This document shows, piece after piece, positions 1 to 64,000 of a stretch of 64,000 nucleotides of DNA; the stretch's first letter is position 1; each line of letters begins with the position of its first letter. The translations under genes were made by a program, and so were the position numbers. Location: positions 1-64,000 of the forward strand of contig JAIOPP010000156.1 in NCBI GenBank assembly GCA_021413845.1, in the 5' to 3' direction. Below the pieces are notes generated by a model, which was not told the DNA's origin, made no database searches, and worked only from the letters and a program-made list of their open reading frames with translations. The DNA is from Planctomycetia bacterium (lineage in GTDB: Bacteria > Planctomycetota > Planctomycetia > Pirellulales > PNKZ01).

Positions 1-27
1 AGCCGGTGGGCGTTAGCCCCCGGTTCC
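1..27. repeat. REP-like intergenic element, cut by window edge
   Basis: The first bases contain a G-rich/C-rich dyad with the core GGGC-GTTA-GCCC. It resembles an arm of the dispersed hairpin repeats found between genes in planctomycete chromosomes; that resemblance is from memory and was not checked. The matching outer arm, if there is one, would lie left of the window. Confidence 0.35.
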
Positions 28-64
28 CGAACGTCGAGACCATCGCCGGGTCCGTTCCGTCCCT

Positions 65-586
65 CTATTGCTTAGCGCGAATCGTCGTAACGACTTCCGC
101 AAACTTCGCGACCGTCAGCTTCTCGATCACTTCGTACGGCATGTCGGTATCGGCCGCCTTTTGCAGCGCGCTCTTAGGGATCGCGATCTTCAGCTTCTCC
201 TCGATTTCCATCACGGCATCGGCCATGTCTAAGTTGCTCGCCTTCAACGTGGACAATGTCGACTTCGGATCGACCGCTTCCGGTTTGATCTTCAATATCT
301 TAGCGAGCACATCCTGCACGACTTTCAAGTCTTCCGCCGCGGTGCTCTTCTTGAGGACGGGAGTTCCGAGGGGAGGTTCGCCGGCCGGCAAGGAAGCCGC
401 TTCCGGTGCCGATGCAGTCGGCTTCGGAGTCGAGGCGACAATCGGTGTTGCTACGGGGGCTGCGATCGGAGCGGCGGCCGTCGCCGTCGGCTTCGCCGGT
501 TCCGGTTTTACAGCCTCGGGCTTGCTGCAACCAAGAACGATTCCGCACAAGAAGGCCGTCGCGATGGTTCTATAGATGACGCACAT
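65..586 (-). CDS. Acyl-carrier-protein-like lipoprotein lacking the carrier serine
   Basis: The 173-residue product starts with a lipoprotein signal: a hydrophobic stretch and a VLGC lipobox with Cys20. A Pro/Ala/Thr-rich linker follows to about residue 80, then an ACP-like four-helix domain (about 85-173). The segment LKASNLDMADAVMEIEEKL aligns with the ACP phosphopantetheine helix (LGADSLD...). The position of the modified Ser is Asn118, and Ser117 takes the place of the usual Asp. Attachment of a prosthetic group is therefore doubtful, and the domain may serve as a binding module at the membrane. The reading frame is open upstream to 955, but the ATG at 586 has GAAGAGG about 7 nt upstream and begins the signal peptide. 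The gene diverges from the hydrolase at 714. Confidence 0.8.
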   Translation of the reverse strand: MCVIYRTIATAFLCGIVLGCSKPEAVKPEPAKPTATAAAPIAAPVATPIVASTPKPTASAPEAASLPAGEPPLGTPVLKKSTAAEDLKVVQDVLAKILKIKPEAVDPKSTLSTLKASNLDMADAVMEIEEKLKIAIPKSALQKAADTDMPYEVIEKLTVAKFAEVVTTIRAKQ

Positions 587-713
587 GTTCTCGCCTCTTC
601 GGTGATTTGACGGATAATAACCCCGGCAATATAACGGCCTCCGGGCAACGGTGAAACGGGCTAGCTTCAAGAACGGTACATTGCCCGCCGTTTGCCGGAG
701 AACATAACGTCCG

Positions 714-1358
714 ATGACATCGCGAATTCTGTTGCTTTCGGGAATGACACCGAACGATCGAATTTTCGATCGGCTGCTGCCGCTGTTGCCAACCGCATCG
801 ATCGTTCGCTGGATCGAGCCGTTCAAGAATGAATCCCTTTCCGAATATACTCTTCGCTTGGCGGAAACCATTCCCGTCCAAGAGCCGACAATTGTCTGCG
901 GAGTGTCTTTCGGCGGTGTCGTTGCGCGCGAACTCGCGGTCCGGTTAAACTCCAAAACGTGCGTAGTTATTTCGTCGATTCAAAGCCCAAGTCAGCTTCC
1001 CCCGTGGTTCCGAATGCTTCGCCCCTGCGCACGGTACGGATTTGCTCATTTTCTAAATGGCATAGGTACTCTCGCCGCTGCCGTCCCGCGGCGTATTCGC
1101 ACAGGATCAACTCTGCGTCTAACAAAGCTGGCAGGCGATCGTGGTTCGTGGTATCGGTGGGTAACAACCGCGTTTCTAAACTGGAAGCCGACATTGGAAC
1201 TCGACGTCGCCTCCTCCCTTCAAGTTCATGGTGATCGCGACACTACGTTTCCGATTCGTTACATTAAGCCGAACATAACCATTTGTGGCGGCGGACACGT
1301 TTTGCCGTTAACGCATAGCGTTGAGATTGCCGAAATCCTCAACGGCCTTGCTAATTAG
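714..1358 (+). CDS. Alpha/beta hydrolase fold protein
   Basis: This 214-residue protein has the marks of a small alpha/beta hydrolase. There is a nucleophile elbow GVSFGG with Ser65, an acid candidate in HGDRD (Asp174 or Asp176) just before the last strand, and a late His195 in GGGHVLP. It has no signal peptide and is probably cytoplasmic. The substrate cannot be told; the compact form without an obvious lid domain resembles RsbQ/YdeN-like or thioesterase-like enzymes. Together with the neighbouring ACP-like lipoprotein it might act on an acyl chain, but that is speculation. A weak GGAGAA lies ahead of the ATG. Confidence 0.75.
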   Translation: MTSRILLLSGMTPNDRIFDRLLPLLPTASIVRWIEPFKNESLSEYTLRLAETIPVQEPTIVCGVSFGGVVARELAVRLNSKTCVVISSIQSPSQLPPWFRMLRPCARYGFAHFLNGIGTLAAAVPRRIRTGSTLRLTKLAGDRGSWYRWVTTAFLNWKPTLELDVASSLQVHGDRDTTFPIRYIKPNITICGGGHVLPLTHSVEIAEILNGLAN

Positions 1359-1423
1359 ATGCGTCCGGACGCGTGTGGCGAATTTCATCTAATTGCGACG
1401 AACGCTTCAGCAGGGAACGTGTT

Positions 1424-2098
1424 ATGCGATCGACTCTCATCATAATTATTACAGTCTTTGCCGTTTTCGCGTTACGATCGAGCAAGTCGATTCTTCTCGC
1501 GGATGATAAATCTACAGATGCCGTAGTCGGAAAACCGGCCTCTCTCTTCGACGGCAAGACGCTCACCGGCTGGAAGATCACCGAGTTCGGCGGTCAGGGA
1601 GACGTGACCGTGGCCGACGGGAAGATCGTGCTGGAGATGGGAAGCAACATGACCGGCATCACGCTGGCCGAGACGGTGAAACTTCCCCAACTCGATTACG
1701 AGATCACGCTCGAAGCGATGCGCGTCGACGGCGATGATTTCTTTTGCGGGCTCACGTTTCCCGTCGGCGACAAGGCATTGAGCTTCATCGTCGGCGGATG
1801 GGGAGGGGCGACCGTCGGGCTTTCAAGCCTCGACGGGGCCGATGCTTCCACCAACGAGACGACGACCTATCAAGATTTCGACCGCAACAAGTGGTATAAG
1901 CTTCGCGTCGCCGTAACGCAAAAGCGAGTTCAGGCTTGGATCGACGAGAAGAAAGTAGTCGACGTCGAGCACACAGGCCGGAAACTATCGATTCGCTCCG
2001 AGGTCGAGCTTTCCCGACCGCTCGGCATCAGTACCTGGCTTACGAAGGCCGCATTGCGTAACATCACGATCCGCCGCTTGCCTGCCGCCATAAAGTAA
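1424..2098 (+). CDS. Exported DUF1080 (3-keto-disaccharide hydrolase-type) protein
   Basis: The product is 224 residues with an N-terminal signal peptide (MRSTLIIIITVFAVFALRSS). The typical DUF1080 opening SLFDGKTLTGWK follows, then a concanavalin-like beta-sandwich in which WYKLRVAV and VQAWIDEKKVVD match the family's late strands. Many planctomycete proteins with this domain are secreted and thought to bind or cleave glycans; some relatives hydrolyse 3-keto-glycosides. No catalytic assignment is made here. The frame is open from 1373, but the ATG at 1424 has AGGGAAC at a suitable distance and starts the signal peptide. Confidence 0.8.
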   Translation: MRSTLIIIITVFAVFALRSSKSILLADDKSTDAVVGKPASLFDGKTLTGWKITEFGGQGDVTVADGKIVLEMGSNMTGITLAETVKLPQLDYEITLEAMRVDGDDFFCGLTFPVGDKALSFIVGGWGGATVGLSSLDGADASTNETTTYQDFDRNKWYKLRVAVTQKRVQAWIDEKKVVDVEHTGRKLSIRSEVELSRPLGISTWLTKAALRNITIRRLPAAIK

Positions 2099-2136
2099 CG
2101 CAACACTCGTCTCTTCGTTCGCATGGAGTTCGCTCG

Positions 2137-4050
2137 TTGCACGAGAATCATTTCGATCGCTTGCTGCGCCTCTTGCAACTTGAAGCCGAAGCGGAAGCGG
2201 AGCAGTTGAGAGCCCGAGCCCAACGGATGTCGGGGCGCGAGGCCGAGCGGCTCGGCAATACGCTCATCGAAATGGCGATCGAGGAAGAGACGGCAGGCCT
2301 CGGCGGGCGCTGGCTGCTTACGTTCTGCAAACGCAACCGAACGCTGCGGCTGCCGTGGAATCGATTCAGTCGCGGCACCCCGGTCGTCCTCACGCCGCAA
2401 GAGACCGACGATAAGATGCTGCTACGCGGCATCGTCAGCGATCGGGCCGACCGGACGATCACGATCGCGCTCTCATCGGTGCCCGACGACTATGAAGAGG
2501 TTCCGTCGTGGCGCATCGACTATGCCAGCGACGAACGAGCCCGCGAGCGACAGCGCGATGCCTTGCGTTCGGCCCGCGACTCGGAACGGGGGCGGCTGCC
2601 GCAATGGCGCAAGTTGCTTTTAGGGGAGAAGGCTCCAATCTTTCGCACACCGTCGCCGAGCAGTTCGCCGTTCAAACCGCTCTCGACGGCGCTCAACGAA
2701 TCGCAACTCGACGCGGTGAAATTCGTGTTATCGGCCGAGCATTTCGCGATCGTGCATGGCCCGCCCGGCACGGGGAAGACGACGACGATCGTTGAGTTCA
2801 TTCGACAAACCGTCGCGCGCAAGGAGAAGGTGCTGGCCTGCGCGCCGAGCAACATGGGGGTCGATAATCTGCTCGAACGGCTCGTCGTGCGCGGAGTTCG
2901 GGCCGTACGGCTCGGGCATCCGGCGCGCGTCTCCGCGCCGCTGCGCGAGCACACGCTCGATTATCTTACGGAGAGCCATCCCGACATGGCGGTCGCCGAA
3001 CGACTGTTGCGCGAAGCGGAGAAGCTTTTCCGGAGGGCCGGGAAGTATACGCGAGCGAAGCCCATGCGCGGCGAGAAGCAGGCCATCCGCGCCGAAGCGA
3101 AAGCGTTGTCGAACGAAGCCCGACGATTGGAACGGACCATCGAAGCCCATCTGCTCGACGAAGCCGAGGTCGTCTGCTGCACGCTGACCGGCGTCGACGG
3201 CGAGGTGCTCGGCGATCGCGAGTTCGAGTGGGTTGTCGTCGATGAGGCGGCGCAAGCGACCGAGCCGCAGACTTGGATCCCGCTTTCGCGTGGGAAGCGA
3301 CTCGTGCTCGCCGGCGACCATCGCCAACTCCCGCCGACCGTCGTCTCGGCCGAGGCCGCGGCGCAGGGCTTTGCGGTGAGCCTGATGGAGCGGCTCATGC
3401 AAACCGAAGGAAAGGACCGCTCACGAATGCTGAGCGTGCAGTACCGGATGCACGAAGCGATCATGAATTTTTCGTCGCGGCAGTTTTACGACGGCAAGCT
3501 CACCGCAGATCCGAGCGTCGCCGGGCATCTGCTATGTGACTTGAAGGATGTAGAGTCGAACGCCGCGACGACCGTGCCGCTCGAGTTCGTGGATACGGCC
3601 GGCGCCAGCTACGATGAATCGACACAACCCGACGGCGAAAGCCGGCTCAACGAGCAAGAGGCGGCGCTGGTCGTCCGGAAAACGAAAGCATTGCTCGCCG
3701 CCGGCCTGGAGCCGCGGCAGATCGCGATCATCGCGCCGTATGCGGCGCAGGTGCGGTTGCTGCGCGATTTGCTCGACGAGCCGGGCCTCGAGATCGATTC
3801 CGTCGACGGCTTCCAGGGACGCGAGAAAGAAGCCGTGATCGTGACGCTCGTCCGCAGCAATCCGGAAGGGGAGATCGGCTTCCTCGGCGATGTGCGGCGC
3901 ATGAACGTCGCACTAACCCGTGCGAAGCGGAAACTGACCGTCGTCGGCGACTCGGCCACGCTCGGCGGCCATCCCTTCTACCGCGACCTGCTCGAATACT
4001 TCGAGCAAGCCGGCGCCTATCACAGCATTTGGGAAGAGCCGCCGGAATAG
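2137..4050 (+). CDS. UPF1/IGHMBP2-like superfamily 1 DNA/RNA helicase
   Basis: The 637-residue protein carries a full set of SF1B helicase motifs: Walker A GPPGTGKT (residues 208-215), Walker B VVVDEAAQ (about 366-373), motif III GDHRQLPP (about 393), SVQYRMHEA (motif IV region), DSVDGFQGREKE (motif V, about 555) and NVALTRAKR (motif VI, about 589). The domain order matches the Upf1/IGHMBP2 family: an N-terminal beta-barrel-like region, then two RecA domains. It is predicted to unwind RNA or DNA using ATP in the cytoplasm. The start is taken as TTG at 2137, because GGAG lies 8 nt upstream. The next in-frame Met (2227) would remove part of an N-terminal helix. Confidence 0.88.
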   Translation: MHENHFDRLLRLLQLEAEAEAEQLRARAQRMSGREAERLGNTLIEMAIEEETAGLGGRWLLTFCKRNRTLRLPWNRFSRGTPVVLTPQETDDKMLLRGIVSDRADRTITIALSSVPDDYEEVPSWRIDYASDERARERQRDALRSARDSERGRLPQWRKLLLGEKAPIFRTPSPSSSPFKPLSTALNESQLDAVKFVLSAEHFAIVHGPPGTGKTTTIVEFIRQTVARKEKVLACAPSNMGVDNLLERLVVRGVRAVRLGHPARVSAPLREHTLDYLTESHPDMAVAERLLREAEKLFRRAGKYTRAKPMRGEKQAIRAEAKALSNEARRLERTIEAHLLDEAEVVCCTLTGVDGEVLGDREFEWVVVDEAAQATEPQTWIPLSRGKRLVLAGDHRQLPPTVVSAEAAAQGFAVSLMERLMQTEGKDRSRMLSVQYRMHEAIMNFSSRQFYDGKLTADPSVAGHLLCDLKDVESNAATTVPLEFVDTAGASYDESTQPDGESRLNEQEAALVVRKTKALLAAGLEPRQIAIIAPYAAQVRLLRDLLDEPGLEIDSVDGFQGREKEAVIVTLVRSNPEGEIGFLGDVRRMNVALTRAKRKLTVVGDSATLGGHPFYRDLLEYFEQAGAYHSIWEEPPE

Positions 4051-4079
4051 TCACCCGTCTTCAAGACCTATGACTTCGA

Positions 4080-7000
4080 CTATTTCGCCGGCGCGGCGAC
4101 GGGAGCTTGTCCGCTCGGGGCAACATCCGCGCGTACCAAAGTCGATGGCTTCCGCACCTTGAGCATCACGGCAGGCGAGGCCTCGAAATCGACCTTCGCG
4201 CCTCCGGCTTTCGCAGTCAACGTTTGCGCAAACACTAGGCGATCGGTCTCCGGCACCCAATCGAAACAGGTCAGGAAGATCTGACGCTCGGTCTCGCCCG
4301 CAGGAATGAGAATGCCGTTGAGACCGATGTTGTCGACGATCACGCCGTGGGGCAAGTTCAACACGTCGAAGCCCATGCGATCGGTGAAGCCCGCGCGGTC
4401 GATCTTCAGCTTCGCCGAGATCGTCGTGCCGGGGGCGATCGTTAGTTCGGCCGGTTCGAGCTTTACCGTCAGCTTCGGCTTCTCTTCAAGCGTGACGCTC
4501 GAAAATCCGTCCATCGGCTTGACGACATCCTTTCCGGAGATCTGTGCCCGAGCGCTCCATTTCAACTTCTTCCACACATCATCGGCCACCAGCTTCGCAC
4601 CAGAGGTTGCCGTCAGAACGGCCTTCGCCTGATTGTGCCCCGCCTGCACGACGACCGGCTGCGAGATCGTGTAGCCGTCCGGCAAGCCGGCGACGTCGAT
4701 CGTGATATCGTCTTCGAAGTCGTCCACGCGCTCGGCGTTGAACGTGACGGTCGTACCGCTGCCGAGATGCACGTTCGGCTTAAGATTAAGAATAGCGACG
4801 GTGAAGTCGGGCCGAGGCTCGCGAATCGTGAGGCGATAGAAAAACCGTTCCCCGCCGAAGCCGCGCACATCGGACACTCGAACGAGGTACTCGCCGTCGG
4901 CAGGAGCCGTGAACGTGAGGCGCGAGTCGCCGACGAGCTTGCGAAGCGCGTCGTCGTCGTTGGCGTAGTTCAACGTGAAGGTCGGCAAACCGTTGTAGAC
5001 GAGCGACGTGCCGATCGGATGCGGCTCGACGATGTAAACCGCTTCATCGAGCGCGTGCCCTGCGGCGCTTGTGTCGAAGTAGCCGCGCCGGCGCCCGGCC
5101 GATTGGTAGAACTCAAATCCGGAGTCGGGCCCGCGCGGCTTACGAAACAATTTCACGACCTCGCCCGACAGGTAGGCATATTGATTCAATTCCATTTCTT
5201 CCCAATTGAAGAAACGGCACTCGTTGGCAAGCGAGTCGACGCTACGGAACGTGACGTAACTGTCGCGCACCGCTTGCAGCAACACACGCGGAACCGGCTT
5301 ACCGTCGCCCGCGAGCACTTCGATCTTCGTATCGAGCGGCGACCCGCGCCGCGCGGCTTCCGTTTCGATGATCCACGACTGCCCCTTCTTCGAGGCGAAG
5401 CGTACGAGATCGACGTCGACGACGGAACCGGCTTTCGTCGGTGCGATGCGACCGGCGACGAAGGCCGGCGTGGCGACGATTTTCGTCACAGCGGGTGCGT
5501 CGTTCGGCTCCAACTCCACGGACTCGGCATCCATCGTCGCCGCGACTTTCAACGGCTTGGAAGTGCGATACTTTTCCGCATCGATGGCGACGTTTAGCTC
5601 GCCCACGGCGGTCGGCTTCACCGTCGTTGCAGCACCTGCCGGCAAATTGAAACCGACGAGTTCCAAGGTCGACTCACGGCCCACGGCGACATTCATCGGA
5701 AACACGCCGGTAACGAGCGGAAACGTGCCGACCGAGAGGCGATAAAAATGCTGCGGCGAGCCGGTCATCGCTTGGTCGTTGACGCGAACCGTGTAAAGAC
5801 CGTCTTGCGGCACCGTGTAAGCGATCAGCGGATCTTGCGTCGAGTCGAAGTCGTTGTTCGCGGCGACCGTTTCACCGGCGGGATCGAGCAGAGCCAAGAA
5901 GCCATTGAGCATCGAGCCAAGCGACTTCGCTTCGATGCGGCAAACGAGCGTCTGGCCTTTCTTGGCCTGGAAGCGGAAGTGGTCGACGTCGCCCGGCACG
6001 GTGCATGCACCCCAAGCACCCGTGTTCTCAACAATCGTTGCGCTGCTCTTCGCAAGATTATTCGGCTCGACCTCGCTTGCTTGAGCCAAATCGTCGATGT
6101 TCAGCATCACCGGGCCGGCCTTGGGAGCCGGAGCTTCGCTCGTGCCGGCCATCGCAACCAAGCGATACTCGCCGCGCGGCAGTTTGCCGTCCGGAGTAAT
6201 TTCGACCGTAGTCGATGTCGCCATTCGACTTGTCTCAACGACTTTCGCCGTCGCAGTCACAGGCTTTCCATCCGGGCCGCTCAAAACGACATTCGTGACA
6301 CCGAGCATCGCCGTTCCACGAAGCGTAATCAGCGTCGGCTTGCCGCGCTCGATGCCGCGGGGTTCAAGCGAAACGATCTGCGGCAGCATCGGCGACCTGA
6401 GCTTCGCGGTAGCCGTGTCGTAGACGGCGAACGTGCCGTCCATGCGCCCCAGTGCGAGCGTCTTCCCGTCGGCGGTGAGAGCGAGGCCGGCGACCCAGTC
6501 GGGCTGTTTTTCCAAGGCGCGAGTTTCCATGATCGTCGTGGGATTCCACAGCCGGACGATTCGATCTTCGCCCGACGAGACGAGCGTTTTGCCGTCGGCC
6601 GAATAAGCCAACTTCAATACCGACCCTTCATGGGCAAACCGCGTGATCGTCAACGGGTTTGTGTTTTCTTTGGCAGTCGGGCTAATGCTCCACAGCCGAA
6701 TGCGGTTATCGGCTCCGCCCGCAACGATAGTCTTACCATCGGGACTGAACGCCACGGCATAGAGTTCCTTCGTCGATTGCGAGAAGGTATCGAGACGGGC
6801 TCCGGTCTTTACGTCCCAAAGTTTCACGGTTCGATCTGCGCCGCAACTCGCGAGGATCGTTCCCGCGGGATTGAACGAAAGATCGAACACCGCGCCGTTG
6901 TGGCCAACGAAAGTTTTCGTTTCCTTGCCGGTTGCGGCATTGCCGGAAGCAACATCCCACAACTTGATCGTCTGATCATAGCTTGCCGTAGCAAGCGTTC

Positions 7001-7778
7001 GGCCATCGGCTGCGAGAGCGACGGCGTAGAGGCTATCGCGATGACCCGTAAACGTACGAACGAGCTTTCCTTCGCGGACGTTCCAGAGTTGCGCCTCGCC
7101 GAAAAGGCCCGGTTCGCCGGCCGCAACCGCCAGCAATGTGCCGTCGCGCGAGAACTCAAGATCGGTCACAGGACCGCGAATTCCGGAAAGCGTTCGAACG
7201 ACGGCTTGCTCATCGAGCGACATGATACGGACTTCACCATGACCGGCCACGGCTGCAAGCGGATCGGTCGGGCTCACGGACACCGCGGCAATCGCGTTAC
7301 GCGCCGGAGCCGAGAGCTTAACTTTCGGTGTGACGAGAACGGTCGGGTCGGGCACCGCACCGTTCGGGCCCTTTGCCCCCGCGGCAATCCACGACTTCAG
7401 CACCGAGATCTCTTTCACTGTCGGGGCTTCGTTCCCTTCCGGCGGCATGATCGGCTTCGCTTTTCCTTCCAACATCAACACCAGCCGGCTTTGCTCCACT
7501 TGGCCCGGCACGACGACGAGGCCTCCTGCGCCTCCTTTGCGCAAGTCGGCAAACGATTCTAGATTCAGTTTTCCTTCCAGGTCTTTTCCGTTGTGGCAAC
7601 TGTTGCAATAGGTCTTCAAGATCGGCGCAATATCGCGAGCGAAATCCGGCGCATGAGGAATTGTCGCCTCCACGGCGGGCTTCTTCTCGATTTGTTTCGT
7701 GTCGGCAGCTTGCGATATCGCCGATGATCCGACGAAGAACAAACCGGCAACGACGTTAGCAAAGAATCGATTCAACAT
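4080..7778 (-). CDS. Planctomycete cytochrome c / WD40 / pre-peptidase C-terminal protein
   Basis: This exported 1232-residue multidomain protein has a signal peptide ending near SQAAD. A planctomycete cytochrome-c domain follows with the heme motif CNSCH (about residues 58-62) and a distal methionine candidate in IMPPEG. Seven or so WD40 repeats come next (about 170-440; for example LWDVASGN, VKLWDVKTG, IRLWSIS). The rest contains Ig-like and pre-peptidase C-terminal domains, with segments such as VEPNNLAKS, DVDHFRFQAKKGQ and VELEPNDAP. It is probably a periplasmic or surface scaffold. It is the last gene of a minus-strand group with the DUF1549 and DUF1501 genes upstream. Confidence 0.85.
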   Translation of the reverse strand: MLNRFFANVVAGLFFVGSSAISQAADTKQIEKKPAVEATIPHAPDFARDIAPILKTYCNSCHNGKDLEGKLNLESFADLRKGGAGGLVVVPGQVEQSRLVLMLEGKAKPIMPPEGNEAPTVKEISVLKSWIAAGAKGPNGAVPDPTVLVTPKVKLSAPARNAIAAVSVSPTDPLAAVAGHGEVRIMSLDEQAVVRTLSGIRGPVTDLEFSRDGTLLAVAAGEPGLFGEAQLWNVREGKLVRTFTGHRDSLYAVALAADGRTLATASYDQTIKLWDVASGNAATGKETKTFVGHNGAVFDLSFNPAGTILASCGADRTVKLWDVKTGARLDTFSQSTKELYAVAFSPDGKTIVAGGADNRIRLWSISPTAKENTNPLTITRFAHEGSVLKLAYSADGKTLVSSGEDRIVRLWNPTTIMETRALEKQPDWVAGLALTADGKTLALGRMDGTFAVYDTATAKLRSPMLPQIVSLEPRGIERGKPTLITLRGTAMLGVTNVVLSGPDGKPVTATAKVVETSRMATSTTVEITPDGKLPRGEYRLVAMAGTSEAPAPKAGPVMLNIDDLAQASEVEPNNLAKSSATIVENTGAWGACTVPGDVDHFRFQAKKGQTLVCRIEAKSLGSMLNGFLALLDPAGETVAANNDFDSTQDPLIAYTVPQDGLYTVRVNDQAMTGSPQHFYRLSVGTFPLVTGVFPMNVAVGRESTLELVGFNLPAGAATTVKPTAVGELNVAIDAEKYRTSKPLKVAATMDAESVELEPNDAPAVTKIVATPAFVAGRIAPTKAGSVVDVDLVRFASKKGQSWIIETEAARRGSPLDTKIEVLAGDGKPVPRVLLQAVRDSYVTFRSVDSLANECRFFNWEEMELNQYAYLSGEVVKLFRKPRGPDSGFEFYQSAGRRRGYFDTSAAGHALDEAVYIVEPHPIGTSLVYNGLPTFTLNYANDDDALRKLVGDSRLTFTAPADGEYLVRVSDVRGFGGERFFYRLTIREPRPDFTVAILNLKPNVHLGSGTTVTFNAERVDDFEDDITIDVAGLPDGYTISQPVVVQAGHNQAKAVLTATSGAKLVADDVWKKLKWSARAQISGKDVVKPMDGFSSVTLEEKPKLTVKLEPAELTIAPGTTISAKLKIDRAGFTDRMGFDVLNLPHGVIVDNIGLNGILIPAGETERQIFLTCFDWVPETDRLVFAQTLTAKAGGAKVDFEASPAVMLKVRKPSTLVRADVAPSGQAPVAAPAK

Positions 7779-7844
7779 GGCGGCGATCTCAAAAAAGCAA
7801 ATCCGACGGCAAAGGACACGGAGCGAGACGGGCAGGCCTAGGCG

Positions 7845-10412
7845 CTAATGATTAAACAAAAATTCCTTGCTGCTCAGGATGCTCCAATACACGTCTTCCC
7901 ACGCCGCCCGTTTCTCGGCGGCGGAAATGGCGCCGAGCTCTTTCACCAGTCGATCCCGTTCGGCCGGCGTCGGGTTGCGCGAGAGGGCGGCGAGAAAGAC
8001 TTCTTCCAGCATCGCAAGGTCGGTCTTGCCGGCGGCGAGCGCCTTGCCGACGACGTTGTCTTTCGCCTTAAGCTTCTCGTTCATCGTGCCGCCGTTGGAG
8101 ATATGCAGCACTTGCACCATCGTCGGCTGATCGGTTCGCTCGCAAGTGCAAGTGACCAAGCGCTCCGGCCGACCGAAGGTCGACAGAAAGTACGAAGCTG
8201 CCGACGACGAAGGCAACTGCATGGCCCGCCACCCTTCGGGAAAGCCGGTGAAAGGGGTCGGCGTCGAGGTCACGCCGGAAACGGCATCGAGCATGACTTC
8301 GGCCATCAGCCGCTTCGGGTAGTAGCGAGAGTAGAAGCGATCGTCGAGTTTGTTCTCTTCCTCGGGCACGCTACTTCTTTGATACGCGGCCGATTGCAGA
8401 ATGGCTCGCATGAGCGACTTGAGGTGGAACTTATTGTCGACGAGATATTTGGCGGCAGCGTCGAGCAATTCGCCGTTGCTCGGCGGATTCGTGAGTCGCA
8501 GATCGTCGACCGGCTCGACGATTCCGCGGCCGAAAAAGTTGGCCCAGATGCGGTTCGTGATCGCGCGGGCGAAGTATGGGTTCTCCGGTGCGGTGAGCCA
8601 TTTCGCGAGATGGATGCGTCGATCGCGCGGGTCCTCGAGCGCGATCGCTTCCCCATCGAGCGGAGTCGGGGCTCGCGGCTTGCCGGTGAGCGGCTGCACG
8701 AGGTCTCCGGCGACGTCGCTAAAGACGATCGACGATTTGTTCGCCGCATCCGACTTCACGCGGACGCGCGCAAACAGATTCGCCATCGAATAGTATTGGT
8801 CGTTCGTCCACTTTTCGAGCGGGTGATTGTGGCAACGCGCGCAATTGATATTGAGCCCGAGGAAGGCGACCGAGGTGGTCTCTGCGAGATCAAGAGGATC
8901 TTGGTGAAGCAGAAAGTAGTTCGACGCGCCATTTTCGAGATTGCTTCCGGAAGCCGTAACGAGTTCTCGAACCATGGCGTCCCAAGGAGTGTCGGCTTCG
9001 ACGTGGTTGCGCACCCAGGAGTAGTACGACCAGAGCAAAGCTTGGTCTTTGTTATCGGCTGTGCCGAAGCGGAGGCGCTCGCCGTTGACCAAGAGCAGGT
9101 CCGACCATTTATAGGCCCAGTAGTCGATGAACTCGGGACGAGCAAGAATCGCTTCGATGAGTTTGTCGCGTTTCTTCGGATCGGCGTCGGCAAGGAACGT
9201 ACGCGACTCTTCGGCCGTCGGCAAGATGCCGAGCGTGTCGACATACGCACGTCGAATGAACTCGCCATCGGTGCAATGGGCCGAGGGCTTGATGCCGAGG
9301 CTTTGCAGCTTATTAACGATCGAGGCGTCGATGAAGTTATTGCGAGGCGACTTCGCGAAGACTTCCGTCGGGATCTTCGTTTCTTGCGGCACCGTGATCG
9401 ATGCGGTTGCGACCTTGCTCAAGTACCAGGCCGTAACGGCTCCTTCGCCGTAGCCGACCGTGGTGGCAAGCCCTTCGCCGTCGATCTGCACGGCCGATTC
9501 GTTCGCCGAAGTAAACAAGGTCCAACGCGTCACGTCTTCCACACGGCCGTCGGTGAAGTGGGCCTGTACGAGAAGCTGTTGCTTGGCATCTTTTTTCAGC
9601 ACGGCATTACGCGGCAAGATTTCGATCCGTGTGATACGAGCATCTTGCGGCGTCGGGCCAGGCGTGCCGGCGGCGATCCACTCGGAAATGATTTTGTATT
9701 CCAGCGAATCGACACGGAAGCGAAGGCCTCCTTTATGCGCGACGGCACCGGTCGGCTTCGTGAGCAAAAGACTCCGGCCGGGATCGGTCGGTGTGATGCG
9801 TCGGCCGCGGGCCTGTCGCGTGAGAATCGTGTAGTCTCCCTCCGGATCGTAGCCGCGAAGCGAAAGCTTGAAACCGGCCTTGCCGGACTGCGAACCGTGG
9901 CAAGGCCCACTGGTGCAACCGGTCTTGAGCATCACGCTTTCGACATGGTTGCGGAAGCTCCAAACAAAGGGCTTGTCCATGTCGACGACTTTGACTTGAA
10001 CGGACGCTTCCGACTTCGCAGCTTGCTTGTCCATCGAGCCGAGGGTCGCGGTGATCGTCGCCGTGCCGTTGCCGACCGGGATCGCCGTCTGGTTCTCGAT
10101 ACGCAGAACCTTTTCATCGCTCGACTTGAACGAAATCGGGTTCGCCACGGACATGCCGACATACCGACCCTCGACTCGGCTTTCTAAGACGAGCGGCTGG
10201 CGACAGGCGGGGCCGAAGAGCGTAAAGTCGCCCGGCAGGATCTCGAACGTCATCTTCGACGCGGGTGGTGCCAATGATGCCGCCTGCGATGTGCCCGAAG
10301 CAGCGATGGGCTGCGCCGGAGCCGCAGCGAAAGCCTGTTGCGACAACGGTATGAAACCAAAGACGACGGCGGCGAAGACGAGAGGTTGCAGCGCGGTGCG
10401 CAAAGACTTCAT
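7845..10412 (-). CDS. Exported DUF1549/DUF1553 protein with Ig-like domains
   Basis: The product is 855 residues. A signal peptide (ending near AFAAAP) is followed by a Big2-like Ig domain, then the cysteine motif CTSGPCHGS (C-x4-CH), a spacing typical of this planctomycete subfamily, not classical CxxCH. A second Ig-like segment follows. DUF1549 comes next (about residues 360-570, with FIRRAYVDTLGILP and CARCHNHPLEKW), then DUF1553 (about 600-845). The function is unknown; the family is consistently found beside DUF1501 genes. The ATG at 10412 has GGAG about 10 nt upstream; a longer reading frame to 10472 lacks a signal sequence. The DUF1501 partner starts upstream at 11885 and ends 84 nt away. 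Confidence 0.85.
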   Translation of the reverse strand: MKSLRTALQPLVFAAVVFGFIPLSQQAFAAAPAQPIAASGTSQAASLAPPASKMTFEILPGDFTLFGPACRQPLVLESRVEGRYVGMSVANPISFKSSDEKVLRIENQTAIPVGNGTATITATLGSMDKQAAKSEASVQVKVVDMDKPFVWSFRNHVESVMLKTGCTSGPCHGSQSGKAGFKLSLRGYDPEGDYTILTRQARGRRITPTDPGRSLLLTKPTGAVAHKGGLRFRVDSLEYKIISEWIAAGTPGPTPQDARITRIEILPRNAVLKKDAKQQLLVQAHFTDGRVEDVTRWTLFTSANESAVQIDGEGLATTVGYGEGAVTAWYLSKVATASITVPQETKIPTEVFAKSPRNNFIDASIVNKLQSLGIKPSAHCTDGEFIRRAYVDTLGILPTAEESRTFLADADPKKRDKLIEAILARPEFIDYWAYKWSDLLLVNGERLRFGTADNKDQALLWSYYSWVRNHVEADTPWDAMVRELVTASGSNLENGASNYFLLHQDPLDLAETTSVAFLGLNINCARCHNHPLEKWTNDQYYSMANLFARVRVKSDAANKSSIVFSDVAGDLVQPLTGKPRAPTPLDGEAIALEDPRDRRIHLAKWLTAPENPYFARAITNRIWANFFGRGIVEPVDDLRLTNPPSNGELLDAAAKYLVDNKFHLKSLMRAILQSAAYQRSSVPEEENKLDDRFYSRYYPKRLMAEVMLDAVSGVTSTPTPFTGFPEGWRAMQLPSSSAASYFLSTFGRPERLVTCTCERTDQPTMVQVLHISNGGTMNEKLKAKDNVVGKALAAGKTDLAMLEEVFLAALSRNPTPAERDRLVKELGAISAAEKRAAWEDVYWSILSSKEFLFNH

Positions 10413-10496
10413 GCAAACAGACTCCGACGTTTCGCAAGCGCGCGAAACGAATTGGCGGGGCAGGGGCGGCAAACCGACGTGACTTTCAAGCGCGGA

Positions 10497-11885
10497 CTAG
10501 AACAACTCTTTGATCTCGGTCTTGCCCGAGTCGACCAAGGAGAAGGGGCGACCTTGAGGACCGGGCAAATGCGATTCGAGATCGAAGCCGAGCGAATGGA
10601 AGATCGTGCCGACGACTTCGCCCGAATCGACCGGGCGCTCTGCCGGAACGCCGCCGATCTGATCGCTGCGACCGACGACGCGGCCTCCTTGGATACCGCC
10701 GCCGGCGAACTTAACGGTCCAGCACTGCGGCCAATGGTCGCGACCGCCGGCGGGGTTGATGCGCGGCGTTCGCCCGAACTCAGCGAGGTTGCAGACGAGC
10801 GTGTCGTCGAGCATCCCGCGCTGTACGAGGTCTTCGAGCAAAGCGCTGTAGCCTTGATCATAAGCCGGGGCGACGATGTCGCGCATTCCTTCAATCGACG
10901 TAAAAGGCTTCGAGCCGTGGATGTCCCAAGTGATTTCATCGAACACGGTGATGAAGGTGTTCACGGTGACGAAGCGCACTCCGGCCTCGATGAGTCGGCG
11001 GGCCAGCAAACAACTTTGGCCGAAGCGGTTCAGGCCGTACCGCTCGCGAACTTTTTGCGGCTCTTTCGAGAGATCGAAAGCATCGCGGGCTTGCGTGCTC
11101 GTCATCAATCGGAATGCGGACTCGAAGCTGCTATCGAGGAGTTGAGCGTCGGCCGTGGCTTCGAAATTCTTCACCGTGTCGTCGACGATCGAGCGCAAGC
11201 GACGGCGACGATCAAGCCGTGCCGTACCGATCTCGGTCGGCGGGAGCATGTCGGGAACTTTGAAGTTCGGTTGCGAAGGATCGGCCATCAGCGCAAACGG
11301 ATCGTGCGCCTTACCGAGGAAGCCTGCGTCTTGTCCATGCGGTAAGTTGCCGCCGGTGCGACCCATAGGCTCGGGAAGGATGACGTGCGCCGGCAAGTCG
11401 GTACGCCGGCCCATCAAGTAACTGGTCACGCAACCGGCATGCGGTGTGTTGATACCGCCGGTGAAGAGGCGGCCGGTCTGCATCATCTGGTGACCGGTGT
11501 CGTGTACGGCGGCGGCCGTGTGATAGCACGATCGGACAAGAGAAAACTTATCCGCGTGCTTCGCCATCAGCGGAAAGATTTCCGAAATCTGAATGTCGGG
11601 CGAGTTCGTGGCGATCGGCTTGAAAGGGCCGCGGATTTCGCTGGGAGCGTCCGGCTTCATGTCCCAAGTATCGACTTGGCTCGGGGCACCGAGATTGAAG
11701 ATCATGATGACGGAGCGTTTGTCGTTGCCCGGCTTCGCGGCGGCAACGGCTTTCGCGCGGGCTTCGGCCGCGGCAAGATCGGCCAGCGTAAGGCCGATGG
11801 CGCCGAGCGAGCCGGCTTGGAGAAAGTCGCGCCGCGTGACGCCGCTGCAAGTACGAGTGGATCCGTCGCCCGTGATGCGCAACAT
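10497..11885 (-). CDS. DUF1501 protein with Tat-type signal
   Basis: The 462-residue product is a member of the DUF1501 family, structurally related to sulfatases/alkaline phosphatases. The N-terminus has a twin-arginine motif TRRDFLQAG and a hydrophobic segment, so it is likely exported folded. Family blocks visible are VIMIFNLGAPSQVDTWDMKP, LVRSCYHTAAAVHDTGHQ and the C-terminal NLAEFGRTPRINPAGGRDHWPQ. No substrate is known for the family. The start at ATG 11885 is supported by GGGAG 9 nt upstream; the frame stays open to 12020 but only as a Cys-rich, uncharacteristic extension. It is the first gene of this block and diverges from the regulator at 12169. Confidence 0.88.
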   Translation of the reverse strand: MLRITGDGSTRTCSGVTRRDFLQAGSLGAIGLTLADLAAAEARAKAVAAAKPGNDKRSVIMIFNLGAPSQVDTWDMKPDAPSEIRGPFKPIATNSPDIQISEIFPLMAKHADKFSLVRSCYHTAAAVHDTGHQMMQTGRLFTGGINTPHAGCVTSYLMGRRTDLPAHVILPEPMGRTGGNLPHGQDAGFLGKAHDPFALMADPSQPNFKVPDMLPPTEIGTARLDRRRRLRSIVDDTVKNFEATADAQLLDSSFESAFRLMTSTQARDAFDLSKEPQKVRERYGLNRFGQSCLLARRLIEAGVRFVTVNTFITVFDEITWDIHGSKPFTSIEGMRDIVAPAYDQGYSALLEDLVQRGMLDDTLVCNLAEFGRTPRINPAGGRDHWPQCWTVKFAGGGIQGGRVVGRSDQIGGVPAERPVDSGEVVGTIFHSLGFDLESHLPGPQGRPFSLVDSGKTEIKELF

Positions 11886-12062
11886 GCAGAGAACTCCCAA
11901 GAAAGCAGAGGCGTTTCGAGACGGTTCGGCGGCAGATTCAGGAATGGAGCAGGGCGAGGCGTGACAGCAAAAACACGCCTCTTCAAAACCCAACTTTGCG
12001 GTGGTATGGCAGCCTATCAAGACTAGCGTCGATTATCGATCCGAGCGAGGGAAAAGTCAAAC

Positions 12063-12080
12063 CAGTTTGAAACCGAACTG
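12063..12080. promoter_or_regulatory. Candidate operator dyad CAGTT-N8-AACTG
   Basis: This inverted repeat lies between the divergent DUF1501 gene and the GntR/LacI-type regulator. It overlaps a smaller palindrome GTTTGAAAC, and a TATGAT hexamer (a possible -10) sits just to its right. The position would suit a regulator site; binding is inferred only. Confidence 0.35.
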
Positions 12081-12093
12081 ATATGATATAGAT

Positions 12094-12115
12094 GTCGATT
12101 TTCAGCGAAATCGAC
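12094..12115. promoter_or_regulatory. Candidate operator dyad GTCGATTT-N6-AAATCGAC
   Basis: This is a perfect 8+8 inverted repeat with a 6-nt spacer, 54 nt upstream of the regulator start and about 210 nt upstream of the divergent DUF1501 gene. GntR-type dimers bind dyads of about this size, so autoregulation and control of the DUF1501 block is a reasonable inference. A transcript hairpin is the alternative. Confidence 0.45.
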
Positions 12116-12168
12116 CTGTCTACGAATGACTTTTCCCTTCCCGTCTCGGAAACGCGGCTCCTAAGCAA

Positions 12169-13197
12169 ATGTCTTTGCGACGCACCGAAAAAGTCGATCA
12201 AGTGCGACAACAGCTGATCGATCGAATTCATAACGGATTCTTCCGCGCAGGGGATCGATTTCTCTCGAATCGCGAGACGGCCGATCAGTTCGGCATCAGT
12301 TATCAAACGGCACATCGATTGATCGTCGAACTTTGCGGCGAAGGGATGCTCGAACGGAGACCGAAGTCGGGCACGTACGTTCCCGGAGACAAGACGAAAC
12401 TCGTCGGCGTGCAATTATTGTTTCATCCACGCGCTGCGCAGGCTGGGAGCTTCGGCTCGAAGTTGCTGACGCTTCTGCAACGGAAGCTCGAAGCGGAAGG
12501 GATCGATATGACCTGCGATCTCTATGCGAAGAAACCGAAGCCCGCAACCAACCGATTGCCGATCATTTGGGAAATGACGGAAATGACGGCTGCCTGCACG
12601 GCGCGGCAAGTGCCCGCCATACTGATTAACCAGCGTGCGGCCTCGGGCTTGGAGTCGCTGTATGTCGATAGCGTGTCGACCGATGACTTCTCCGGGGGCG
12701 TGTGCGCGGCGCAAGTGCTCGGCGAACGGGTGAAAAAGAAGCGTGGGTTCACGGCCGTATCAGGACCGGAGGGAGACTCGCGCAGCAACTTACGCTTGCA
12801 AGGTTTCTTGAGCGTGTTGCCGGCTAACGTCGTTTGTGCGGGGAACTGGTTTTTCGATCAAGGCTACGCCGCTGCCGAACAAATTTTGAAAAGCGCGAAG
12901 GCCGGGATCTTTTGCGTGAACGACCAGCTCGCGTCGGGCGTGCTGCAATGGTGCGTCGATCATAGTCGGAGTTGCCCACCGATCGTCGGCTTCGACGACG
13001 CCCCCGTCGCCGAAAAATGGAACCTCACGACCATCAGCTTGCCGTGGGAAGAGATGCTCGACGGGGTTGTGAGGATCGCGAAGCTCCGGCTGACCAGCGA
13101 CCGCTCGGCGAGCTCGCACCAGATGTTTCACCCGCGGCCGATACTAAGACGGCTGGACCGACGAGAGCCGAACGCGGAGCAGACTGACGGCGCGTAA
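12169..13197 (+). CDS. GntR-type transcriptional regulator with LacI-like effector domain
   Basis: The 342-residue protein begins with a winged-helix GntR domain (about residues 6-75): NGFFRAGDRFLSNRETADQF, then GISYQTAHRLIVELCGEGML, ending in GTYVPGD. The remainder resembles a LacI/periplasmic-binding-protein effector domain: ILINQRA, VDSVSTDDFSGG, AGIFCVNDQLASGVL and PPIVGFDDAPVAE fit that fold. AraR-type sugar-responsive repressors have this arrangement. The ligand is unknown; a carbohydrate is likely by family. It is divergent from the DUF1501/DUF1549/WD40 block, which makes that block the obvious target. No strong Shine-Dalgarno sequence precedes the ATG. Confidence 0.85.
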   Translation: MSLRRTEKVDQVRQQLIDRIHNGFFRAGDRFLSNRETADQFGISYQTAHRLIVELCGEGMLERRPKSGTYVPGDKTKLVGVQLLFHPRAAQAGSFGSKLLTLLQRKLEAEGIDMTCDLYAKKPKPATNRLPIIWEMTEMTAACTARQVPAILINQRAASGLESLYVDSVSTDDFSGGVCAAQVLGERVKKKRGFTAVSGPEGDSRSNLRLQGFLSVLPANVVCAGNWFFDQGYAAAEQILKSAKAGIFCVNDQLASGVLQWCVDHSRSCPPIVGFDDAPVAEKWNLTTISLPWEEMLDGVVRIAKLRLTSDRSASSHQMFHPRPILRRLDRREPNAEQTDGA

Positions 13198-13228
13198 TTG
13201 CATGGCGTCGGGGCGGTGGCATGAAACG

Positions 13229-13264
13229 AAAAAACCCTTCGCCGCTCGAAAGCGACGAAGGGTT
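13229..13264 (-). terminator. Intrinsic terminator after Flp pilin 1
   Basis: The stem AACCCTTCG/CGAAGGGTT (13233-13241 with 13256-13264) encloses an inner GCT/AGC pair. Read on the minus strand it is followed by a run of T, the classic intrinsic terminator form, 70 nt past the stop of the pilin gene at 13335. Confidence 0.75.
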
Positions 13265-13334
13265 CGTGGATCGATTGCCATGCCGCACCGGCTGGCAGCG
13301 GTCTGCCTACGGTAATCGGCACGAATGGCTTCGA

Positions 13335-13517
13335 CTAGCTAGCCGAGGTCAACGAGCTGGAGACCTTCGAGAAGGTAGCGTTGGCGTTGGTGCCGAGCGA
13401 TTGAATCGTCGTCAAGCAGACCACCACGATCAAAGCCAACATCACCGCGTATTCCACGGCCGTCGGGCCGTCTTCCGACTTCAAAAACTTCTGGATCTTC
13501 AAGGCGAATGTCTTCAT
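13335..13517 (-). CDS. Flp/Fap-type pilin, copy 1
   Basis: This 60-residue type IVb (Flp) prepilin has a short basic leader MKTFALKIQKFLKSEDG, a prepilin-peptidase site after Gly17, Glu at +5 of PTAVEYAVML, and a hydrophobic assembly helix (LALIVVVCL). After export and cleavage it would form Tad-type fimbriae at the cell surface. The Tad machinery is not in this window. It differs from copy 3 at only one residue (Ser/Gly near the C-terminus), and the DNA is almost identical, which points to recent duplication or gene conversion. Confidence 0.9.
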   Translation of the reverse strand: MKTFALKIQKFLKSEDGPTAVEYAVMLALIVVVCLTTIQSLGTNANATFSKVSSSLTSAS

Positions 13518-13631
13518 GATTGCGTCTCCGCGAAAAAAGCTTTTAACGCCGGCGTCGAAGTGAAAGTTCTACGACGTAGCGGCAAGTGATAAAGTGCCGA
13601 GCGATTGATTTCGTCGTCGCATCGACTCGTA

Positions 13632-13650
13632 CAATGCAAACCTAGGTCGG
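13632..13650 (-). repeat. Shared 19-nt element upstream of Flp pilin 1
   Basis: CAATGCAAACCTAGGTCGG (plus strand) matches 14878-14896 at 18 of 19 positions. The core CCTAGG is palindromic. It lies 115 nt upstream of the pilin 1 start, so a regulatory or leader role is possible. Confidence 0.5.
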
Positions 13651-13695
13651 ATCGCGAGCTCGTCAAATTTCGACGAACATTTTTTCTCAAGTCGT

Positions 13696-13878
13696 TCAAC
13701 TGGCGCTTGTAAGCGACGTCGAGACTTTAGAAAACGTGGTGTTGGCGTTCGTGCCGAGTGTGCGAATCGTGGTCAGACACACGACGACGATCAGCGCCAA
13801 CATCACGGCGTATTCCACGGCCGTCGGACCATCCTCGGAGCGGATAAAGGACTGAATTTTCTTGACTAGCTTATGCAT
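13696..13878 (-). CDS. Flp/Fap-type pilin, copy 2
   Basis: The product is 60 residues if it starts at MHKLVKKIQSF, in register with the other two copies; a start 15 nt earlier would add five residues, and neither start has a clear Shine-Dalgarno sequence. It has the same architecture: basic leader, cleavage after DG, Glu at +5 and a hydrophobic helix. It is the most diverged copy (for example RTLGTNANTTF where the others have QSLGTNANATF), so it is probably the older paralogue. No convincing terminator follows its stop. Confidence 0.88.
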   Translation of the reverse strand: MHKLVKKIQSFIRSEDGPTAVEYAVMLALIVVVCLTTIRTLGTNANTTFSKVSTSLTSAS

Positions 13879-14222
13879 AGGAAAGACACCCATAACTTTT
13901 CGGAAAGGAATCTCGGTCGATCAGGTGCGATCCTCCTTAGGGAGTTGGCACACCAAACCGTATGTCGCATTTTTCTGCACGGCGGCGAAAAACAGTGCCT
14001 TTGCGGAAAATTGCCATGAAAAAAGCCCGCGACAACTTGACGCGGTCAGAAAAATAAGCCTTTGCTGTGCCGAGCTCTTTCGATCGAGAGATGTTGTGTG
14101 AACGGCTCCGGCCGTAAACGAAAGAAGCCCTCGTCGCTACGTGAGCGACGAGGGCTAGGACTGTGATAGAAATCGCGAGCCGCTACGAAAAGCGACCCAC
14201 GGATGAATGCTGCATATCGGCT
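13879..14222. other. Intergenic region between pilin copies 2 and 3
   Basis: These 344 nt hold the terminator of pilin 3 (14121-14156) and presumably the promoter of pilin 2. A poly-T/A-rich patch lies around 13965-14050. No coding sequence with plausible composition was seen, and the short open frame 13862-14101 has no recognisable features. Confidence 0.5.
14121..14156 (-). terminator. Intrinsic terminator after Flp pilin 3
   Basis: A perfect 13-bp stem, AGCCCTCGTCGCT with AGCGACGAGGGCT (14126-14138 and 14144-14156), has a 5-nt loop. On the minus strand it is followed by TTCTTTCG. It sits 67 nt past the pilin 3 stop. Confidence 0.7.
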
Positions 14223-14405
14223 TTAGCTAGCCGAGGTCAAGGAACCGGAGACCTTGGAGAAGGTGGCGTTGGCGTTGGTGCCGAGCGATTGAATCGTCGT
14301 CAAGCAGACCACCACGATCAAAGCCAACATCACCGCGTATTCCACGGCCGTCGGGCCGTCTTCCGACTTCAAAAACTTCTGGATCTTCAATGCGAATGTC
14401 TTCAT
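14223..14405 (-). CDS. Flp/Fap-type pilin, copy 3
   Basis: The 60-residue Flp prepilin is nearly identical to copy 1 in both protein and DNA; most differences are clustered in the last 15 codons. The leader ends in SEDG, followed by PTAVEYAVML with Glu at +5. The ATG at 14405 has CGGAG about 9 nt upstream; the frame is open to 14570 but the extension is not pilin-like. It has its own hairpin terminator, so each copy may be an independent transcript. Confidence 0.9.
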   Translation of the reverse strand: MKTFALKIQKFLKSEDGPTAVEYAVMLALIVVVCLTTIQSLGTNANATFSKVSGSLTSAS

Positions 14406-15084
14406 GGTGTGAGCTCCGGGATTGTTCGGAACGTCTTCGGGCCGGTGGATCTTCGGCCAAGATCGAGACGCTCCTAAGGAAGTTGACAAACTCGGAGCAT
14501 CGTCGAACGCACGAGGCGATGAACCTCGACGAACGACATGCTCCGACCGCATCAGCAGTTCCTCTCGCATCTCCCACGACCGAAGCGAGGCGACGAATTC
14601 CGAAGCTGCAAGAGCGACGAAACGACGTCGTAAACCTTTCGGTAACCGGGCCGCCGTCGCAACGTATTGCGCCGGCCCCTGGCTTTGCGTCCCGGCCTTG
14701 CGACCGGTTTGCCCTTTCGAGGATGTGGAGGTCTTCGCCTAGCCGCGATACGCTCGACGATGCCGGCGGGTCGCCCCGACGACATCGAGAGGCCGAAGCC
14801 TCGGCATCGAAACGGATCGCGTAGCCGGTTGCGAAACCAGCTTGCGACCAAGCACATCTCAACGAAACACCCGGCCGCAATGAAAACCTAGGTCGGGAAA
14901 TCGAGGAGTCAAATGACTACACCGAAATTTACGCATGAGATCGACATAGTCGCAAAATCCGAACTTCGTTCTAATACATTAAGCTCCGAGAATCGCAACG
15001 TAGTCTTTCTTGCACCATTGCGCGTATCACCTTGTTGCCGAATCGCCGCAGCGTCTACTTTCCGAAGCATCGTTGATCGCGAAA
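14406..15084. other. Intergenic region upstream of pilin 3 and the cyclase-like gene
   Basis: In these 679 nt the short frames on both strands have no recognisable protein features. The only structure noted is the 19-nt element at 14878-14896, shared with the region ahead of pilin 1. The promoter of pilin 3 (leftward) and of the cyclase-like gene (rightward) must lie here, but no clear hexamers were recognised. Confidence 0.45.
14878..14896 (-). repeat. Shared 19-nt element upstream of Flp pilin 3
   Basis: CAATGAAAACCTAGGTCGG differs from the copy at 13632-13650 at one position. It lies 473 nt upstream of the pilin 3 start, much farther than the equivalent element at pilin 1, and about 190 nt from the cyclase-like gene on the other strand. 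Confidence 0.5.
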
Positions 15085-15847
15085 ATGACTTGGCTCGATG
15101 ACATTCTCGATTCTCTCTCGCACAAAGATCGTTGGGGCTATCGCCTCGGCGAGCTTCCGGCCGCCGAACCGTTGGCGTTGGCCGCACTGGCATTGCTCGG
15201 CCACGATCGCCATGCCGAAGCGAAACCGCTCTTGGAAAAGCTTTGCGAGCTCCAGGCCGGCACCGGTGCGCTCGGCATCTTTCAAGGCATGGGCGATCCG
15301 CACTGGGGTACGGCACACGCCATCTTGGCTTGGTCCGCGGCCTTGAACTCCACGAAGCTCGACTCCTCCCTGCGCGATCGGTTGCCTTTGTTTCATGGCT
15401 CTACGCGCGGCGGGAATGCAAGCGCATCCGCGCGCATATGAGGCCGTTCGCCTCATGCTGGATCGCATCCTCCCTGCCGGCGGCTGCAACTACGGCAACA
15501 CCTTCGTGCTTGGGCAAACTCTTCGTCCGCACATCCAGCCGACGGGCATCATGCTCATGGCACTCGGCGGTGTCGACGACGGTAACGAGCGTATCGTGAA
15601 AAGCGTGCAGTGGCTCGATGGCGCGATCGACGCTCAAACCACGACCGCTTCGCTCGCCTTCGCACTCTTAGGCCTCGCCGCAAACGGCCGCGAACGAGCC
15701 GGTGCCGAGAAGCTATTGGAAGCGGCGCTGAACAAGCCGACGAGTGCGCTCGGTGCCGCTCTTCCGCGCCGCTCCTTGGCCGCCCTGGCCGTGCTCGGCA
15801 AGCGCTCTCCTTTGGTAACGCTAGGGCGTGAAGGAGTCGCGCCATGA
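15085..15847 (+). pseudogene. Squalene-cyclase/prenyltransferase-repeat-like gene with two frame lesions
   Basis: Two overlapping frames encode one protein. The first (15085 onward; MTWLDDILDSLSHKDRWGYR, ALAALALLGHDRHAEAKPLL, GIFQGMGDPHWGTAHAILAW) shows alpha-helical repeats like those of the prenyltransferase/squalene-oxidase superfamily. The last third (PRAYEAVRLMLDRILPAGGC, NYGNTFVLGQTLRP, TGIMLMALGG) is in another frame. Between them, frame 3 supplies VAFVSWL, so the original reading is RDR-VAFVSWL-LRAAGMQ with one base missing near 15379-15381 and another near 15399-15401. This is either a broken gene or two sequencing errors. The stop overlaps the ATG of the DUF362 gene (ATGA), so the pair was translationally coupled. 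The start is uncertain; 15010 is an alternative. Confidence 0.7.
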
Positions 15848-16935
15848 GCAAGCCGCCGGCAGATGAACCGCAACGCCGAGAATCGCGGTCGGGAAAACCC
15901 GATCCATCGGCTTCGCAGCCGGGCGGCGGCTCTAAGTTCGATCGCCGCGCGCTGTTGATCGCCGGGGGCGCCGCTGCGATCGGCACCGGCGCTTATCCGG
16001 CCATTCGCCGCATCGTCAAAGGAAGGTCGCCGGTATTCATCGCCAAAAATCAGAAGTACGACGGTCCACTTGCTAAGACCATTTCCGATGGGCTGCTGGC
16101 CTCCGGTATCGATCCGGATCGATACCGCGGCAAGCGTGTGCTGCTCAAGCCGAACCTCGTCGAGCCGATGCGTGGCAGTCCGCAAATGACGACGCATCCG
16201 GCGATGGTCGTCGCTTGCTTCGAGGTTTTCAAAAACGCCGGCGCCATCGTCGCCGTGGGAGAAGCTCCCGGTCACATGCGCGATACGGAAGCGGCGCTCG
16301 TCGAGTCGCGATTGGCGGAAGCTTTGCTCGATGCCAAGCTCGACTTCGCCGACTTGAATTATCAGGAAAGCCGCTTTACGGCGAATGGTTGCGGCCTGTC
16401 GAAGCTGCCGGGCTTCTACTTTCCTCAAGCGGTTGCCGAAGCCGATCTCATCGTTTCGATGCCGAAGCTGAAGACCCATCATTGGGTCGGCATCACGGTC
16501 TCGATGAAGAATCTTTACGGCACGCTTCCCGGAAACAAGTACGGCTGGCCGAAGAACGTGTTGCATCACAACGGCATCCCGCAAACCGTCGTCGATATCA
16601 ACGCTTCGCTCCCGCCGACGATCGCCGTAGTGGATGGTATCGAATGCATGGAGGGAGACGGACCGATTCTCGGCACGTCGAAACAGATGGGGCTCGTCGT
16701 GGTCGGTGCCGATCGTTTGGCGGTCGACTCGACTTGTGCCCGGATCATCGGGCTCGATCCCGCGCGCGTCACTTACATGCAACTCGGCTATCAAGCCGGC
16801 CTCGGCCAGATGGACGACTACCTCATCACGCAGCGCGGCGAGAACTGGCGCCCCCTCTACGCGCCTTTCAGAATTCTCGATCGTCCGCATCTCCGCCAAC
16901 TACAAACGCCGGAAGCGGGCATCCTCACATCCTGA
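15844..16935 (+). CDS. DUF362 protein with Tat-like N-terminus
   Basis: The 363-residue product has a twin-Arg followed by a hydrophobic stretch (FDRRALLIAGGAAAIG, about residues 33-48), suggesting export or membrane anchoring. The DUF362 domain covers most of the rest: KRVLLKPNLVEP, GEAPGHMRDTEAALVES, LIVSMPKLKTHHWVGITVS, MKNLYGTLPG and VVDGIECMEGDGPILG. DUF362 proteins are often paired with ferredoxin-like or iron-sulfur partners and their reaction is unknown. It overlaps the cyclase-like gene by 4 nt. It converges on the DUF1501 gene at 16957. Confidence 0.88.
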   Translation: MSKPPADEPQRRESRSGKPDPSASQPGGGSKFDRRALLIAGGAAAIGTGAYPAIRRIVKGRSPVFIAKNQKYDGPLAKTISDGLLASGIDPDRYRGKRVLLKPNLVEPMRGSPQMTTHPAMVVACFEVFKNAGAIVAVGEAPGHMRDTEAALVESRLAEALLDAKLDFADLNYQESRFTANGCGLSKLPGFYFPQAVAEADLIVSMPKLKTHHWVGITVSMKNLYGTLPGNKYGWPKNVLHHNGIPQTVVDINASLPPTIAVVDGIECMEGDGPILGTSKQMGLVVVGADRLAVDSTCARIIGLDPARVTYMQLGYQAGLGQMDDYLITQRGENWRPLYAPFRILDRPHLRQLQTPEAGILTS

Positions 16936-16956
16936 TTCGCATCGGCGATCGTCGGA

Positions 16957-18498
16957 CTACGCGATGATCTCTTTCACGACGTTCCCCGCGACATCGGTAA
17001 GTCGGAAGTCGCGGCCGTTGAGGCGGTAGGTCAACTTCGTATGCTCCAGGCCGAGCATCGCCAGGATCGTGGCGTGCAAGTCGTTGACGCTCACGCGATC
17101 GACGGCCGACTTGAAGCCGATTTCATCGGTTTCACCGTAATGCACGCCTCCTTTAGCGCCCCCTCCTGCGAACCAAGCGGTGAACGCGTGCGGGTTATGA
17201 TCGCGGCCCGGCTTCGCCGATTTCTGCGCGATCGGTAATCGTCCGAACTCGCCGCAGCAGACGATCAGCGTCGACTCCAGCAAGCCTCGATTCTTCAGAT
17301 CGGCGATCAACGCCGCGATCGGTTGGTCGGTCTCTTGCGCGAAACCTCGATGGTTCCCTTCGATGTCGTTGTGCCCATCCCAACTCAGTTGGTTATCCAT
17401 TCCGCCGCTATAGATCTGCACGAAGCGCACGCCGCGCTCGACCAACCTTCGCGCCGTTAGCGCCTGCTTTGCGAAATGAGAAGATTTCTTTTCGTCGAGC
17501 CCATAGAGCTTGCGAATGTTTTCCGGTTCTTGAGTCAAATCGAAAGCCTCGGGTGCGGCCGTTTGCATGCGATAGGCCAACTCGAAGCTCTCGATGCGCG
17601 CCGCCAACTCTTGCTCTCCGGGATTCGCTGCGAGATGCTTGGCGTTCAGGCGGGCGAGCAGATCCAACTGTCGGCGTTGATCGGCATCGCTCATGTGCGC
17701 GGAGCGATTCATGTTGTCGATCGGTGCGCCTTGTGCGTTGAGCGCCGTTCCTTGATACACGCCCGGTAAGAATCCTGCGCTCCAATTCGACGCATATCCT
17801 TTCGGCAATCCGCGACCGAGCGTGTCGTACATCACGACGAATGCCGGTAAGTTTTTACTCTCGCTCCCGAGTCCGTAAGTCGTCCAACTTCCGACACAGG
17901 GGAAGCCCATTCGACTCATGCCCGTATTGATTTGGAACAGTGCGGGCGAATGATTGTTCGTTTGCGTGAAACAGGAATGAATAAACGCCATGTCGTCGAC
18001 ATGCTGCGAAAGCTGCGGAAATAGATCGGAAGCCCACGTCCCGCTCTTACCATGCTGCTTAAACGCGAACGGCGACTTCATCAATCCGCCGACGGAGCCG
18101 GCGAAAAAACCGGTGTTCTTGTCGAAGCCTTCGAGCGTTTGCCCGTCGCGCTTCGCCAGCTCCGGCTTGTAGTCCCAGGTGTCGACTTGGCTTTGGCCGC
18201 CGTTCATGAACAACCAAATGACGCTCTTCGCCTTCGCGGCGAACTGCGGAGCGCGTGGCGCAAGCGGATGCAAGCTCCGGTCATCGTGAACGGCGGCGCT
18301 CGCCGTTGATGATGCCGGTTGCGGCGCGCCGAGCAGATCGGCGAGCGCCAACATGCCGAACCCTTGCCCGGCCTGCATCAGAAAACGACGCCGATCGGTC
18401 GGCAACGGCGAAGCAAACATCGAGGCATCCATAAACACTCTCAATCGCTGACTTGAATCGACACGAACGAACATCCGACTTTCGTCGAACGTGCTCAC
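16957..18498 (-). CDS. DUF1501 protein with Tat-type signal
   Basis: The product is 513 residues from a GTG at 18498 whose first bases overlap the TGA of the upstream DUF1549/DUF1553 gene (GTGA), implying translational coupling. An internal ATG at 18432 would start 22 residues later, nearer the twin-Arg segment TDRRRFLMQAG. Family blocks include SVIWLFMNGGQSQVDTWDYK, FIHSCFTQTNNHSPALFQIN and CGEFGRLPIAQ...GRDHNPHAFT. The enzyme activity is unknown; the fold is sulfatase/phosphatase-like. It is the last gene of a four-gene minus-strand run of two DUF1549/DUF1501 pairs. Confidence 0.87.
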   Translation of the reverse strand: MSTFDESRMFVRVDSSQRLRVFMDASMFASPLPTDRRRFLMQAGQGFGMLALADLLGAPQPASSTASAAVHDDRSLHPLAPRAPQFAAKAKSVIWLFMNGGQSQVDTWDYKPELAKRDGQTLEGFDKNTGFFAGSVGGLMKSPFAFKQHGKSGTWASDLFPQLSQHVDDMAFIHSCFTQTNNHSPALFQINTGMSRMGFPCVGSWTTYGLGSESKNLPAFVVMYDTLGRGLPKGYASNWSAGFLPGVYQGTALNAQGAPIDNMNRSAHMSDADQRRQLDLLARLNAKHLAANPGEQELAARIESFELAYRMQTAAPEAFDLTQEPENIRKLYGLDEKKSSHFAKQALTARRLVERGVRFVQIYSGGMDNQLSWDGHNDIEGNHRGFAQETDQPIAALIADLKNRGLLESTLIVCCGEFGRLPIAQKSAKPGRDHNPHAFTAWFAGGGAKGGVHYGETDEIGFKSAVDRVSVNDLHATILAMLGLEHTKLTYRLNGRDFRLTDVAGNVVKEIIA

Positions 18499-21400
18499 TC
18501 CACGAATACGAACTCATTCAACCCGAACAACACCTGGCAGAAATCGGACCACGCCAACGCTTCCGATGCCGCGGCTTTCCCTTCGCCGCGGTAAGCCGCG
18601 ATCTGCGCCGCGACGAACTCCTTTGAGTCGCGCAATTCTTCCTCCGACGGACTCCGACCGATCGCCCGACGATAGCCGGTGTCGATCCCTTGTTCGATAT
18701 CGCCGGGAGATATCGGCATGATCTTCTTGGCAAACGCATCTGCGTATCGTCGCAGAATTTCATTGTTCATCAGCATCAGCGCCTGCGGGGCAACGGTCGT
18801 CTCCGGCCGCACCGCCAAATCCTGCAGCGTATCGGGCCCATCGAACAAACTCATCATCGGCACGAGCTTGCTCCGCTTCACGAAAAAGTAAATGCTCCGC
18901 CGCGGTTGATCGGCCGCCAGCGTGCCGGGTCCGAACATCGTTTCATCCAGCGTACCGGCGACGGCCATGATCGCGTCGCGCACGATCTCCCCTTCCAACC
19001 TTCGAAGCGGCTTATGCCAGAACAGGCTATTTTCGGGATCGGCTTTCGTGCGGGCGGCATCGCTAGCGCTGGTTTGCATGTACACGGCGCTGGTCATGAT
19101 CAGCTTATGCATCGGCTTCAATCGCCAGTCGTTGCGAATCAGCTCGCGCGCCAAGTAATCCAATAGCTCCGCATGCATCGGCTTCGCGCTCTGCACACCG
19201 AAGTCGCTCGGGTTCGCCGTAAGCCCCGTTCCCATGTGGTAATACCAAAGGCGATTCACGATCACACGTGCAAGCAGATGACCGGCCCCGGAATCGACGT
19301 CCGTCATCCACTCGGCCAGCCCTCGACGACGATACGAAGTCTTCACTTCGGCCGGCGGCTTCGACCGCCAGCGCTCATCCTCTTTCCCTCGCACCAACAC
19401 GCTCACGAAGCCGGGCCGGGCCTCTTCGACCTTTTGATTCGGATCTCCGCGGCGCACTACGAATGTCTTCTCGTAGAAGTCCGGCCCCTGAGTATGCAAT
19501 CGAACGGCCGGCACTCCTTCGCTGCTGATCAGCATCTTCGCAACTTGCGGCTTAGGTCGCTTCAATTCGCTTGCGGCGACGATTCGATGCAAGCGAATCC
19601 ACTCGGGATCTTGCGTCCGAAACCAGGCGAACAACACATCGCGCTCGGCCGACGACGGCTTCGTGTTTCTTTCGGCCGTCAATTTGCGCAACGCAGTTTG
19701 CGCTGCTTCCGAAATTTCGCTTCCGGCAAGAGGATGCGGCCCAGCACCCGTTGCTAGGGCGAGGCGAAAGCGGCCGAGTCCTTGATTGTTTCCCGCAAGA
19801 TCGAGCGTGATGTTAAGCTTCGTTCCACCGTCGAACCCGAGCGGTTCCTTTAGCTCGAACACCGCTGCGACGTCGCGCCCTTCGCCCGTGATCTCCCACG
19901 ACTCCGGATTTGCCGCGACGGTCGACTGCGCATTCGAACCAGCAACCGATCCCTTCGTCGGCGGAATCTCGACCGTGCGACTGACGATCACTCCGTCGAC
20001 CGCCGTGCCTGTTTGCTTCGGAGCCGCATTGATCTGCAGCTTCACCTTCACTGAGCCGTTCAGTCCCATGCCCGGTCCGCCGCCAGGCAAACCATCGTCG
20101 GCCAAAGCCTCAAGACGAAGAGCACGAATATCGCGATGTGCGGTCTCGAGAGTAACGGCGTATTTCACGCCGAAGAACTGCGACCCACGCGCCTGCACGG
20201 AACCATCTTCGAGCGTCGTGAACTTAATAGGCTCCGGCGCGGTCGTCTTCGTCGGCGTTGCGACGATCCAAGTCGGCGCGCCTCCCGGCGCGCTGCGTTC
20301 CGTCAGCCAGGCATCGAACTTCGGCGCGAGCGTATTGCGCTCATATTGCGCTAAAGCCTCGGCGAGCGGCCGATGCGGCGGTTCCCACGCCGCGAGTTGT
20401 TTCCGGTAACCCGCCGGATCGAGGTTTACGTCGTAGTCGCTGCGCACGGTCGTCGTGAAGGTCGAGACCATGCGGAAGTAATCGGCTTGCGTAAACGGAT
20501 CGAACTTATGATCGTGGCACCGCGCGCAGCCGATCGTGATGCCGAGCATCGTCGTGCCGATCGTGCGCGCCATATCGTCGAGCTCGTCGTAGCGTTCTTT
20601 TTCGGCTTGGTTCGCCGTGATCTGCGTCGCATGCACGCCGGCCGCAAGAAATCCGGTCGCCATGAGAGCGAGCGGATTATCGGGCTCGTACTCATCTCCG
20701 GCGATCTGCCACTTCACGAACTTGTCGTACGGCAAATCTTGGTTGAAGGCGCGAATCACGAAATCGCGATAGTGATACGCATTCGGCCGATCGTAGTCTT
20801 GCTCGAATCCGTGGCTCTCGGCGAACCGCGCAAGATCGAGCCAATGGCGCCCCCAACGTTCGCCGAAATGGGGATTCGCGAGCAACTTATCGATGAGCTT
20901 CTCATACGCATCGGCCGACTTGTCGTTGACGAATGCGTCGACTTCTTCCGGTTTCGGCGGCAGGCCGAGCAAATCGAAATAGGCGCGACGCACCAACGTG
21001 CGCCGTTCGGCAACATCGTTCGGCCGTAGCTTCACCCGATCGAGTTCGCGGCGAATGAACGCATCGACGGGAGTGCGCGACCATGAGTCGCCGGCGATAG
21101 TCGGCGGTTTCGGCTCGGCAAGCGGCAAGAAGGCCCAATGTTTTTTGCCGGCTTCGACGTCGATCGTCCGTTTCTTCGCCGCTAGCGGGGCTTCCACGCG
21201 CGGGTCCGGCGCGCCTCGTTTGACCCATTCGACAAGCACGCCGATTTCGGCATCGCTCATCTTCCCCTTCGGCGGCATCTGCACATGCTCGTTCTTTTCG
21301 TACCGCACCGCGCGCACGAGCAAACTCTCCTCGGGCTTGCCGGGCACGACGGCAACACCGGAATCGCCCCCCTTCATCCAACCCGGCTTGCTATCGAGCA

Positions 21401-21623
21401 GCAGTCCCCCTTGGAGAATCTTTGCTTCCTGCGAATGGCATTCATAGCACTTGCCGATCAGAATCGGCCGGACTTGATTCTCGAAGAACGCGATCTGCTC
21501 GGGCGCAAGTTTCTTCTCTTCCGACTTCGCACCCTCGGCAGCATCTATCGACACGGCAGCGGAGCAAGCGATGAAGATCGCCGAACAAAACGACAACAAT
21601 CTCGACGACATTTTCATCGGCAT
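18495..21623 (-). CDS. Planctomycete cytochrome c + DUF1549 + DUF1553 protein
   Basis: This exported 1042-residue protein has a signal peptide ending near SIDAAEG. A planctomycete cytochrome-c domain follows, with CYECHS (about residues 58-63) and the distal VQMPPKG. DUF1549 is at about residues 165-390 (with VRRAYFDLLGLPP and CARCHDHKFDPFTQADYF). A middle beta-rich region comes next, then DUF1553 (about 760-1030, with RVIVNRLWYYHMGTGL). It is predicted periplasmic and redox-active, with unknown substrate. Several Met codons cluster at the start (21623, 21617, 21611); the first is used. The gene overlaps its DUF1501 partner and lies 36 nt after the preceding DUF1501 gene. Confidence 0.88.
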   Translation of the reverse strand: MPMKMSSRLLSFCSAIFIACSAAVSIDAAEGAKSEEKKLAPEQIAFFENQVRPILIGKCYECHSQEAKILQGGLLLDSKPGWMKGGDSGVAVVPGKPEESLLVRAVRYEKNEHVQMPPKGKMSDAEIGVLVEWVKRGAPDPRVEAPLAAKKRTIDVEAGKKHWAFLPLAEPKPPTIAGDSWSRTPVDAFIRRELDRVKLRPNDVAERRTLVRRAYFDLLGLPPKPEEVDAFVNDKSADAYEKLIDKLLANPHFGERWGRHWLDLARFAESHGFEQDYDRPNAYHYRDFVIRAFNQDLPYDKFVKWQIAGDEYEPDNPLALMATGFLAAGVHATQITANQAEKERYDELDDMARTIGTTMLGITIGCARCHDHKFDPFTQADYFRMVSTFTTTVRSDYDVNLDPAGYRKQLAAWEPPHRPLAEALAQYERNTLAPKFDAWLTERSAPGGAPTWIVATPTKTTAPEPIKFTTLEDGSVQARGSQFFGVKYAVTLETAHRDIRALRLEALADDGLPGGGPGMGLNGSVKVKLQINAAPKQTGTAVDGVIVSRTVEIPPTKGSVAGSNAQSTVAANPESWEITGEGRDVAAVFELKEPLGFDGGTKLNITLDLAGNNQGLGRFRLALATGAGPHPLAGSEISEAAQTALRKLTAERNTKPSSAERDVLFAWFRTQDPEWIRLHRIVAASELKRPKPQVAKMLISSEGVPAVRLHTQGPDFYEKTFVVRRGDPNQKVEEARPGFVSVLVRGKEDERWRSKPPAEVKTSYRRRGLAEWMTDVDSGAGHLLARVIVNRLWYYHMGTGLTANPSDFGVQSAKPMHAELLDYLARELIRNDWRLKPMHKLIMTSAVYMQTSASDAARTKADPENSLFWHKPLRRLEGEIVRDAIMAVAGTLDETMFGPGTLAADQPRRSIYFFVKRSKLVPMMSLFDGPDTLQDLAVRPETTVAPQALMLMNNEILRRYADAFAKKIMPISPGDIEQGIDTGYRRAIGRSPSEEELRDSKEFVAAQIAAYRGEGKAAASEALAWSDFCQVLFGLNEFVFVE

Positions 21624-21659
21624 GCGGCTCTGGCGTACTTCCGTAAACGGATCAATAAG

Positions 21660-23147
21660 TTAAGCGAGCAATTCGTGAACGACTCGGCCATGAACATCGG
21701 TGAGGCGGAAGTCGCGACCGGCATAGCGATACGTGAGCTTCGTGTTGTCGAAGCCGAGCGCGTGGAGCATCGTGGCATGCAGATCATGCACATGCAGACG
21801 GTTCTCGACAGCCTGAAAGCCGAACTCATCGGTAGCGCCGTGAACATGGCCCCCTTTGACGCCGCCGCCGGCCATCCACACCGTGAAGCCGTAGTGATTG
21901 TGATCGCGGCCGTTGATCTTACCGGCGTTGGAGCCGGCTTGCGGCAGTTCGACGGTCGGCGTCCGTCCGAACTCGCCACCGAAGATCACGAGCGTTTCAT
22001 CGAGCAGGCCCCGTTGCTTGAGATCGCAGAGCAACGCGGCGATGGCCTGGTCGATTTCTCCCGCGAGCTTACGATGCCCTTTTTCGATATCGTCGTGGTT
22101 GTCCCACGGCTGCCCGGCACCGTGCCAAAGCTGCACATAGCGCACGCCCCGCTCGACGAGCCGGCGCGCAATCAAGATCTGGCGAGCTTGGGTGCCCGCA
22201 CCATAAGCATCGAGAATATGTTGCGGCTCACGCGAGATATCGAAAGCATCGCTCGCTTCCACTTGCATCCGCGCCGCCAATTGAAACGAATGAATCCGCG
22301 ATTCCATCGCCGCATCGGGACCATGTGCGGCGAGGTGCGCGCGGTTCAGCTCGTCGAGCAACGCGAGCTGCCGATTTTGCTGTTCCGGCAGCACTTCCGT
22401 GTTCCGAATGTTTTCAATCAGCTTATCGATCTCGGTATGTTTGCTGTCGATATAGGTTCCTTGATACACTCCCGGCAGAAACGCCGAGCGCCAATTCTCG
22501 GCACCCTTGATCGGATAACCTCCCGGGCACATCACGATGAAGCCCGGCAAGTTTTGATTTTCCGTTCCGAGACCGTACGCGAGCCACGAACCGAGGCTCG
22601 GTCGCGTCAGCGGAAACGTGCCGGTGTTCATCAACATCAGCGACGGCTCGTGATTCGGAACGTCGGCATACATCGAGCGGACGATACACATGTCGTCGAT
22701 GTGTGCCGCAGTCTTCGCGAAGAGCTCGCTCACTTCGATACCGCTTTGTCCGTACTTCTTGAACTTGAACGGACTTGGAAACGCTGCTCCCGTCTTGCGC
22801 TCGGTGCGCAAGTTGTTCGGAACTTCCTTTCCAGCGTACTTCGCGAGCAACGGCTTGTTGTCGAACGTATCGACGTGCGACGGGCCGCCGTTGGCGAACA
22901 AATGAATAACGTGCTTCGCCTTGCCGGGAAAATGCGCGATTTTCGGCGCCATCGGGTTCCCGTAACTCGCGCCGGATTCCGATTTCGTAGCGGCACGAGC
23001 CGCCGAGAGCATTCCTTCGTCACCGAGAATACCAGCCAAGCCGAGCATGCCGAGACCGGTTCCGGTGCGCTGCAAAAGATCGCGGCGCGAAAGGAGGGAG
23101 CCCGATAAGGATCGGAGCTCGGCGGAATTCTCGGAAGGCATAACCAT
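21660..23147 (-). CDS. DUF1501 protein with Tat-type signal
   Basis: The 495-residue product has a twin-Arg motif SRRDLLQRTG about 20 residues in and a hydrophobic h-region (LGMLGLAGILG). Characteristic blocks are HVIHLFANGGPSHVDTFDNK, MYADVPNHEPSLMLMNTG and FGGEFGRTPTVELP followed by RDHNHYGFTVW. The ATG at 23147 is preceded by GAGG at a suitable distance. It sits between two DUF1549/DUF1553 genes and differs clearly in sequence from the DUF1501 at 16957, so the pairs are old duplicates or separately acquired. Confidence 0.88.
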   Translation of the reverse strand: MVMPSENSAELRSLSGSLLSRRDLLQRTGTGLGMLGLAGILGDEGMLSAARAATKSESGASYGNPMAPKIAHFPGKAKHVIHLFANGGPSHVDTFDNKPLLAKYAGKEVPNNLRTERKTGAAFPSPFKFKKYGQSGIEVSELFAKTAAHIDDMCIVRSMYADVPNHEPSLMLMNTGTFPLTRPSLGSWLAYGLGTENQNLPGFIVMCPGGYPIKGAENWRSAFLPGVYQGTYIDSKHTEIDKLIENIRNTEVLPEQQNRQLALLDELNRAHLAAHGPDAAMESRIHSFQLAARMQVEASDAFDISREPQHILDAYGAGTQARQILIARRLVERGVRYVQLWHGAGQPWDNHDDIEKGHRKLAGEIDQAIAALLCDLKQRGLLDETLVIFGGEFGRTPTVELPQAGSNAGKINGRDHNHYGFTVWMAGGGVKGGHVHGATDEFGFQAVENRLHVHDLHATMLHALGFDNTKLTYRYAGRDFRLTDVHGRVVHELLA

Positions 23148-23193
23148 GCGAACTACCTCGACCGACGACTAAAAACGCACTACACGAACCGGC

Positions 23194-26100
23194 TCAATCG
23201 ACAAACATAAACTCGTTGCTCATCAACAACACTTGCGCCGCAAGTTCCCAGGGGTTCATCATCGTCGGCAGTGGGCCGCCGAACTCTTTTTGATAATTCC
23301 ATGTCGTCGGCTTCGCCCCACCGAGCAGCGTGAAGGAAGGGGACCACTCGAAACTGTCGTGGTCGACAGTGCCGAGGGAATCGAGAACGAGATCGAGTTG
23401 ATCTCCCTTCCGAATTTCGACGCGCTCCACGCCGGTCTTCGTCGAGCCATTATGCACTCGCCAAGTGCCGAGCTTGCCCGCACGCGACGAGATTAAGTGC
23501 AGAGCTACGCCATCCCCCTCTTTCGTCTTGTGCTTGAGTTCACCGTCGAACAACACGACGCCGTCTTGCGGCGAGGTCCAGCGGGCCACAGCCGCTTGCT
23601 TTAAGTTGTTGCCGGTGTGGCCCGAGTTGACGCGGAAGATCGCGTGACCGAATTTCGCATCCGGATACGCCGCACTCGGCTGCCAAGCGGAGCCGGTCCA
23701 ATGCGCCATCGGCGCGAAACCAATCACGCGGCCTTTCACGAGATCGGCGTCGCCGATGCCGTATTGCCAATGCGATTTCGGCGGCTCGATCGTCGTAGAG
23801 CCCTCGATGAACCGCACGAACCGTGAGGTTTCCTCGGCGGTCGGCAGCCGACCGAGAGCGATGCGGAACAAGGCCGCGATGCGTTGCGCTGCATCTTTCT
23901 TTCCCGCCACTTCGGCCCGAGCGACGAGCTTGCGCGTCTGCTCTTGCACGAACGGCGAGTTCATCGCAAACAAGGCTTGCTGCGGCACGGTGGTGCGCGG
24001 ACGTTGGTCGATCGTGACGTCGGGATTCGCGAAGTCGAACACGCCGAAGATGCCGGGCAGGTCTTGGCGATCGATGTAGCCGTAGATCGTGCGGCGCGTC
24101 GAATAAGGCTTGTTCCAGATTTCGATCGGCCGGCCGAATTCCGTCGTGTCTAAGCGTCCGGCGATCTGCAGCAGCGAATCGCGCATCGCTTCCAGTTCCA
24201 GCCGACGACGATTCATGCGCCACAACAAGCGATTCTCCGGATCGACTTGTAGCGGATTACCGCTCGCGGCGGGAACGCTCATCGGCACGTCGCTCGATTG
24301 TCGATAAGTTTGCGACGTCATCATCAAGCGATGCAGTCGCTTGATCGACCACCCTTCCTCCATAAACGACGCGGCTAAATAATCGAGCAACTCGGGGTGC
24401 GTCGGCGGCGAGGTGCGAACACCGAAGTCGCTCGGCGTTTCGACCAAGCCTTGGCCGAAATGCTGCAACCAGATCCGATTCACCATCACGCGTGCCGTCA
24501 GCGGATTGTCGGCGCTAGCGATGGCCTGCGCGAGTTCGAGCCGGCCGCTGCCGTCGGCAAACGGCTTGCGATCTTCTCCACCGAGCAAACGAAGGTTCCT
24601 TCGCGGAACTTCGCTTCCGCGCCGAGCGGGATCGCCTCGAACGAACACCGCGGGATTAAACGCCGGCTTCGAGTCGACGAGCGACATCGCGCGCGGGGGT
24701 GCGCCGGGCGACGTGACCGTAAGAGCTTCGACCTTGCGTTGGCGCGCGTCGACTTCGCCGCGCACCTTTCGATCGAACACCTGCCGCGATTCATCCATGC
24801 CGAGCGTCGTCGGCGATGACGCATCGAACAGCACTTGCCGCAGTTCCTCCGCTGCATGATCCTCAAGCCGGTCGGGCGCTTTCTCGCCGGGCTTCATGCT
24901 CTTCGGGTCTTGCGATTTCTTCCAATCGCCGTAGACGCTTTCAAGCAACGCTCCATAAGTTTCCGCAACATCGAGCATCGACTTCGGCGTCTGTTTTCGA
25001 AACGCTTCGCGCACCAGTCGATTCGATACTGCGGCATTCTTGTCCGATCGGTCTTTCAACAACTCCGCTACGACGCTGGGCGCGCGTTCGGCGAATTCCG
25101 TTTCCTTCAGTGCATCGAATTTGTTCCAAGCATCGAAAACCGGATCCGGCTTCTTCTTCGTTGCCGTTAATAGATCGCGCCATCGACGAATGACGACCGG
25201 CCGCGGATCGCCGGCATCAAACAGAAAATCCTTTTCCTTCGATGAAGAATTATCGAGCCGATCCAGCACGATCTTCGCCAAGTAATCGGAGACATGCGTT
25301 CGCAGCTCGTCGATAAGCTTCGCTTGATGCTCGGCCACGTATGTGTCGCGTTCGGTAGTTAGTTTCGCGAGCTCTTTCTTATAGGCCTCATATTCCGGCG
25401 ACGGTTTCGGCTCGCCCAAGAGCGGATACGATGCCGGCGCGAGGGAACTGCGAAACACACCGTAGAGCGAGTAATAGTCTTCCTGCGGCAAAGGATCGAA
25501 TTTGTGATCGTGACAGCGGGCGCAAACGACGGTGAGCCCGAGGAACCCACGCATCACGACATCGATCTGATCGTCCACCGTATCGTGAACTGCCGTGAAC
25601 TGACGTCCGCAGGTGAGGAAGCCCATCGCGGCGAGCGCGGCATCTCCATCTTGGCGCGGCAGCTTATCGGCGGCGATTTGCTCGACGATGAAACGGTCGT
25701 AAGGCAAGTCATCATTGAAGGCGCGGATGACATAGTCGCGATAGGTATAAGAAAACGGAAAGCGACGTTCCGCGCCGAACGTGTAACCCTTCGTGTCGCC
25801 GTAGCGCGCCACATCGAGCCAATGCCGGGCCCAGCGCTCGCCGTAGCGGGGCGAAGCGAGCAGACGATCGATCGTTCGTTCATACGCATTCGGCGAAGCG
25901 TCGCGCTCGAACGCTTCGATCTCTTCCATCGTCGGCGGTAAGCCGATCAGGTCGAAATAGGCGCGGCGCAAGAGCGTCCGTTTGTCGGCAGGGGGAGAGG
26001 GGCTCAAGCCCGCGGAACTAAGCTTCGCCGCTACAAAGCGATCGATCGGGTTGTCGTTCCACGGCTTCGGAGCGGCCGGCGGAAGTGCCGCACGGCGAAC

Positions 26101-26673
26101 CGGTTGAAAAGCCCAATGTTCCGACAGCGCCCGGCGAACGCGGTCGTCCATCGAACCGCTCCACATCGTCTTCGCCGACATCGTCTTCGTCGATGCCGGC
26201 CCTTTCGGTACGCTCTCGCCGATCGGCGAGGCGCCGCTCTTCAAAGCCGTCGCGTCTTCCTCCGGCCACGGCAAGCCCATCTTTACCCAGGTCGTGAGAG
26301 CGGCGAGTTGGTCGGCCGGTAGTTTGCCGTCGGGTGGCATCTGCACGTCGCCGTCGTATTTCGTCGCGGCGATGATCGGGCTCCGGCCGGGGTCGCCCGG
26401 TACGGCTGCCGGATGCCCTTCGACTCCGGTAAGAATCGCCTTACGAGTATCGAGACGCAAGCCCGCCTCTTGCTGCTTCGGACCGTGGCATTCGACGCAA
26501 TGCTTCGCCAACAGCGGACGAACCTGCTTCTCGAAATATTCGATCTGCTCGGCGGAGAACTTGGTCGCAACTACGGGCGCAGCGGCCGACGCCGACGAGT
26601 TGCCGATGCCTGCCGACGACCATGCGCAGAGCAGCGCTAAACGAGCGACAAGTTGCGGCGAAAAGTTTCTCAT
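23194..26673 (-). CDS. Planctomycete cytochrome c + DUF1549 + DUF1553 protein with C-terminal jelly-roll
   Basis: The product is 1159 residues from the ATG at 26673; the frame is open to 26847 but the extra stretch lacks a signal. A signal peptide (about 1-35) leads into a cytochrome-c domain with CVECHGPK and VQMPPDG. DUF1549 (RRAYFDLIGLPPTMEE, CARCHDHKFDPLPQ) and DUF1553 (ARVMVNRIWLQHFGQGLVE) follow. After DUF1553 there is a further beta-rich C-terminal domain (about 1010-1130; DGVVLFDGELKHKTKEGDG, FEWSPSFTLLG), not seen in the neighbour at 18495. It is likely a periplasmic or surface protein. Its partner DUF1501 starts 46 nt downstream. Confidence 0.87.
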   Translation of the reverse strand: MRNFSPQLVARLALLCAWSSAGIGNSSASAAAPVVATKFSAEQIEYFEKQVRPLLAKHCVECHGPKQQEAGLRLDTRKAILTGVEGHPAAVPGDPGRSPIIAATKYDGDVQMPPDGKLPADQLAALTTWVKMGLPWPEEDATALKSGASPIGESVPKGPASTKTMSAKTMWSGSMDDRVRRALSEHWAFQPVRRAALPPAAPKPWNDNPIDRFVAAKLSSAGLSPSPPADKRTLLRRAYFDLIGLPPTMEEIEAFERDASPNAYERTIDRLLASPRYGERWARHWLDVARYGDTKGYTFGAERRFPFSYTYRDYVIRAFNDDLPYDRFIVEQIAADKLPRQDGDAALAAMGFLTCGRQFTAVHDTVDDQIDVVMRGFLGLTVVCARCHDHKFDPLPQEDYYSLYGVFRSSLAPASYPLLGEPKPSPEYEAYKKELAKLTTERDTYVAEHQAKLIDELRTHVSDYLAKIVLDRLDNSSSKEKDFLFDAGDPRPVVIRRWRDLLTATKKKPDPVFDAWNKFDALKETEFAERAPSVVAELLKDRSDKNAAVSNRLVREAFRKQTPKSMLDVAETYGALLESVYGDWKKSQDPKSMKPGEKAPDRLEDHAAEELRQVLFDASSPTTLGMDESRQVFDRKVRGEVDARQRKVEALTVTSPGAPPRAMSLVDSKPAFNPAVFVRGDPARRGSEVPRRNLRLLGGEDRKPFADGSGRLELAQAIASADNPLTARVMVNRIWLQHFGQGLVETPSDFGVRTSPPTHPELLDYLAASFMEEGWSIKRLHRLMMTSQTYRQSSDVPMSVPAASGNPLQVDPENRLLWRMNRRRLELEAMRDSLLQIAGRLDTTEFGRPIEIWNKPYSTRRTIYGYIDRQDLPGIFGVFDFANPDVTIDQRPRTTVPQQALFAMNSPFVQEQTRKLVARAEVAGKKDAAQRIAALFRIALGRLPTAEETSRFVRFIEGSTTIEPPKSHWQYGIGDADLVKGRVIGFAPMAHWTGSAWQPSAAYPDAKFGHAIFRVNSGHTGNNLKQAAVARWTSPQDGVVLFDGELKHKTKEGDGVALHLISSRAGKLGTWRVHNGSTKTGVERVEIRKGDQLDLVLDSLGTVDHDSFEWSPSFTLLGGAKPTTWNYQKEFGGPLPTMMNPWELAAQVLLMSNEFMFVD

Positions 26674-26925
26674 AGGTTCGAAAACTTCACCCGACGGAAG
26701 GTGGCAGCAACCTACAGGTTCGACGATCGAGATGCGGGGGCGACAAGGCGGGGCGAGCAAACGAAGGCGAAATGGCCCTCGAAGCTCGGTTGTCGTTGTC
26801 CGGTAAGTAGTTACATCAGTGTAACCGCAGACGACCGGCCGTGTCAAAGTTGCGACTCGAACAGCCGGCCGACGCTCGTAGGCGTCGAGTGTCGTTGAGC
26901 TTACGAACCGCTGTCGAAAAAGAGT

Positions 26926-29922
26926 TCACTTGGCGGGCTTGCTGCCGGGAGCATCGGGGACCGAGCCGTCGAGGTAGCGCCAATTCTTGACGAACGAAAT
27001 GACGTCGGCCATGTCTTGATGCGGCAAATTCCGTTCAAGACCTTCGGGCATCAGCGAAACGCCGTTGGATTCCATCGTGTCGATCGCCGATTTCAACACG
27101 CTCTGCTGCTTGCCGTCGGGAAGTTTCAGCGTCACCGAGCCGGGAGTTTCCGCCGCAATGATGCCGACGAACTGCAAGCCGTCGTCGGTGACGACCGTAT
27201 AGCTCACGAAGTTGTTGTCGATCGCCTTGTTCGGCTGAATCACGTCGACGAGCACCTGCTCAAGCGTCTTTGTCCGGAGATCGGCGATGCTTGGGCCGAC
27301 GTCGACCCCGACGTCGCCGATCTTATGGCATGTCGCGCAAGTCTTGCGAAAAATTTCCTTGCCGCGCCGAGCATCGGCCTGCAGCGCGAGAACTTGGCGA
27401 TAGTCTTCGAGCGCCTTCATTCGATCGGCCGGCATCGACGACGCAAGCAACTTCTCGGCGCGTGCTTTGATTTTCGGATCGGTGCTCTTCAGCAATCGCG
27501 ACGCGCGGGCCTGATCGAGATCCTTCGGCTTGATCTTTCCCTGATCCATCGCATCGAGCAAGGCCGCGACACGCTCCGAGCGGCTGAGCAACACGTCGAA
27601 GATCTGGCCGCGCATCGCCGGAGATTGTTTCGGAAGCATCGCAATGAGCATTGTCGAGATCTGAGGCATCGGCCGAGACGAGAGATACGCTAGTCCTTTG
27701 GCGCGAATCTCGCCGTCCGGGTCGCTGCTCACGACTTTTAGCACCGCTTCCGCATCGGCGATGCTCGCCGCCGGCGACTCGGAAGGGTGCGCCGCGATCG
27801 CCGTGAGAATCGTGAACGCATCGAGTCGCTGTTCTTTTTCGACTTTCGAATTCACGACGAGGCTGAAGGCTTCTTTACGCAGCGCGTCGACTTTTGCTTC
27901 GTCGAAGACCACGGCTAATCGTTTCGCGAGCCCGCTCGCTACGGCAAGCAGCAACTCTTGGCCTTCTTCACTGGTCTCCCAGGGCGTAAGCGCTTGACGC
28001 ACCACCTTGCCCGAGGTTTGATCGATCTGCGGCCCCGCGGCCACGGCCAACTCCCGCAATAGCGACCGACGCTTCATTGCCTCGGCCGGATCGGTCGGTT
28101 TCGTACGACCGATGACGATCGCCAACAATCTGGCGGCGTCCTTCGGTGCCGCGGTTCCTACGGCGAGCCTCGTCCACGCTACATCATCGGCTCGTTCGAT
28201 GATATCGGCCAGCGCTTCGAGCGTGGCTTCGTCGGGCGAACCGACCGCACCGAGCGTCAATGCCGTTTGAAAGCGCAGGCGGCCGTCTTCGTGGCGGGCA
28301 TTCGCCGCCACTTGCGAACGGATATCGGCATCGACGGCAACGAACGACTCGGCCAAGAGGACCGCTTGCTCGCGGACGCGCGGATGCTTATCGGCGAGCG
28401 CCACGGCAATGGTTTCCTTCGCGAGCGCGCCTTGGCCTTGAAGAGCCCACAAAGCATGAACTCGTGCTTGCGCACTTTTCCCTTCGGCAATCATCGTCTT
28501 CAACAAGATCACCGCGGCTTCGTCTTGCCGTTCCACCAGCAACCGCTGCGCCGTCTCGCGCCACCACGCGTTCGGATGCTCCAACGCTTGCACGAGTTCC
28601 GCCGCCGAAGCACGATCGAGCGTCGGCGGCTTCTCCGGCCGCTTGAAATCCTTCGGCACGATCCGATAAATTCGTCCGCGATCGTCGCCGGAGCGCAGGT
28701 CGGGGCGGTTCTTCAACTCGTCCGGCATGAACGCCGGGTGCTCGATTACGGCGCGATACATATCGCAAACATAGAGCGCGCCGTCGGGCCCGCCGTCGAG
28801 ATAGACGCCGCGAAACCAAGGATCGCGCGAAGCGAGAAACTCGCGGCCTTCTTGCGCCCACTTGCCGGCGAACGTCGCACCGGCAGGAGAGACGAGTTCT
28901 CGATGAACTAAGCTTCCGGTCGGCTCGCAAGTGAAGCCGTTGCCGTAATAGGCGGGGGGAAGCGCATCGCCGCGATATACTTCGACACCGCAAGCCGCCG
29001 AGTATTGGCCGGCATGCAAGATCGACGTCGTCCAGGCTTGTACGAGCGGATAGACATGCGAAGCCTCGCCGGCCGCCGCCACATCGTTCACGACCACAGG
29101 AACGACTAGCGCCGGATTGCGCACGAGATAGCGATCCTCCAGCACGACATGCATCATCGGGTTGCGATTGCTGCAGATGAACCGATTGCCGTAGTCGTCG
29201 AAAGTGAGCCCGAACTGTCCGTTGCCGGCGATCGCTTCGTAGCAGCCGGTGCGCGGGTCGAACTTCAGATCGTGGCCGCGCAACGATACCGGAGCGGCTT
29301 TCGGATCGCGCGGGTTCGCAGCCATGCCGCCGCGCAAACCGTTGGCGACATAGATGCAATTGTCTAAGCCGAAGCGCGGATGATTCACGCGAAGCTGCGG
29401 GTTCTCGATCGCGAAGCCGGTGAACCACGTTTCGTTCACGTCGGCGCGGTTGTCGCCATCGGTATCTTTCAGGAACGCGATCCGGCCGGCCATCGTCGCG
29501 ATGACACCGCCGTTCCAAGGTTGCAAGCCGTTGCAGAACGGCAAACCTTCGGCGAAGACATGCGCGGTCTCGTAGCGACCGTCGTTGTCTTTGTCTTCCA
29601 AGAGCTTGATGCGCGAAAGCGGCGCGGCACCCGCCGCAGGACCGTTCGGATAGTCGCGATATTCGGCGACCCACATTCGGCCCGAGCCGTCGAAGCGAAC
29701 CGTCACGGGGTCGACGACCTCGGGCTCGCACGCGACGATTTCGATGCGAAGTCCGTCGTCGAGTTGAAACCAACGGAGCGACTCTTCCGGCGAGACGGGG
29801 CTTTTCGGCCCTTCGGCTGCTTGCAACGCAGCGGGCTGGAATACGATCGTCGCCTGCAAAGCGAAGGCGAGGAGAATCGCCATGCGCCGACAGGCGCGCA
29901 GCGAAGTATGGGCAAGCGACAT
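26926..29922 (-). CDS. PVC-type heme-binding dehydrogenase with HEAT repeats and cytochrome c
   Basis: This exported 998-residue protein has a signal peptide ending near AALQA. The N-terminal half is the PVC dehydrogenase propeller-like domain (VDPVTVRFDGSGRMWVAEYR, GDNRADVNETWFTGF, RNPMMHVVLEDRYLVRNP). HEAT-like helical repeats follow (about 430-830). A C-terminal cytochrome-c domain has CATCHKIGDVG and the family ending FVGIIAAETPGSVTLKLPDG. Members are thought to be membrane-bound redox enzymes acting on sugars or alcohols, but activity is inferred. The ATG at 29922 has GGAGGAG 8 nt upstream, a clear choice over 29964. Confidence 0.87.
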   Translation of the reverse strand: MSLAHTSLRACRRMAILLAFALQATIVFQPAALQAAEGPKSPVSPEESLRWFQLDDGLRIEIVACEPEVVDPVTVRFDGSGRMWVAEYRDYPNGPAAGAAPLSRIKLLEDKDNDGRYETAHVFAEGLPFCNGLQPWNGGVIATMAGRIAFLKDTDGDNRADVNETWFTGFAIENPQLRVNHPRFGLDNCIYVANGLRGGMAANPRDPKAAPVSLRGHDLKFDPRTGCYEAIAGNGQFGLTFDDYGNRFICSNRNPMMHVVLEDRYLVRNPALVVPVVVNDVAAAGEASHVYPLVQAWTTSILHAGQYSAACGVEVYRGDALPPAYYGNGFTCEPTGSLVHRELVSPAGATFAGKWAQEGREFLASRDPWFRGVYLDGGPDGALYVCDMYRAVIEHPAFMPDELKNRPDLRSGDDRGRIYRIVPKDFKRPEKPPTLDRASAAELVQALEHPNAWWRETAQRLLVERQDEAAVILLKTMIAEGKSAQARVHALWALQGQGALAKETIAVALADKHPRVREQAVLLAESFVAVDADIRSQVAANARHEDGRLRFQTALTLGAVGSPDEATLEALADIIERADDVAWTRLAVGTAAPKDAARLLAIVIGRTKPTDPAEAMKRRSLLRELAVAAGPQIDQTSGKVVRQALTPWETSEEGQELLLAVASGLAKRLAVVFDEAKVDALRKEAFSLVVNSKVEKEQRLDAFTILTAIAAHPSESPAASIADAEAVLKVVSSDPDGEIRAKGLAYLSSRPMPQISTMLIAMLPKQSPAMRGQIFDVLLSRSERVAALLDAMDQGKIKPKDLDQARASRLLKSTDPKIKARAEKLLASSMPADRMKALEDYRQVLALQADARRGKEIFRKTCATCHKIGDVGVDVGPSIADLRTKTLEQVLVDVIQPNKAIDNNFVSYTVVTDDGLQFVGIIAAETPGSVTLKLPDGKQQSVLKSAIDTMESNGVSLMPEGLERNLPHQDMADVISFVKNWRYLDGSVPDAPGSKPAK

Positions 29923-30035
29923 CCCGCGATCTCCTCCGATCAAGAAACGAAAGACTCGCGCCACGTTAACCCAACGAGGCGCGCATCGGAAGGCCCGCGC
30001 AGGGGCGGAAGCAAGAAATTGTCGGGCCTCGGCGT

Positions 30036-31382
30036 TTAGATCAGGCCCGCGATCGGCGTTCCATTGTCGACGAGATACTGCGGGCGACCGTTATGGTCGA
30101 CGATCGTCTCGCGCAGATCGATGCCAAGCGTGTGGTAGATCGTCGCCAACACATCTTGCGTTCCGAACGGCAGGAACCGGGCACGCTCACCACGATGATC
30201 GGTCTCGCCGATGACTTGCCCCATCTTCAAGCCGCCGCCGGCGACAAGCGCACACATCGCGCTCGGCCAGTGGCCGCGACCGTCGGGAGTGACGTCGCCG
30301 ATTTTCGGCGAACGACCGAACTCGCTCCAAATCACTACGGCCACGCGCTCGGAAAGGCCGCGCTCGTGGAGGTCGTTGATCAAAGCGGCGACCGCGCGAT
30401 CGTAGATCGGAAGTTTATTCCGGAGCAAGCCGAAGTTGCCGGCGTGCGTGTCCCAGCCGTTGTCGAAGATGGTGCCGAACTGCTTGCCGAAGAAGCGCGC
30501 ACCGACGGATACGAGCGACACGCCGGCCTCCGCCAAGCGCCGAGCGCGCAACAGATCGAGCCCCTGAGACTTCGGGTCGAATCCTTCGCCGTAGGCTTCG
30601 CGCACCGACTGTTTTTCCTGAGTCAGGTCGAGCGCCTCGCGCACCTGAGTCGTCGTCAGCATTTCGAGCGCGCGATCGTTGTATGTCGTCATGTCGGGCA
30701 GGTCGCGACCGACACGGTCGAGCGAGCGGAGCAGTTCGCGTCGACCATGAAAGCGATCGCGAATCTCTTTGCTCAACTCCAAGTCTTGCCGCACTTCGCC
30801 GGCGATGTTAAACGGCCGATGTGCCGGGCCGAGGTAGGCCGGCTCTTCCGGATCGTCGTACGAAGGAAGCAGCCTGTGCGACGAGACGCTGACGTAGGGC
30901 GGGATCGGACCATCGGCACCGCGCAGCTTACTTACCACGCAGCCGATCGCGGGGCGACGGAGCGAGCCGATTTGGCCGGATGCCGAGGCGGGAATCCCGG
31001 TCAAAAGCTCGGTCGGGTCGTGATTTCCCCGTGTCTTAATACCGCGAATGATCGAGAACTTATCGGCGATCTTGGCGTGTAGAGGGAGCAACTCGCAGAC
31101 GTCGAGGCCTGCGACGTTGGTCTTGATCGGGCGGAACTCTCCCCGATATTCCGCCGGCGCTTCCGGCTTCATATCGTACATGTCGATATGGCTCGCGCCG
31201 CCCGGCAGATAGACCATGATGATCGACTTCTGTTGCGGCCGAATCGCTTTGGCCGAAGCCGACTCAATCCGCAGCATGTCTGCACAAGTCAATCCGCCGA
31301 CGCACAACGAACCGATGCGCAAGAAACTCCGCCGCGACCGACCGGCGGGAACCAAGTTGCGAGACTCTGCGATATCGAGCAT
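30036..31382 (-). CDS. DUF1501 protein with Tat-type signal
   Basis: The product is 448 residues. The twin-Arg motif GRSRRSFLRIGS lies about 17 residues in. Family blocks are SIIMVYLPGGASHIDMYDMK, IIRGIKTRGNHDPTELLTG and IWSEFGRSPKIGDVTPDGRG. Between it and the next DUF1501 gene (31475) there is no DUF1549 gene; the neighbours are the PVC dehydrogenase downstream and another DUF1501 upstream. Activity is unknown. Confidence 0.87.
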   Translation of the reverse strand: MLDIAESRNLVPAGRSRRSFLRIGSLCVGGLTCADMLRIESASAKAIRPQQKSIIMVYLPGGASHIDMYDMKPEAPAEYRGEFRPIKTNVAGLDVCELLPLHAKIADKFSIIRGIKTRGNHDPTELLTGIPASASGQIGSLRRPAIGCVVSKLRGADGPIPPYVSVSSHRLLPSYDDPEEPAYLGPAHRPFNIAGEVRQDLELSKEIRDRFHGRRELLRSLDRVGRDLPDMTTYNDRALEMLTTTQVREALDLTQEKQSVREAYGEGFDPKSQGLDLLRARRLAEAGVSLVSVGARFFGKQFGTIFDNGWDTHAGNFGLLRNKLPIYDRAVAALINDLHERGLSERVAVVIWSEFGRSPKIGDVTPDGRGHWPSAMCALVAGGGLKMGQVIGETDHRGERARFLPFGTQDVLATIYHTLGIDLRETIVDHNGRPQYLVDNGTPIAGLI

Positions 31383-31474
31383 CGAGCTACTTACCTTGCG
31401 TACTAACGGCTATTCAGGTCTGGCGTTGCATCGGCCGCCGAATGAGCGGCCCTCTCAGTGGTCGTTATCGTGAC

Positions 31475-32938
31475 TTAGATCAACCCGCGAATCGGATCGC
31501 CGTGGTAGACGAAATGCGGACGGCCCGACGGATCTTGCCAGGATGTTTCGCGCGGGAGTCCGAGACCGTGGTAAATCGTCGCTCCCATCGATTCCGGCGT
31601 CTCCGGTTGCAGCGCGGGATAGGCACCGATCTTATCCGTCGTGCCGATCATTTGTCCACCCTTCACGCCGCCGCCGGCGAAGAACACGCTTTGCGTTCCC
31701 CAGTGGTCGCGGCCCGGCTCTTTGTAGGTTTTCCCAATTCCCGAAATGCGCGGCGTGCGCCCCATCTCGCCGGCCATCACGATCATGGTCGATTCGAGAA
31801 GCCCGCGCTCGTCGAGATCGTCGAGCAGCGCGGAAACGGCCTGATCCGTCGGCGGGAACAAATAGTTCTTGAGGTTCGGAAATTGATTGCCGTGCGTGTC
31901 CCAAGTTTCATCGTTGCCGAGGTTGACCTGCACGAGCCGTACGCCCGACTCGACCAACTGCCGAGCGATTAAGCACGACCAGCCGAACGAGTTGCGCCCG
32001 TAACGATCTTGCGTCTTGCCGTCGACATGCGCGACTTCGAAAGCGCGCTGCGTGCTCGGGTCGGTGAGCAGCGAGATCGCGCGTTGACGATGGCGATCGA
32101 ACGGTCCTTCGGAGGCATATTGATCGAGCTCGCGCCGTTGTCGTTCGAGCCCGTTCAACAACCCAAGGCGACTCGTAAACGCGTCCGGCGACATCTCCGC
32201 CGGCAACGAAAGATTGGGGGCTTGGAACTTAAACTTATCGAGCGTGACCTTTCCCGTAGCATGATGAAACGCATGCGTAGGATAGGCCCCGTAGGCGGTC
32301 GAATCGAAACGGCACATCTCCAGGAACATCGGGTTGCGATGCGAACCCATTTCGCCGGCGAACTGGCCCGGGATCACTCGACCGGTGTTATGGATCAACG
32401 TCTCCGGCAGCACGACTGCGGGCGGCAGATTGTTGAGTGGAGGAGCGACCGCGTTCGCGATGGCGGCGATCGACGGCCAATCGCGCGGCATCGGCTTGTT
32501 CGGGCTGAACCCCGGCGGCAGCATATTGCGCCCCGACAACATGAGCATGTGTCCGGCGGAATGCTCCGGCTCTTTGTGTGCCATCGATCGAACGACGGCC
32601 CACTTGTCGCTCCGCGCGGCGAGCTTCGGCATGTGCTCGCAAATATGAACACCGGGAGTCGACGTCGCGATCGGCTTGAATTCGCCCCGCACCTGATCGG
32701 GAGCATCGGGCTTCATGTCGAAGCTATCGATTTGCGACAAGCCGCCCGAAAGAAAAAGATAGATGACCGACCGCGCTTTACCGTTCGGAGCGAGCCGGTT
32801 AGCGGCTTCGCTATCGACACCCGGCTTGGCGAGGGCCTGGAGCGGATCGAGATGGTTCATACCGAGCCCGAGCAAACCGACCGCGCCGGCTTGCACGGCA
32901 ATGCGTCTGGAGAAAGCGGCATGCTGTAAGTAACGCAT
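31475..32938 (-). CDS. DUF1501 protein
   Basis: The 487-residue product starts at ATG 32938 with GAGAGG 6 nt upstream; the frame extends to 33043 without a plausible leader. The N-terminus AAFSRRIAVQAGAVGLLGLG has a double Arg and a hydrophobic stretch, a weaker Tat signal than in the sister proteins. Blocks include SVIYLFLSGGLSQIDSFDMK, VRSMAHKEPEHSAGHMLMLS and AGEMGRTPRISGIGKTYKE. Glu replaces the usual Phe/Gly context in AGEMGRTP, a common DUF1501 variant. It is paired with the PPC protein upstream. Confidence 0.86.
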   Translation of the reverse strand: MRYLQHAAFSRRIAVQAGAVGLLGLGMNHLDPLQALAKPGVDSEAANRLAPNGKARSVIYLFLSGGLSQIDSFDMKPDAPDQVRGEFKPIATSTPGVHICEHMPKLAARSDKWAVVRSMAHKEPEHSAGHMLMLSGRNMLPPGFSPNKPMPRDWPSIAAIANAVAPPLNNLPPAVVLPETLIHNTGRVIPGQFAGEMGSHRNPMFLEMCRFDSTAYGAYPTHAFHHATGKVTLDKFKFQAPNLSLPAEMSPDAFTSRLGLLNGLERQRRELDQYASEGPFDRHRQRAISLLTDPSTQRAFEVAHVDGKTQDRYGRNSFGWSCLIARQLVESGVRLVQVNLGNDETWDTHGNQFPNLKNYLFPPTDQAVSALLDDLDERGLLESTMIVMAGEMGRTPRISGIGKTYKEPGRDHWGTQSVFFAGGGVKGGQMIGTTDKIGAYPALQPETPESMGATIYHGLGLPRETSWQDPSGRPHFVYHGDPIRGLI

Positions 32939-33199
32939 GGCGAACCTCTCGGTAGGAGCGCCTGGAAGCCGGGGCGACGTCGTCGACGCGAATAGCTTCA
33001 AAGCGAATGACGGAAGGAAGGGGGCGGGCAGGGGGGAACGCAACTTCCGGATACATCCGATCGTATCGAACTACGCCAATGCATGCAATGGAATTCATCG
33101 GGTCGGCGGAGCGTGCAACTTCGCGAAAAGTTCGCTTTCCCAGGCAAAGTCGCACATTCTTGCGGAGTCGTTCCCGCCGATCACGTTATTTCTTGGCAA

Positions 33200-35356
33200 C
33201 TATTTCTTAGCAACTGCGGCCGGCTTTTTCGTTTCGGCGGGGATCGTGAGAAAGATCGGGTTCGAGGCGTACTTCGTATCGATCGAGAAGCTGACCGAAA
33301 CCCCGGCCAGCACGGCGATCGGCAACCGCTCGACCGGCAGCGCGGCCGAGGTGGCTTCGAGCGTCATCTTTCCTTCCAAGGTGTTCCCCGCGAGCCGTGT
33401 GACGCTGCTCTTGCCGAGCGATACGCCGGGAGGAAGTTGCTCGCCGAGTTTGCCGGTGAAGTATCCCCAGGTAAACTCCAAACCGACGGGGTCTTTGTAG
33501 CTGGGGCTCCGCTCGATCTTCACGGTCAGGTCTACTTTGTCCCCCGGATTCAGCTTGAGTTCGCTCGGGATCGCTTCGATCCGCAGCAAGTCGAGTTGTT
33601 TCGCGACTCCGACGACCGATGTCCGAACCGGCCAATAGCCTTGGCTCCCTCCTTGCGATTGCAACTCGCAGAGGACCTCGGCTTCGTGCTCGATCGTACG
33701 ATTGCTTCCGGTCGCCGCGTCGATAGTCTCGGCCTTGCCGATGATTTTCACAAGCGATGCGCCGACCTGCGCCGTCTTATCGGCCGAAAGGATAATGCCG
33801 ACGCGCGTCATGCCAGGAGGAACCGTAACGGGAGTCTGCGTTACGCCGGCGGGAAGCCCTGAGACGTGGATCTCGACCGGCCCTTCGAATCCGTTGAGGC
33901 GAGTTACGTCGGCGAACCACAAGGTGTGCGTTCCCGGCGCGAGCAGAGCGTAGTACAGCTTCCCGGAAACCTCGAAGTCGGGACCAACCGGTTGGATCGT
34001 GAGATGGTAGGTGAAGTCGATGCCGCCGCGGTCGTGCAAGTCGCGCACGCAGACGACATAGCGGCCATCGGCCGGCGCGCGAAACGAGAGCTTAGGGTCG
34101 GGCGTGAGGGGTAAGTCGTCGGCCTCGGCGACCTTCTTTCCGGCAACGTCGTAGACCTCGAGCACGGCATCGAGCGGCAGGCCGTAGCGGCGAGCATCGA
34201 CTTGCAGCGCATAGTAGGCATCCTTCTTAGCAACGAACGCGAAGCGATGGGCATCGTCGGGACGCGATAGCCGACCGTTGACGCCGACGGGGAGCTTCAC
34301 TTCCCGAGGCTTCGCTTCGGCGATCGCTTCCGTTTGAATAAGCTGCTCAAACGGCTCCGAACCGAACTCGACGGGATTCGTCGCCGTGCCGGCGATCGAA
34401 AGCCGCTTGCGATTGACGTTCGCCACCTTCGACCTTGCCGGAATGATCGGGGCTCTGCCGATCGTGCGTCCGCTGATCGAAACGACATCGGCTTCGCTGA
34501 CGGCGAAACCGACGAACACCAGAGGAAACGTCGTCAAGGCCGGTAACCCCCGAGTGATTTCGACGCAATACGAATAACGAGGATCGCCGACGTAGCGTGT
34601 GTCGCGCACCGCAAGCACGTAGTTGCCGTCTTGCGGAAGCTCGACGGAAAGCAGGGCATCGCCGCCGAAGTAGTTGTCGTTCATTCCGACGATTTGGCCG
34701 TTCGGTCCGGTGAGCGTGAGAATCGGATCCATGTGATAGCCGGCTTTGCCGACCATATCGTGGACTGCTTGCGTCATTCGCTGCGCGTAGATTTGAAACG
34801 TCAGTTGCTCCCCCTTCTTCCCTGACATCCGAAAGCAATCGACATCCTCGGGCTCAGGGCATTGCCCACAGACCGCGGCAGGCACGGCAACCGGCTGCGC
34901 TTGCGATGGAGTACCGTTCTCGGTCGTCGTCTCGAGAACGACGGGATAGTCGGTCACCAGAATATGCGCAACGCTCGAAACCGCCGCGGGCGTGGCGAGA
35001 CGAAATTCATGCAGGCCCGGCATTTGGCCGGCCGGCACCACGACTTGCATCTTGTGCGGCGTACCCACCTGCCCGCGCTTGGTGAGCGGGGCTTCGACCG
35101 GCTTCGTTTCCAGGAGCCGCATCGTCGGGCCGGGAGGGGCGAAAAACGACGCGTAGGTTCCATCGAGCGAGAAGTTGGAACGGAGTTGAACGTCGGCGGT
35201 CGTGCCGCTTTGCACGGCACAGGGATACGCCGTCGTGAGCTGTCGGAAACCGATTCCACCGGCAGCGGCTTTCGACGATGGCGCAATTGCCGCCACGGCA
35301 ACGACGAAGAAAAGCGGACGCGTTGCGCGCGAAACCGAACTTAGGACCGTACGCAT
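33200..35356 (-). CDS. Exported PPC-domain (pre-peptidase C-terminal) protein
   Basis: The product is 718 residues from ATG 35356 (GGAG 9 nt upstream). After the signal peptide there are repeated beta-sandwich pieces with the pre-peptidase C-terminal pattern: EPEDVDCFRMSGKKGEQLTF, LPQDGNYVLAVRDTRY, DDAHRFAFVAKKDAYYALQV and APADGRYVVCVRDLHDRGG. These domains resemble the PPC segments of the 4080-7778 protein, but there is no cytochrome, WD40 or peptidase domain. It probably acts as a surface adhesin or scaffold. It diverges from the GNAT gene at 35494 and heads the DUF1501-DUF1501-dehydrogenase run. Confidence 0.82.
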   Translation of the reverse strand: MRTVLSSVSRATRPLFFVVAVAAIAPSSKAAAGGIGFRQLTTAYPCAVQSGTTADVQLRSNFSLDGTYASFFAPPGPTMRLLETKPVEAPLTKRGQVGTPHKMQVVVPAGQMPGLHEFRLATPAAVSSVAHILVTDYPVVLETTTENGTPSQAQPVAVPAAVCGQCPEPEDVDCFRMSGKKGEQLTFQIYAQRMTQAVHDMVGKAGYHMDPILTLTGPNGQIVGMNDNYFGGDALLSVELPQDGNYVLAVRDTRYVGDPRYSYCVEITRGLPALTTFPLVFVGFAVSEADVVSISGRTIGRAPIIPARSKVANVNRKRLSIAGTATNPVEFGSEPFEQLIQTEAIAEAKPREVKLPVGVNGRLSRPDDAHRFAFVAKKDAYYALQVDARRYGLPLDAVLEVYDVAGKKVAEADDLPLTPDPKLSFRAPADGRYVVCVRDLHDRGGIDFTYHLTIQPVGPDFEVSGKLYYALLAPGTHTLWFADVTRLNGFEGPVEIHVSGLPAGVTQTPVTVPPGMTRVGIILSADKTAQVGASLVKIIGKAETIDAATGSNRTIEHEAEVLCELQSQGGSQGYWPVRTSVVGVAKQLDLLRIEAIPSELKLNPGDKVDLTVKIERSPSYKDPVGLEFTWGYFTGKLGEQLPPGVSLGKSSVTRLAGNTLEGKMTLEATSAALPVERLPIAVLAGVSVSFSIDTKYASNPIFLTIPAETKKPAAVAKK

Positions 35357-35493
35357 AGACGAGTCTCCGAGGCGGGCTACAATCGCGGGCAGGATGTTTA
35401 TCATGGCCGGGTTGGGGCAGGGCGTCAAGAAAACGGCGCCGCGATGCACGATCCAGGCGAGTGCTCGATCGAACCGAACGAGGCCGGTGCGTT

Positions 35494-35970
35494 ATGCTCG
35501 TGATTCGTGATGCAACCTCGGCCGACGCTTCGAGGATCGTCGACTTCAATAGTCGGATGGCGTGGGAAACCGAGCATAAACGGCTCGACCCTGTGATCTT
35601 ACAAGCCGGCGTCGACGCGGCGTTGCGGCAACCGCTGTATGCGCGGTACTTCGTTGCCGAGAGTTCGGCTACAGACCAGCCCGAACTCATCGGGCAGTTG
35701 ATGATCACTTACGAATGGAGCGATTGGCGCAACGGGCTATTTTGGTGGATCCAGAGCGTGTACGTGCGCGAAGAAAATCGCCGAAGCGGAGTGTTCCGGA
35801 TGTTGCTCGACCATGTCGCAATGCTGGCCCGAGAAACGCCGGGCACTTGCGGGCTACGGCTCTACGTCGAGCATGAAAACCAGGCTGCGATTAAGACCTA
35901 TGAGCGCCTCGGCTTTGCGGCCAGCGGCCATGTGCTCTACGAAATCGATTGGTCGCAGCAGTCGCGCTGA
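35494..35970 (+). CDS. GNAT-family N-acetyltransferase
   Basis: The 158-residue cytoplasmic protein has a GNAT fold. The N-terminal strand-helix VIRDATSADASRIVDF, the beta4 segment FWWIQSVYVREENRRSGVF containing the acetyl-CoA pyrophosphate loop (RRSGVF), and the C-terminal NQAAIKTYERLGF are typical. The acceptor is unknown. The GTG at 35461 is an alternative start; ATG 35494 is preferred because it aligns with the family N-terminus and has GAGG upstream. It is convergent with yacG, with only 4 nt between the stops. Confidence 0.85.
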   Translation: MLVIRDATSADASRIVDFNSRMAWETEHKRLDPVILQAGVDAALRQPLYARYFVAESSATDQPELIGQLMITYEWSDWRNGLFWWIQSVYVREENRRSGVFRMLLDHVAMLARETPGTCGLRLYVEHENQAAIKTYERLGFAASGHVLYEIDWSQQSR

Positions 35971-35974
35971 ATCG

Positions 35975-36187
35975 CTATTCGGATTCGTCGGCCGCTTCCG
36001 ATGCTTCGCCGGTTTGGTTTTCGTCGGCTTCGTTTTCGTCGTCGGTGCGAGTCGTCGGGAACGAATACCGTTCGCCGAGCCACCGGCCGAGATCGAGTTG
36101 CTGGCAGCGAACGCTACAGAACGGCATCGTCGCCGACGCCGTCGACTCGAACTTCTTGCGACAGATTCCGCACGTAACGAGAGGCAT
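35975..36187 (-). CDS. yacG: DNA gyrase inhibitor YacG-type zinc protein
   Basis: This 70-residue protein has a YacG zinc-binding module: CGIC near the start and CSVRC about 15 residues later, followed by QQLDLGRWLGERYSFP, the family's conserved block. YacG binds one zinc and in E. coli inhibits gyrase. The tail is acidic (DDENEADENQTGEASEAADE). It is the last gene of the dnaJ-grpE-fmdB-yacG run. Confidence 0.85.
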   Translation of the reverse strand: MPLVTCGICRKKFESTASATMPFCSVRCQQLDLGRWLGERYSFPTTRTDDENEADENQTGEASEAADESE

Positions 36188-36243
36188 GGAAACGGGGTCA
36201 GCAAAATAAATGCGATGTACGCGAAACGGAATTACTATCTGAA

Positions 36244-36573
36244 CTACTTGTCGCCGCCACCGGAGCTCTTACCGGAATCGCTTTTGCCCGAATCACTCTT
36301 GCCGGAGGAGCCGCCGCTCGACGAACTTCCTCCGGACGAGTCCGACGAGCCGGCCGCCTTGTCCGCGGCTGCGCTCTTCTTATACGAATCGCTGCGGTAG
36401 TCGGTTTGATAGAAGCCGGAACCTTTGAAGACTATCGCTCCCCCGGCGCCGAACAAGCGACGAAGCTTCTTCTTTTTGCACTTCGGGCATTTCGTCAGCG
36501 GCTCGTCTTTCATCGCTTGAAATTCTTCGAACTTGTGGTCGCAGGCGTCGCAAACGTAGTCGTAGGTCGGCAT
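36244..36573 (-). CDS. FmdB-family zinc ribbon protein with Ser/Gly/Lys tail
   Basis: The 109-residue product has an N-terminal zinc ribbon typical of FmdB regulatory-type proteins: MPTYDYVCDACDHKFEEFQ with CDAC, then KCPKCKKKKLRRLFG with CPKC. The C-terminal third is low-complexity (repeated SGKSDSGKS), probably disordered. FmdB-like proteins are poorly understood. The ATG at 36573 matches the family start; the longer frame to 36627 is not conserved-looking. The gene lies between grpE and yacG. Confidence 0.83.
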   Translation of the reverse strand: MPTYDYVCDACDHKFEEFQAMKDEPLTKCPKCKKKKLRRLFGAGGAIVFKGSGFYQTDYRSDSYKKSAAADKAAGSSDSSGGSSSSGGSSGKSDSGKSDSGKSSGGGDK

Positions 36574-36642
36574 GGCGAGCTTTCGGAAGAGCGATAAAAA
36601 CAAGGGAGATCGGGGCTGGAACTTCACACACCGGCGGAACGG

Positions 36643-37176
36643 CTAAGCGTTCGGCGGCGAGCTCGAAACGATCACTTGCGACGGCCGCACGACCCGATCA
36701 TGCAACTGATACCCTTCTTGAGCGACCATGACGACCGTGTTCGGCGGATATTCGTCGGTCGGCTGTTGCATGATGGCCGCATGCACGTTCGGATCGAACG
36801 GCTTCCCTTGCGCTTCGATCTTTACGGTGTGGTGACGAGCCAAGATCGCTTCGAGTTGCTGCGCGACGAGCTTCACGCCGGTAAGCAGGCTTGAAGCATC
36901 GGCGCTTTTTTCGGCGGCAGTGAGCGCGCGGCCGATGTTGTCGACGACGGGCAGCAAGTCGGTGACGAGCGGCATCAAGGCATAGCGGCGCTCATCGTCC
37001 ATCTCTTTGCGCAGCCGCTTGCGCACGTTGTCCAACTCCGCTTGCGCGCGTAGCGCACGGTCTTTGGCTTCGTTGGCTTCGGCCGCAAGCTGGGCGATGC
37101 GCACATCGACCGGCGCTTCGTCGGTTTCCGCGTCGTCGTTGCGTGTATCTTTATTGATTTTTATTTCCTCGTTCAT
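36643..37176 (-). CDS. grpE: Nucleotide exchange factor GrpE
   Basis: The 177-residue product is the DnaK co-chaperone GrpE. A long N-terminal coiled coil (about 30-95; ALRAQAELDNVRKRLRKEMD) leads into the beta-wing domain with the conserved LPVVDNIGRAL, PFDPNVHAAIM and VMVAQEGYQLHDRVVRPSQV. It releases ADP from DnaK. It starts 8 nt after the dnaJ stop, so the two are cotranscribed. No dnaK is in the window. Confidence 0.95.
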   Translation of the reverse strand: MNEEIKINKDTRNDDAETDEAPVDVRIAQLAAEANEAKDRALRAQAELDNVRKRLRKEMDDERRYALMPLVTDLLPVVDNIGRALTAAEKSADASSLLTGVKLVAQQLEAILARHHTVKIEAQGKPFDPNVHAAIMQQPTDEYPPNTVVMVAQEGYQLHDRVVRPSQVIVSSSPPNA

Positions 37177-37184
37177 GGCAGGTC

Positions 37185-38333
37185 TTATTCCTCGCTAGCT
37201 TCGTCGCCCGTGATGTAGTCTTTCAGCTTGTCGAAAAAGCTCTTTCGTTGCGGACTGACGTTCGACTTCTCTTCCTCGGCCAACTCACGCAACAGTTGTT
37301 CCTGACGCTTCGTGAGTTTCGCAGGGATTTCGACTTGGATTTGCACCAACAGGTCTCCCTTGCCGCGCACGCGAGGGTCGGGCATTCCTTTTCCCTTGAG
37401 ACGAAACACCGCGCCGGGTTGGGTGCCGGCGGGAATCTTCAAGTCGTCGCGTCCGTCGAGCGTCGGCACTTCGATAGTCGCCCCGAGTGCGGCTTGCGAA
37501 TAGCTCACCGGCATCGCACATATCAGGTTCTGGCCGTCCCGTTGAAACAGCGAATGCTCGCGCACCGTAATGAAGCAGTAGCAATCGCCGGCAGGTCCGT
37601 TGCCGGGGCTCGGATCTCCCTCGCCTGAGATGCGGAGGCGAGTTCCGTTGTCGACTCCCGCGGGAATCTGCACCTCGCGCGTAACCCGTTCGATCACGTA
37701 CCCTTCGCCGCGACACTCGCCGCAAGGATCGCTGACGATCGTTCCGGCTCCGTGGCAAGAAGGGCAAGTCGTCTGTACGCGGAAGATACCGGTCGATTGA
37801 ATGACTTGCCCTTTGCCGGCGCAATAGCGGCACGTCTCGGGCTTACTTCCTTTGCGAGCGCCGGTGCCGTGGCAGTCGTCGCACTTCGCATGGCGCGAGA
37901 TTTGAATATCTTTTTTACAGCCGCGGGCCGCTTCGCGCAGATCGAGGGTCACATCCGCACGAACGTCGCCCCCTTGCTGCGTTCGTCTTCCGCCGCGGCT
38001 CCGGCCTCCACCGCTCGCGCCGCCGAACATATCGCCGAAGATCCCGCCGAACGCTTCGAAGATGTCGTTGACGTCGCCGAAATGGGGCGAGCCTCCTTGA
38101 GGCCCATCGACTCCGGCATGTCCTAAGCGATCGTATCGGCCGCGCTTATCTTTATCGCTCAGGACTTCGTAAGCTTCGGCTGCTTCCTTGAAACGACCGA
38201 CCGCTTCGCTGTCGCCGGGATTCTTATCCGGATGAAACTTGATCGCACACTTACGATAAGCGGCCGAGATCTCGCCGTCGGACGCCGTACGCGTGAGTTC
38301 CAAGACTTCGTAATAACAGCGTTTCGTCGCCAT
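37185..38333 (-). CDS. dnaJ: Chaperone protein DnaJ
   Basis: The product is 382 residues. The J domain (1-70) has the HPD motif in FHPDKNPGDSEA. A Gly/Phe-rich stretch (GGIFGDMFGGASGGGRSRGG) follows, then four CxxCxGxG zinc motifs (CDDCHGTG, CRYCAGKG, CPSCHGAG, CGECRGEG) and the C-terminal substrate-binding beta domains. It stimulates DnaK ATPase and binds unfolded protein in the cytoplasm. J-domain residues 1-8 (MATKRCYY) differ slightly from the usual MxKxDYYE pattern. It is the first gene of the run with grpE; no strong Shine-Dalgarno precedes it. Confidence 0.95.
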   Translation of the reverse strand: MATKRCYYEVLELTRTASDGEISAAYRKCAIKFHPDKNPGDSEAVGRFKEAAEAYEVLSDKDKRGRYDRLGHAGVDGPQGGSPHFGDVNDIFEAFGGIFGDMFGGASGGGRSRGGRRTQQGGDVRADVTLDLREAARGCKKDIQISRHAKCDDCHGTGARKGSKPETCRYCAGKGQVIQSTGIFRVQTTCPSCHGAGTIVSDPCGECRGEGYVIERVTREVQIPAGVDNGTRLRISGEGDPSPGNGPAGDCYCFITVREHSLFQRDGQNLICAMPVSYSQAALGATIEVPTLDGRDDLKIPAGTQPGAVFRLKGKGMPDPRVRGKGDLLVQIQVEIPAKLTKRQEQLLRELAEEEKSNVSPQRKSFFDKLKDYITGDEASEE

Positions 38334-38377
38334 AATCTACTTTTACCGTTCGCGAAACGAGCCGTCCATGATGGCGA

Positions 38378-38413
38378 AACGGGTCGCTTCCATCATGATG
38401 AAAGCGACCCGTT
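38378..38413 (-). terminator. Hairpin between groEL1 and dnaJ, candidate terminator
   Basis: A 12-bp perfect stem AACGGGTCGCTT / AAGCGACCCGTT (38378-38389 with 38402-38413) has a 12-nt loop that is itself partly self-complementary. It lies 68 nt past the groEL1 stop and 45 nt before dnaJ. The trailing T run on the minus strand is short (GTTTCG), so termination may be partial. Confidence 0.5.
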
Positions 38414-38480
38414 CACAGCCTACGATAATGCGCGACGCGGAGTCGCGGGTTTCCATTTTTTCCGACCGATCGACATTCGC

Positions 38481-40097
38481 CTAGCGAACCGAACCTTCGA
38501 TCTTCGTCTTCTTATCTTCCTTGTCGAAGTTCGTCACCAAAGCCTCGGTGGTGAGCATCAAAGCCGAGATGCTCGCCGCGTTGCTCAGGGCACTACGAAC
38601 GACCTTCAACGGGTCGATGATGCCGGCCTTGAACATGTCGACATACTCGCCCTTGTTGGCGTCGTAGCCGATGTTCTGAGCCTTTTGGCTCACTTCATCG
38701 ACGATCACGGAACCGTCGATCCCGCAGTTGTCGGCGATTTGCTTCATCGGAGCCGAGAGGCAATGCAGAATGATATCTACACCGATCCGCTCATCTCCCT
38801 TGGCCGCAGCACGAGCCTTTTCAACGGCCGGAGCACAACGGACGAGAGCGACCCCGCCGCCCGGCAGAATTCCTTCTTCGACGGCCGCACGCGTAGCATG
38901 CAGAGCGTCTTCGACGCGGGCCTTCTTTTGCTTCATGTCGGCTTCGCTATTCGCACCGACCGAGATAATGGCGACGCCTCCGGTAAGCTTGGCGAGCCGC
39001 TCTTGGAACTTCTCGCGATCGTATTCGCTTTCGGTGGCTTCGATCTGATTGCGAATCTGTTGGATGCGCGTTTGAATGTCGGCCGGCTTGCCCGAGCCTT
39101 GTACGATCGTGGTGTCGTTCTTGTCGATCGTGATTTGCTTGGCGCGACCGAGGTGAGCAAGCTCGACGCTTTCGAGCTTGATGCCGAGGTCTTCGCTGAC
39201 GAACGTGCCGCCGGTCAGCGTGGCGATATCGGCCAGCATCGCCTTACGACGATCGCCGAAGCCCGGAGCCTTGACCGCACAGATGTTCAACACGCCGCGC
39301 AGCTTGTTCACGACCAAAGCGGCGAGGGCATCCCCTTCGACGTCTTCGGCGATGATCAAGAGGGGCTTGCCCGAGGTGCTGATCTTTTCCAAGATCGGCA
39401 CCAGATCGCGAATGTTCGAGATCTTCTTTTCGTAGAGCAAAATGTAGGCGTCGTTGAGTTCGCAATCCATCTCGGCCGGACGATTGACGAAGTACGGCGA
39501 GATGAACCCCTTATCGAACTGCATTCCCTCGACGAGTTCCTTAGTGGTATCCGTTCCCTTGCCTTCTTCGACCGTGATCACGCCGTCTTTACCGACCTTC
39601 TCCATGACGTCAGCCAACAGATCGCCGATTTCCTTGTCGTTGTTGGCGCTGATCGCACCGATTTGGGCGATCTCAGCCTTACTTGAAACCGGCTTGGCGA
39701 TCGATTGCAGATAAGCCACGGCGGCGTCGACGGCCTTGTCGATCCCGCGACGAATCGCAGTCGGATTGCTGCCGGCCACGATGTTACGGAGACCTTCTTT
39801 GAAGATCGCGCGAGCGAGGACCGTCGCGGTCGTCGTGCCGTCGCCGGCGATGTCGGATGTCTTCGAAGCGACTTCGTTCACGAGCTTAGCGCCCATGTTT
39901 TCGAAGCGATCTTCCAAGTCGATTTCCTTGCTGACGGTCACGCCGTCTTTCGTCACGGTCGGACCGCCGAACGATTTGTCGATGATGACGTTGCGGCCGG
40001 TCGGGCCCATCGTCACAGCCACGGCGTTGGCTAACTTTTCCACGCCTTTAAGCATCTTGGCGCGGGCCAGATCGTCGAAGAGCAACTGCTTTGCCAC
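38481..40097 (-). CDS. groEL: Chaperonin GroEL, paralogue 1 (no Gly-Met tail)
   Basis: The 538-residue 60-kDa chaperonin starts at GTG 40097 (AGGAAC upstream). Hallmarks are the ATP-binding GPTGRNVII and [27 protein letters not shown] near residue 87, and the apical/intermediate segments [12 protein letters not shown] and [13 protein letters not shown]. The C-terminus ends EGSVR without the usual GGM repeats, so the cavity floor tail is missing. It follows groES on the same strand after a 232-nt spacer with repeats. In bacteria with several GroELs the tail-less form is often specialised. Confidence 0.95.
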
Positions 40098-40180
40098 GGG
40101 ATAGTTCCTATTGGATCGGTGTTGTGTTTTTGTGATGCGAGGTCGCGTGCAAGACCGCCATACTTCGGCGATCGAACTGC

Positions 40181-40320
40181 GGAATGACGAATGTCGAATT
40201 TCTAATGACGAAAGAATGACGAAGCACGAATGACGAATAGCGTCCTTCGCGGCTTCCAATTCACTTTTTCGGGCTTCGACATTCGTACTTCTTTTGTCAT
40301 TCGAATTTCGTCATTCGAGT
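40181..40320. repeat. GAATGACGAA-type repeat array forming an imperfect inverted repeat
   Basis: Between groES and groEL1, GAATGACGAA-like units recur at about 40182, 40204, 40214 and 40228. The reverse-complement form (TTCGACATTCGTA, TTTGTCATTCGAATTTCGTC) is at 40275-40318. The arms can pair into a long imperfect hairpin. The sequence is AT-richer than its surroundings and non-coding, similar in style to dispersed planctomycete intergenic repeats. Confidence 0.6.
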
Positions 40321-40329
40321 TTTTAGTCT

Positions 40330-40626
40330 CTAGATGACCTTCGCGAGAATGTCGTTCTCACGCAGGATCTTGACTTCGCGTCCTTCGACTTCGATCTCGG
40401 TGCCCGAGTATTTGCCGTAAATCACTTCGTCGCCGACGGCGACGCTCAGCGTGCCGCGGTCGCCGCTATCGAGCAACTTGCCCGGACCGACTGCCACGAC
40501 CTTGCCACGTTGCGGCTTCTCTTTGGCGGCGTCCGGCAACACGATGCCGCCGGCCGTGACTTGTTCGGCCTCTTGCGGTTCGACGACGACACGATCATCC
40601 AGCGGACGAAGATTGACTTTAGCCAT
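40330..40626 (-). CDS. groES: Co-chaperonin GroES
   Basis: The 98-residue GroES starts at ATG 40626 ([17 protein letters not shown]), with AAGGAA upstream; a TTG nine bases earlier is an alternative. The mobile loop (about 17-33, [17 protein letters not shown]) carries the GIVLP-type contact for GroEL. The roof and barrel strands ([18 protein letters not shown]) are canonical. It caps the GroEL ring. It lies 82 nt after groEL2 and ahead of groEL1, so it may serve both. Confidence 0.95.
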
Positions 40627-40708
40627 GTGATTCAATTCCTTATTGATGCTGCTGTTATTTTTAGTTTGCGTTGAGATTCAAAGGAGCTCGGAGTCGGCGA
40701 ACAAACAC

Positions 40709-42403
40709 TTACATGCCCATTCCCATGCCACCCATTCCGCCCATGCCACCCATGTCCATTCCGCCCATGCCGCCGCCACCGCCGTGGTGATCGTGGCCGC
40801 CGTGGTCGTCGCCATCGTCGTCTTTCGGAATGTCGGTGATCAGCGATTCGGTCGTGAGCAAGAGGGAGGCGACGCTCGCGGCGTTTTGCAACGCGGTGCG
40901 AACGACCTTAGCCGGATCGACGATGCCTGCCGCGATGAGGTCGCAATAGACGTTCTTGTCGGCATCGTAGCCTTCGTTCTTCCCCTTGAGCTGACGAACG
41001 CGGTTGACGACCACGCCGCCGTCCAGACCGGCGTTTTGCGCGATGCAACGGAGCGGGTTGTCGAGCACATTGCGAATGATCTTCGCACCGAGGCCGGCAT
41101 CTCCTTCGAGCTTCAAAGCGTCGATCGCCTTCTCGCAACGGAGCAAGGCTACGCCGCCGCCGGGAACGATTCCTTCTTCCAGCGCGGCCTTCACGGCGCA
41201 CTTGGCGTCTTCGAGCAACGCTTTGCGTTCCTTCATTTCGGTTTCGGTAACGGCACCGCAATTGATCTGAGCCACGCCGCCGGCGAGCTTCGCGAGCCGC
41301 TCTTGGAGCTTCTCACGATCGTATTCGCTGTCGGTCACGGTGATCTCGCGACGAATCTGATCGGCACGGCCTTCGATGTCGGCCTTCTTGCCGGCTCCGG
41401 AAATGACCGTCGTGTTTTCGCCGTCGATCAAAATCTTCTTGGCCCGACCGAGATCGGTGAGCTTCACGGCGTCGAGTTGAATGCCGAGATCTTTGAAGAT
41501 CGCGGTGCCGCCGGTGAGCGTGGCGAGATCGCCGAGGATCGCCTTACGACGATCGCCGTAGCCCGGCGCCTTCACGGCACAGACGTTCAAGATGCCGCGC
41601 ATCTTATTGACGACCAACGTCGCCAAGGCTTCGCCGTCGACGTCTTCGGCGATGATCAAGAGCGGCTTGCCCGACTTGCTGACCGCTTCGAGCAGCGGCA
41701 CCAAAGTCTTGACGTTCGAGATCTTGTCTTCGTAGATCAAGATCTGACAGTTCTCGAGCTCGACGGTTTGGTTGTCGGGATTCGTGACGAAGTGCGGCGA
41801 GAGGTAGCCGCGGTCGAACTGCATCCCTTCGACCACTTCGACGCTGGTCTCGGATTGCTTACCTTCTTCGACCGTGATGACGCCGTCTTTACCGACCTTG
41901 ATGAAGGCATCGGCCAAAACTTCGCCGATGGCGGAGTCGTTGTTGCCGGCGATCGTGGCGATTTGCTTGAGCTCCGACTTGTTCTTTTCGTTGATCGGAG
42001 TCGCCATCTTCTTGATCTGTTCGATCACGGCCTCGACCGCCTTGGCGATGCCGCGCGACAGGGCCATCGGGTCGGCACCGGCGGCGATCATCTTCAAACC
42101 TTCACGGAAGATCGCTTCCGAGAGGATCGTGGCGGTCGTCGTGCCGTCGCCGGCAACGTCGTTCGTCTTGCTGGCCGCTTCTTTCACAAGCCGAGCGCCC
42201 AGGTTTTCGTACGGGTCATCGAGGTCGATATCCTCGGCGACGGTGACGCCGTCTTTCGTGACCTTCGGGGAGCCCCAGCCTTTGTCGAGTACGGCGTTGC
42301 GGCCGCGAGGGCCGAGCGTGCTGCGAACGGCACGCGCCAATTTCGAGACACCGGCTAGAAGGGGCTGACGAGCGTCGTCACTAAATACCATCTGTTTTGC
42401 CAC
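40709..42403 (-). CDS. groEL: Chaperonin GroEL, paralogue 2 (His/Gly/Met tail)
   Basis: The 564-residue chaperonin starts at GTG 42403 with AGGAG 9 nt upstream. It has [53 protein letters not shown] and [13 protein letters not shown]. The C-terminus is long: an Asp/His-rich piece ([15 protein letters not shown]) followed by GGM repeats. The GGM tail is the normal GroEL form; the His-rich insert could bind metal. Its start region overlaps the 3' end of the open frame ending at 42381 by 23 nt. Confidence 0.95.
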
Positions 42404-43787
42404 AGCGGTTTTCTCCTGATGCGGACGATACGTGGTTAAATGCGGTAGATTCGATCCGTCGGAACGGGATTCCCGTAGGAACGGTGTTCGGTGCGTCGGC
42501 CATCGCCGGAAGACGAGGCGACTCATGCCTGAAGCGTCGCCGTGCCGTCTTTGGCAGGCGGAGCTTGTGACGGCACTGCTTAAATGCAAGCGTCATGCCA
42601 AAACGCTCGCGCCGCACCGCATAGTCATTCCTAGAAACGACTTGCATCGCGTCGCCGACGCTACGGTCGATGTTAAGCGGAATTCGCCTAGGAAGCGACC
42701 GTGCCATATTGGCAGCCGCTATTGAGCGCGCAGCAGCGGCTAATTTCAACAATTGAATTCGCGCTACGCCGCCCACTTTGATATCCAACGTGAGATCGCC
42801 GGCGGCCGGATCGCTAAACGCGATCGAAACCTTGCCGAGATTGCCGAGCATCTTTGCGTCGGCGACGACTCCTTCGGCCGACTTGCCGGTCGGCAAGCGA
42901 TCGACGCCGCACAGGACGAAGCGGACCTTCTGCCCTTTCTTTAGGCTACGCAAAACGTCGCCTCCCTCTTGGAAGAGCGTCATGTCGACCTTCATATCGA
43001 AGGCGGATCTGCCGGCCGTGTCTTCGGAGCCTTTGGCTTTGCCGTCGTCGATGTAGCCCGGCAGCCCGAGCTTGGCGAGCCGGGAGGTGTGGACCGCCTT
43101 CTGCTCGGCTTGAAACTTGAGCAGGCTCTCGTCGTCAAGAAACACTTCCCAACAGACTCGGTCGGAACCTTTGCCGATGCCGTGTGTCTTCGTGCGGAGC
43201 CGATCGCCGACTTTGATATCGGTAAACTTCGCGGGTTCGCCGTTCTTCCAATAGTGCGTGTCGGCGTCGGTGCCGATCACGATTCCCTTCGTGCGAATGA
43301 ACGGCTCCTTAAGCTTCGGGTCCCAATTCCCTTGCGTAACGGTAAAGGTGCCGATCTTCGGATCGATCGAGTCGACTTGATATTGCTCGCCGTGGTTTTT
43401 CAAGAAGTTCATTTCGTCTTGAATGTACGTCAGATAAATCCATTCGCCGGCTTCGTTTTCATGCAGGCGAAAGATCGCGCGCTCCCCGACGCGAAAGTCT
43501 TCCAAGTCGCCGAACGTGGCATGATGTAGAAGTTCGGCGTAAGGCATCACGATGAACTTGATGACTTCGTCGCTTCCTTCTTTGCGGAACGTGCCGGTGC
43601 GGGTCGCGAGATCCATGCTGACAAGCTCGCCCCAGGGCCGGCGCATTTTATCCGTCGGCACGATCACCTTGCCCGGCGTGATCTTCAACACCGGCTTCGC
43701 AGCAGGCTCAGCCGCAAGAGCCGAAAAACTCAGCAAAGCAAGCAACACGACGAACGACAAAATAACGAACCGAGAAAACGTCTTCAT
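42381..43787 (-). CDS. Exported protein of unknown family, C-terminus probably run-on
   Basis: The open frame is 468 residues. Residues 1-26 are a clear signal peptide ([20 protein letters not shown]). Residues 30-345 look like a genuine beta-rich protein ([55 protein letters not shown]). No family was recognised; repeated short barrels resembling an OB/SH3 type are possible. After about residue 350 the translation turns Arg-rich and irregular and runs through the leader and first codons of groEL2, so the native end is probably near 42735 and the original stop was lost. It follows the TPR lipoprotein gene, 150 nt away. Confidence 0.6.
42585..42601 (-). promoter_or_regulatory. Candidate sigma-54 promoter ahead of groEL2
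   Basis: On the minus strand the sequence TTGGCATGACGCTTGCA matches the -24/-12 consensus TGGCAC-N5-TTGC with a single mismatch and the correct 12-nt spacing of GG to GC. It would start transcripts near 42573, about 170 nt upstream of the groEL2 GTG. No CIRCE-like dyad (TTAGCACTC-N9-GAGTGCTAA) was seen. Confidence 0.4.
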
Positions 43788-43937
43788 GGGATACGATTCG
43801 CTGGGCGGGGAAGCGAAGAATGGAAAGGCACGCGCGCAAGCGTGCGACGGCGATACACGGAAGTGTAAGCAGCCGAGCGGCTTTGCCGCAACAGGCGTGC
43901 GGCCAGCCCGACGAAAGGAGAAGGGAATGCCCTGCGA

Positions 43938-45491
43938 CTACGATCGCTCGAGCGATTCGAGGCGGAAGCGGATCGCCGCCGCTTCCTTCTTCTTTTTCGT
44001 TTCCTCGAAAAAGGCCGCTTCATTAGCAAGCGCCAACGTCAGGGACTCCCAATTCCCTTCGCTCTCGAAGCGCTCTTGGGCCGCATGCAGCCGCTGCAAA
44101 CCTTGCTGTACATCCCCCATCATCAAGTAAGCGAGTCCGAGGTCGGCTTCGGCGTCGGCTCGCTCGGGCCACTCCAATCCATCGACCGTTTCGACCGATT
44201 TGCGCAGCAAGCCGAGCCCTTGTTGAACTTGTCCGCTCTTCAAACGCAGGCTGCCCAAAAGACCCAACGCGGCACGTGCCGGAGGCGTCGTCTTTTGGCC
44301 GGCAATGCGTACCAGGATCGCCGTGGCCGCACCGTCTTGTTGCAATTGAATAAGCGACCGTGCTTGGCGAATGCGCAACCAAGTTCTGGCATCTTCATCG
44401 CGCGAAGAAGCTTCGGCCCGCTTAAACGATACCAATGCCGCTTGACCATGCGTGCGATCGAGATACCAAATGCCGATCGCGTTCCAAACCGCGGTTTCGG
44501 CGACACTCGGATCGGCACCGGCATCCGAAGCCGTGGCATTCAAGTCGACACCGGAAACCTCGGTGCCCGGCAGCGGTTCCATGAGCTGCAATTTCTTCAC
44601 GACATCGTTCGGCCAAGGAGACTCGACCGGGCGTTGATAGCCGAGCCGCTCCCACAAGACAGGATCATGAATCGGATGGTCCGAAGCGAGAAGTTGCGAG
44701 GCAACGACCACGGCTCGTTGCCAAGTCGCGGCGGCAAGCGCCGGATCACCGGCACGACGTTGCGAGTCGCTTAACAACAACAAGAGATAAGCGGATTGAT
44801 AAGTACTCACTTGCAATGCCGCAGCTACGGCCTTCTCGAATGCCGCGGCTGCCTCGCGAGGCTTGTCGTTCAAAAGCTGCGCCGTTCCTTGAAGCTGCCA
44901 AGCGTCGATCTCCAGCAACTGCGATTCGCAATCCACGGCGAGCTTGAGCAGATGTTGATTGAGAGCGTTGTCGATCTGACCTTGCGTGAGAGAATTCTTG
45001 AAACGATTGCGAGCTTCTAAATAGGTCTGATAAGGAACGGGGTTGCGCTTGCGAGCGGCATCGAGCGTCGTCCAGTTTTGCGGCGGGCCCGACGACGAGC
45101 ATTGTCGATCATGGACTTCGGCCAGCAACGACATAGCCTGACCGTTTTGCGAAGCGGAGCCGGAGCGGAGCCATTCCAGTGCGGCCTCGGGATGACGCTG
45201 AATCCAACGCGAAGCGGCGACCGTGCGATGAGCCGTCGCCAGTTCCGATACGCGCGTCGCCAGTTCTCCGGTCGTGAGGGAAACCTCTTGGCTTTCGCCG
45301 AGGCTCTGGCCGACGATATCGAACTTCGGGGTTCCCTTCGGCGCAGGCTCTGCCTTCTTCGCTTTCTCAAAGACCTCGGCCCAATCCTTCGTAGTAGCCG
45401 GCGAAAAACAACCGCTCGACACGAGCAACAGCAGCGCAGCTGTAGCCGAGAGAATCGTAGCCTTATCGTTACGCGAAAGCGAAATCATCAT
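43938..45491 (-). CDS. TPR-containing lipoprotein of the pilus/secretion cluster
   Basis: The product is 517 residues with a lipoprotein signal (LLLLVSSGC, Cys about residue 28), anchoring it to a membrane. The mature part is almost wholly alpha-helical and contains TPR-like repeats (about 190-260 and 350-500; DKPREAAAAFEKAVAAAL, GNWESLTLALANEAAFFEE). Its position directly after the secretin gene (31 nt) suggests a secretin-assembly or pilotin/PilF-like role; this is from context only. Two Met codons in tandem (45491, 45488) could be the start. Confidence 0.75.
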   Translation of the reverse strand: MMISLSRNDKATILSATAALLLLVSSGCFSPATTKDWAEVFEKAKKAEPAPKGTPKFDIVGQSLGESQEVSLTTGELATRVSELATAHRTVAASRWIQRHPEAALEWLRSGSASQNGQAMSLLAEVHDRQCSSSGPPQNWTTLDAARKRNPVPYQTYLEARNRFKNSLTQGQIDNALNQHLLKLAVDCESQLLEIDAWQLQGTAQLLNDKPREAAAAFEKAVAAALQVSTYQSAYLLLLLSDSQRRAGDPALAAATWQRAVVVASQLLASDHPIHDPVLWERLGYQRPVESPWPNDVVKKLQLMEPLPGTEVSGVDLNATASDAGADPSVAETAVWNAIGIWYLDRTHGQAALVSFKRAEASSRDEDARTWLRIRQARSLIQLQQDGAATAILVRIAGQKTTPPARAALGLLGSLRLKSGQVQQGLGLLRKSVETVDGLEWPERADAEADLGLAYLMMGDVQQGLQRLHAAQERFESEGNWESLTLALANEAAFFEETKKKKEAAAIRFRLESLERS

Positions 45492-45522
45492 GAGGGCTTT
45501 CCAATGGAGCTAAGAATGCGCT

Positions 45523-47673
45523 TTAGTAAAGCTTGGGAACCAAGCTATGAAAGCGCAACGACTTCTGTAGCGCGTTGACCGGAGGGTTCGCACGTAAAAC
45601 TTCGATCGGAGTGAAACTATTCAACGTGCCGTTGGCATCCGGAGCGTTCGGATGCAGGCTCAGGTCTCGAATCAGGTCGTGGCTCAACTCGGCCGATTCC
45701 GATGGTGTGTTGAACACATACGGGCGGACCATGATCACGAGCTCCGTCCGTACGCGGTTCGTTTGTTGACGACGGAAAAAGAACCCGATGACCGGAAGCT
45801 TGCCGAGGATCGGTACTTCCTCACGAGAATCGGTGAGGTTTTCTTCGATCAAGCCGCCGATTGCGACAGCCAAGCCGTCTTTAGCGACGATCGTGCCGGA
45901 GACGATGGCGGTTCGCAGGACGTCGATCGGCAGCGAAACGATGTTTCCCGCCGAATTGACGAGCGGGATCGTCGCTCCGCCGACGTCGACCGTGGAATTC
46001 TGCTGCGAGATTCGCAGCGTCACCGTACGGTCGGCGTTGATGTTCGGCGTGATGAGCAGGCCTTGCCCGACTTGCGTGAGCTGCGTTTCCGGCGAAGGCT
46101 GAACGCTCGTCGTCGCCGCGTTGTTCGTCACCGCACCAGATTGCGAATAGCCGATGACGAGCGGAATCTGCCGGCCGATGAAGATATTGCTGACTTCATT
46201 ATTCGCCGTAAGCAGCAGCGGGGTCGCGAGGTTCGTAATGCGGTTGTTGTTCTCCAACAATTGGATCCGAGCGCGGAAGTTGGCATCGACGTATTGAAAC
46301 GTCAGGTCGCGATCCGAGCCGGCAAGGCTCGGAGTGATTCCGATACCGGTCTGCGAGTTGCGTCGTTCGAGATCGCTGAGAGTATCCGTGGCCGGCGCCA
46401 AAATATTGCCGGCGGTGAAGCCCGCGGCCATGGTGTTGCCGTTCGTAAACTGCCAGTCGAAGACCGAGGTAAACCGGTCTCCCAACTCCAACGACATGAC
46501 CTTCACTTCCAACAACACCAGCGGCGTCGGCACGTCGAGGCTGGAAATCAACTCACTGATGCGCTGCATGATTTGTTCGTCGCCCGTACGGACGACGATT
46601 TGATTGTTGCGACGAATCACGGTGACGTAGATCCGAGCCCGGCGGCTTCGCAACAGATCGTCGATCGCGGCCCGATCTTCCGCCGTGGACCCCACGCGAG
46701 CTTGCTCCAGCCGCTGAATTTGGTCCGCGCTCAAGTCTAATTGCTGCGGCTGAAACTGATTGTTCATTCCTTGGCCGATGCCTCCGCCTAAGCCCCCTCC
46801 GCCGATGCCTCCGCCGAATCCGCCGCCACCGAGACCACCACCCAATCCACCTCCGCCGATTCCACCACCGAGCCCACCGCCGCCGATACCACCGCCAAGC
46901 CCGCCCCCTCCGATACCGCCACCACCGATGTTACCACCTTGCCCGGAAACGCCCTGTCCGTTCTGACCGCCGACTCCGCTCGATTGGTTAAAAGCGTTCA
47001 GCAGGCTATAGCGGCTGAAGCGTTGCTGCAGGTCTTGGCTCGTGAGCTGATCACCGGCCAAGAAGCTCCCGTAGTTGAGCTGAACGCGATCGCCGAACAA
47101 ACTTTGAATCGCGATCGCAACGTCGACCGGATTGGGATACAGCAACGTAAAGACCTGCGTCTTCTCTTCACGGAAACTACCGATGTCGCTTTCGTATTCG
47201 TCGGTCGTGTAGACCCGAATGATTCCGGTGCGGCGGTCTTGGCGATAGAAAAGCTTGGCCGATCCGGCCATTTCCGTGAGTGCCGTAAACGCCTCGACGT
47301 CGCGTAAATAAATCGTCACCGGAACTTTCGCTGCGTCCGTCGACGGCACGATCTTAAGACCGGACTGATCCGACAGGACGCGTGCGGCTTCGCCGAACGG
47401 CATGTCACGAAATTCGACGAGATCCAAAGGAGCCGACGGTGCTACGATTTCGCCGACGGCCAAGTCGGGATTGGTTGCCGAGCCGGGTGCGCCGTCGGGA
47501 GGAAGCGGTGGTGCGAGTTCTTCCGCAGGAAGAATCGGCAGCGGACGGGTCGCCTCGGGCTGCTGACCGTGCGCAACGGCAACCAGCATGAACCCTGCGA
47601 GAACCAGCACGACTCGACGACGCGAGACTGCCGCAACAATCAACCCGCGCAAGATGGAATGACGTCCTTCCAT
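45523..47673 (-). CDS. Type II/IV secretin (GspD/PilQ-like) with Gly-rich insert
   Basis: The product is 716 residues from ATG 47673 (AGGAG 11 nt upstream). A signal peptide ends near VAHGQQ. An N-terminal secretin/TonB short domain (VEFRDMPFGEAARVLSDQSG) and an N1-like domain follow. Next comes a Gly-rich segment of GGGIGGGGLGG units (about residues 243-300), another N-domain (YVTVIRRNNQIVVRTGDEQI), and the secretin barrel (about 460-680; VGQGLLITPNINADRTVTLR, TIVAKDGLAVAIGGLIEENL, VPILGKLPVIGFFFRRQQTN). It forms the outer-membrane channel of the machine encoded around it. Confidence 0.92.
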   Translation of the reverse strand: MEGRHSILRGLIVAAVSRRRVVLVLAGFMLVAVAHGQQPEATRPLPILPAEELAPPLPPDGAPGSATNPDLAVGEIVAPSAPLDLVEFRDMPFGEAARVLSDQSGLKIVPSTDAAKVPVTIYLRDVEAFTALTEMAGSAKLFYRQDRRTGIIRVYTTDEYESDIGSFREEKTQVFTLLYPNPVDVAIAIQSLFGDRVQLNYGSFLAGDQLTSQDLQQRFSRYSLLNAFNQSSGVGGQNGQGVSGQGGNIGGGGIGGGGLGGGIGGGGLGGGIGGGGLGGGLGGGGFGGGIGGGGLGGGIGQGMNNQFQPQQLDLSADQIQRLEQARVGSTAEDRAAIDDLLRSRRARIYVTVIRRNNQIVVRTGDEQIMQRISELISSLDVPTPLVLLEVKVMSLELGDRFTSVFDWQFTNGNTMAAGFTAGNILAPATDTLSDLERRNSQTGIGITPSLAGSDRDLTFQYVDANFRARIQLLENNNRITNLATPLLLTANNEVSNIFIGRQIPLVIGYSQSGAVTNNAATTSVQPSPETQLTQVGQGLLITPNINADRTVTLRISQQNSTVDVGGATIPLVNSAGNIVSLPIDVLRTAIVSGTIVAKDGLAVAIGGLIEENLTDSREEVPILGKLPVIGFFFRRQQTNRVRTELVIMVRPYVFNTPSESAELSHDLIRDLSLHPNAPDANGTLNSFTPIEVLRANPPVNALQKSLRFHSLVPKLY
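46780..46950. repeat. Imperfect in-frame tandem repeat encoding Gly-rich linker of the secretin
   Basis: Repeating CC(G/A)CC(G/A/T) triplets, in imperfect longer units, encode GGGIGGGGLGG-type sequence on the minus strand. Such an array is prone to slippage in steps of three, so length may vary between strains. Confidence 0.75.
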
Positions 47674-47774
47674 GGACCGCAAGCTCCTAACGCGAATCAT
47701 TCGCGTTGCCGTGTTCACCAAGACTTCAGCTTGGCGTTAATTCTCAATTCGTACGCATCGCTTCATTCAATCGC

Positions 47775-48440
47775 TTAATTCAAATAAATCGTCTGCTTTC
47801 GATCTACGATCTCGATATGCAACTCCGAAATGCTCAACTCCGTAACCTTGAGCTGCATCGCTCCTCTTGCGCCGGGAATCTGAATCTCGGAACCCATGCG
47901 AATCGTCAACGGCTTGCCGCCGACTTCGATAATGGCAACCGGCGGCTTATTGCGAGCGAACACTCGGGCCAGAATACGAATCTCCGGCAACGGCGGAGGC
48001 CCTGCCGAAGCATTGCGATTCGCGTCGCCGTCGCCGATCAATCGACGCATATCCGGGCCGGGCATCGTCGGATCGGAGCCGGCACCGGAAGGGGGCCGAC
48101 GATCGCCCCCGCCATCAACGGCATCGAGCCCGGCACCGACCGGAGCATTTGCAGCCGGAGCACCCGCAGCGGGATTCACCGCAGCAGGGCTATCGGGTCC
48201 GACAAGACGAAGCTGACCGGCCGCAGTAGAAGGAGCCACACCAGAGGCAGGCCCGGAGCCGGGAACGCCCGGCGGTGGCGAGGTAGCCGGAGGGCGAGGA
48301 GCGCCGGGCGGCAATCCGCTTCGCGGCGGCTGCGCGACGACCGACGCTACGGCCGAAACACAAAACACGAAAGCAGTGATCGATGCGGCCGCAGAAAAAC
48401 GAGACACGCTTCGCAACGTCGGCTGAATTCGCATACGCAT
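47775..48440 (-). CDS. GspC/PilP-like pilus assembly protein
   Basis: The 221-residue product starts at ATG 48440, with AGGAGG about 10 nt upstream inside the gspF end; the frame is open to 48581 but that part lies within gspF. An N-terminal signal or anchor (AAASITAFVFCVSAVASVVA) is followed by a long Pro/Ala/Gly-rich linker (about 30-145). A C-terminal beta domain (IRILARVFARNKPPVAIIEV, GGKPLTIRMGSEIQIPG, QLKVTELSISELHIEIV) resembles the HR/PilP domain that links inner-membrane components to the secretin. The gene order just ahead of the secretin supports this. Confidence 0.7.
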   Translation of the reverse strand: MRMRIQPTLRSVSRFSAAASITAFVFCVSAVASVVAQPPRSGLPPGAPRPPATSPPPGVPGSGPASGVAPSTAAGQLRLVGPDSPAAVNPAAGAPAANAPVGAGLDAVDGGGDRRPPSGAGSDPTMPGPDMRRLIGDGDANRNASAGPPPLPEIRILARVFARNKPPVAIIEVGGKPLTIRMGSEIQIPGARGAMQLKVTELSISELHIEIVDRKQTIYLN

Positions 48441-48444
48441 GGCG

Positions 48445-49662
48445 TCACGCGCCTCCTGCCGAGAAGAGGGCCATGAAAAACGCAATGTATACGAAGCCGA
48501 CGATGCCGCCGACGATGACGATGATGCACGGCTCGACGATGACGCTGAGCTGGCGAACGGCGGATTGAAGTTGTGATTCATGAAATCGCGCTACCTCATC
48601 GAGAACTTCATCGATCGTACCTGCCGATTCGCCTACGGCGACCATGCGAGCCAACATCGGCGTGAATGCGTGGTCGGCAGCAAGCGGTTCGGCTAGCGTG
48701 CCTCCTTGCATCACAGCCTGGCGTGCCGCTGCGACGCGGCTGGCTAGGTAGCGATTGGTAAGGAGTTCTTCCGTGGTGCGGAGGCCTTCCAACAGGGTGA
48801 TCCCGCTGCGGACTAAAATTCCGAGCGAACGGGAGAAAGCTGCGGTGCCGGCGAGTCGCAAGAGGTAACCGATAACGGGAACTTGCAACAACCGACGATC
48901 GATAGCTAGCCTGCCGAAGGGGTTGCAGTATAGCGCTACGAAGGCGACGGTCAATATCAGTATGCCGATAAGAGTGTGCGGCAGATACGTTCGCGCAGCA
49001 TCCGATACATCGACGAGAAGTTGGGTGATCGGGGGGAGCTTGCGGCCCATACCATCGAGGAACGTTTTCAGCTTCGGGATCACGCCCACCACCATGAATG
49101 CGGTGACGCCGACCGCCGCAAGCAACACCAGCGATGGATAGGCCAGTGCCGTCATCAAGCTGGCTTTCAACTGCCGGCGGCGTTCAAGCGTATCCGAGGC
49201 TCGATCGATCGTTTGCTCGAGGTTTCCCGTTTGCTCACCGACGCGCACCAATTGCACGAGCAACATCGGAAAGCTCTTTGCCTCTTTCATCGCATCGGCG
49301 AAGGCGGCCCCTTCTTGAATGCGCGATGCTACGCGCCCCCAAAGACGCTGCATGCAGTATCGGCCCGATTGACGAGAGACCGCTTGCAGCGATGTCAGCA
49401 ACGTCAAGCCACCGCGAAGCATCACAGCGAGTTGCTTGCCGCTTTGCTCGATTTCGATCGACCGAGGAGGCAACAATTCCAAGGGATTGTAACGCTTCCA
49501 AAGCTCACCGATCGATTGGTCCGTCTCGGCGGCGCGAACGTCGACGACCATCCAGCCGCGCTGACGCAAGCTTTGAACGGCCGTCGGCGCCGAGGCCGCC
49601 TCCAGCAAGCCGGCTTGTGCCCGCCCTGAGGCGTCGCGCGCGCGAAATTGAAAACTGGGCAT
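48445..49662 (-). CDS. GspF/PilC inner-membrane platform protein
   Basis: The product is 405 residues. The N-terminus (FQFRARDASGRAQAGLLEAA) and two T2SSF domains (about 70-195 and 270-395) are typical, with the motif GGLTLLTSLQAVSRQSG, and three membrane spans (about 170-190, 220-240, 375-400). It connects pseudopilins to the cytoplasmic ATPases. It lies 11 nt after gspE and 4 nt before the GspC-like gene. Confidence 0.93.
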   Translation of the reverse strand: MPSFQFRARDASGRAQAGLLEAASAPTAVQSLRQRGWMVVDVRAAETDQSIGELWKRYNPLELLPPRSIEIEQSGKQLAVMLRGGLTLLTSLQAVSRQSGRYCMQRLWGRVASRIQEGAAFADAMKEAKSFPMLLVQLVRVGEQTGNLEQTIDRASDTLERRRQLKASLMTALAYPSLVLLAAVGVTAFMVVGVIPKLKTFLDGMGRKLPPITQLLVDVSDAARTYLPHTLIGILILTVAFVALYCNPFGRLAIDRRLLQVPVIGYLLRLAGTAAFSRSLGILVRSGITLLEGLRTTEELLTNRYLASRVAAARQAVMQGGTLAEPLAADHAFTPMLARMVAVGESAGTIDEVLDEVARFHESQLQSAVRQLSVIVEPCIIVIVGGIVGFVYIAFFMALFSAGGA

Positions 49663-49673
49663 CGCTTAACGCC

Positions 49674-51176
49674 TTACCACGTCGTGACTGCCGACAGCGC
49701 TTCGCGCACCGTCGTCAGACCGGAGGAGATTTTTTGAAACGCATCGTCCGTGAGCCGCGGAGTTCCCTTGGCTCTCGCCAAGCCGACGATCTGCGCCTCT
49801 TCGGCGCCGTTGGCGATTTCAAGAGCCAGCTCTTCGTCGATCGACAGAAGCTCGAACAAGCCGAGACGACCGGTATATCCGCGATTTGCGCAATAAAGAC
49901 ATCCTCCCGGCTGATAGACCGTCATTCCCGCCGCGCTCGGACGATCCAAAGCCAGCGCTTCGGAAACGCTTAACTCCACCGGTCGTTTGCAGTGCTGACA
50001 CAACCGTCGCACCAATCGCTGAGCAACGGCGAGCCGCAACGTCGCTCCGGTCAGATAGCGGTCGACTCCCATGTCGCTGAGTCGGGTGATTACGCTAGCC
50101 GCGGAATTCGTGTGCAGCGTGCTGAGCACGAGATGCCCCGTGAGCGAAGCCTTGATCGCGACGTCGGCCGTTTCGCGATCCCGAATTTCACCGATCATCA
50201 CGATGTCGGGATCGTGCCGCAACACGCTTCGCAGCGCCTTGCTGAAGCTCACCTTATCGGCCGAGTCGACTTCGACCTGAGCAACGCCGGGAATGCCGTA
50301 TTCGATCGGATCTTCGATCGTGACGATGTTCCATTCTTCGTGCGCAATGAGCTTGCGCAGCGCCGCATAAAGGGTCGTCGTCTTACCGCTTCCGGTCGGG
50401 CCCGTCAGCAGAATCATCCCGTGCGGCTTGTCGATCGCGTTCTCGAACGAAGTGAGGTCGGTGGGGCACATGCCCAGGCGTTCGAGCGTCAGCGATTCGG
50501 TTTGCAACGCCAACAGCCGGAGCGTCATGCGCTCGCCGTACTTCGTCGGTAGGGTCGCGGCTCGAATGTCGATCGACTGTCCGGTCGGGCCAAACTTATG
50601 GCTGAAGCGGCCGTCTTGCGGGGCCCGTTTTTCGGCGATGTCCATTTCGCCCAAGACCTTGAACCGGCTGACGAGCGTCGTGTGCACGGCCAACGGCAGC
50701 TTGCGATAGCGTTCGAGTTGCCCATCGACTCGAAAGCGGATCTGCACACCGTCTTCATAAGGATCGATATGCACGTCGGATGCTTGGCGCACGATCGCCG
50801 CGTGGAGCAATTCGTCGCAGATGCTCGTCGAGTCCTTCGCGTCGGCATCGTTGCCGCGCGGATCGATTCGGCCGCGCGTGGGAACGATGACCGTCGACGG
50901 ACCTTTGCCGTCGCCGAAAATTCTCGCCAGAACACGTTTCAAAGATTCCGGCTCGGCCCGCTCTGCGCGGATCGGCAGATCGATCAAGCGTTGCACCGCT
51001 TGCAACGCACCGGCATCGTTTTCATCCACGCAAGCGACGTAGACGATCCCCTCGATCGACGCGAACGGAAGCACCAAGCGCCGCAGCGCCAACGTCGAAG
51101 GAATGCGCAAGGCCCAGGCGGGATCGACGCGGACCTGATCCATATCGAGCGGCGCATTTTGCGAGACGGGGCTCAT
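49674..51176 (-). CDS. GspE/PilB-type assembly ATPase
   Basis: The product is 500 residues. An N-terminal GspE/PilB N1-like domain (about 10-100) leads to the hexameric ATPase core with Walker A GPTGSGKTTT, Asp box IEDPIEYG, Walker B IVMIGEIRDRETAD and His box STLHTNSA. A zinc motif is present: CQHC near residue 400 and CLYC about 32 residues later. It drives pilus or pseudopilus assembly. Its ATG overlaps the TGA of the PilT-like gene (ATGA), so translation is coupled. Confidence 0.94.
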   Translation of the reverse strand: MSPVSQNAPLDMDQVRVDPAWALRIPSTLALRRLVLPFASIEGIVYVACVDENDAGALQAVQRLIDLPIRAERAEPESLKRVLARIFGDGKGPSTVIVPTRGRIDPRGNDADAKDSTSICDELLHAAIVRQASDVHIDPYEDGVQIRFRVDGQLERYRKLPLAVHTTLVSRFKVLGEMDIAEKRAPQDGRFSHKFGPTGQSIDIRAATLPTKYGERMTLRLLALQTESLTLERLGMCPTDLTSFENAIDKPHGMILLTGPTGSGKTTTLYAALRKLIAHEEWNIVTIEDPIEYGIPGVAQVEVDSADKVSFSKALRSVLRHDPDIVMIGEIRDRETADVAIKASLTGHLVLSTLHTNSAASVITRLSDMGVDRYLTGATLRLAVAQRLVRRLCQHCKRPVELSVSEALALDRPSAAGMTVYQPGGCLYCANRGYTGRLGLFELLSIDEELALEIANGAEEAQIVGLARAKGTPRLTDDAFQKISSGLTTVREALSAVTTW

Positions 51177-52381
51177 TTAGCTGCTCCCTGAACACGGAAG
51201 GGGCCGTTGCCCCGTTGCACTGGCATCCGTGCGATACGATCTCGAACGACGGCCGGGTTGCGCGACATGTTCGTCGCCGTGTGTTCGGAAATCCAACCGG
51301 TGCTCCAGAGCTTCGCCAGACTTTCATCTTGCGTTTGCATTCCGGCACCACCGCCCGACTCCATCGCCGAGTAAATCTGAGAAGCTTTTCCTTGAGCGAT
51401 CAAGTTGTTGATGGCTCCGGTTGCGAACAGCACTTCGCTGACGACGATGCGCCGCCGCCGAATCGTGCCGTCGGCCGCCGGCTCCAAGACTCCGCGCTCG
51501 CCGTCGGCCACGAGCAAGTGCTGCGTTACGATCGCACGCAACACCAGCGACAATTGACGTCGAATCCCGTTTTGCTCATCGGCAGGAAACACCGAGACGA
51601 GCCGCTCGATCGTGCCGACGCAGTCGCCGGCATGGACCGTCGTAAACACGAGATGTCCGGTCTCGGCGGCCGTGATGGCCGTGCGGATCGTATTCAAGTC
51701 TCGAATTTCGCCGACCAAGATCACGTCGGGATCTTGCCGCAACGACGCGACCAACGCATCATTGAAGCCGCCGGTGTCGAGCCCCACTTGGCGTTGATTC
51801 ACCAGGCTCATCGCCGACGGATGCAGATATTCGATCGGATCTTCGATCGTTACGATGTGCGAACGGCGCGTTTTGTTGACCCGATCGATCAACGTAGCGA
51901 GGGTCGTGCTCTTACCGGCGCCGGTCGGGCCGGCGACGACGACCAACCCGTCGGGCAGCGAACAAAGATCGTACAACGTGTCGGGCAAACCGAGATCGGC
52001 CAACGTACGGAACTTATCTTCCAATCGCCGCAGCGCGATCGAAATAGCGCCTTGGCGACGAAAGACATTGAAGCGAAACCGCGTGCCGTCCGGCGCGGTT
52101 AAGGCCCCGTCGATGGAGCCGGTAATGTCGAGCGATTTGCGATCGAATGCGCGTGCGAGGATTTCGCCCATCGCTTGCGTCGCAGGCACCGACAGGATGC
52201 CGAAATCATCTTGCGTTTCTAAGATGCCGTGGATGCGCAAATAAGCCGGCAATCCGGGCGCAATGTGCAGATCGGAGGCGTCTTGAAGAACGCATTGCTC
52301 CATCAATTGCGCAAGTAAACGCTCGGCGCTCTCGAATTCGGCCGGCGTGATCGGGACCTGAGATTCCGACTTTAGATCCAT
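51173..52381 (-). CDS. PilT-like twitching/retraction-type ATPase
   Basis: The product is 402 residues from ATG 52381; a TTG at 52396 would add five residues. The core has Walker A GPTGAGKSTT, IEDPIEYLHP, ILVGEIRDLNTIRTAITAAE and TTVHAGDCVGTIERLVSVFP. The N-terminal half carries the PilT-type segment (ASDLHIAPGLPAYLRIHGIL). No zinc motif is present, as in PilT. It overlaps the GspM-like gene by 10 nt and gspE by 4 nt. A retraction ATPase next to gspE argues for a retractile pilus, not a pure secretion system. Confidence 0.88.
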   Translation of the reverse strand: MDLKSESQVPITPAEFESAERLLAQLMEQCVLQDASDLHIAPGLPAYLRIHGILETQDDFGILSVPATQAMGEILARAFDRKSLDITGSIDGALTAPDGTRFRFNVFRRQGAISIALRRLEDKFRTLADLGLPDTLYDLCSLPDGLVVVAGPTGAGKSTTLATLIDRVNKTRRSHIVTIEDPIEYLHPSAMSLVNQRQVGLDTGGFNDALVASLRQDPDVILVGEIRDLNTIRTAITAAETGHLVFTTVHAGDCVGTIERLVSVFPADEQNGIRRQLSLVLRAIVTQHLLVADGERGVLEPAADGTIRRRRIVVSEVLFATGAINNLIAQGKASQIYSAMESGGGAGMQTQDESLAKLWSTGWISEHTATNMSRNPAVVRDRIARMPVQRGNGPFRVQGAAK

Positions 52382-52971
52382 AGCAACAACGTCCAACTAC
52401 GCCACGCGGTTTCCGAGCTTGTTTCCGACATCGAGAGCGCCACCGGAATGACCGACGAACCGGAATCGCGGAGCGACTCCAGTGTTTCCAGTACATCGGC
52501 ATAACGTCCGTAAAATCGAATCTTCCAAAGCCGCGTCGTGCCTGGCGACGTGTTGTCTTTGTTCAAGCGATTAAGGGCTTCCTGAAAGGAAGGAGGGAGA
52601 TCTCCCGAGTTCGTCGCAGCCGATTCCTCGAAAGGATAGAGTCCTCGATCCCAAAGCATTTTCGAAATCTGGCGCAAGGCGTTCGTGCGGAGTTGGGGCT
52701 CCGTAATTTGCATCGCTCCCAGCGACTTCCAGCGCGCGTCCCATTCCGTTTTTTCTTTCTTAACGCCGTCCAACTTCTCTTGCGAGTTTTCCAGCTTCAG
52801 CTTTTCCGCCACGACATCCATCGGCGAGACCGCCGAAGGACGGAGCGCTTCCAGCGACTTGCTTGCCGCCTTCAATTCGGAATCGCGACTATACCCCAAC
52901 ACATAGCCGCCGATGACGAGCAATGCCGGAAGCAGCATGACGAGCATCTGTTCGCGTGGTGTTTTACCCAT
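52372..52971 (-). CDS. PilO/GspM-like inner-membrane protein
   Basis: The 199-residue protein has one membrane span near the N-terminus (MLVMLLPALLVIGGYVLGYS), a periplasmic coiled-coil (about 45-95; AEKLKLENSQEKLDGVKKEK) and a C-terminal ferredoxin-like domain (RLWKIRFYGRYADVLETLES). This layout matches PilO/GspM, which pairs with the PilN/GspL partner encoded just upstream. Sequence identity is low, so the call leans on architecture and position. Confidence 0.7.
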   Translation of the reverse strand: MGKTPREQMLVMLLPALLVIGGYVLGYSRDSELKAASKSLEALRPSAVSPMDVVAEKLKLENSQEKLDGVKKEKTEWDARWKSLGAMQITEPQLRTNALRQISKMLWDRGLYPFEESAATNSGDLPPSFQEALNRLNKDNTSPGTTRLWKIRFYGRYADVLETLESLRDSGSSVIPVALSMSETSSETAWRSWTLLLWI

Positions 52972-53018
52972 AGTAATCTACGCTTTGCGAAGCACGAGAA
53001 AGTGAAGTCGAAATAATC

Positions 53019-54461
53019 TCAAGGGGCCGGGACGCGAACGATCGTACTCGGCGGTGTCGGAATGGCGCTGGGGGAAGTACCGGTCGGAATCGGCTTCGGA
53101 ACGTTTAAGTCTCGCAGTTGGATCTCGAACGTCCAAGGGCCGCCGTTTTCCTTCAGGTTGCGAGCCGATTGCTTAGCCGGATCGACGGCCCAACCGAGAG
53201 CACCGAAATCCGTAGTGATTTCCGCAGTCAGTTCGGCGATATGCTCCGGATGCATCGTCACTCCGGAGAGCGTAATCTCACGCCCGTTGGCGGAGATTTT
53301 CTGAAGCACCCAATCGTGCGTCGCATCGTCGGAAAGTCGGCGCATCATTTCAGCCAATCGCCGACGGTGCGAATGAAATACCTCTTCGGTCCGTTGAACG
53401 TCGTTGGCAAGCCTTTTCTGTTCCCCTTCGACTTTCGTCAACTCGGTCTCTAACGTCTTGATCTGGGCTTTGATTGCGTCCACCTCTTTGCCGGGCGCTT
53501 CGAGTCGAGTTTTTTCGGCAGCGACCTTCGCGATTTCCGAGGCGACCCAAAAGTTGTGTGCGTAACAGGCTCCGACGACGATCAGCCCCATCACGCCGGC
53601 AACCATGTTTCGCTGTCGCGCCGTCATGCGGCGTGCGGCCGGCACGATCATCGGCACGGCGATCGTCTTAGCGCGCACGGCTTGATGCCAGGCCGCGAGC
53701 CAACGCCGTAGCGTGTCGTCATCTTCCAACAGCGAGAACGACGTGGCGCCGAGATCCGAATCGGCGTTCGCCGGGACGCTCCCTTCCGGAATGACGACGG
53801 CTACTTGCGTCGCGCTGCTTTGCTGCTTCCAAGCAGTCGCGACTGCCGACCAATTCGCCGCGACGGCCCCGTCGTCGACATGGGCCTTCGTGACGTTCCC
53901 TTCTAAGCAGACCGTCCGCACCACGGCACCAGGCCAAAACTCGACCCGGCCGGGAATGCCGACCGCCGGCGCAAGACCGAATTGATACGGCACACCGCCC
54001 GGATGCGCAATACCTGCGAATCGGCCGCCGAGCTTGCGCACCGCTTCATCGAGTTGGTCTCGAACGGCACTGCTGACTTGCGTAAGCCAAAAATGTCGTT
54101 GGCCTGCAGTCTCTCCGAGCGGCAGAGAAGCGGCCGTCGCTTCGAACGCGCTGATGCCCGAGATCGGCTCCGCCTCGAAGTTCAGCATCTGCAGTAATTC
54201 TTCGGCACTCAAACCATACGTGTTTCCCGAAGCCAGCGCGATCGTATGCGTCCACACATCGCCGGATAAAACGAAGACGCGCCCCGGCTTGCGACGATCG
54301 AAACCGATCGCCGTTTCCACAAGCGCGACGGGATCGTCGAGATGCGGACGCTCGCGCACGACGAAGACCGCCGGCTCGGCAGCGCGTGCCGAGGCGTAAT
54401 CGGCCCGAATGAGCCGATCGCGCGTCACGACGATGATCGTTATGGAATTTGAGAACAGCAT
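53019..54461 (-). CDS. PilM-PilN (GspL)-like fusion protein
   Basis: The product is 480 residues. The N-terminal 270 residues are a cytoplasmic actin-like GspL/PilM domain of divergent form (AEELLQMLNFEAEPISGISA, HFWLTQVSSAVRDQLDEAVR). One membrane span follows (about 285-305; RNMVAGVMGLIVVGACYAHN), then a coiled coil (VDAIKAQIKTLETELTKVEG), then a C-terminal PilN-type ferredoxin-like domain (WVLQKISANGREITLSGVTM). In most type IV pili PilM and PilN are separate. It lies 47 nt upstream of the PilO-like gene. Confidence 0.75.
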   Translation of the reverse strand: MLFSNSITIIVVTRDRLIRADYASARAAEPAVFVVRERPHLDDPVALVETAIGFDRRKPGRVFVLSGDVWTHTIALASGNTYGLSAEELLQMLNFEAEPISGISAFEATAASLPLGETAGQRHFWLTQVSSAVRDQLDEAVRKLGGRFAGIAHPGGVPYQFGLAPAVGIPGRVEFWPGAVVRTVCLEGNVTKAHVDDGAVAANWSAVATAWKQQSSATQVAVVIPEGSVPANADSDLGATSFSLLEDDDTLRRWLAAWHQAVRAKTIAVPMIVPAARRMTARQRNMVAGVMGLIVVGACYAHNFWVASEIAKVAAEKTRLEAPGKEVDAIKAQIKTLETELTKVEGEQKRLANDVQRTEEVFHSHRRRLAEMMRRLSDDATHDWVLQKISANGREITLSGVTMHPEHIAELTAEITTDFGALGWAVDPAKQSARNLKENGGPWTFEIQLRDLNVPKPIPTGTSPSAIPTPPSTIVRVPAP

Positions 54462-54499
54462 TACTTACTACAGGCTCTATGGAAGATCAAATCGAGTGC

Positions 54500-55444
54500 T
54501 CATTGCAATCGCAAATCAACGACGTAGAGGGAGCCCGCCCGCACGATGATCGCGGCGCTGGCCTTTTTCTTAGTCGTCACCGTCGTAGGAGCACCACTAT
54601 CGGGATCGGGATCACCCGGGCTAGTTCGTTCCAACGTCGCTTTCACGACGCGAGGCCCTAGCACGGGTTTGTTAAATGCGTAACGGTAGGTCGGTGCGTC
54701 GGGTGTCTGCGTGAACTCCGCCACACCATCGGCGTCGATAGGCGGAACGACATGATCCGGAGCGAACAACCTCACTTGGATCGTCAGCGTCTCGCCGGTA
54801 CCGGTCGTCGGCGCGACCCATTGGCCGCCGACCAGTTCCAGGATACTCCCCGAAATCGATTCGCCGTAGAAAGAATCGGCCGAAGTCGTCAGAGGGAGCG
54901 AAAAGCCGAGATCCTTCGAATAGGTATCGGGGCCGCCGAGCGCGTAGTCCGACCCAAGGCTCGCCACGGTGAGGCCGTTCGAGGTGTCGAAGGCAAAGGG
55001 ATTTCCCCAACCGTCGCGCAGCATCGTCGCTCCGGCGGGCAAACGCATGTAAGGACCTCGCCAGCCTCGGGCGACCGTCACATCGGAGTCGTCCCCGGCG
55101 AGCGCGCCGCTATGAAAGTCCGCGAGGCCGTCCATCTTCATAAACAATTCGTCGATGCTCATCGGCAGCCGGCCTACGTCGGCCACGAAGCTGGGCGCCG
55201 AGGCATTCACGTCGGTCGTATTGGTCGGACGGCCCACGATCGCGGCTCGCAGCTCATCCAACGTCTTCTGCGTGGCATCGACGCGCGATTGCTTGCTCAA
55301 CGGCTCGAGCGACTGCACGGCGACCGTCGTCAGCACCGCCAGGATGCTCAAGACGATAATCATCTCCAGCATCGTGAACGCGCTACGGCGCAGCCGCATG
55401 CCGGCGGTCGAAAGTCGCGAATTCAAAGTATGACGCATCGGCAT
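54500..55444 (-). CDS. Pseudopilin (GspG/GspH-like), copy A
   Basis: The 314-residue product starts at an ATG that overlaps the previous stop in a TAATG. The prepilin leader ends RRSA before FTMLEMIIVLSILAVL, with Glu at +5; the residue before cleavage is Ala instead of Gly. The mature protein contains GspG-like features (DELRAAI, RGWRGPYMRLPAG, GWGNPFAFDTSNG) and a long C-terminal beta region. It is expected in the inner membrane and pilus fibre. Confidence 0.87.
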   Translation of the reverse strand: MPMRHTLNSRLSTAGMRLRRSAFTMLEMIIVLSILAVLTTVAVQSLEPLSKQSRVDATQKTLDELRAAIVGRPTNTTDVNASAPSFVADVGRLPMSIDELFMKMDGLADFHSGALAGDDSDVTVARGWRGPYMRLPAGATMLRDGWGNPFAFDTSNGLTVASLGSDYALGGPDTYSKDLGFSLPLTTSADSFYGESISGSILELVGGQWVAPTTGTGETLTIQVRLFAPDHVVPPIDADGVAEFTQTPDAPTYRYAFNKPVLGPRVVKATLERTSPGDPDPDSGAPTTVTTKKKASAAIIVRAGSLYVVDLRLQ

Positions 55445-56238
55445 TATTTCCACGACTTCAAGGGCAGGGCGATGTCATCGCCGAGCGTCAGCACGCCGGT
55501 CGTAGTGTTGGACGTGATATCTAAAGTCTTATTAGGGCCGGCCGACACGACATAAGCCGTGTTCATCAGCACGCCGCCGTGCGGAGTAGTCTGAATCGAA
55601 ATCACGATCGGGCTTCCCCACGAGTCGGGCACCATGTAGTCCCCCTCTTGGCCGAAAGTCGTCGTGAAACCGAAGTCCTTCCATTTACGCGTGTCGTTTT
55701 TGTCGGTGGGATAACGAGCATCTTCCGGATTGGGATACTTCAACGTCTTGCTCATCAAGTACGGGCCGTTCCAACCGAGGCGCGTCGAAGCGTCGTAGTC
55801 GCCGATCGCCGCATAGCGCACGGTTACTGCCGGCGTGGCGTCGTACTGTCGCGGATTGACGAACAGGAAATGCAGCTGCGGCAAATACTTGAGCTGCTCC
55901 GTCGTGGTGCCGAGCGTGCTTGCGCGAGTCGTGTCGGGATAAGTAGGCGGAGTTCCGGGAATGGCATGCAAACGGGGCAAGCCCTGAAACCCGAGCGAGT
56001 CGGCCATGTCGTGCATATACCGATCGGCAATGACGTCGCGCAGTTCTTGCACCGAAACTTTGGCGACGGCGCTGCGCGTCTCCTCTTGCGTGTTCGTCAT
56101 GCCCGGCACGACCAAGGCGGTGAGAATCGCGAGGATCGAAACGACCATCACGAGTTCTAAGAGCGTGAGTCCTCGGCGCTGGGCGAACGCTCGCGAAGCA
56201 CCCCGAACGGGAACGTGTGTTGAGAATGAGTATCGCAT
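55444..56238 (-). CDS. Pseudopilin (GspG-like), copy B
   Basis: The 264-residue product starts at ATG 56238; the frame is open to 56439 but that part is not pilin-like. The leader ends in QRRG, followed by LTLLELVMVVSILAIL, with Glu at +5 and the canonical Gly at -1. The segments RLGWNGPYLM and DSWGSPIVISI are the GspG-type conserved turns. It overlaps copy A by TAATG, so the pair is translationally coupled. Confidence 0.88.
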   Translation of the reverse strand: MRYSFSTHVPVRGASRAFAQRRGLTLLELVMVVSILAILTALVVPGMTNTQEETRSAVAKVSVQELRDVIADRYMHDMADSLGFQGLPRLHAIPGTPPTYPDTTRASTLGTTTEQLKYLPQLHFLFVNPRQYDATPAVTVRYAAIGDYDASTRLGWNGPYLMSKTLKYPNPEDARYPTDKNDTRKWKDFGFTTTFGQEGDYMVPDSWGSPIVISIQTTPHGGVLMNTAYVVSAGPNKTLDITSNTTTGVLTLGDDIALPLKSWK

Positions 56239-56308
56239 ATGGTTAGTCTCGATTTTCAAGCGGAGAATTTCGTACGAGTCTTCAAGCCAGAGCAACAAGC
56301 CTACCGGA

Positions 56309-57112
56309 CTATCGATCCGTAAAGGCGTTGTTGTAGTTTTCCATGTTCCTTCGCGCGGTCGTGCCGTCGGGCATGAAGCAGCCGACGTATCGCGCCGGAA
56401 ACGAGGTCGTCGCCGCGTTGGAAGGAACCATATACACACAGCAGACGCGAGCGTAGTAGTTGTTCGGGTCGGCGCACTGCATCAATGGAATCTGCATCAT
56501 CACCGCTCCCTGAATCGTCGTCCCGCTGCCGAGCCCGAACACGATGTATTCGTTGCTGAGATCGCCGTCGCTGAATCGATTGACCTTAAAATCGGTGTCG
56601 AGAACCGTCGCCGAGTCCGGGGCCCCGACCTTCTTCAAAACCGCGACTTTTCCGGACGCGACCAGCTTCCGAGGCGTAAGGTTGTTGGCGCTCGGCGACA
56701 TCGAAGTCGTCGCAATCGCTTCGTCTGAATCTCGAACGTTGTAGATCCCGGCGCTGTTCAAGCTTTCCAACTGCAACGCGGTCAACGAAGTGGGGACGAT
56801 CAACACCGGGTTAGCCGCCCCTAGTGAAGGATGCAGACCGGCGTAAATAGTCCCTCCCGAAGTGTTGAGCAACGAATCCCAACCGTCGGGATGAGCATTG
56901 AGCCGTATTGCAAAAGTTTCCACCGAGCGATTCACATCGTCTATCACCGTGGCATTGATCGCGGCATTTGTCTGAAAGCCGAGACCTTGAACCAACGGCA
57001 CGACCAAGCCCGAAAGCGCAACGAGAATCGCGACGACGACGACCAGTTCGATCAACGTCAACGCACGACGTCGGGGCTTGCCCGAAACGCGCTCCGTCGG
57101 TTGAAGTTTCAT
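56309..57112 (-). CDS. Large pseudopilin, copy C
   Basis: The product is 267 residues from ATG 57112; an ATG-equivalent start 9 nt earlier is possible. The leader ends RRRA before LTLIELVVVVAILVAL, with Glu at +5 and Ala at -1. The C-terminal half has YIVFGLGSGTTIQGAVMMQI followed by P-L-M and YYARVCCVYMVP, a block shared with copies D and E. The body is larger than usual minor pseudopilins (about 150-200 residues). Confidence 0.85.
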   Translation of the reverse strand: MKLQPTERVSGKPRRRALTLIELVVVVAILVALSGLVVPLVQGLGFQTNAAINATVIDDVNRSVETFAIRLNAHPDGWDSLLNTSGGTIYAGLHPSLGAANPVLIVPTSLTALQLESLNSAGIYNVRDSDEAIATTSMSPSANNLTPRKLVASGKVAVLKKVGAPDSATVLDTDFKVNRFSDGDLSNEYIVFGLGSGTTIQGAVMMQIPLMQCADPNNYYARVCCVYMVPSNAATTSFPARYVGCFMPDGTTARRNMENYNNAFTDR

Positions 57113-57293
57113 AAAACACACGGGTCGTAAGTGAAACGCTGCGGCAAAGGACTGACACTTCTCGAAGGAAACACGGCTCGAAGGCGACCTAACACGAAAT
57201 CATTTTCCCGCCGGCTCTATCCTCTCGCACATGCAACATAATTGCAAGTGCAAGAAGATTGTCGCCGGCATGATGATTCTCTCTATGCTGAGA

Positions 57294-58169
57294 TCAATTG
57301 GCTCCGTTGTTGAATGCTCGTACGTTATCACTCAGGCAAGTCCCGTCCGGCGCAAACGAACCGACGTATTGGGCAGGGAAGTAAGTCGCGGTCGTCGCGA
57401 TTCCCGGAATCCGGAACACGATCAACATTCGGGAGTAGTATTTCGTCGGGTTCGCAGCTTGCACGATCGGAGCATCTTGCAGCGCCTTGCCGCGCAGTTC
57501 GCCCGGCTGGCCGACCCCGAACACGACGAACGAATCCGTCTTGCCGTAGTTGAACGGATTGAGATTGAAAGCCCGATCCGGAAACGTCGAACCGTGCGCA
57601 GTCCAGGGGGGCGTCGTCGCCGTGTTCCCGTAACCACCGAGCGGAATGAACAGGCCGGCGACATTGCTCCCTGTCGTGATCGAACTATACGCGGTTCCGC
57701 TATCGCTCGGCATGCCGGTCGGGTTGCTCGACGCACCAACCGACTCGGTGTTGTAATGCGCGCTGACGATCCCCATGTCGTTCAGGCTCTTCGCTTGGAT
57801 CGCGGAAAGCGTGAGCGGATACAAAATCGGGAGCATCGGATCGGCAGTTGCCGTAGCGCCGCCGGTCTGAATACTCGGATGGAACTTGCTGTAGAAAGTC
57901 GTACTGGCAGAGCCGGTGAGCAGCCCGTCGTTGGCGCTCGGGAACTTGCCGTTATTCCGGCTCTCGAAGGTGCTGACCGCGCGGTTCATATCGGAGATGA
58001 TCGACGCATCGACGGCCGAATTGGCTTGGCCTGTCATGCCGGCCAACTTCGGCAACACGACCGCCGCCAAGACCGACAAGATCGCGAGTACGACGACCAA
58101 TTCAATCAACGTCAAAGCGCGCCGCACGCCCCTTTGCGAAGCGAGGGGAGAGAAAAAACGAAAAGACAT
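57294..58169 (-). CDS. Large pseudopilin, copy D
   Basis: The 291-residue product starts at ATG 58169 with AAGGA 9 nt upstream; the frame extends to 59258 without pilin character. The leader ends GVRRA before LTLIELVVVLAILSVL (Glu +5, Ala -1). The C-terminal half has SFVVFGVGQPGELRGKALQD followed by AP and YYSRMLIVFRIP, the same block as in copies C and E. It is likely a surface-exposed minor pilin. Confidence 0.87.
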   Translation of the reverse strand: MSFRFFSPLASQRGVRRALTLIELVVVLAILSVLAAVVLPKLAGMTGQANSAVDASIISDMNRAVSTFESRNNGKFPSANDGLLTGSASTTFYSKFHPSIQTGGATATADPMLPILYPLTLSAIQAKSLNDMGIVSAHYNTESVGASSNPTGMPSDSGTAYSSITTGSNVAGLFIPLGGYGNTATTPPWTAHGSTFPDRAFNLNPFNYGKTDSFVVFGVGQPGELRGKALQDAPIVQAANPTKYYSRMLIVFRIPGIATTATYFPAQYVGSFAPDGTCLSDNVRAFNNGAN

Positions 58170-58357
58170 AAAATAGATCCTTGAATCGAATAAATTCACT
58201 AGATTAAGAAACGTCGGGCGCAATTTCGCGGCGGCTTCTTGCGAGCGCAGCGAAACTACGCATGCACGACCTTGCTCGGGCACGAAGCCTAAGCGCCGCT
58301 CGATTGCGGCCGACGTGCAGACGACATCTAAGTGAGGGAAGCGAGCGAGCCCGCTCC

Positions 58358-58993
58358 CTAAACGATTCTCGGAGGACGCCGCAGCGGCGTGGAAAAAGCC
58401 GACTCCCACAAGGGATCGGCAAGACGAACAAGCGGTTGCACGAGCGCGTGCATAGCAACGCAACGCAACGGCTCGGCGGCAGGAAGGCTGATCGGCGTGT
58501 TGAACCATTCGGCAGTCGCACCGCCGGAGCAGCGCTGAGCCGCGAGATAACCGATCCAACGAACTTCGCTCTTCGGTTGCGAAGCAGCCGTGGCTTCTTT
58601 CTTCTTGGTGTCCGACTTCTCGACGACGGTTTTCTTCGGCGAGCGCGACGACTTGCTGCAGCAACCGCTCGACGACGCATCGCCGGCAGCGATCGGTCCC
58701 GCTACGAACGCCACGTAACTCGGAGGAACGACTCCGTTGCGCTCGGCCCAAAGCCTCTTCTCGACGTCGGTCATGCAACAGCACGACTTCCAACATTGCT
58801 CGGCCGTTCGGCAACCGCAGCGATGCGACTGGCAGGGAAATGGAGCCGCCGGTGATTCGTTCGACGAAGAGGCATGCGAAACGTCGGGCAACGGAATTCC
58901 CGTGCAGAGCACGAGATAAGCCGCCAGCGCAATACCGCCCACGATCCGCCGGCCTAGCGGTGTGCGATGTTGCGATGATCCGATCCTGCGCAT
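58358..58993 (-). CDS. Cys-rich protein of unknown function inside the pseudopilin cluster
   Basis: The 211-residue product has an N-terminal hydrophobic segment (RIVGGIALAAYLVLCTGIPL), probably a signal or anchor. Then comes a dense Cys block, FPCQSHRCGCRTAEQCWKSC followed by CCMTDVEKRLWAERNGVVPP, and a later SGCCSKS. The spacing looks like a metal-binding or disulfide-rich module. I recall similar blocks in other planctomycete hypothetical proteins but cannot name a family. It sits between pseudopilin D and E on the same strand; an association with the machine is inferred from position only. The longer frame to 59056 adds a Arg-rich stretch. Confidence 0.6.
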   Translation of the reverse strand: MRRIGSSQHRTPLGRRIVGGIALAAYLVLCTGIPLPDVSHASSSNESPAAPFPCQSHRCGCRTAEQCWKSCCCMTDVEKRLWAERNGVVPPSYVAFVAGPIAAGDASSSGCCSKSSRSPKKTVVEKSDTKKKEATAASQPKSEVRWIGYLAAQRCSGGATAEWFNTPISLPAAEPLRCVAMHALVQPLVRLADPLWESAFSTPLRRPPRIV

Positions 58994-59184
58994 CACGGAA
59001 TAACCTAACTCGTTCGCTGGGCTGACCTGCGACCGAGCGTTCCGAAAACGGCACACGCACCGAATCGCAAGTCGTCAGTTTACGCCCCGCAACAGGCACG
59101 GTAAAGCAGTTGCTTCCCAAGCCCTGTGAAACCGAACATCGGCAATCCCTCGAAATTGCGGGAAACGGGACGAACCGAGATGAC

Positions 59185-59219
59185 AAAAACCGGGCCGGTT
59201 GCGCAAGCAACCGGCCCGG
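59185..59219 (-). terminator. Intrinsic terminator after pseudopilin E
   Basis: A perfect 13-bp stem CCGGGCCGGTTGC / GCAACCGGCCCGG (59190-59202 and 59207-59219) with a GCAA loop is followed on the minus strand by TTTTTG. It begins 39 nt past the pseudopilin E stop, so E may be transcribed separately from the downstream genes. Confidence 0.85.
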
Positions 59220-59257
59220 AAGTTCGTCCATACGCGTTCGTAGCTGCAAATCCGCCA

Positions 59258-60199
59258 TTAATTACGTGGATCGCGAGATACTTGGTAGTAACCGACGATG
59301 TCTTTTTCGGTCGTTTCCAATTCGTCGTCTTCGAGGGCGACCGTGCAAACGAAACGAGCCCGTTCGCTACGCTCGACTTCGACCCCGCTGATTTTGAAGA
59401 TCGCTCCGACGCGGCAGTAAGTATTGTCCGGCGTGAAGGACTTCTTCTGCGGCGTCGACATCGGAGCTTCTTGGATCGTTTGGCCGATCATCGATGAGCG
59501 CGAACCGACACCGAACACGACGTAGCGCGCCGTCGGATCGGCATCGCGCAACGTTTGTAAGAAGCGGGCCGGAACCTTCGTGGTCGTCGTCGTGGTCGTC
59601 GTCCCGCCGCTTCCATCAGGGGCCGTGGTGGTAACGGGGAGGTTGAGGATCGCGAATTTCGTCGTCGTGTTTCCGGATACGGTGACCTTGTTCGAGGCGA
59701 TCGTCGAGCCGCTCGGATAAGGATTCATCGTGGGATGAAAGCCTGCCGAATAGTCGGCCGCCGTAGGTGCCGCGGTAGGCGCAGACAACAACGGTTGAAC
59801 AAACGCGATTCCCACCCGGTTGAGCGCACCGGCTTCATCCGCAGTGAGGGTAGCCGCCTTAACGAAGCCGCCGAAGGGGCCGTCTGCCGCATCATCGGTC
59901 GGCAAATAAGTCGGAAACGCACCATCCGCGCCGACGAGCGAATCGAAGTTGTCGGGATAGCTGATGAACGAGGCTTGATACATCTGAATCGCTTTGGAAA
60001 GTTCACCGGTTTGCGTCGCGTCGGTGGCTTTGTGAGCCCTGCGAAGCAAATTCGGTAGGAGCGGCGCGAGGATTCCTGCAACCGCCGCCAACACCGCCAA
60101 CACCACCACAAGCTCCATCAAGGTCAAACCAGCCCGTTTGATCCGTCGCGATATGTTGCTCCAAGTCGCGCCCTGGTTGCCGCCGATACGAGTCGTCAT
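59258..60199 (-). CDS. Large pseudopilin, copy E
   Basis: The product is 313 residues from ATG 60199 (AAGAGG 7 nt upstream). The leader ends IKRAG before LTLMELVVVLAVLAAV, with Glu at +5 and the canonical Gly at -1. A Thr-rich insert (TTTTTTTTK) lies near residue 215. Then comes YVVFGVGSRSSMIGQTIQEA with PM and YCRVGAIFKIS, the block shared with copies C and D. It is the first pilin gene of the cluster and ends at a strong terminator, so it may be the major subunit. Confidence 0.88.
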   Translation of the reverse strand: MTTRIGGNQGATWSNISRRIKRAGLTLMELVVVLAVLAAVAGILAPLLPNLLRRAHKATDATQTGELSKAIQMYQASFISYPDNFDSLVGADGAFPTYLPTDDAADGPFGGFVKAATLTADEAGALNRVGIAFVQPLLSAPTAAPTAADYSAGFHPTMNPYPSGSTIASNKVTVSGNTTTKFAILNLPVTTTAPDGSGGTTTTTTTTKVPARFLQTLRDADPTARYVVFGVGSRSSMIGQTIQEAPMSTPQKKSFTPDNTYCRVGAIFKISGVEVERSERARFVCTVALEDDELETTEKDIVGYYQVSRDPRN

Positions 60200-60279
60200 C
60201 GAATGCCTCTTCTACACGCCGTTGCGATACTCCGCCCGAAGCGACGTTCGCTCCGGGGCCCTGGGAATTCGCAGCGGAA

Positions 60280-60295
60280 GGCAAAAGATATGCCC
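60280..60295 (-). promoter_or_regulatory. Candidate sigma-54 promoter of the pseudopilin E gene
   Basis: Minus strand GGGCATATCTTTTGCC keeps the GGCA and TTGC parts of the -24/-12 consensus with the right spacing but has three mismatches in the 11-base consensus. It is 81 nt upstream of the pseudopilin start. Sigma-54 control is common for pilin genes. Confidence 0.35.
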
Positions 60296-60387
60296 TGCCG
60301 GTAGAGGGCCTGATTCAACCGGTTTTATTACGGATTTGTGATCTAAAGTGCGTTAAATCTTAGTGTTACCAAAAAACGACCGGCGAT

Positions 60388-60411
60388 TTTTTCATCGCCG
60401 GCGATGAAAAA
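60388..60411. repeat. 24-bp perfect palindrome
   Basis: TTTTTCATCGCC followed by its exact reverse complement GGCGATGAAAAA. As RNA it would be a hairpin without a proper loop, with T-rich flanks on both strands; as DNA it could be a protein site or a bidirectional terminator. Confidence 0.6.
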
Positions 60412-60572
60412 TGAGTCGCGCGGCCGGCCGGGATTCCGATTCCCAGCCGACCCTCGCTCAATGAATGAAGAATGAGGGGTTCTTCACACTGGTTATTTCA
60501 ATAGGTGGGGTAGCGGTTGAAGCTTGGAGCAGTAGGCGGCAATGACAGGTTAGACACCTTTCGTCACCATCT

Positions 60573-60772
60573 TTAATGAGACAGTGTTTCAACTCGCTTG
60601 CGATTGTAAACGAATCGCCGGCAAGGTCAAGCATTTTGATTGATAAATTGTTTTACGAAGAGGTTTCGAGGAATATCAATCAAAGCAAAAACGAGCAAGT
60701 GGCAGCCGTTCAACTGTTGACGAGGCCCTGAAAATGGATAAGGTAGCATCATTCGATAACAAGTCTCATTAA
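60573..60772. promoter_or_regulatory. Paired 10-bp inverted repeat arms ahead of the propeller gene
   Basis: TTAATGAGAC (60573-60582) is repeated in inverted form GTCTCATTAA at 60763-60772, ending 13 nt before the ATG at 60786. The flanks also agree partly (TCTTTAATGAGAC against TCTTAATGAGAC). The arms could be two half-sites of a looping regulator. Confidence 0.4.
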
Positions 60773-60785
60773 GACACCGCCGCAC

Positions 60786-62000
60786 ATGCTACTCGCTTTC
60801 ATTGCCTCGATCCTGCTCGCCGAACCAGCGGCTGAATGGCCTGGGTTCAGGGGAGACGGAACGAGCTTAGCGAGCGTTCATGAGCTGCCGTTGAAGTGGG
60901 ACGGCAACAACGGCGTCGCTTGGCAAACCGAGCTCACCGGCTACGGACAATCGAGCCCTGTCGTTTGGGGCGACCGGATCTTCGTCACCTCGATTTCGGG
61001 CGAATCCAAAGAGCGTTGCCTCGTCGCTTGTTACGGATTGAAAGACGGCAAACGCTTGTGGCAGAAAGATTCCGCCGCCTCGATTCAGGTGAAGGATAGC
61101 GACTACGTGAGCCGTGCGGCTCCGACCCCGATCGTCGATGCCGAACGTGTCTACGCCTTTTTCGAAAGCGGCGATCTCCTGGCGTTCGATCATGCGGGGA
61201 CGGAGCTCTGGCATCGTAACCTTGCCGGCGAATACGGCGAATACAAAGGCAACCACGGCCTCGGCGGTTCCTTGGCTCAAACCAGCGATGCGCTCTTTGC
61301 CGTCGTCGATCACGATGGTCCTTCCTATCTCTTGGCGGTCGCTAAAAAGACCGGCGTCAATCGCTGGAAGGTCGAGCGACCATCGAATATCTCTTGGAGC
61401 TCGCCGATCGTCGCGCTGGCGAACACCGGCGATCCCAAGGACGCGGAAGTCATCGTGAGCTCGAAGGGAAGCGTCGAAGCCTATAGCTTCGTCGACGGCA
61501 CGACGCGCTGGTCGCTCCTAGGGCTCAAAGGCAACACGACCGCTTCGCCGACCGTAACCGAGAAGCACATCATCGTCGGCTCGAGCGACGTCGGGCAAAG
61601 CGTCGCCGTGCGCAGAGGGGGCAAAGGGAACTTGGCCGATTCCGAGGTCGCCTGGCGCTTGCAAGACGCCGCGGCCTCGTTCAGTTCTCCGTTGGCGTAT
61701 CAAGGTCGCGCCTACTTCGTCAATAAATCCGGGGTCGCCACCTGCGTCGAAGAGGCGACGGGAAAACCCCTGTGGACACATCGAATCGGCTCGTGCTGGG
61801 CATCCCCCATCGGAGCCGCCGGACGGATATACTTCTTCGGAAAAGAAGGGGTCACGACGGTCGTGGCCGCTGCTCCGGAGTTTGAATCGCTCGCTGAAAA
61901 CGCCCTGACGATCGAAGGCCGGCTCTACGGAGCGGCAGCGGTCCCCGGCGCGTTTGTTTTGCGTACAGGTCGGAAGCTCATCTGCGTCGGTAAGCCCTAA
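60786..62000 (+). CDS. Exported PQQ-type beta-propeller protein
   Basis: The product is 404 residues. A short signal peptide (LLAFIASILLAEPA) is followed by the typical planctomycete opening EWPGFRGDGTSLA and about seven propeller blades with W-docking motifs (GVAWQTELTGYGQSSPVVWG, GDLLAFDHAGTELWHRNLAG, PLWTHRIGSCWASPIG). These PQQ-like repeats often occur without bound cofactor; no enzyme function can be claimed. It is 12 nt upstream of the Kelch protein's longer frame, so the two are likely cotranscribed. Confidence 0.85.
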   Translation: MLLAFIASILLAEPAAEWPGFRGDGTSLASVHELPLKWDGNNGVAWQTELTGYGQSSPVVWGDRIFVTSISGESKERCLVACYGLKDGKRLWQKDSAASIQVKDSDYVSRAAPTPIVDAERVYAFFESGDLLAFDHAGTELWHRNLAGEYGEYKGNHGLGGSLAQTSDALFAVVDHDGPSYLLAVAKKTGVNRWKVERPSNISWSSPIVALANTGDPKDAEVIVSSKGSVEAYSFVDGTTRWSLLGLKGNTTASPTVTEKHIIVGSSDVGQSVAVRRGGKGNLADSEVAWRLQDAAASFSSPLAYQGRAYFVNKSGVATCVEEATGKPLWTHRIGSCWASPIGAAGRIYFFGKEGVTTVVAAAPEFESLAENALTIEGRLYGAAAVPGAFVLRTGRKLICVGKP

Positions 62001-62072
62001 GCGGAAAGCTGGATGGTTCGTTTGCGTTTCGCATCTTCATTTTTCCGTTTTGCTTTCAGGATTTTAAGCTTT

Positions 62073-63167
62073 ATGAAATGCCGCTCGTTGAATATCGGTA
62101 GAGACTTCCTAAATCGCTCCCTGCTCTCGATGGCCTTCGCCGCAGGCTCGTTCTCGATCGGCGGAACGCTCAGCGCCGCCGAAGCGGTCGCGGAGAAAAA
62201 GCCCACGGACAAGACATCGACCGCCACGACGGAAAAGCCGGCCGCCGAAACGAAGTCGGAGTTCCCTCTGCTGGCCGAGAAAATATCCAGCTTCGGCGCC
62301 GTTCGAGCCGGCGATTGGGTCTACGTCTACAGCGGGCACACGGGGGGCGCTCATAAGCATTCCAAGAAGAATCTGTCGTTGCATTTTCAACGTCTGAATC
62401 TGGCCGCTCCGAAAGCTTGGGAAGACCTTCCCGCCGGCCCTGGGCTGCAGAGCGTCGCGCTCGTTGCCTACGGCGATTCGATTTATCGCGTCGGCGGCAT
62501 GTCTGCCCGCAACGAACCCGGCGCTCCCGACGATCTTGTTTCCGTTACCGATTTCTTTCGCTTCGATCCCGTCGCGAAGAGTTGGACCCCGCTGCAACCG
62601 CTTCCGATGGGCCGGTCGTCGCACGATGCGATCGTCGTCGGCTCGAAACTTTACGTCGTCGGTGGTTGGAACCTGACGGGCAGCGACCACGAATGGCAAA
62701 AAAAATCGCTCGTGCTCGATCTCGCGGCGAAAGACGCGAAGTGGCAAGAACTTCCCGAGCAACCGTTCGAGCGGCGCGCCATCGCGGTGGCGGAACTCAA
62801 CGGTAAGATCTATGCACTCGGCGGCATGAACTCCGACGACGAGCCCTCGAACGACGTCCACTATTTCGACACCGCAACGAATGCTTGGTCCGCCGGCCCG
62901 ACGCTTCCGGGCAACAAGATGAGCGGCTTCGGCACGTCGGCGATCACGGTCGACGGAAAGCTCTACGCCTCGGGCATGGAAGGAGGCGTTTATCGCTTGA
63001 GCGAAGACGGAAAGTCGTGGGACTCGATCGGTAATCTGAATCAACCGCGATTCTTCCATCGCTTCGTCAACGGCGGCGATCGCTCGTTGCTCGCCATCGC
63101 CGGCGCTTCGAAGAAGGGCCATCTCGATTCGATCGAACGGTTCTCCGTTTCCGGAAATGCGAAGTAA
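62073..63167 (+). CDS. Exported Kelch-repeat protein
   Basis: The product is 364 residues from ATG 62073; ATG 62013, with GGAAAG upstream, would add 20 residues and is a fair alternative. A signal-like N-terminus is followed by a Kelch beta-propeller: DSIYRVGGMSARNEPGAPD, KLYVVGGWNLTGSDHEWQ, KIYALGGMNSDDEPSNDVHY and KLYASGMEGGVYRLSED. The repeats carry the double-Gly signature. It probably mediates protein or carbohydrate contacts outside the cytoplasm. It is followed 8 nt later by a HemP-like gene. Confidence 0.83.
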   Translation: MKCRSLNIGRDFLNRSLLSMAFAAGSFSIGGTLSAAEAVAEKKPTDKTSTATTEKPAAETKSEFPLLAEKISSFGAVRAGDWVYVYSGHTGGAHKHSKKNLSLHFQRLNLAAPKAWEDLPAGPGLQSVALVAYGDSIYRVGGMSARNEPGAPDDLVSVTDFFRFDPVAKSWTPLQPLPMGRSSHDAIVVGSKLYVVGGWNLTGSDHEWQKKSLVLDLAAKDAKWQELPEQPFERRAIAVAELNGKIYALGGMNSDDEPSNDVHYFDTATNAWSAGPTLPGNKMSGFGTSAITVDGKLYASGMEGGVYRLSEDGKSWDSIGNLNQPRFFHRFVNGGDRSLLAIAGASKKGHLDSIERFSVSGNAK

Positions 63168-63175
63168 CTCCTCGC

Positions 63176-63352
63176 ATGACCTCCGAAGAGCCGCCACGCG
63201 CCGAAATGTCGCCGAAAGGTGAGACGCCCCCGATTAAGCTATTCCCTTCGGAAGAGCTTTTTCGGGGCGAGAAGATCGTTTGCATCGATCACGAAGGGGC
63301 GATCTATCGTCTGCAGATCACTTCGCGCGGCAAGCTGATCTTACAGAAGTAA
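63176..63352 (+). CDS. hemP: HemP-like small protein
   Basis: This 58-residue frame is too short for many gene callers. The C-terminal half, IVCIDHEGAIYRLQITSRGK followed by LILQK, matches the HemP/HmuP hemin-uptake family pattern (strand-turn-strand with YRLxxTxxGKLIL). HemP proteins are needed for expression of heme uptake in some proteobacteria. The N-terminal part is Pro/Glu-rich. It begins 8 nt after the Kelch stop and is likely in the same transcript. Confidence 0.72.
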   Translation: MTSEEPPRAEMSPKGETPPIKLFPSEELFRGEKIVCIDHEGAIYRLQITSRGKLILQK

Positions 63353-63375
63353 CCCTCGCAGAAGCGAACCGCAGC

Positions 63376-64000
63376 CTAATCGACCGTGGCCTCGCCGAGG
63401 ACGCGGCGATAGGCGGCGCGAGCCGTTTCATAAGCCGCGGCTGCGGCTTCTTTTTCGCTGTCACGAGTCAGCTTCACTTTCTGTGCCCAGCACACATCGA
63501 CGGCATCGAGACACCATTGAGCACTGCGCTTGCTGGCTCGAATCGGCTTGCCGTCGACCTCGACGAACACCGGGTTCGTGTGCGCGGCCGGGAACGTGCG
63601 CACCGCAATCCAACTAGATTGGCTCGGCATGTAATCGAACTCGACTTCGTGAACCTTTCCGTCGGCGACGATCGGCTTCGTCTGCACGGACTGGCCGTTG
63701 ACGATCAACTCGATCGGCACGGTGCGCGTATCGCCGATCCGAGCCCGCTCGACATGCCAATAGGGCTTCTTATCGAGCGGTGTCTCTCGAATCTCTTTGC
63801 GCGGTGTTTCTTCCAACAGTGCCGCGGCATTCACACGAACCTTGAGCGACTTGCCGGCCGGAGTCTTCAGCACGCTCGCCCGACCTCCGTCGCCCGACTC
63901 TCCGACTCCCAGAGGCTTAGCGCCGTCGGCGGCAACGGTGAAATCGTACAGATGCGTCAGCCCGTCGCTGCAATAGCTCCGTCCGTCGCGAATGCCATCT
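63376..64000 (-). CDS. CehA/McbA-family metallohydrolase, C-terminal part (partial)
   Basis: The frame runs open from the window edge to the stop at 63376, so the 5' end lies outside. The visible 207 or so codons include DGRSYCSDGLTHLYDFTVAA near the edge, then PYWHVERARIGDTRTVPIEL, IVNGQSV, AAHTNPVFVEVDGKPIRASK and QWCLDAVDVCWAQKVKL. This matches the C-terminal region following the PHP-like catalytic domain of CehA/McbA proteins as I recall it. The catalytic metal site is not in the window. An internal GTG at 63873 is not the real start because coding sequence continues upstream. Confidence 0.75.
   Translation of the reverse strand, partial: DGIRDGRSYCSDGLTHLYDFTVAADGAKPLGVGESGDGGRASVLKTPAGKSLKVRVNAAALLEETPRKEIRETPLDKKPYWHVERARIGDTRTVPIELIVNGQSVQTKPIVADGKVHEVEFDYMPSQSSWIAVRTFPAAHTNPVFVEVDGKPIRASKRSAQWCLDAVDVCWAQKVKLTRDSEKEAAAAAYETARAAYRRVLGEATVD

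Follow-up and report, generated by a model that had tools for sequence, protein, structure and literature searches.

What kind of machine is encoded by the minus-strand genes between positions 43938 and 60199 of a 64,000-nucleotide stretch of planctomycete DNA (contig JAIOPP010000156.1; here, the window), and what might it do? A first-pass annotation had described a contiguous set that combines parts of pili and of secretion systems, and all of the genes that it listed are present, each at the place and on the strand it had been given. The run is unbroken and tight. In the order of transcription it comprises a prepilin, a Cys-rich ORF, three further prepilins (two of family pil345, then pil2), the prepilin pil1, L, M, T, E, F, P, D and a TPR lipoprotein. 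ORF starts are uncertain in the high-GC DNA of the window. The features are:

60603..60630, minus strand: match to a sigma-70-like promoter ahead of the first pilin gene, weak as evidence; the region has no more such matches than shuffles
59258..60199, minus strand: first prepilin (family pil345), N_methyl match, Glu5 present
59190..59219, minus strand: strong terminator-like hairpin after the first pilin gene (13 pairs, 11 of them G-C, then TTTTT; z -4.5)
58358..59056, minus strand: Cys-rich ORF, N-terminus signal-like; no part of the core, and kept only in a same-genus genome
57294..58202, minus strand: prepilin, family pil345 (N_methyl, 25.5 bits)
56309..57121, minus strand: prepilin, family pil345 (N_methyl, 21.4 bits)
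55444..56238, minus strand: prepilin pil2, GspG-like N-terminus (TIGR01710, E 9.8e-8, under the cut-off)
54500..55399, minus strand: prepilin pil1, predicted GspG-fold module plus C-terminal beta-sandwich module at about residues 178-299 (structure model, fold matches)
53019..54461, minus strand: L, GspL-type protein with an actin-like PilM/GspL-cyto domain, a membrane helix and a PilN-like ferredoxin domain (model, fold and profile matches)
52372..52971, minus strand: M, GspM-like inner-membrane protein in the PilO position (T2SSM match in 5 of 17 family members)
51173..52381, minus strand: T, PilT/PilU-family ATPase (TIGR01420, 369.7 bits; tree; motifs)
49674..51176, minus strand: E, GspE/PilB-type assembly ATPase with an MshEN match and a tetra-Cys motif (Pfam/NCBIfam; tree)
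48445..49662, minus strand: F, GspF/PilC-type inner-membrane platform (T2SSF, E 8.9e-53)
47775..48476, minus strand: P, protein in the PilP/GspC position, start uncertain (alignment)
45523..47721, minus strand: D, secretin with a Gly-rich insertion, start uncertain (Pfam Secretin, E 1.6e-32, and Secretin_N)
43938..45491, minus strand: TPR lipoprotein in a pilotin-like position (TPR matches, lipobox)

Counting from L, the second pilin ORF starts near 56238, not 56439, and the fourth near 58202, not 59258. The T gene probably starts at the ATG at 52381, and the E and T genes share a 4-base overlap. The Cys-rich ORF and the hairpin lie inside the set and were absent from the first-pass annotation. 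The ORF is 41% identical over 200 aa to a homologue at the same place in a same-genus genome (locus L038, 15839-16420); it has no Pfam match, and no homologue outside that genome was found among the loci. Divergent PQQ/BamB-like and Kelch genes stand beside the pilin genes (60786-63167, plus strand), and only the same genus (L224) keeps them next to the machine, at 58% and 55% identity.

There is no type IV leader (prepilin) peptidase gene in the window, as had been pointed out, and in the 7.08 Mb genome (167 contigs) matches to this peptidase are found only on contigs C109, C25, C9 and C20, the last of these to a 466-aa protein. The same genome has 13 matches to T2SSE-family ATPases, and contig C36 carries a separate pilus locus with its own PilT and two PilB-like ATPases. 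It also has two further secretin-plus-ATPase loci (L052 on G000:C75 and L053 on G000:C57), the secretin ORF on C75 being unusually long at 1356 aa.

The protein that had been described as a GspL-type PilM-PilN fusion is, judging from its predicted structure (pLDDT 84.5), indeed of GspL type: an actin-like domain leads into a membrane helix, and the C-terminal domain is ferredoxin-like. Its N-terminal ~270 residues match the PilM and cyto-GspL structures 2ych, 5eou and 1yf5 at Z 13-14, tied with other actin-like folds, and by profile its C-terminal part matches Myxococcus PilN (3jc8_N, E 1.6e-9). Such a fusion is the ordinary architecture of GspL, and the protein is hence a T2SS-like feature and not an anomaly. 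M is GspM-like at the level of the family, five of whose 17 members match T2SSM (best E 1.1e-4) and one of which matches PilO weakly; the M of the window itself has no T2SSM match. Single-sequence Pfam and NCBIfam scans left the M and P of the window unnamed, PDB profile searches with either returned chance coiled-coil or unrelated rows only, and nothing came up when P, L and M were compared by hhalign with individual Gsp proteins of E. coli K-12, a comparison for which lone sequences have too little power. P has a signal-like N-terminus (secreted), a DPTxP motif and a short C-terminal part, and sits in the place of PilP or GspC. It has no reliable match by Pfam, PDB profile or hhalign, and a GspC with an HR (substrate-binding) domain was not detectable. 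Planctomycete loci have orthologues of the TPR lipoprotein at the same position. Members of the proteobacterial branch lack it there, and their secretin gene is followed by one for a Pom-family (Protochlamydia) outer-membrane protein (PF17251; L063 16663-17913, L078 15502-16656, and Methylococcales loci L238-L241 and L244-L249).

All five ORFs with a prepilin N-terminus keep Glu at +5 (N_methyl matches), so that a GspK-type subunit is absent, and none of them matched GspH, GspI, GspJ or GspK above the curated cut-offs. The first prepilin is 54% identical to its orthologue in a same-genus genome. The second pilin from L is pil2, a position kept across loci. In the predicted model of pil1 (pLDDT 80.4), residues within 22-176 match GspG major pseudopilin structures at Z 10.1-11.3, well above all other VIA-align rows (best 3gn9, Z 11.3, rmsd 1.9 over 98 residues); plain Foldseek had listed no pilin, and the GspG rows came from the second look with VIA-align. 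Residues 176-299 of the model form a separate beta-sandwich with CnaB-, transthyretin- and Ig-like rows (Z 5.5-7.5), perhaps simply a common arrangement. Members of the pil1 family share conserved WRGPY...DGWG motifs. In modular pilins such as Streptococcus sanguinis PilB, a non-pilin module is grafted on a small pilin module, and large modular pilins are known to display modules for adhesion, whose probable site is the tip of the filament (PMC8179133). The grafted module of PilB is vWA, whereas pil1 would combine a GspG-type pilin with a predicted Ig/CnaB/transthyretin-like beta-sandwich.

The hairpin at 59190-59219 comes shortly after the end of the first pilin gene. When hairpins with a stem of at least 10 pairs lying no more than 140 bp from a gene's stop were counted in 36 loci, terminator-like hairpins were found near the first-pilin stop in 14, namely 13 within 140 bp and that of L038 slightly further away, and their sequences differ. 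Hairpins of the same type follow just 6 of ~300 other module genes, with 0.00 expected in shuffles. As its gene is followed by such a hairpin, the first pilin is probably the major subunit; on the simplest reading it would be overproduced on a short transcript, with read-through supplying the remaining genes.

The assembly ATPase E matches the Pfam T2SSE and MshEN families (5e-123). T passes the curated pilT_fam model TIGR01420 (cut-off 319.1 bits), and its Walker A and Walker B motifs are intact. The motif AIRNLIRE, which is required for PilT retraction (PMC4471445), has become AINNLIAQ in the T of the window, and none of the 17 T proteins of the family keeps it: position 3 is always changed, and so in most is the terminal RE. 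The family mostly has A-V-A-N-L-I-A-T, and most members fit the pattern A-V/I-A/N-N/H-L-I-A. With this motif altered, T may not retract in the usual way. Since the genome has a second PilT, beside the C36 pilus locus, the T of the window is an extra, dedicated copy. In the PilT tree a single clade (90/99) holds all 17 T proteins of the family and excludes those of ordinary pili, both PilT and PilU, among them the other PilT of this genome. T is present in ~23 loci, some on partial contigs, and absent from ~19, among them 13 of the 13 Methylococcales loci read, so it is not essential to the machine. Because the T clade is monophyletic and T-bearing members fall in both main sub-clades of the E tree, we infer that T was probably ancestral to the family and has been lost several times independently. 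Plasmid records returned only ordinary GspE relatives, at ~40% identity.

The first-pass annotation had suggested that the machine is specific to planctomycetes, and that a separate clade with a conserved gene order in other Planctomycetes would support it. The order pilins-L-M-(T)-E-F-P-D is kept in more than 40 loci from several phyla, with the pil345 type first among the pilins, then pil2 and pil1, and in planctomycetes the TPR lipoprotein after D. A gene order that recurs across phyla excludes chance for the gene set. The supposed restriction to planctomycetes does not hold, the carriers being Planctomycetota, Verrucomicrobiota, Kiritimatiellota, Methylococcales and Methylophilaceae. Outside Planctomycetota the named carriers are Prosthecobacter, Kiritimatiellae, Methylotuvimicrobium buryatense 5G, uncultured Methylococcaceae, Methylophilus and Methylotenera. 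Within Planctomycetota, L matched in 16 of 392 genomes from many families, a lower bound given by a single-sequence query. Further loci were read around the best ATPase relatives among named genomes, and many of the loci come from fragmentary MAGs. A search with the L alignment found full-length L at ≥277 bits in 23 of 201 Methylococcales genomes; the weaker matches there were mostly to the C-terminal part, in frames of ~200 aa, as expected of canonical PilN. The Verrucomicrobiota sample gave strong matches in seven genomes, and module genes were present in four loci read. A Lentisphaerae MAG had an ATPase match only, and one carrier MAG, labelled Rhodospirillaceae, is possibly misbinned. A second sub-clade of the family is formed by marine Pirellulales and Methylophilaceae members (L072, L075, L068 and L069), with T kept in the Pirellulales and lost in the Methylophilaceae. 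Planctopirus and Gemmata have dextran-binding pili-like fibres (PMC5394234), but the idea that these are linked to the machine was dropped, as most of the sampled planctomycete genomes, by the same single-sequence search, have no match.

The family also stands apart in the trees. In the careful E tree it is one clade at 100/100, with T2SS (100/99) and PilB (99/99) in separate clades, and it is again one clade when PilT is the outgroup (SH-aLRT 94). It is likewise a single clade in the secretin and platform trees (SH-aLRT 100 in each). In a concatenation of E, F and D, the family (100/100) is set on a long stem, apart from T4aP (100/100) and T2SS (100/100). The ATPases and the secretin thus fall outside the T2SS and T4aP reference clades, in a reference set that is small and holds one MSH system. 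The trees show a family that is old and coherent, not a recent mosaic. The description as a hybrid does fit the gene content, which joins GspL, GspM-like and GspG-fold parts to a PilT. Of the curated T2SS, type IV pilus and MSH models, the PilT subfamily alone was passed; the GspE (484.5 against 630.25 bits), GspF (306.7 against 424), GspD (159.2 against 351.35), MshL (104.3 against 250.2 for the secretin), PilB and PilQ models all scored far below their cut-offs.

These results are best read as a distinct and apparently undescribed family within the type IV filament superfamily, with a T2SS-like core and a dedicated PilT. Denise et al. 2019 (PMC6668835) define T2SS, T4aP, T4bP, MSH, ComM and Tad; another 884 systems are given there as 'generic', with no type assigned. 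The family may be among these 884, and the words Planctomycetes and Verrucomicrobia are absent from the main text of that paper. A literature search of open-licence papers found no description of the family. As to function, the interpretation that we prefer, at something short of even confidence, is that the locus encodes a complete machine, separate from T2SS, T4aP and MSH, for a retractile pilus used in adhesion or capture.

The strongest competitor, and a real possibility, is T2SS-type secretion, in which a periplasmic pseudopilus would work as a piston, driving folded proteins out by way of the secretin, and PilT would reset it. The family shares with T2SS the GspL architecture, the GspM-like M, the GspG-fold pseudopilin, the GspE/F-type motor and platform and the secretin. 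GspE is the best ATPase model for E (at 484 bits), and in the E tree T2SS lies next to the family, if only at 89/75. However, the family differs from T2SS in its dedicated PilT, which T2SS lacks (PMC6668835), and in having no Glu5-less GspK-type pilin, no identifiable GspH, GspI, GspJ or GspK and no detectable GspC with a substrate-binding domain. At least one of its pilins bears an extra module, and its separate clade and its GspD, GspE and GspF scores also set it apart. Near the secretin, some methanotroph loci encode a subtilase that is secreted and has a dockerin-like domain, but neighbouring hydrolases are not conserved across the family. In M. buryatense the gene for this S8 subtilase (L221, 3248-5932) is close to those for the secretin and for a pilin, and the only other loci with homologues are L239 and L241. 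Behind it in the M. buryatense locus come MoxR, DUF58 and transglutaminase genes; MoxR and a DUF58 match are also found near L078. As shared cargo these neighbours were rejected, since the subtilase, MoxR and DUF58 occur in few loci and the PQQ and Kelch genes in the same genus only. Adhesion or capture is favoured over secretion because of the extra module on pil1, the dedicated T and the absence of a detectable GspC that would recruit substrates; against this, the GspG fold and the GspL- and GspM-like parts fit secretion equally.

It is improbable that the locus is merely a diverged T2SS, T4aP or MSH system that the models missed and thus no separate family. On the concatenation, topologies that join the family to T4aP (p-AU 0.10) or to T2SS (p-AU 0.11) were not rejected, and the family joins the single long MSH row weakly (86/87), a grouping absent from the ATPase tree. 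Yet the family, T2SS and T4aP each form a clade of their own at 100/100, the family stem is long, the curated cut-offs other than that of PilT were missed widely, and the gene content fits none of the three definitions. With T4aP the family shares an assembly and a PilT motor, the platform, an alignment subcomplex, the secretin and a lipoprotein near it. It differs from T4aP in that PilM and PilN are one protein, the pilins are large and GspG-like, the genes form one compact operon, and PilT is of a distinct lineage with an altered retraction motif, as well as in its separate clade. MSH has in common with it a compact locus without a prepilin peptidase gene (as in all MSH loci in PMC6668835), a TPR protein, a small P-like protein, the secretin and the weak affinity in the tree. 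Unlike MSH, the family has no MshM ATPase, and the ORFs of the set encode no ATPase beyond E and T; its secretin is under the MshL cut-off and it has its own PilT in the locus. In an uncultured Methylococcaceae locus (L062, 6111-9184), genes for what is by sequence an apparent prepilin peptidase and for a PilT and a PilU of ordinary type stand directly downstream of the secretin, as if supplying parts that the locus lacks.

A DNA-uptake (competence) pilus with PilT as its retraction motor is very unlikely: DNA uptake is common among retractile type IV filaments that have PilT (PMC6668835), and short (pseudo)pili can suffice, but no competence gene was recognised among the scanned neighbours and the retraction motif of T is altered.

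In the adhesion or capture pilus that we prefer, a peptidase whose gene lies outside the window would cleave the prepilins. By homology, the GspE-type ATPase would dock on the actin-like domain of the GspL-type protein and drive the GspF-type platform, which would stack the prepilins. The abundant first pilin would form the shaft, with pil2 and pil1 as minor, probably tip, subunits. The filament would leave through the secretin, which L, M and P would align, and the TPR lipoprotein may help the secretin into the outer membrane. The dedicated PilT-family ATPase would then disassemble or reset the filament, so that retraction would not depend on the other PilT of the genome. What speaks most strongly against simple retraction in the manner of PilT is the altered motif of T. 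Least certain is the use of the filament, which may be a short retractile pilus that displays beta-sandwich modules and adheres to, or captures, material at the cell surface.

T2SS is thought to derive from retractile T4aP-like pili by loss of PilT (PMC6668835). The family might, more doubtfully, be a distinct class of filament, old in the PVC phyla and common to methanotrophs, whose T2SS-type platform and pseudopilins and altered PilT make it a living intermediate between retractile pili and T2SS. A family with GspL, GspM-like and GspG-type parts and a PilT of its own that has been lost repeatedly is a natural test of the role of PilT, and with relatives in the cultured methanotroph M. buryatense its function is testable.
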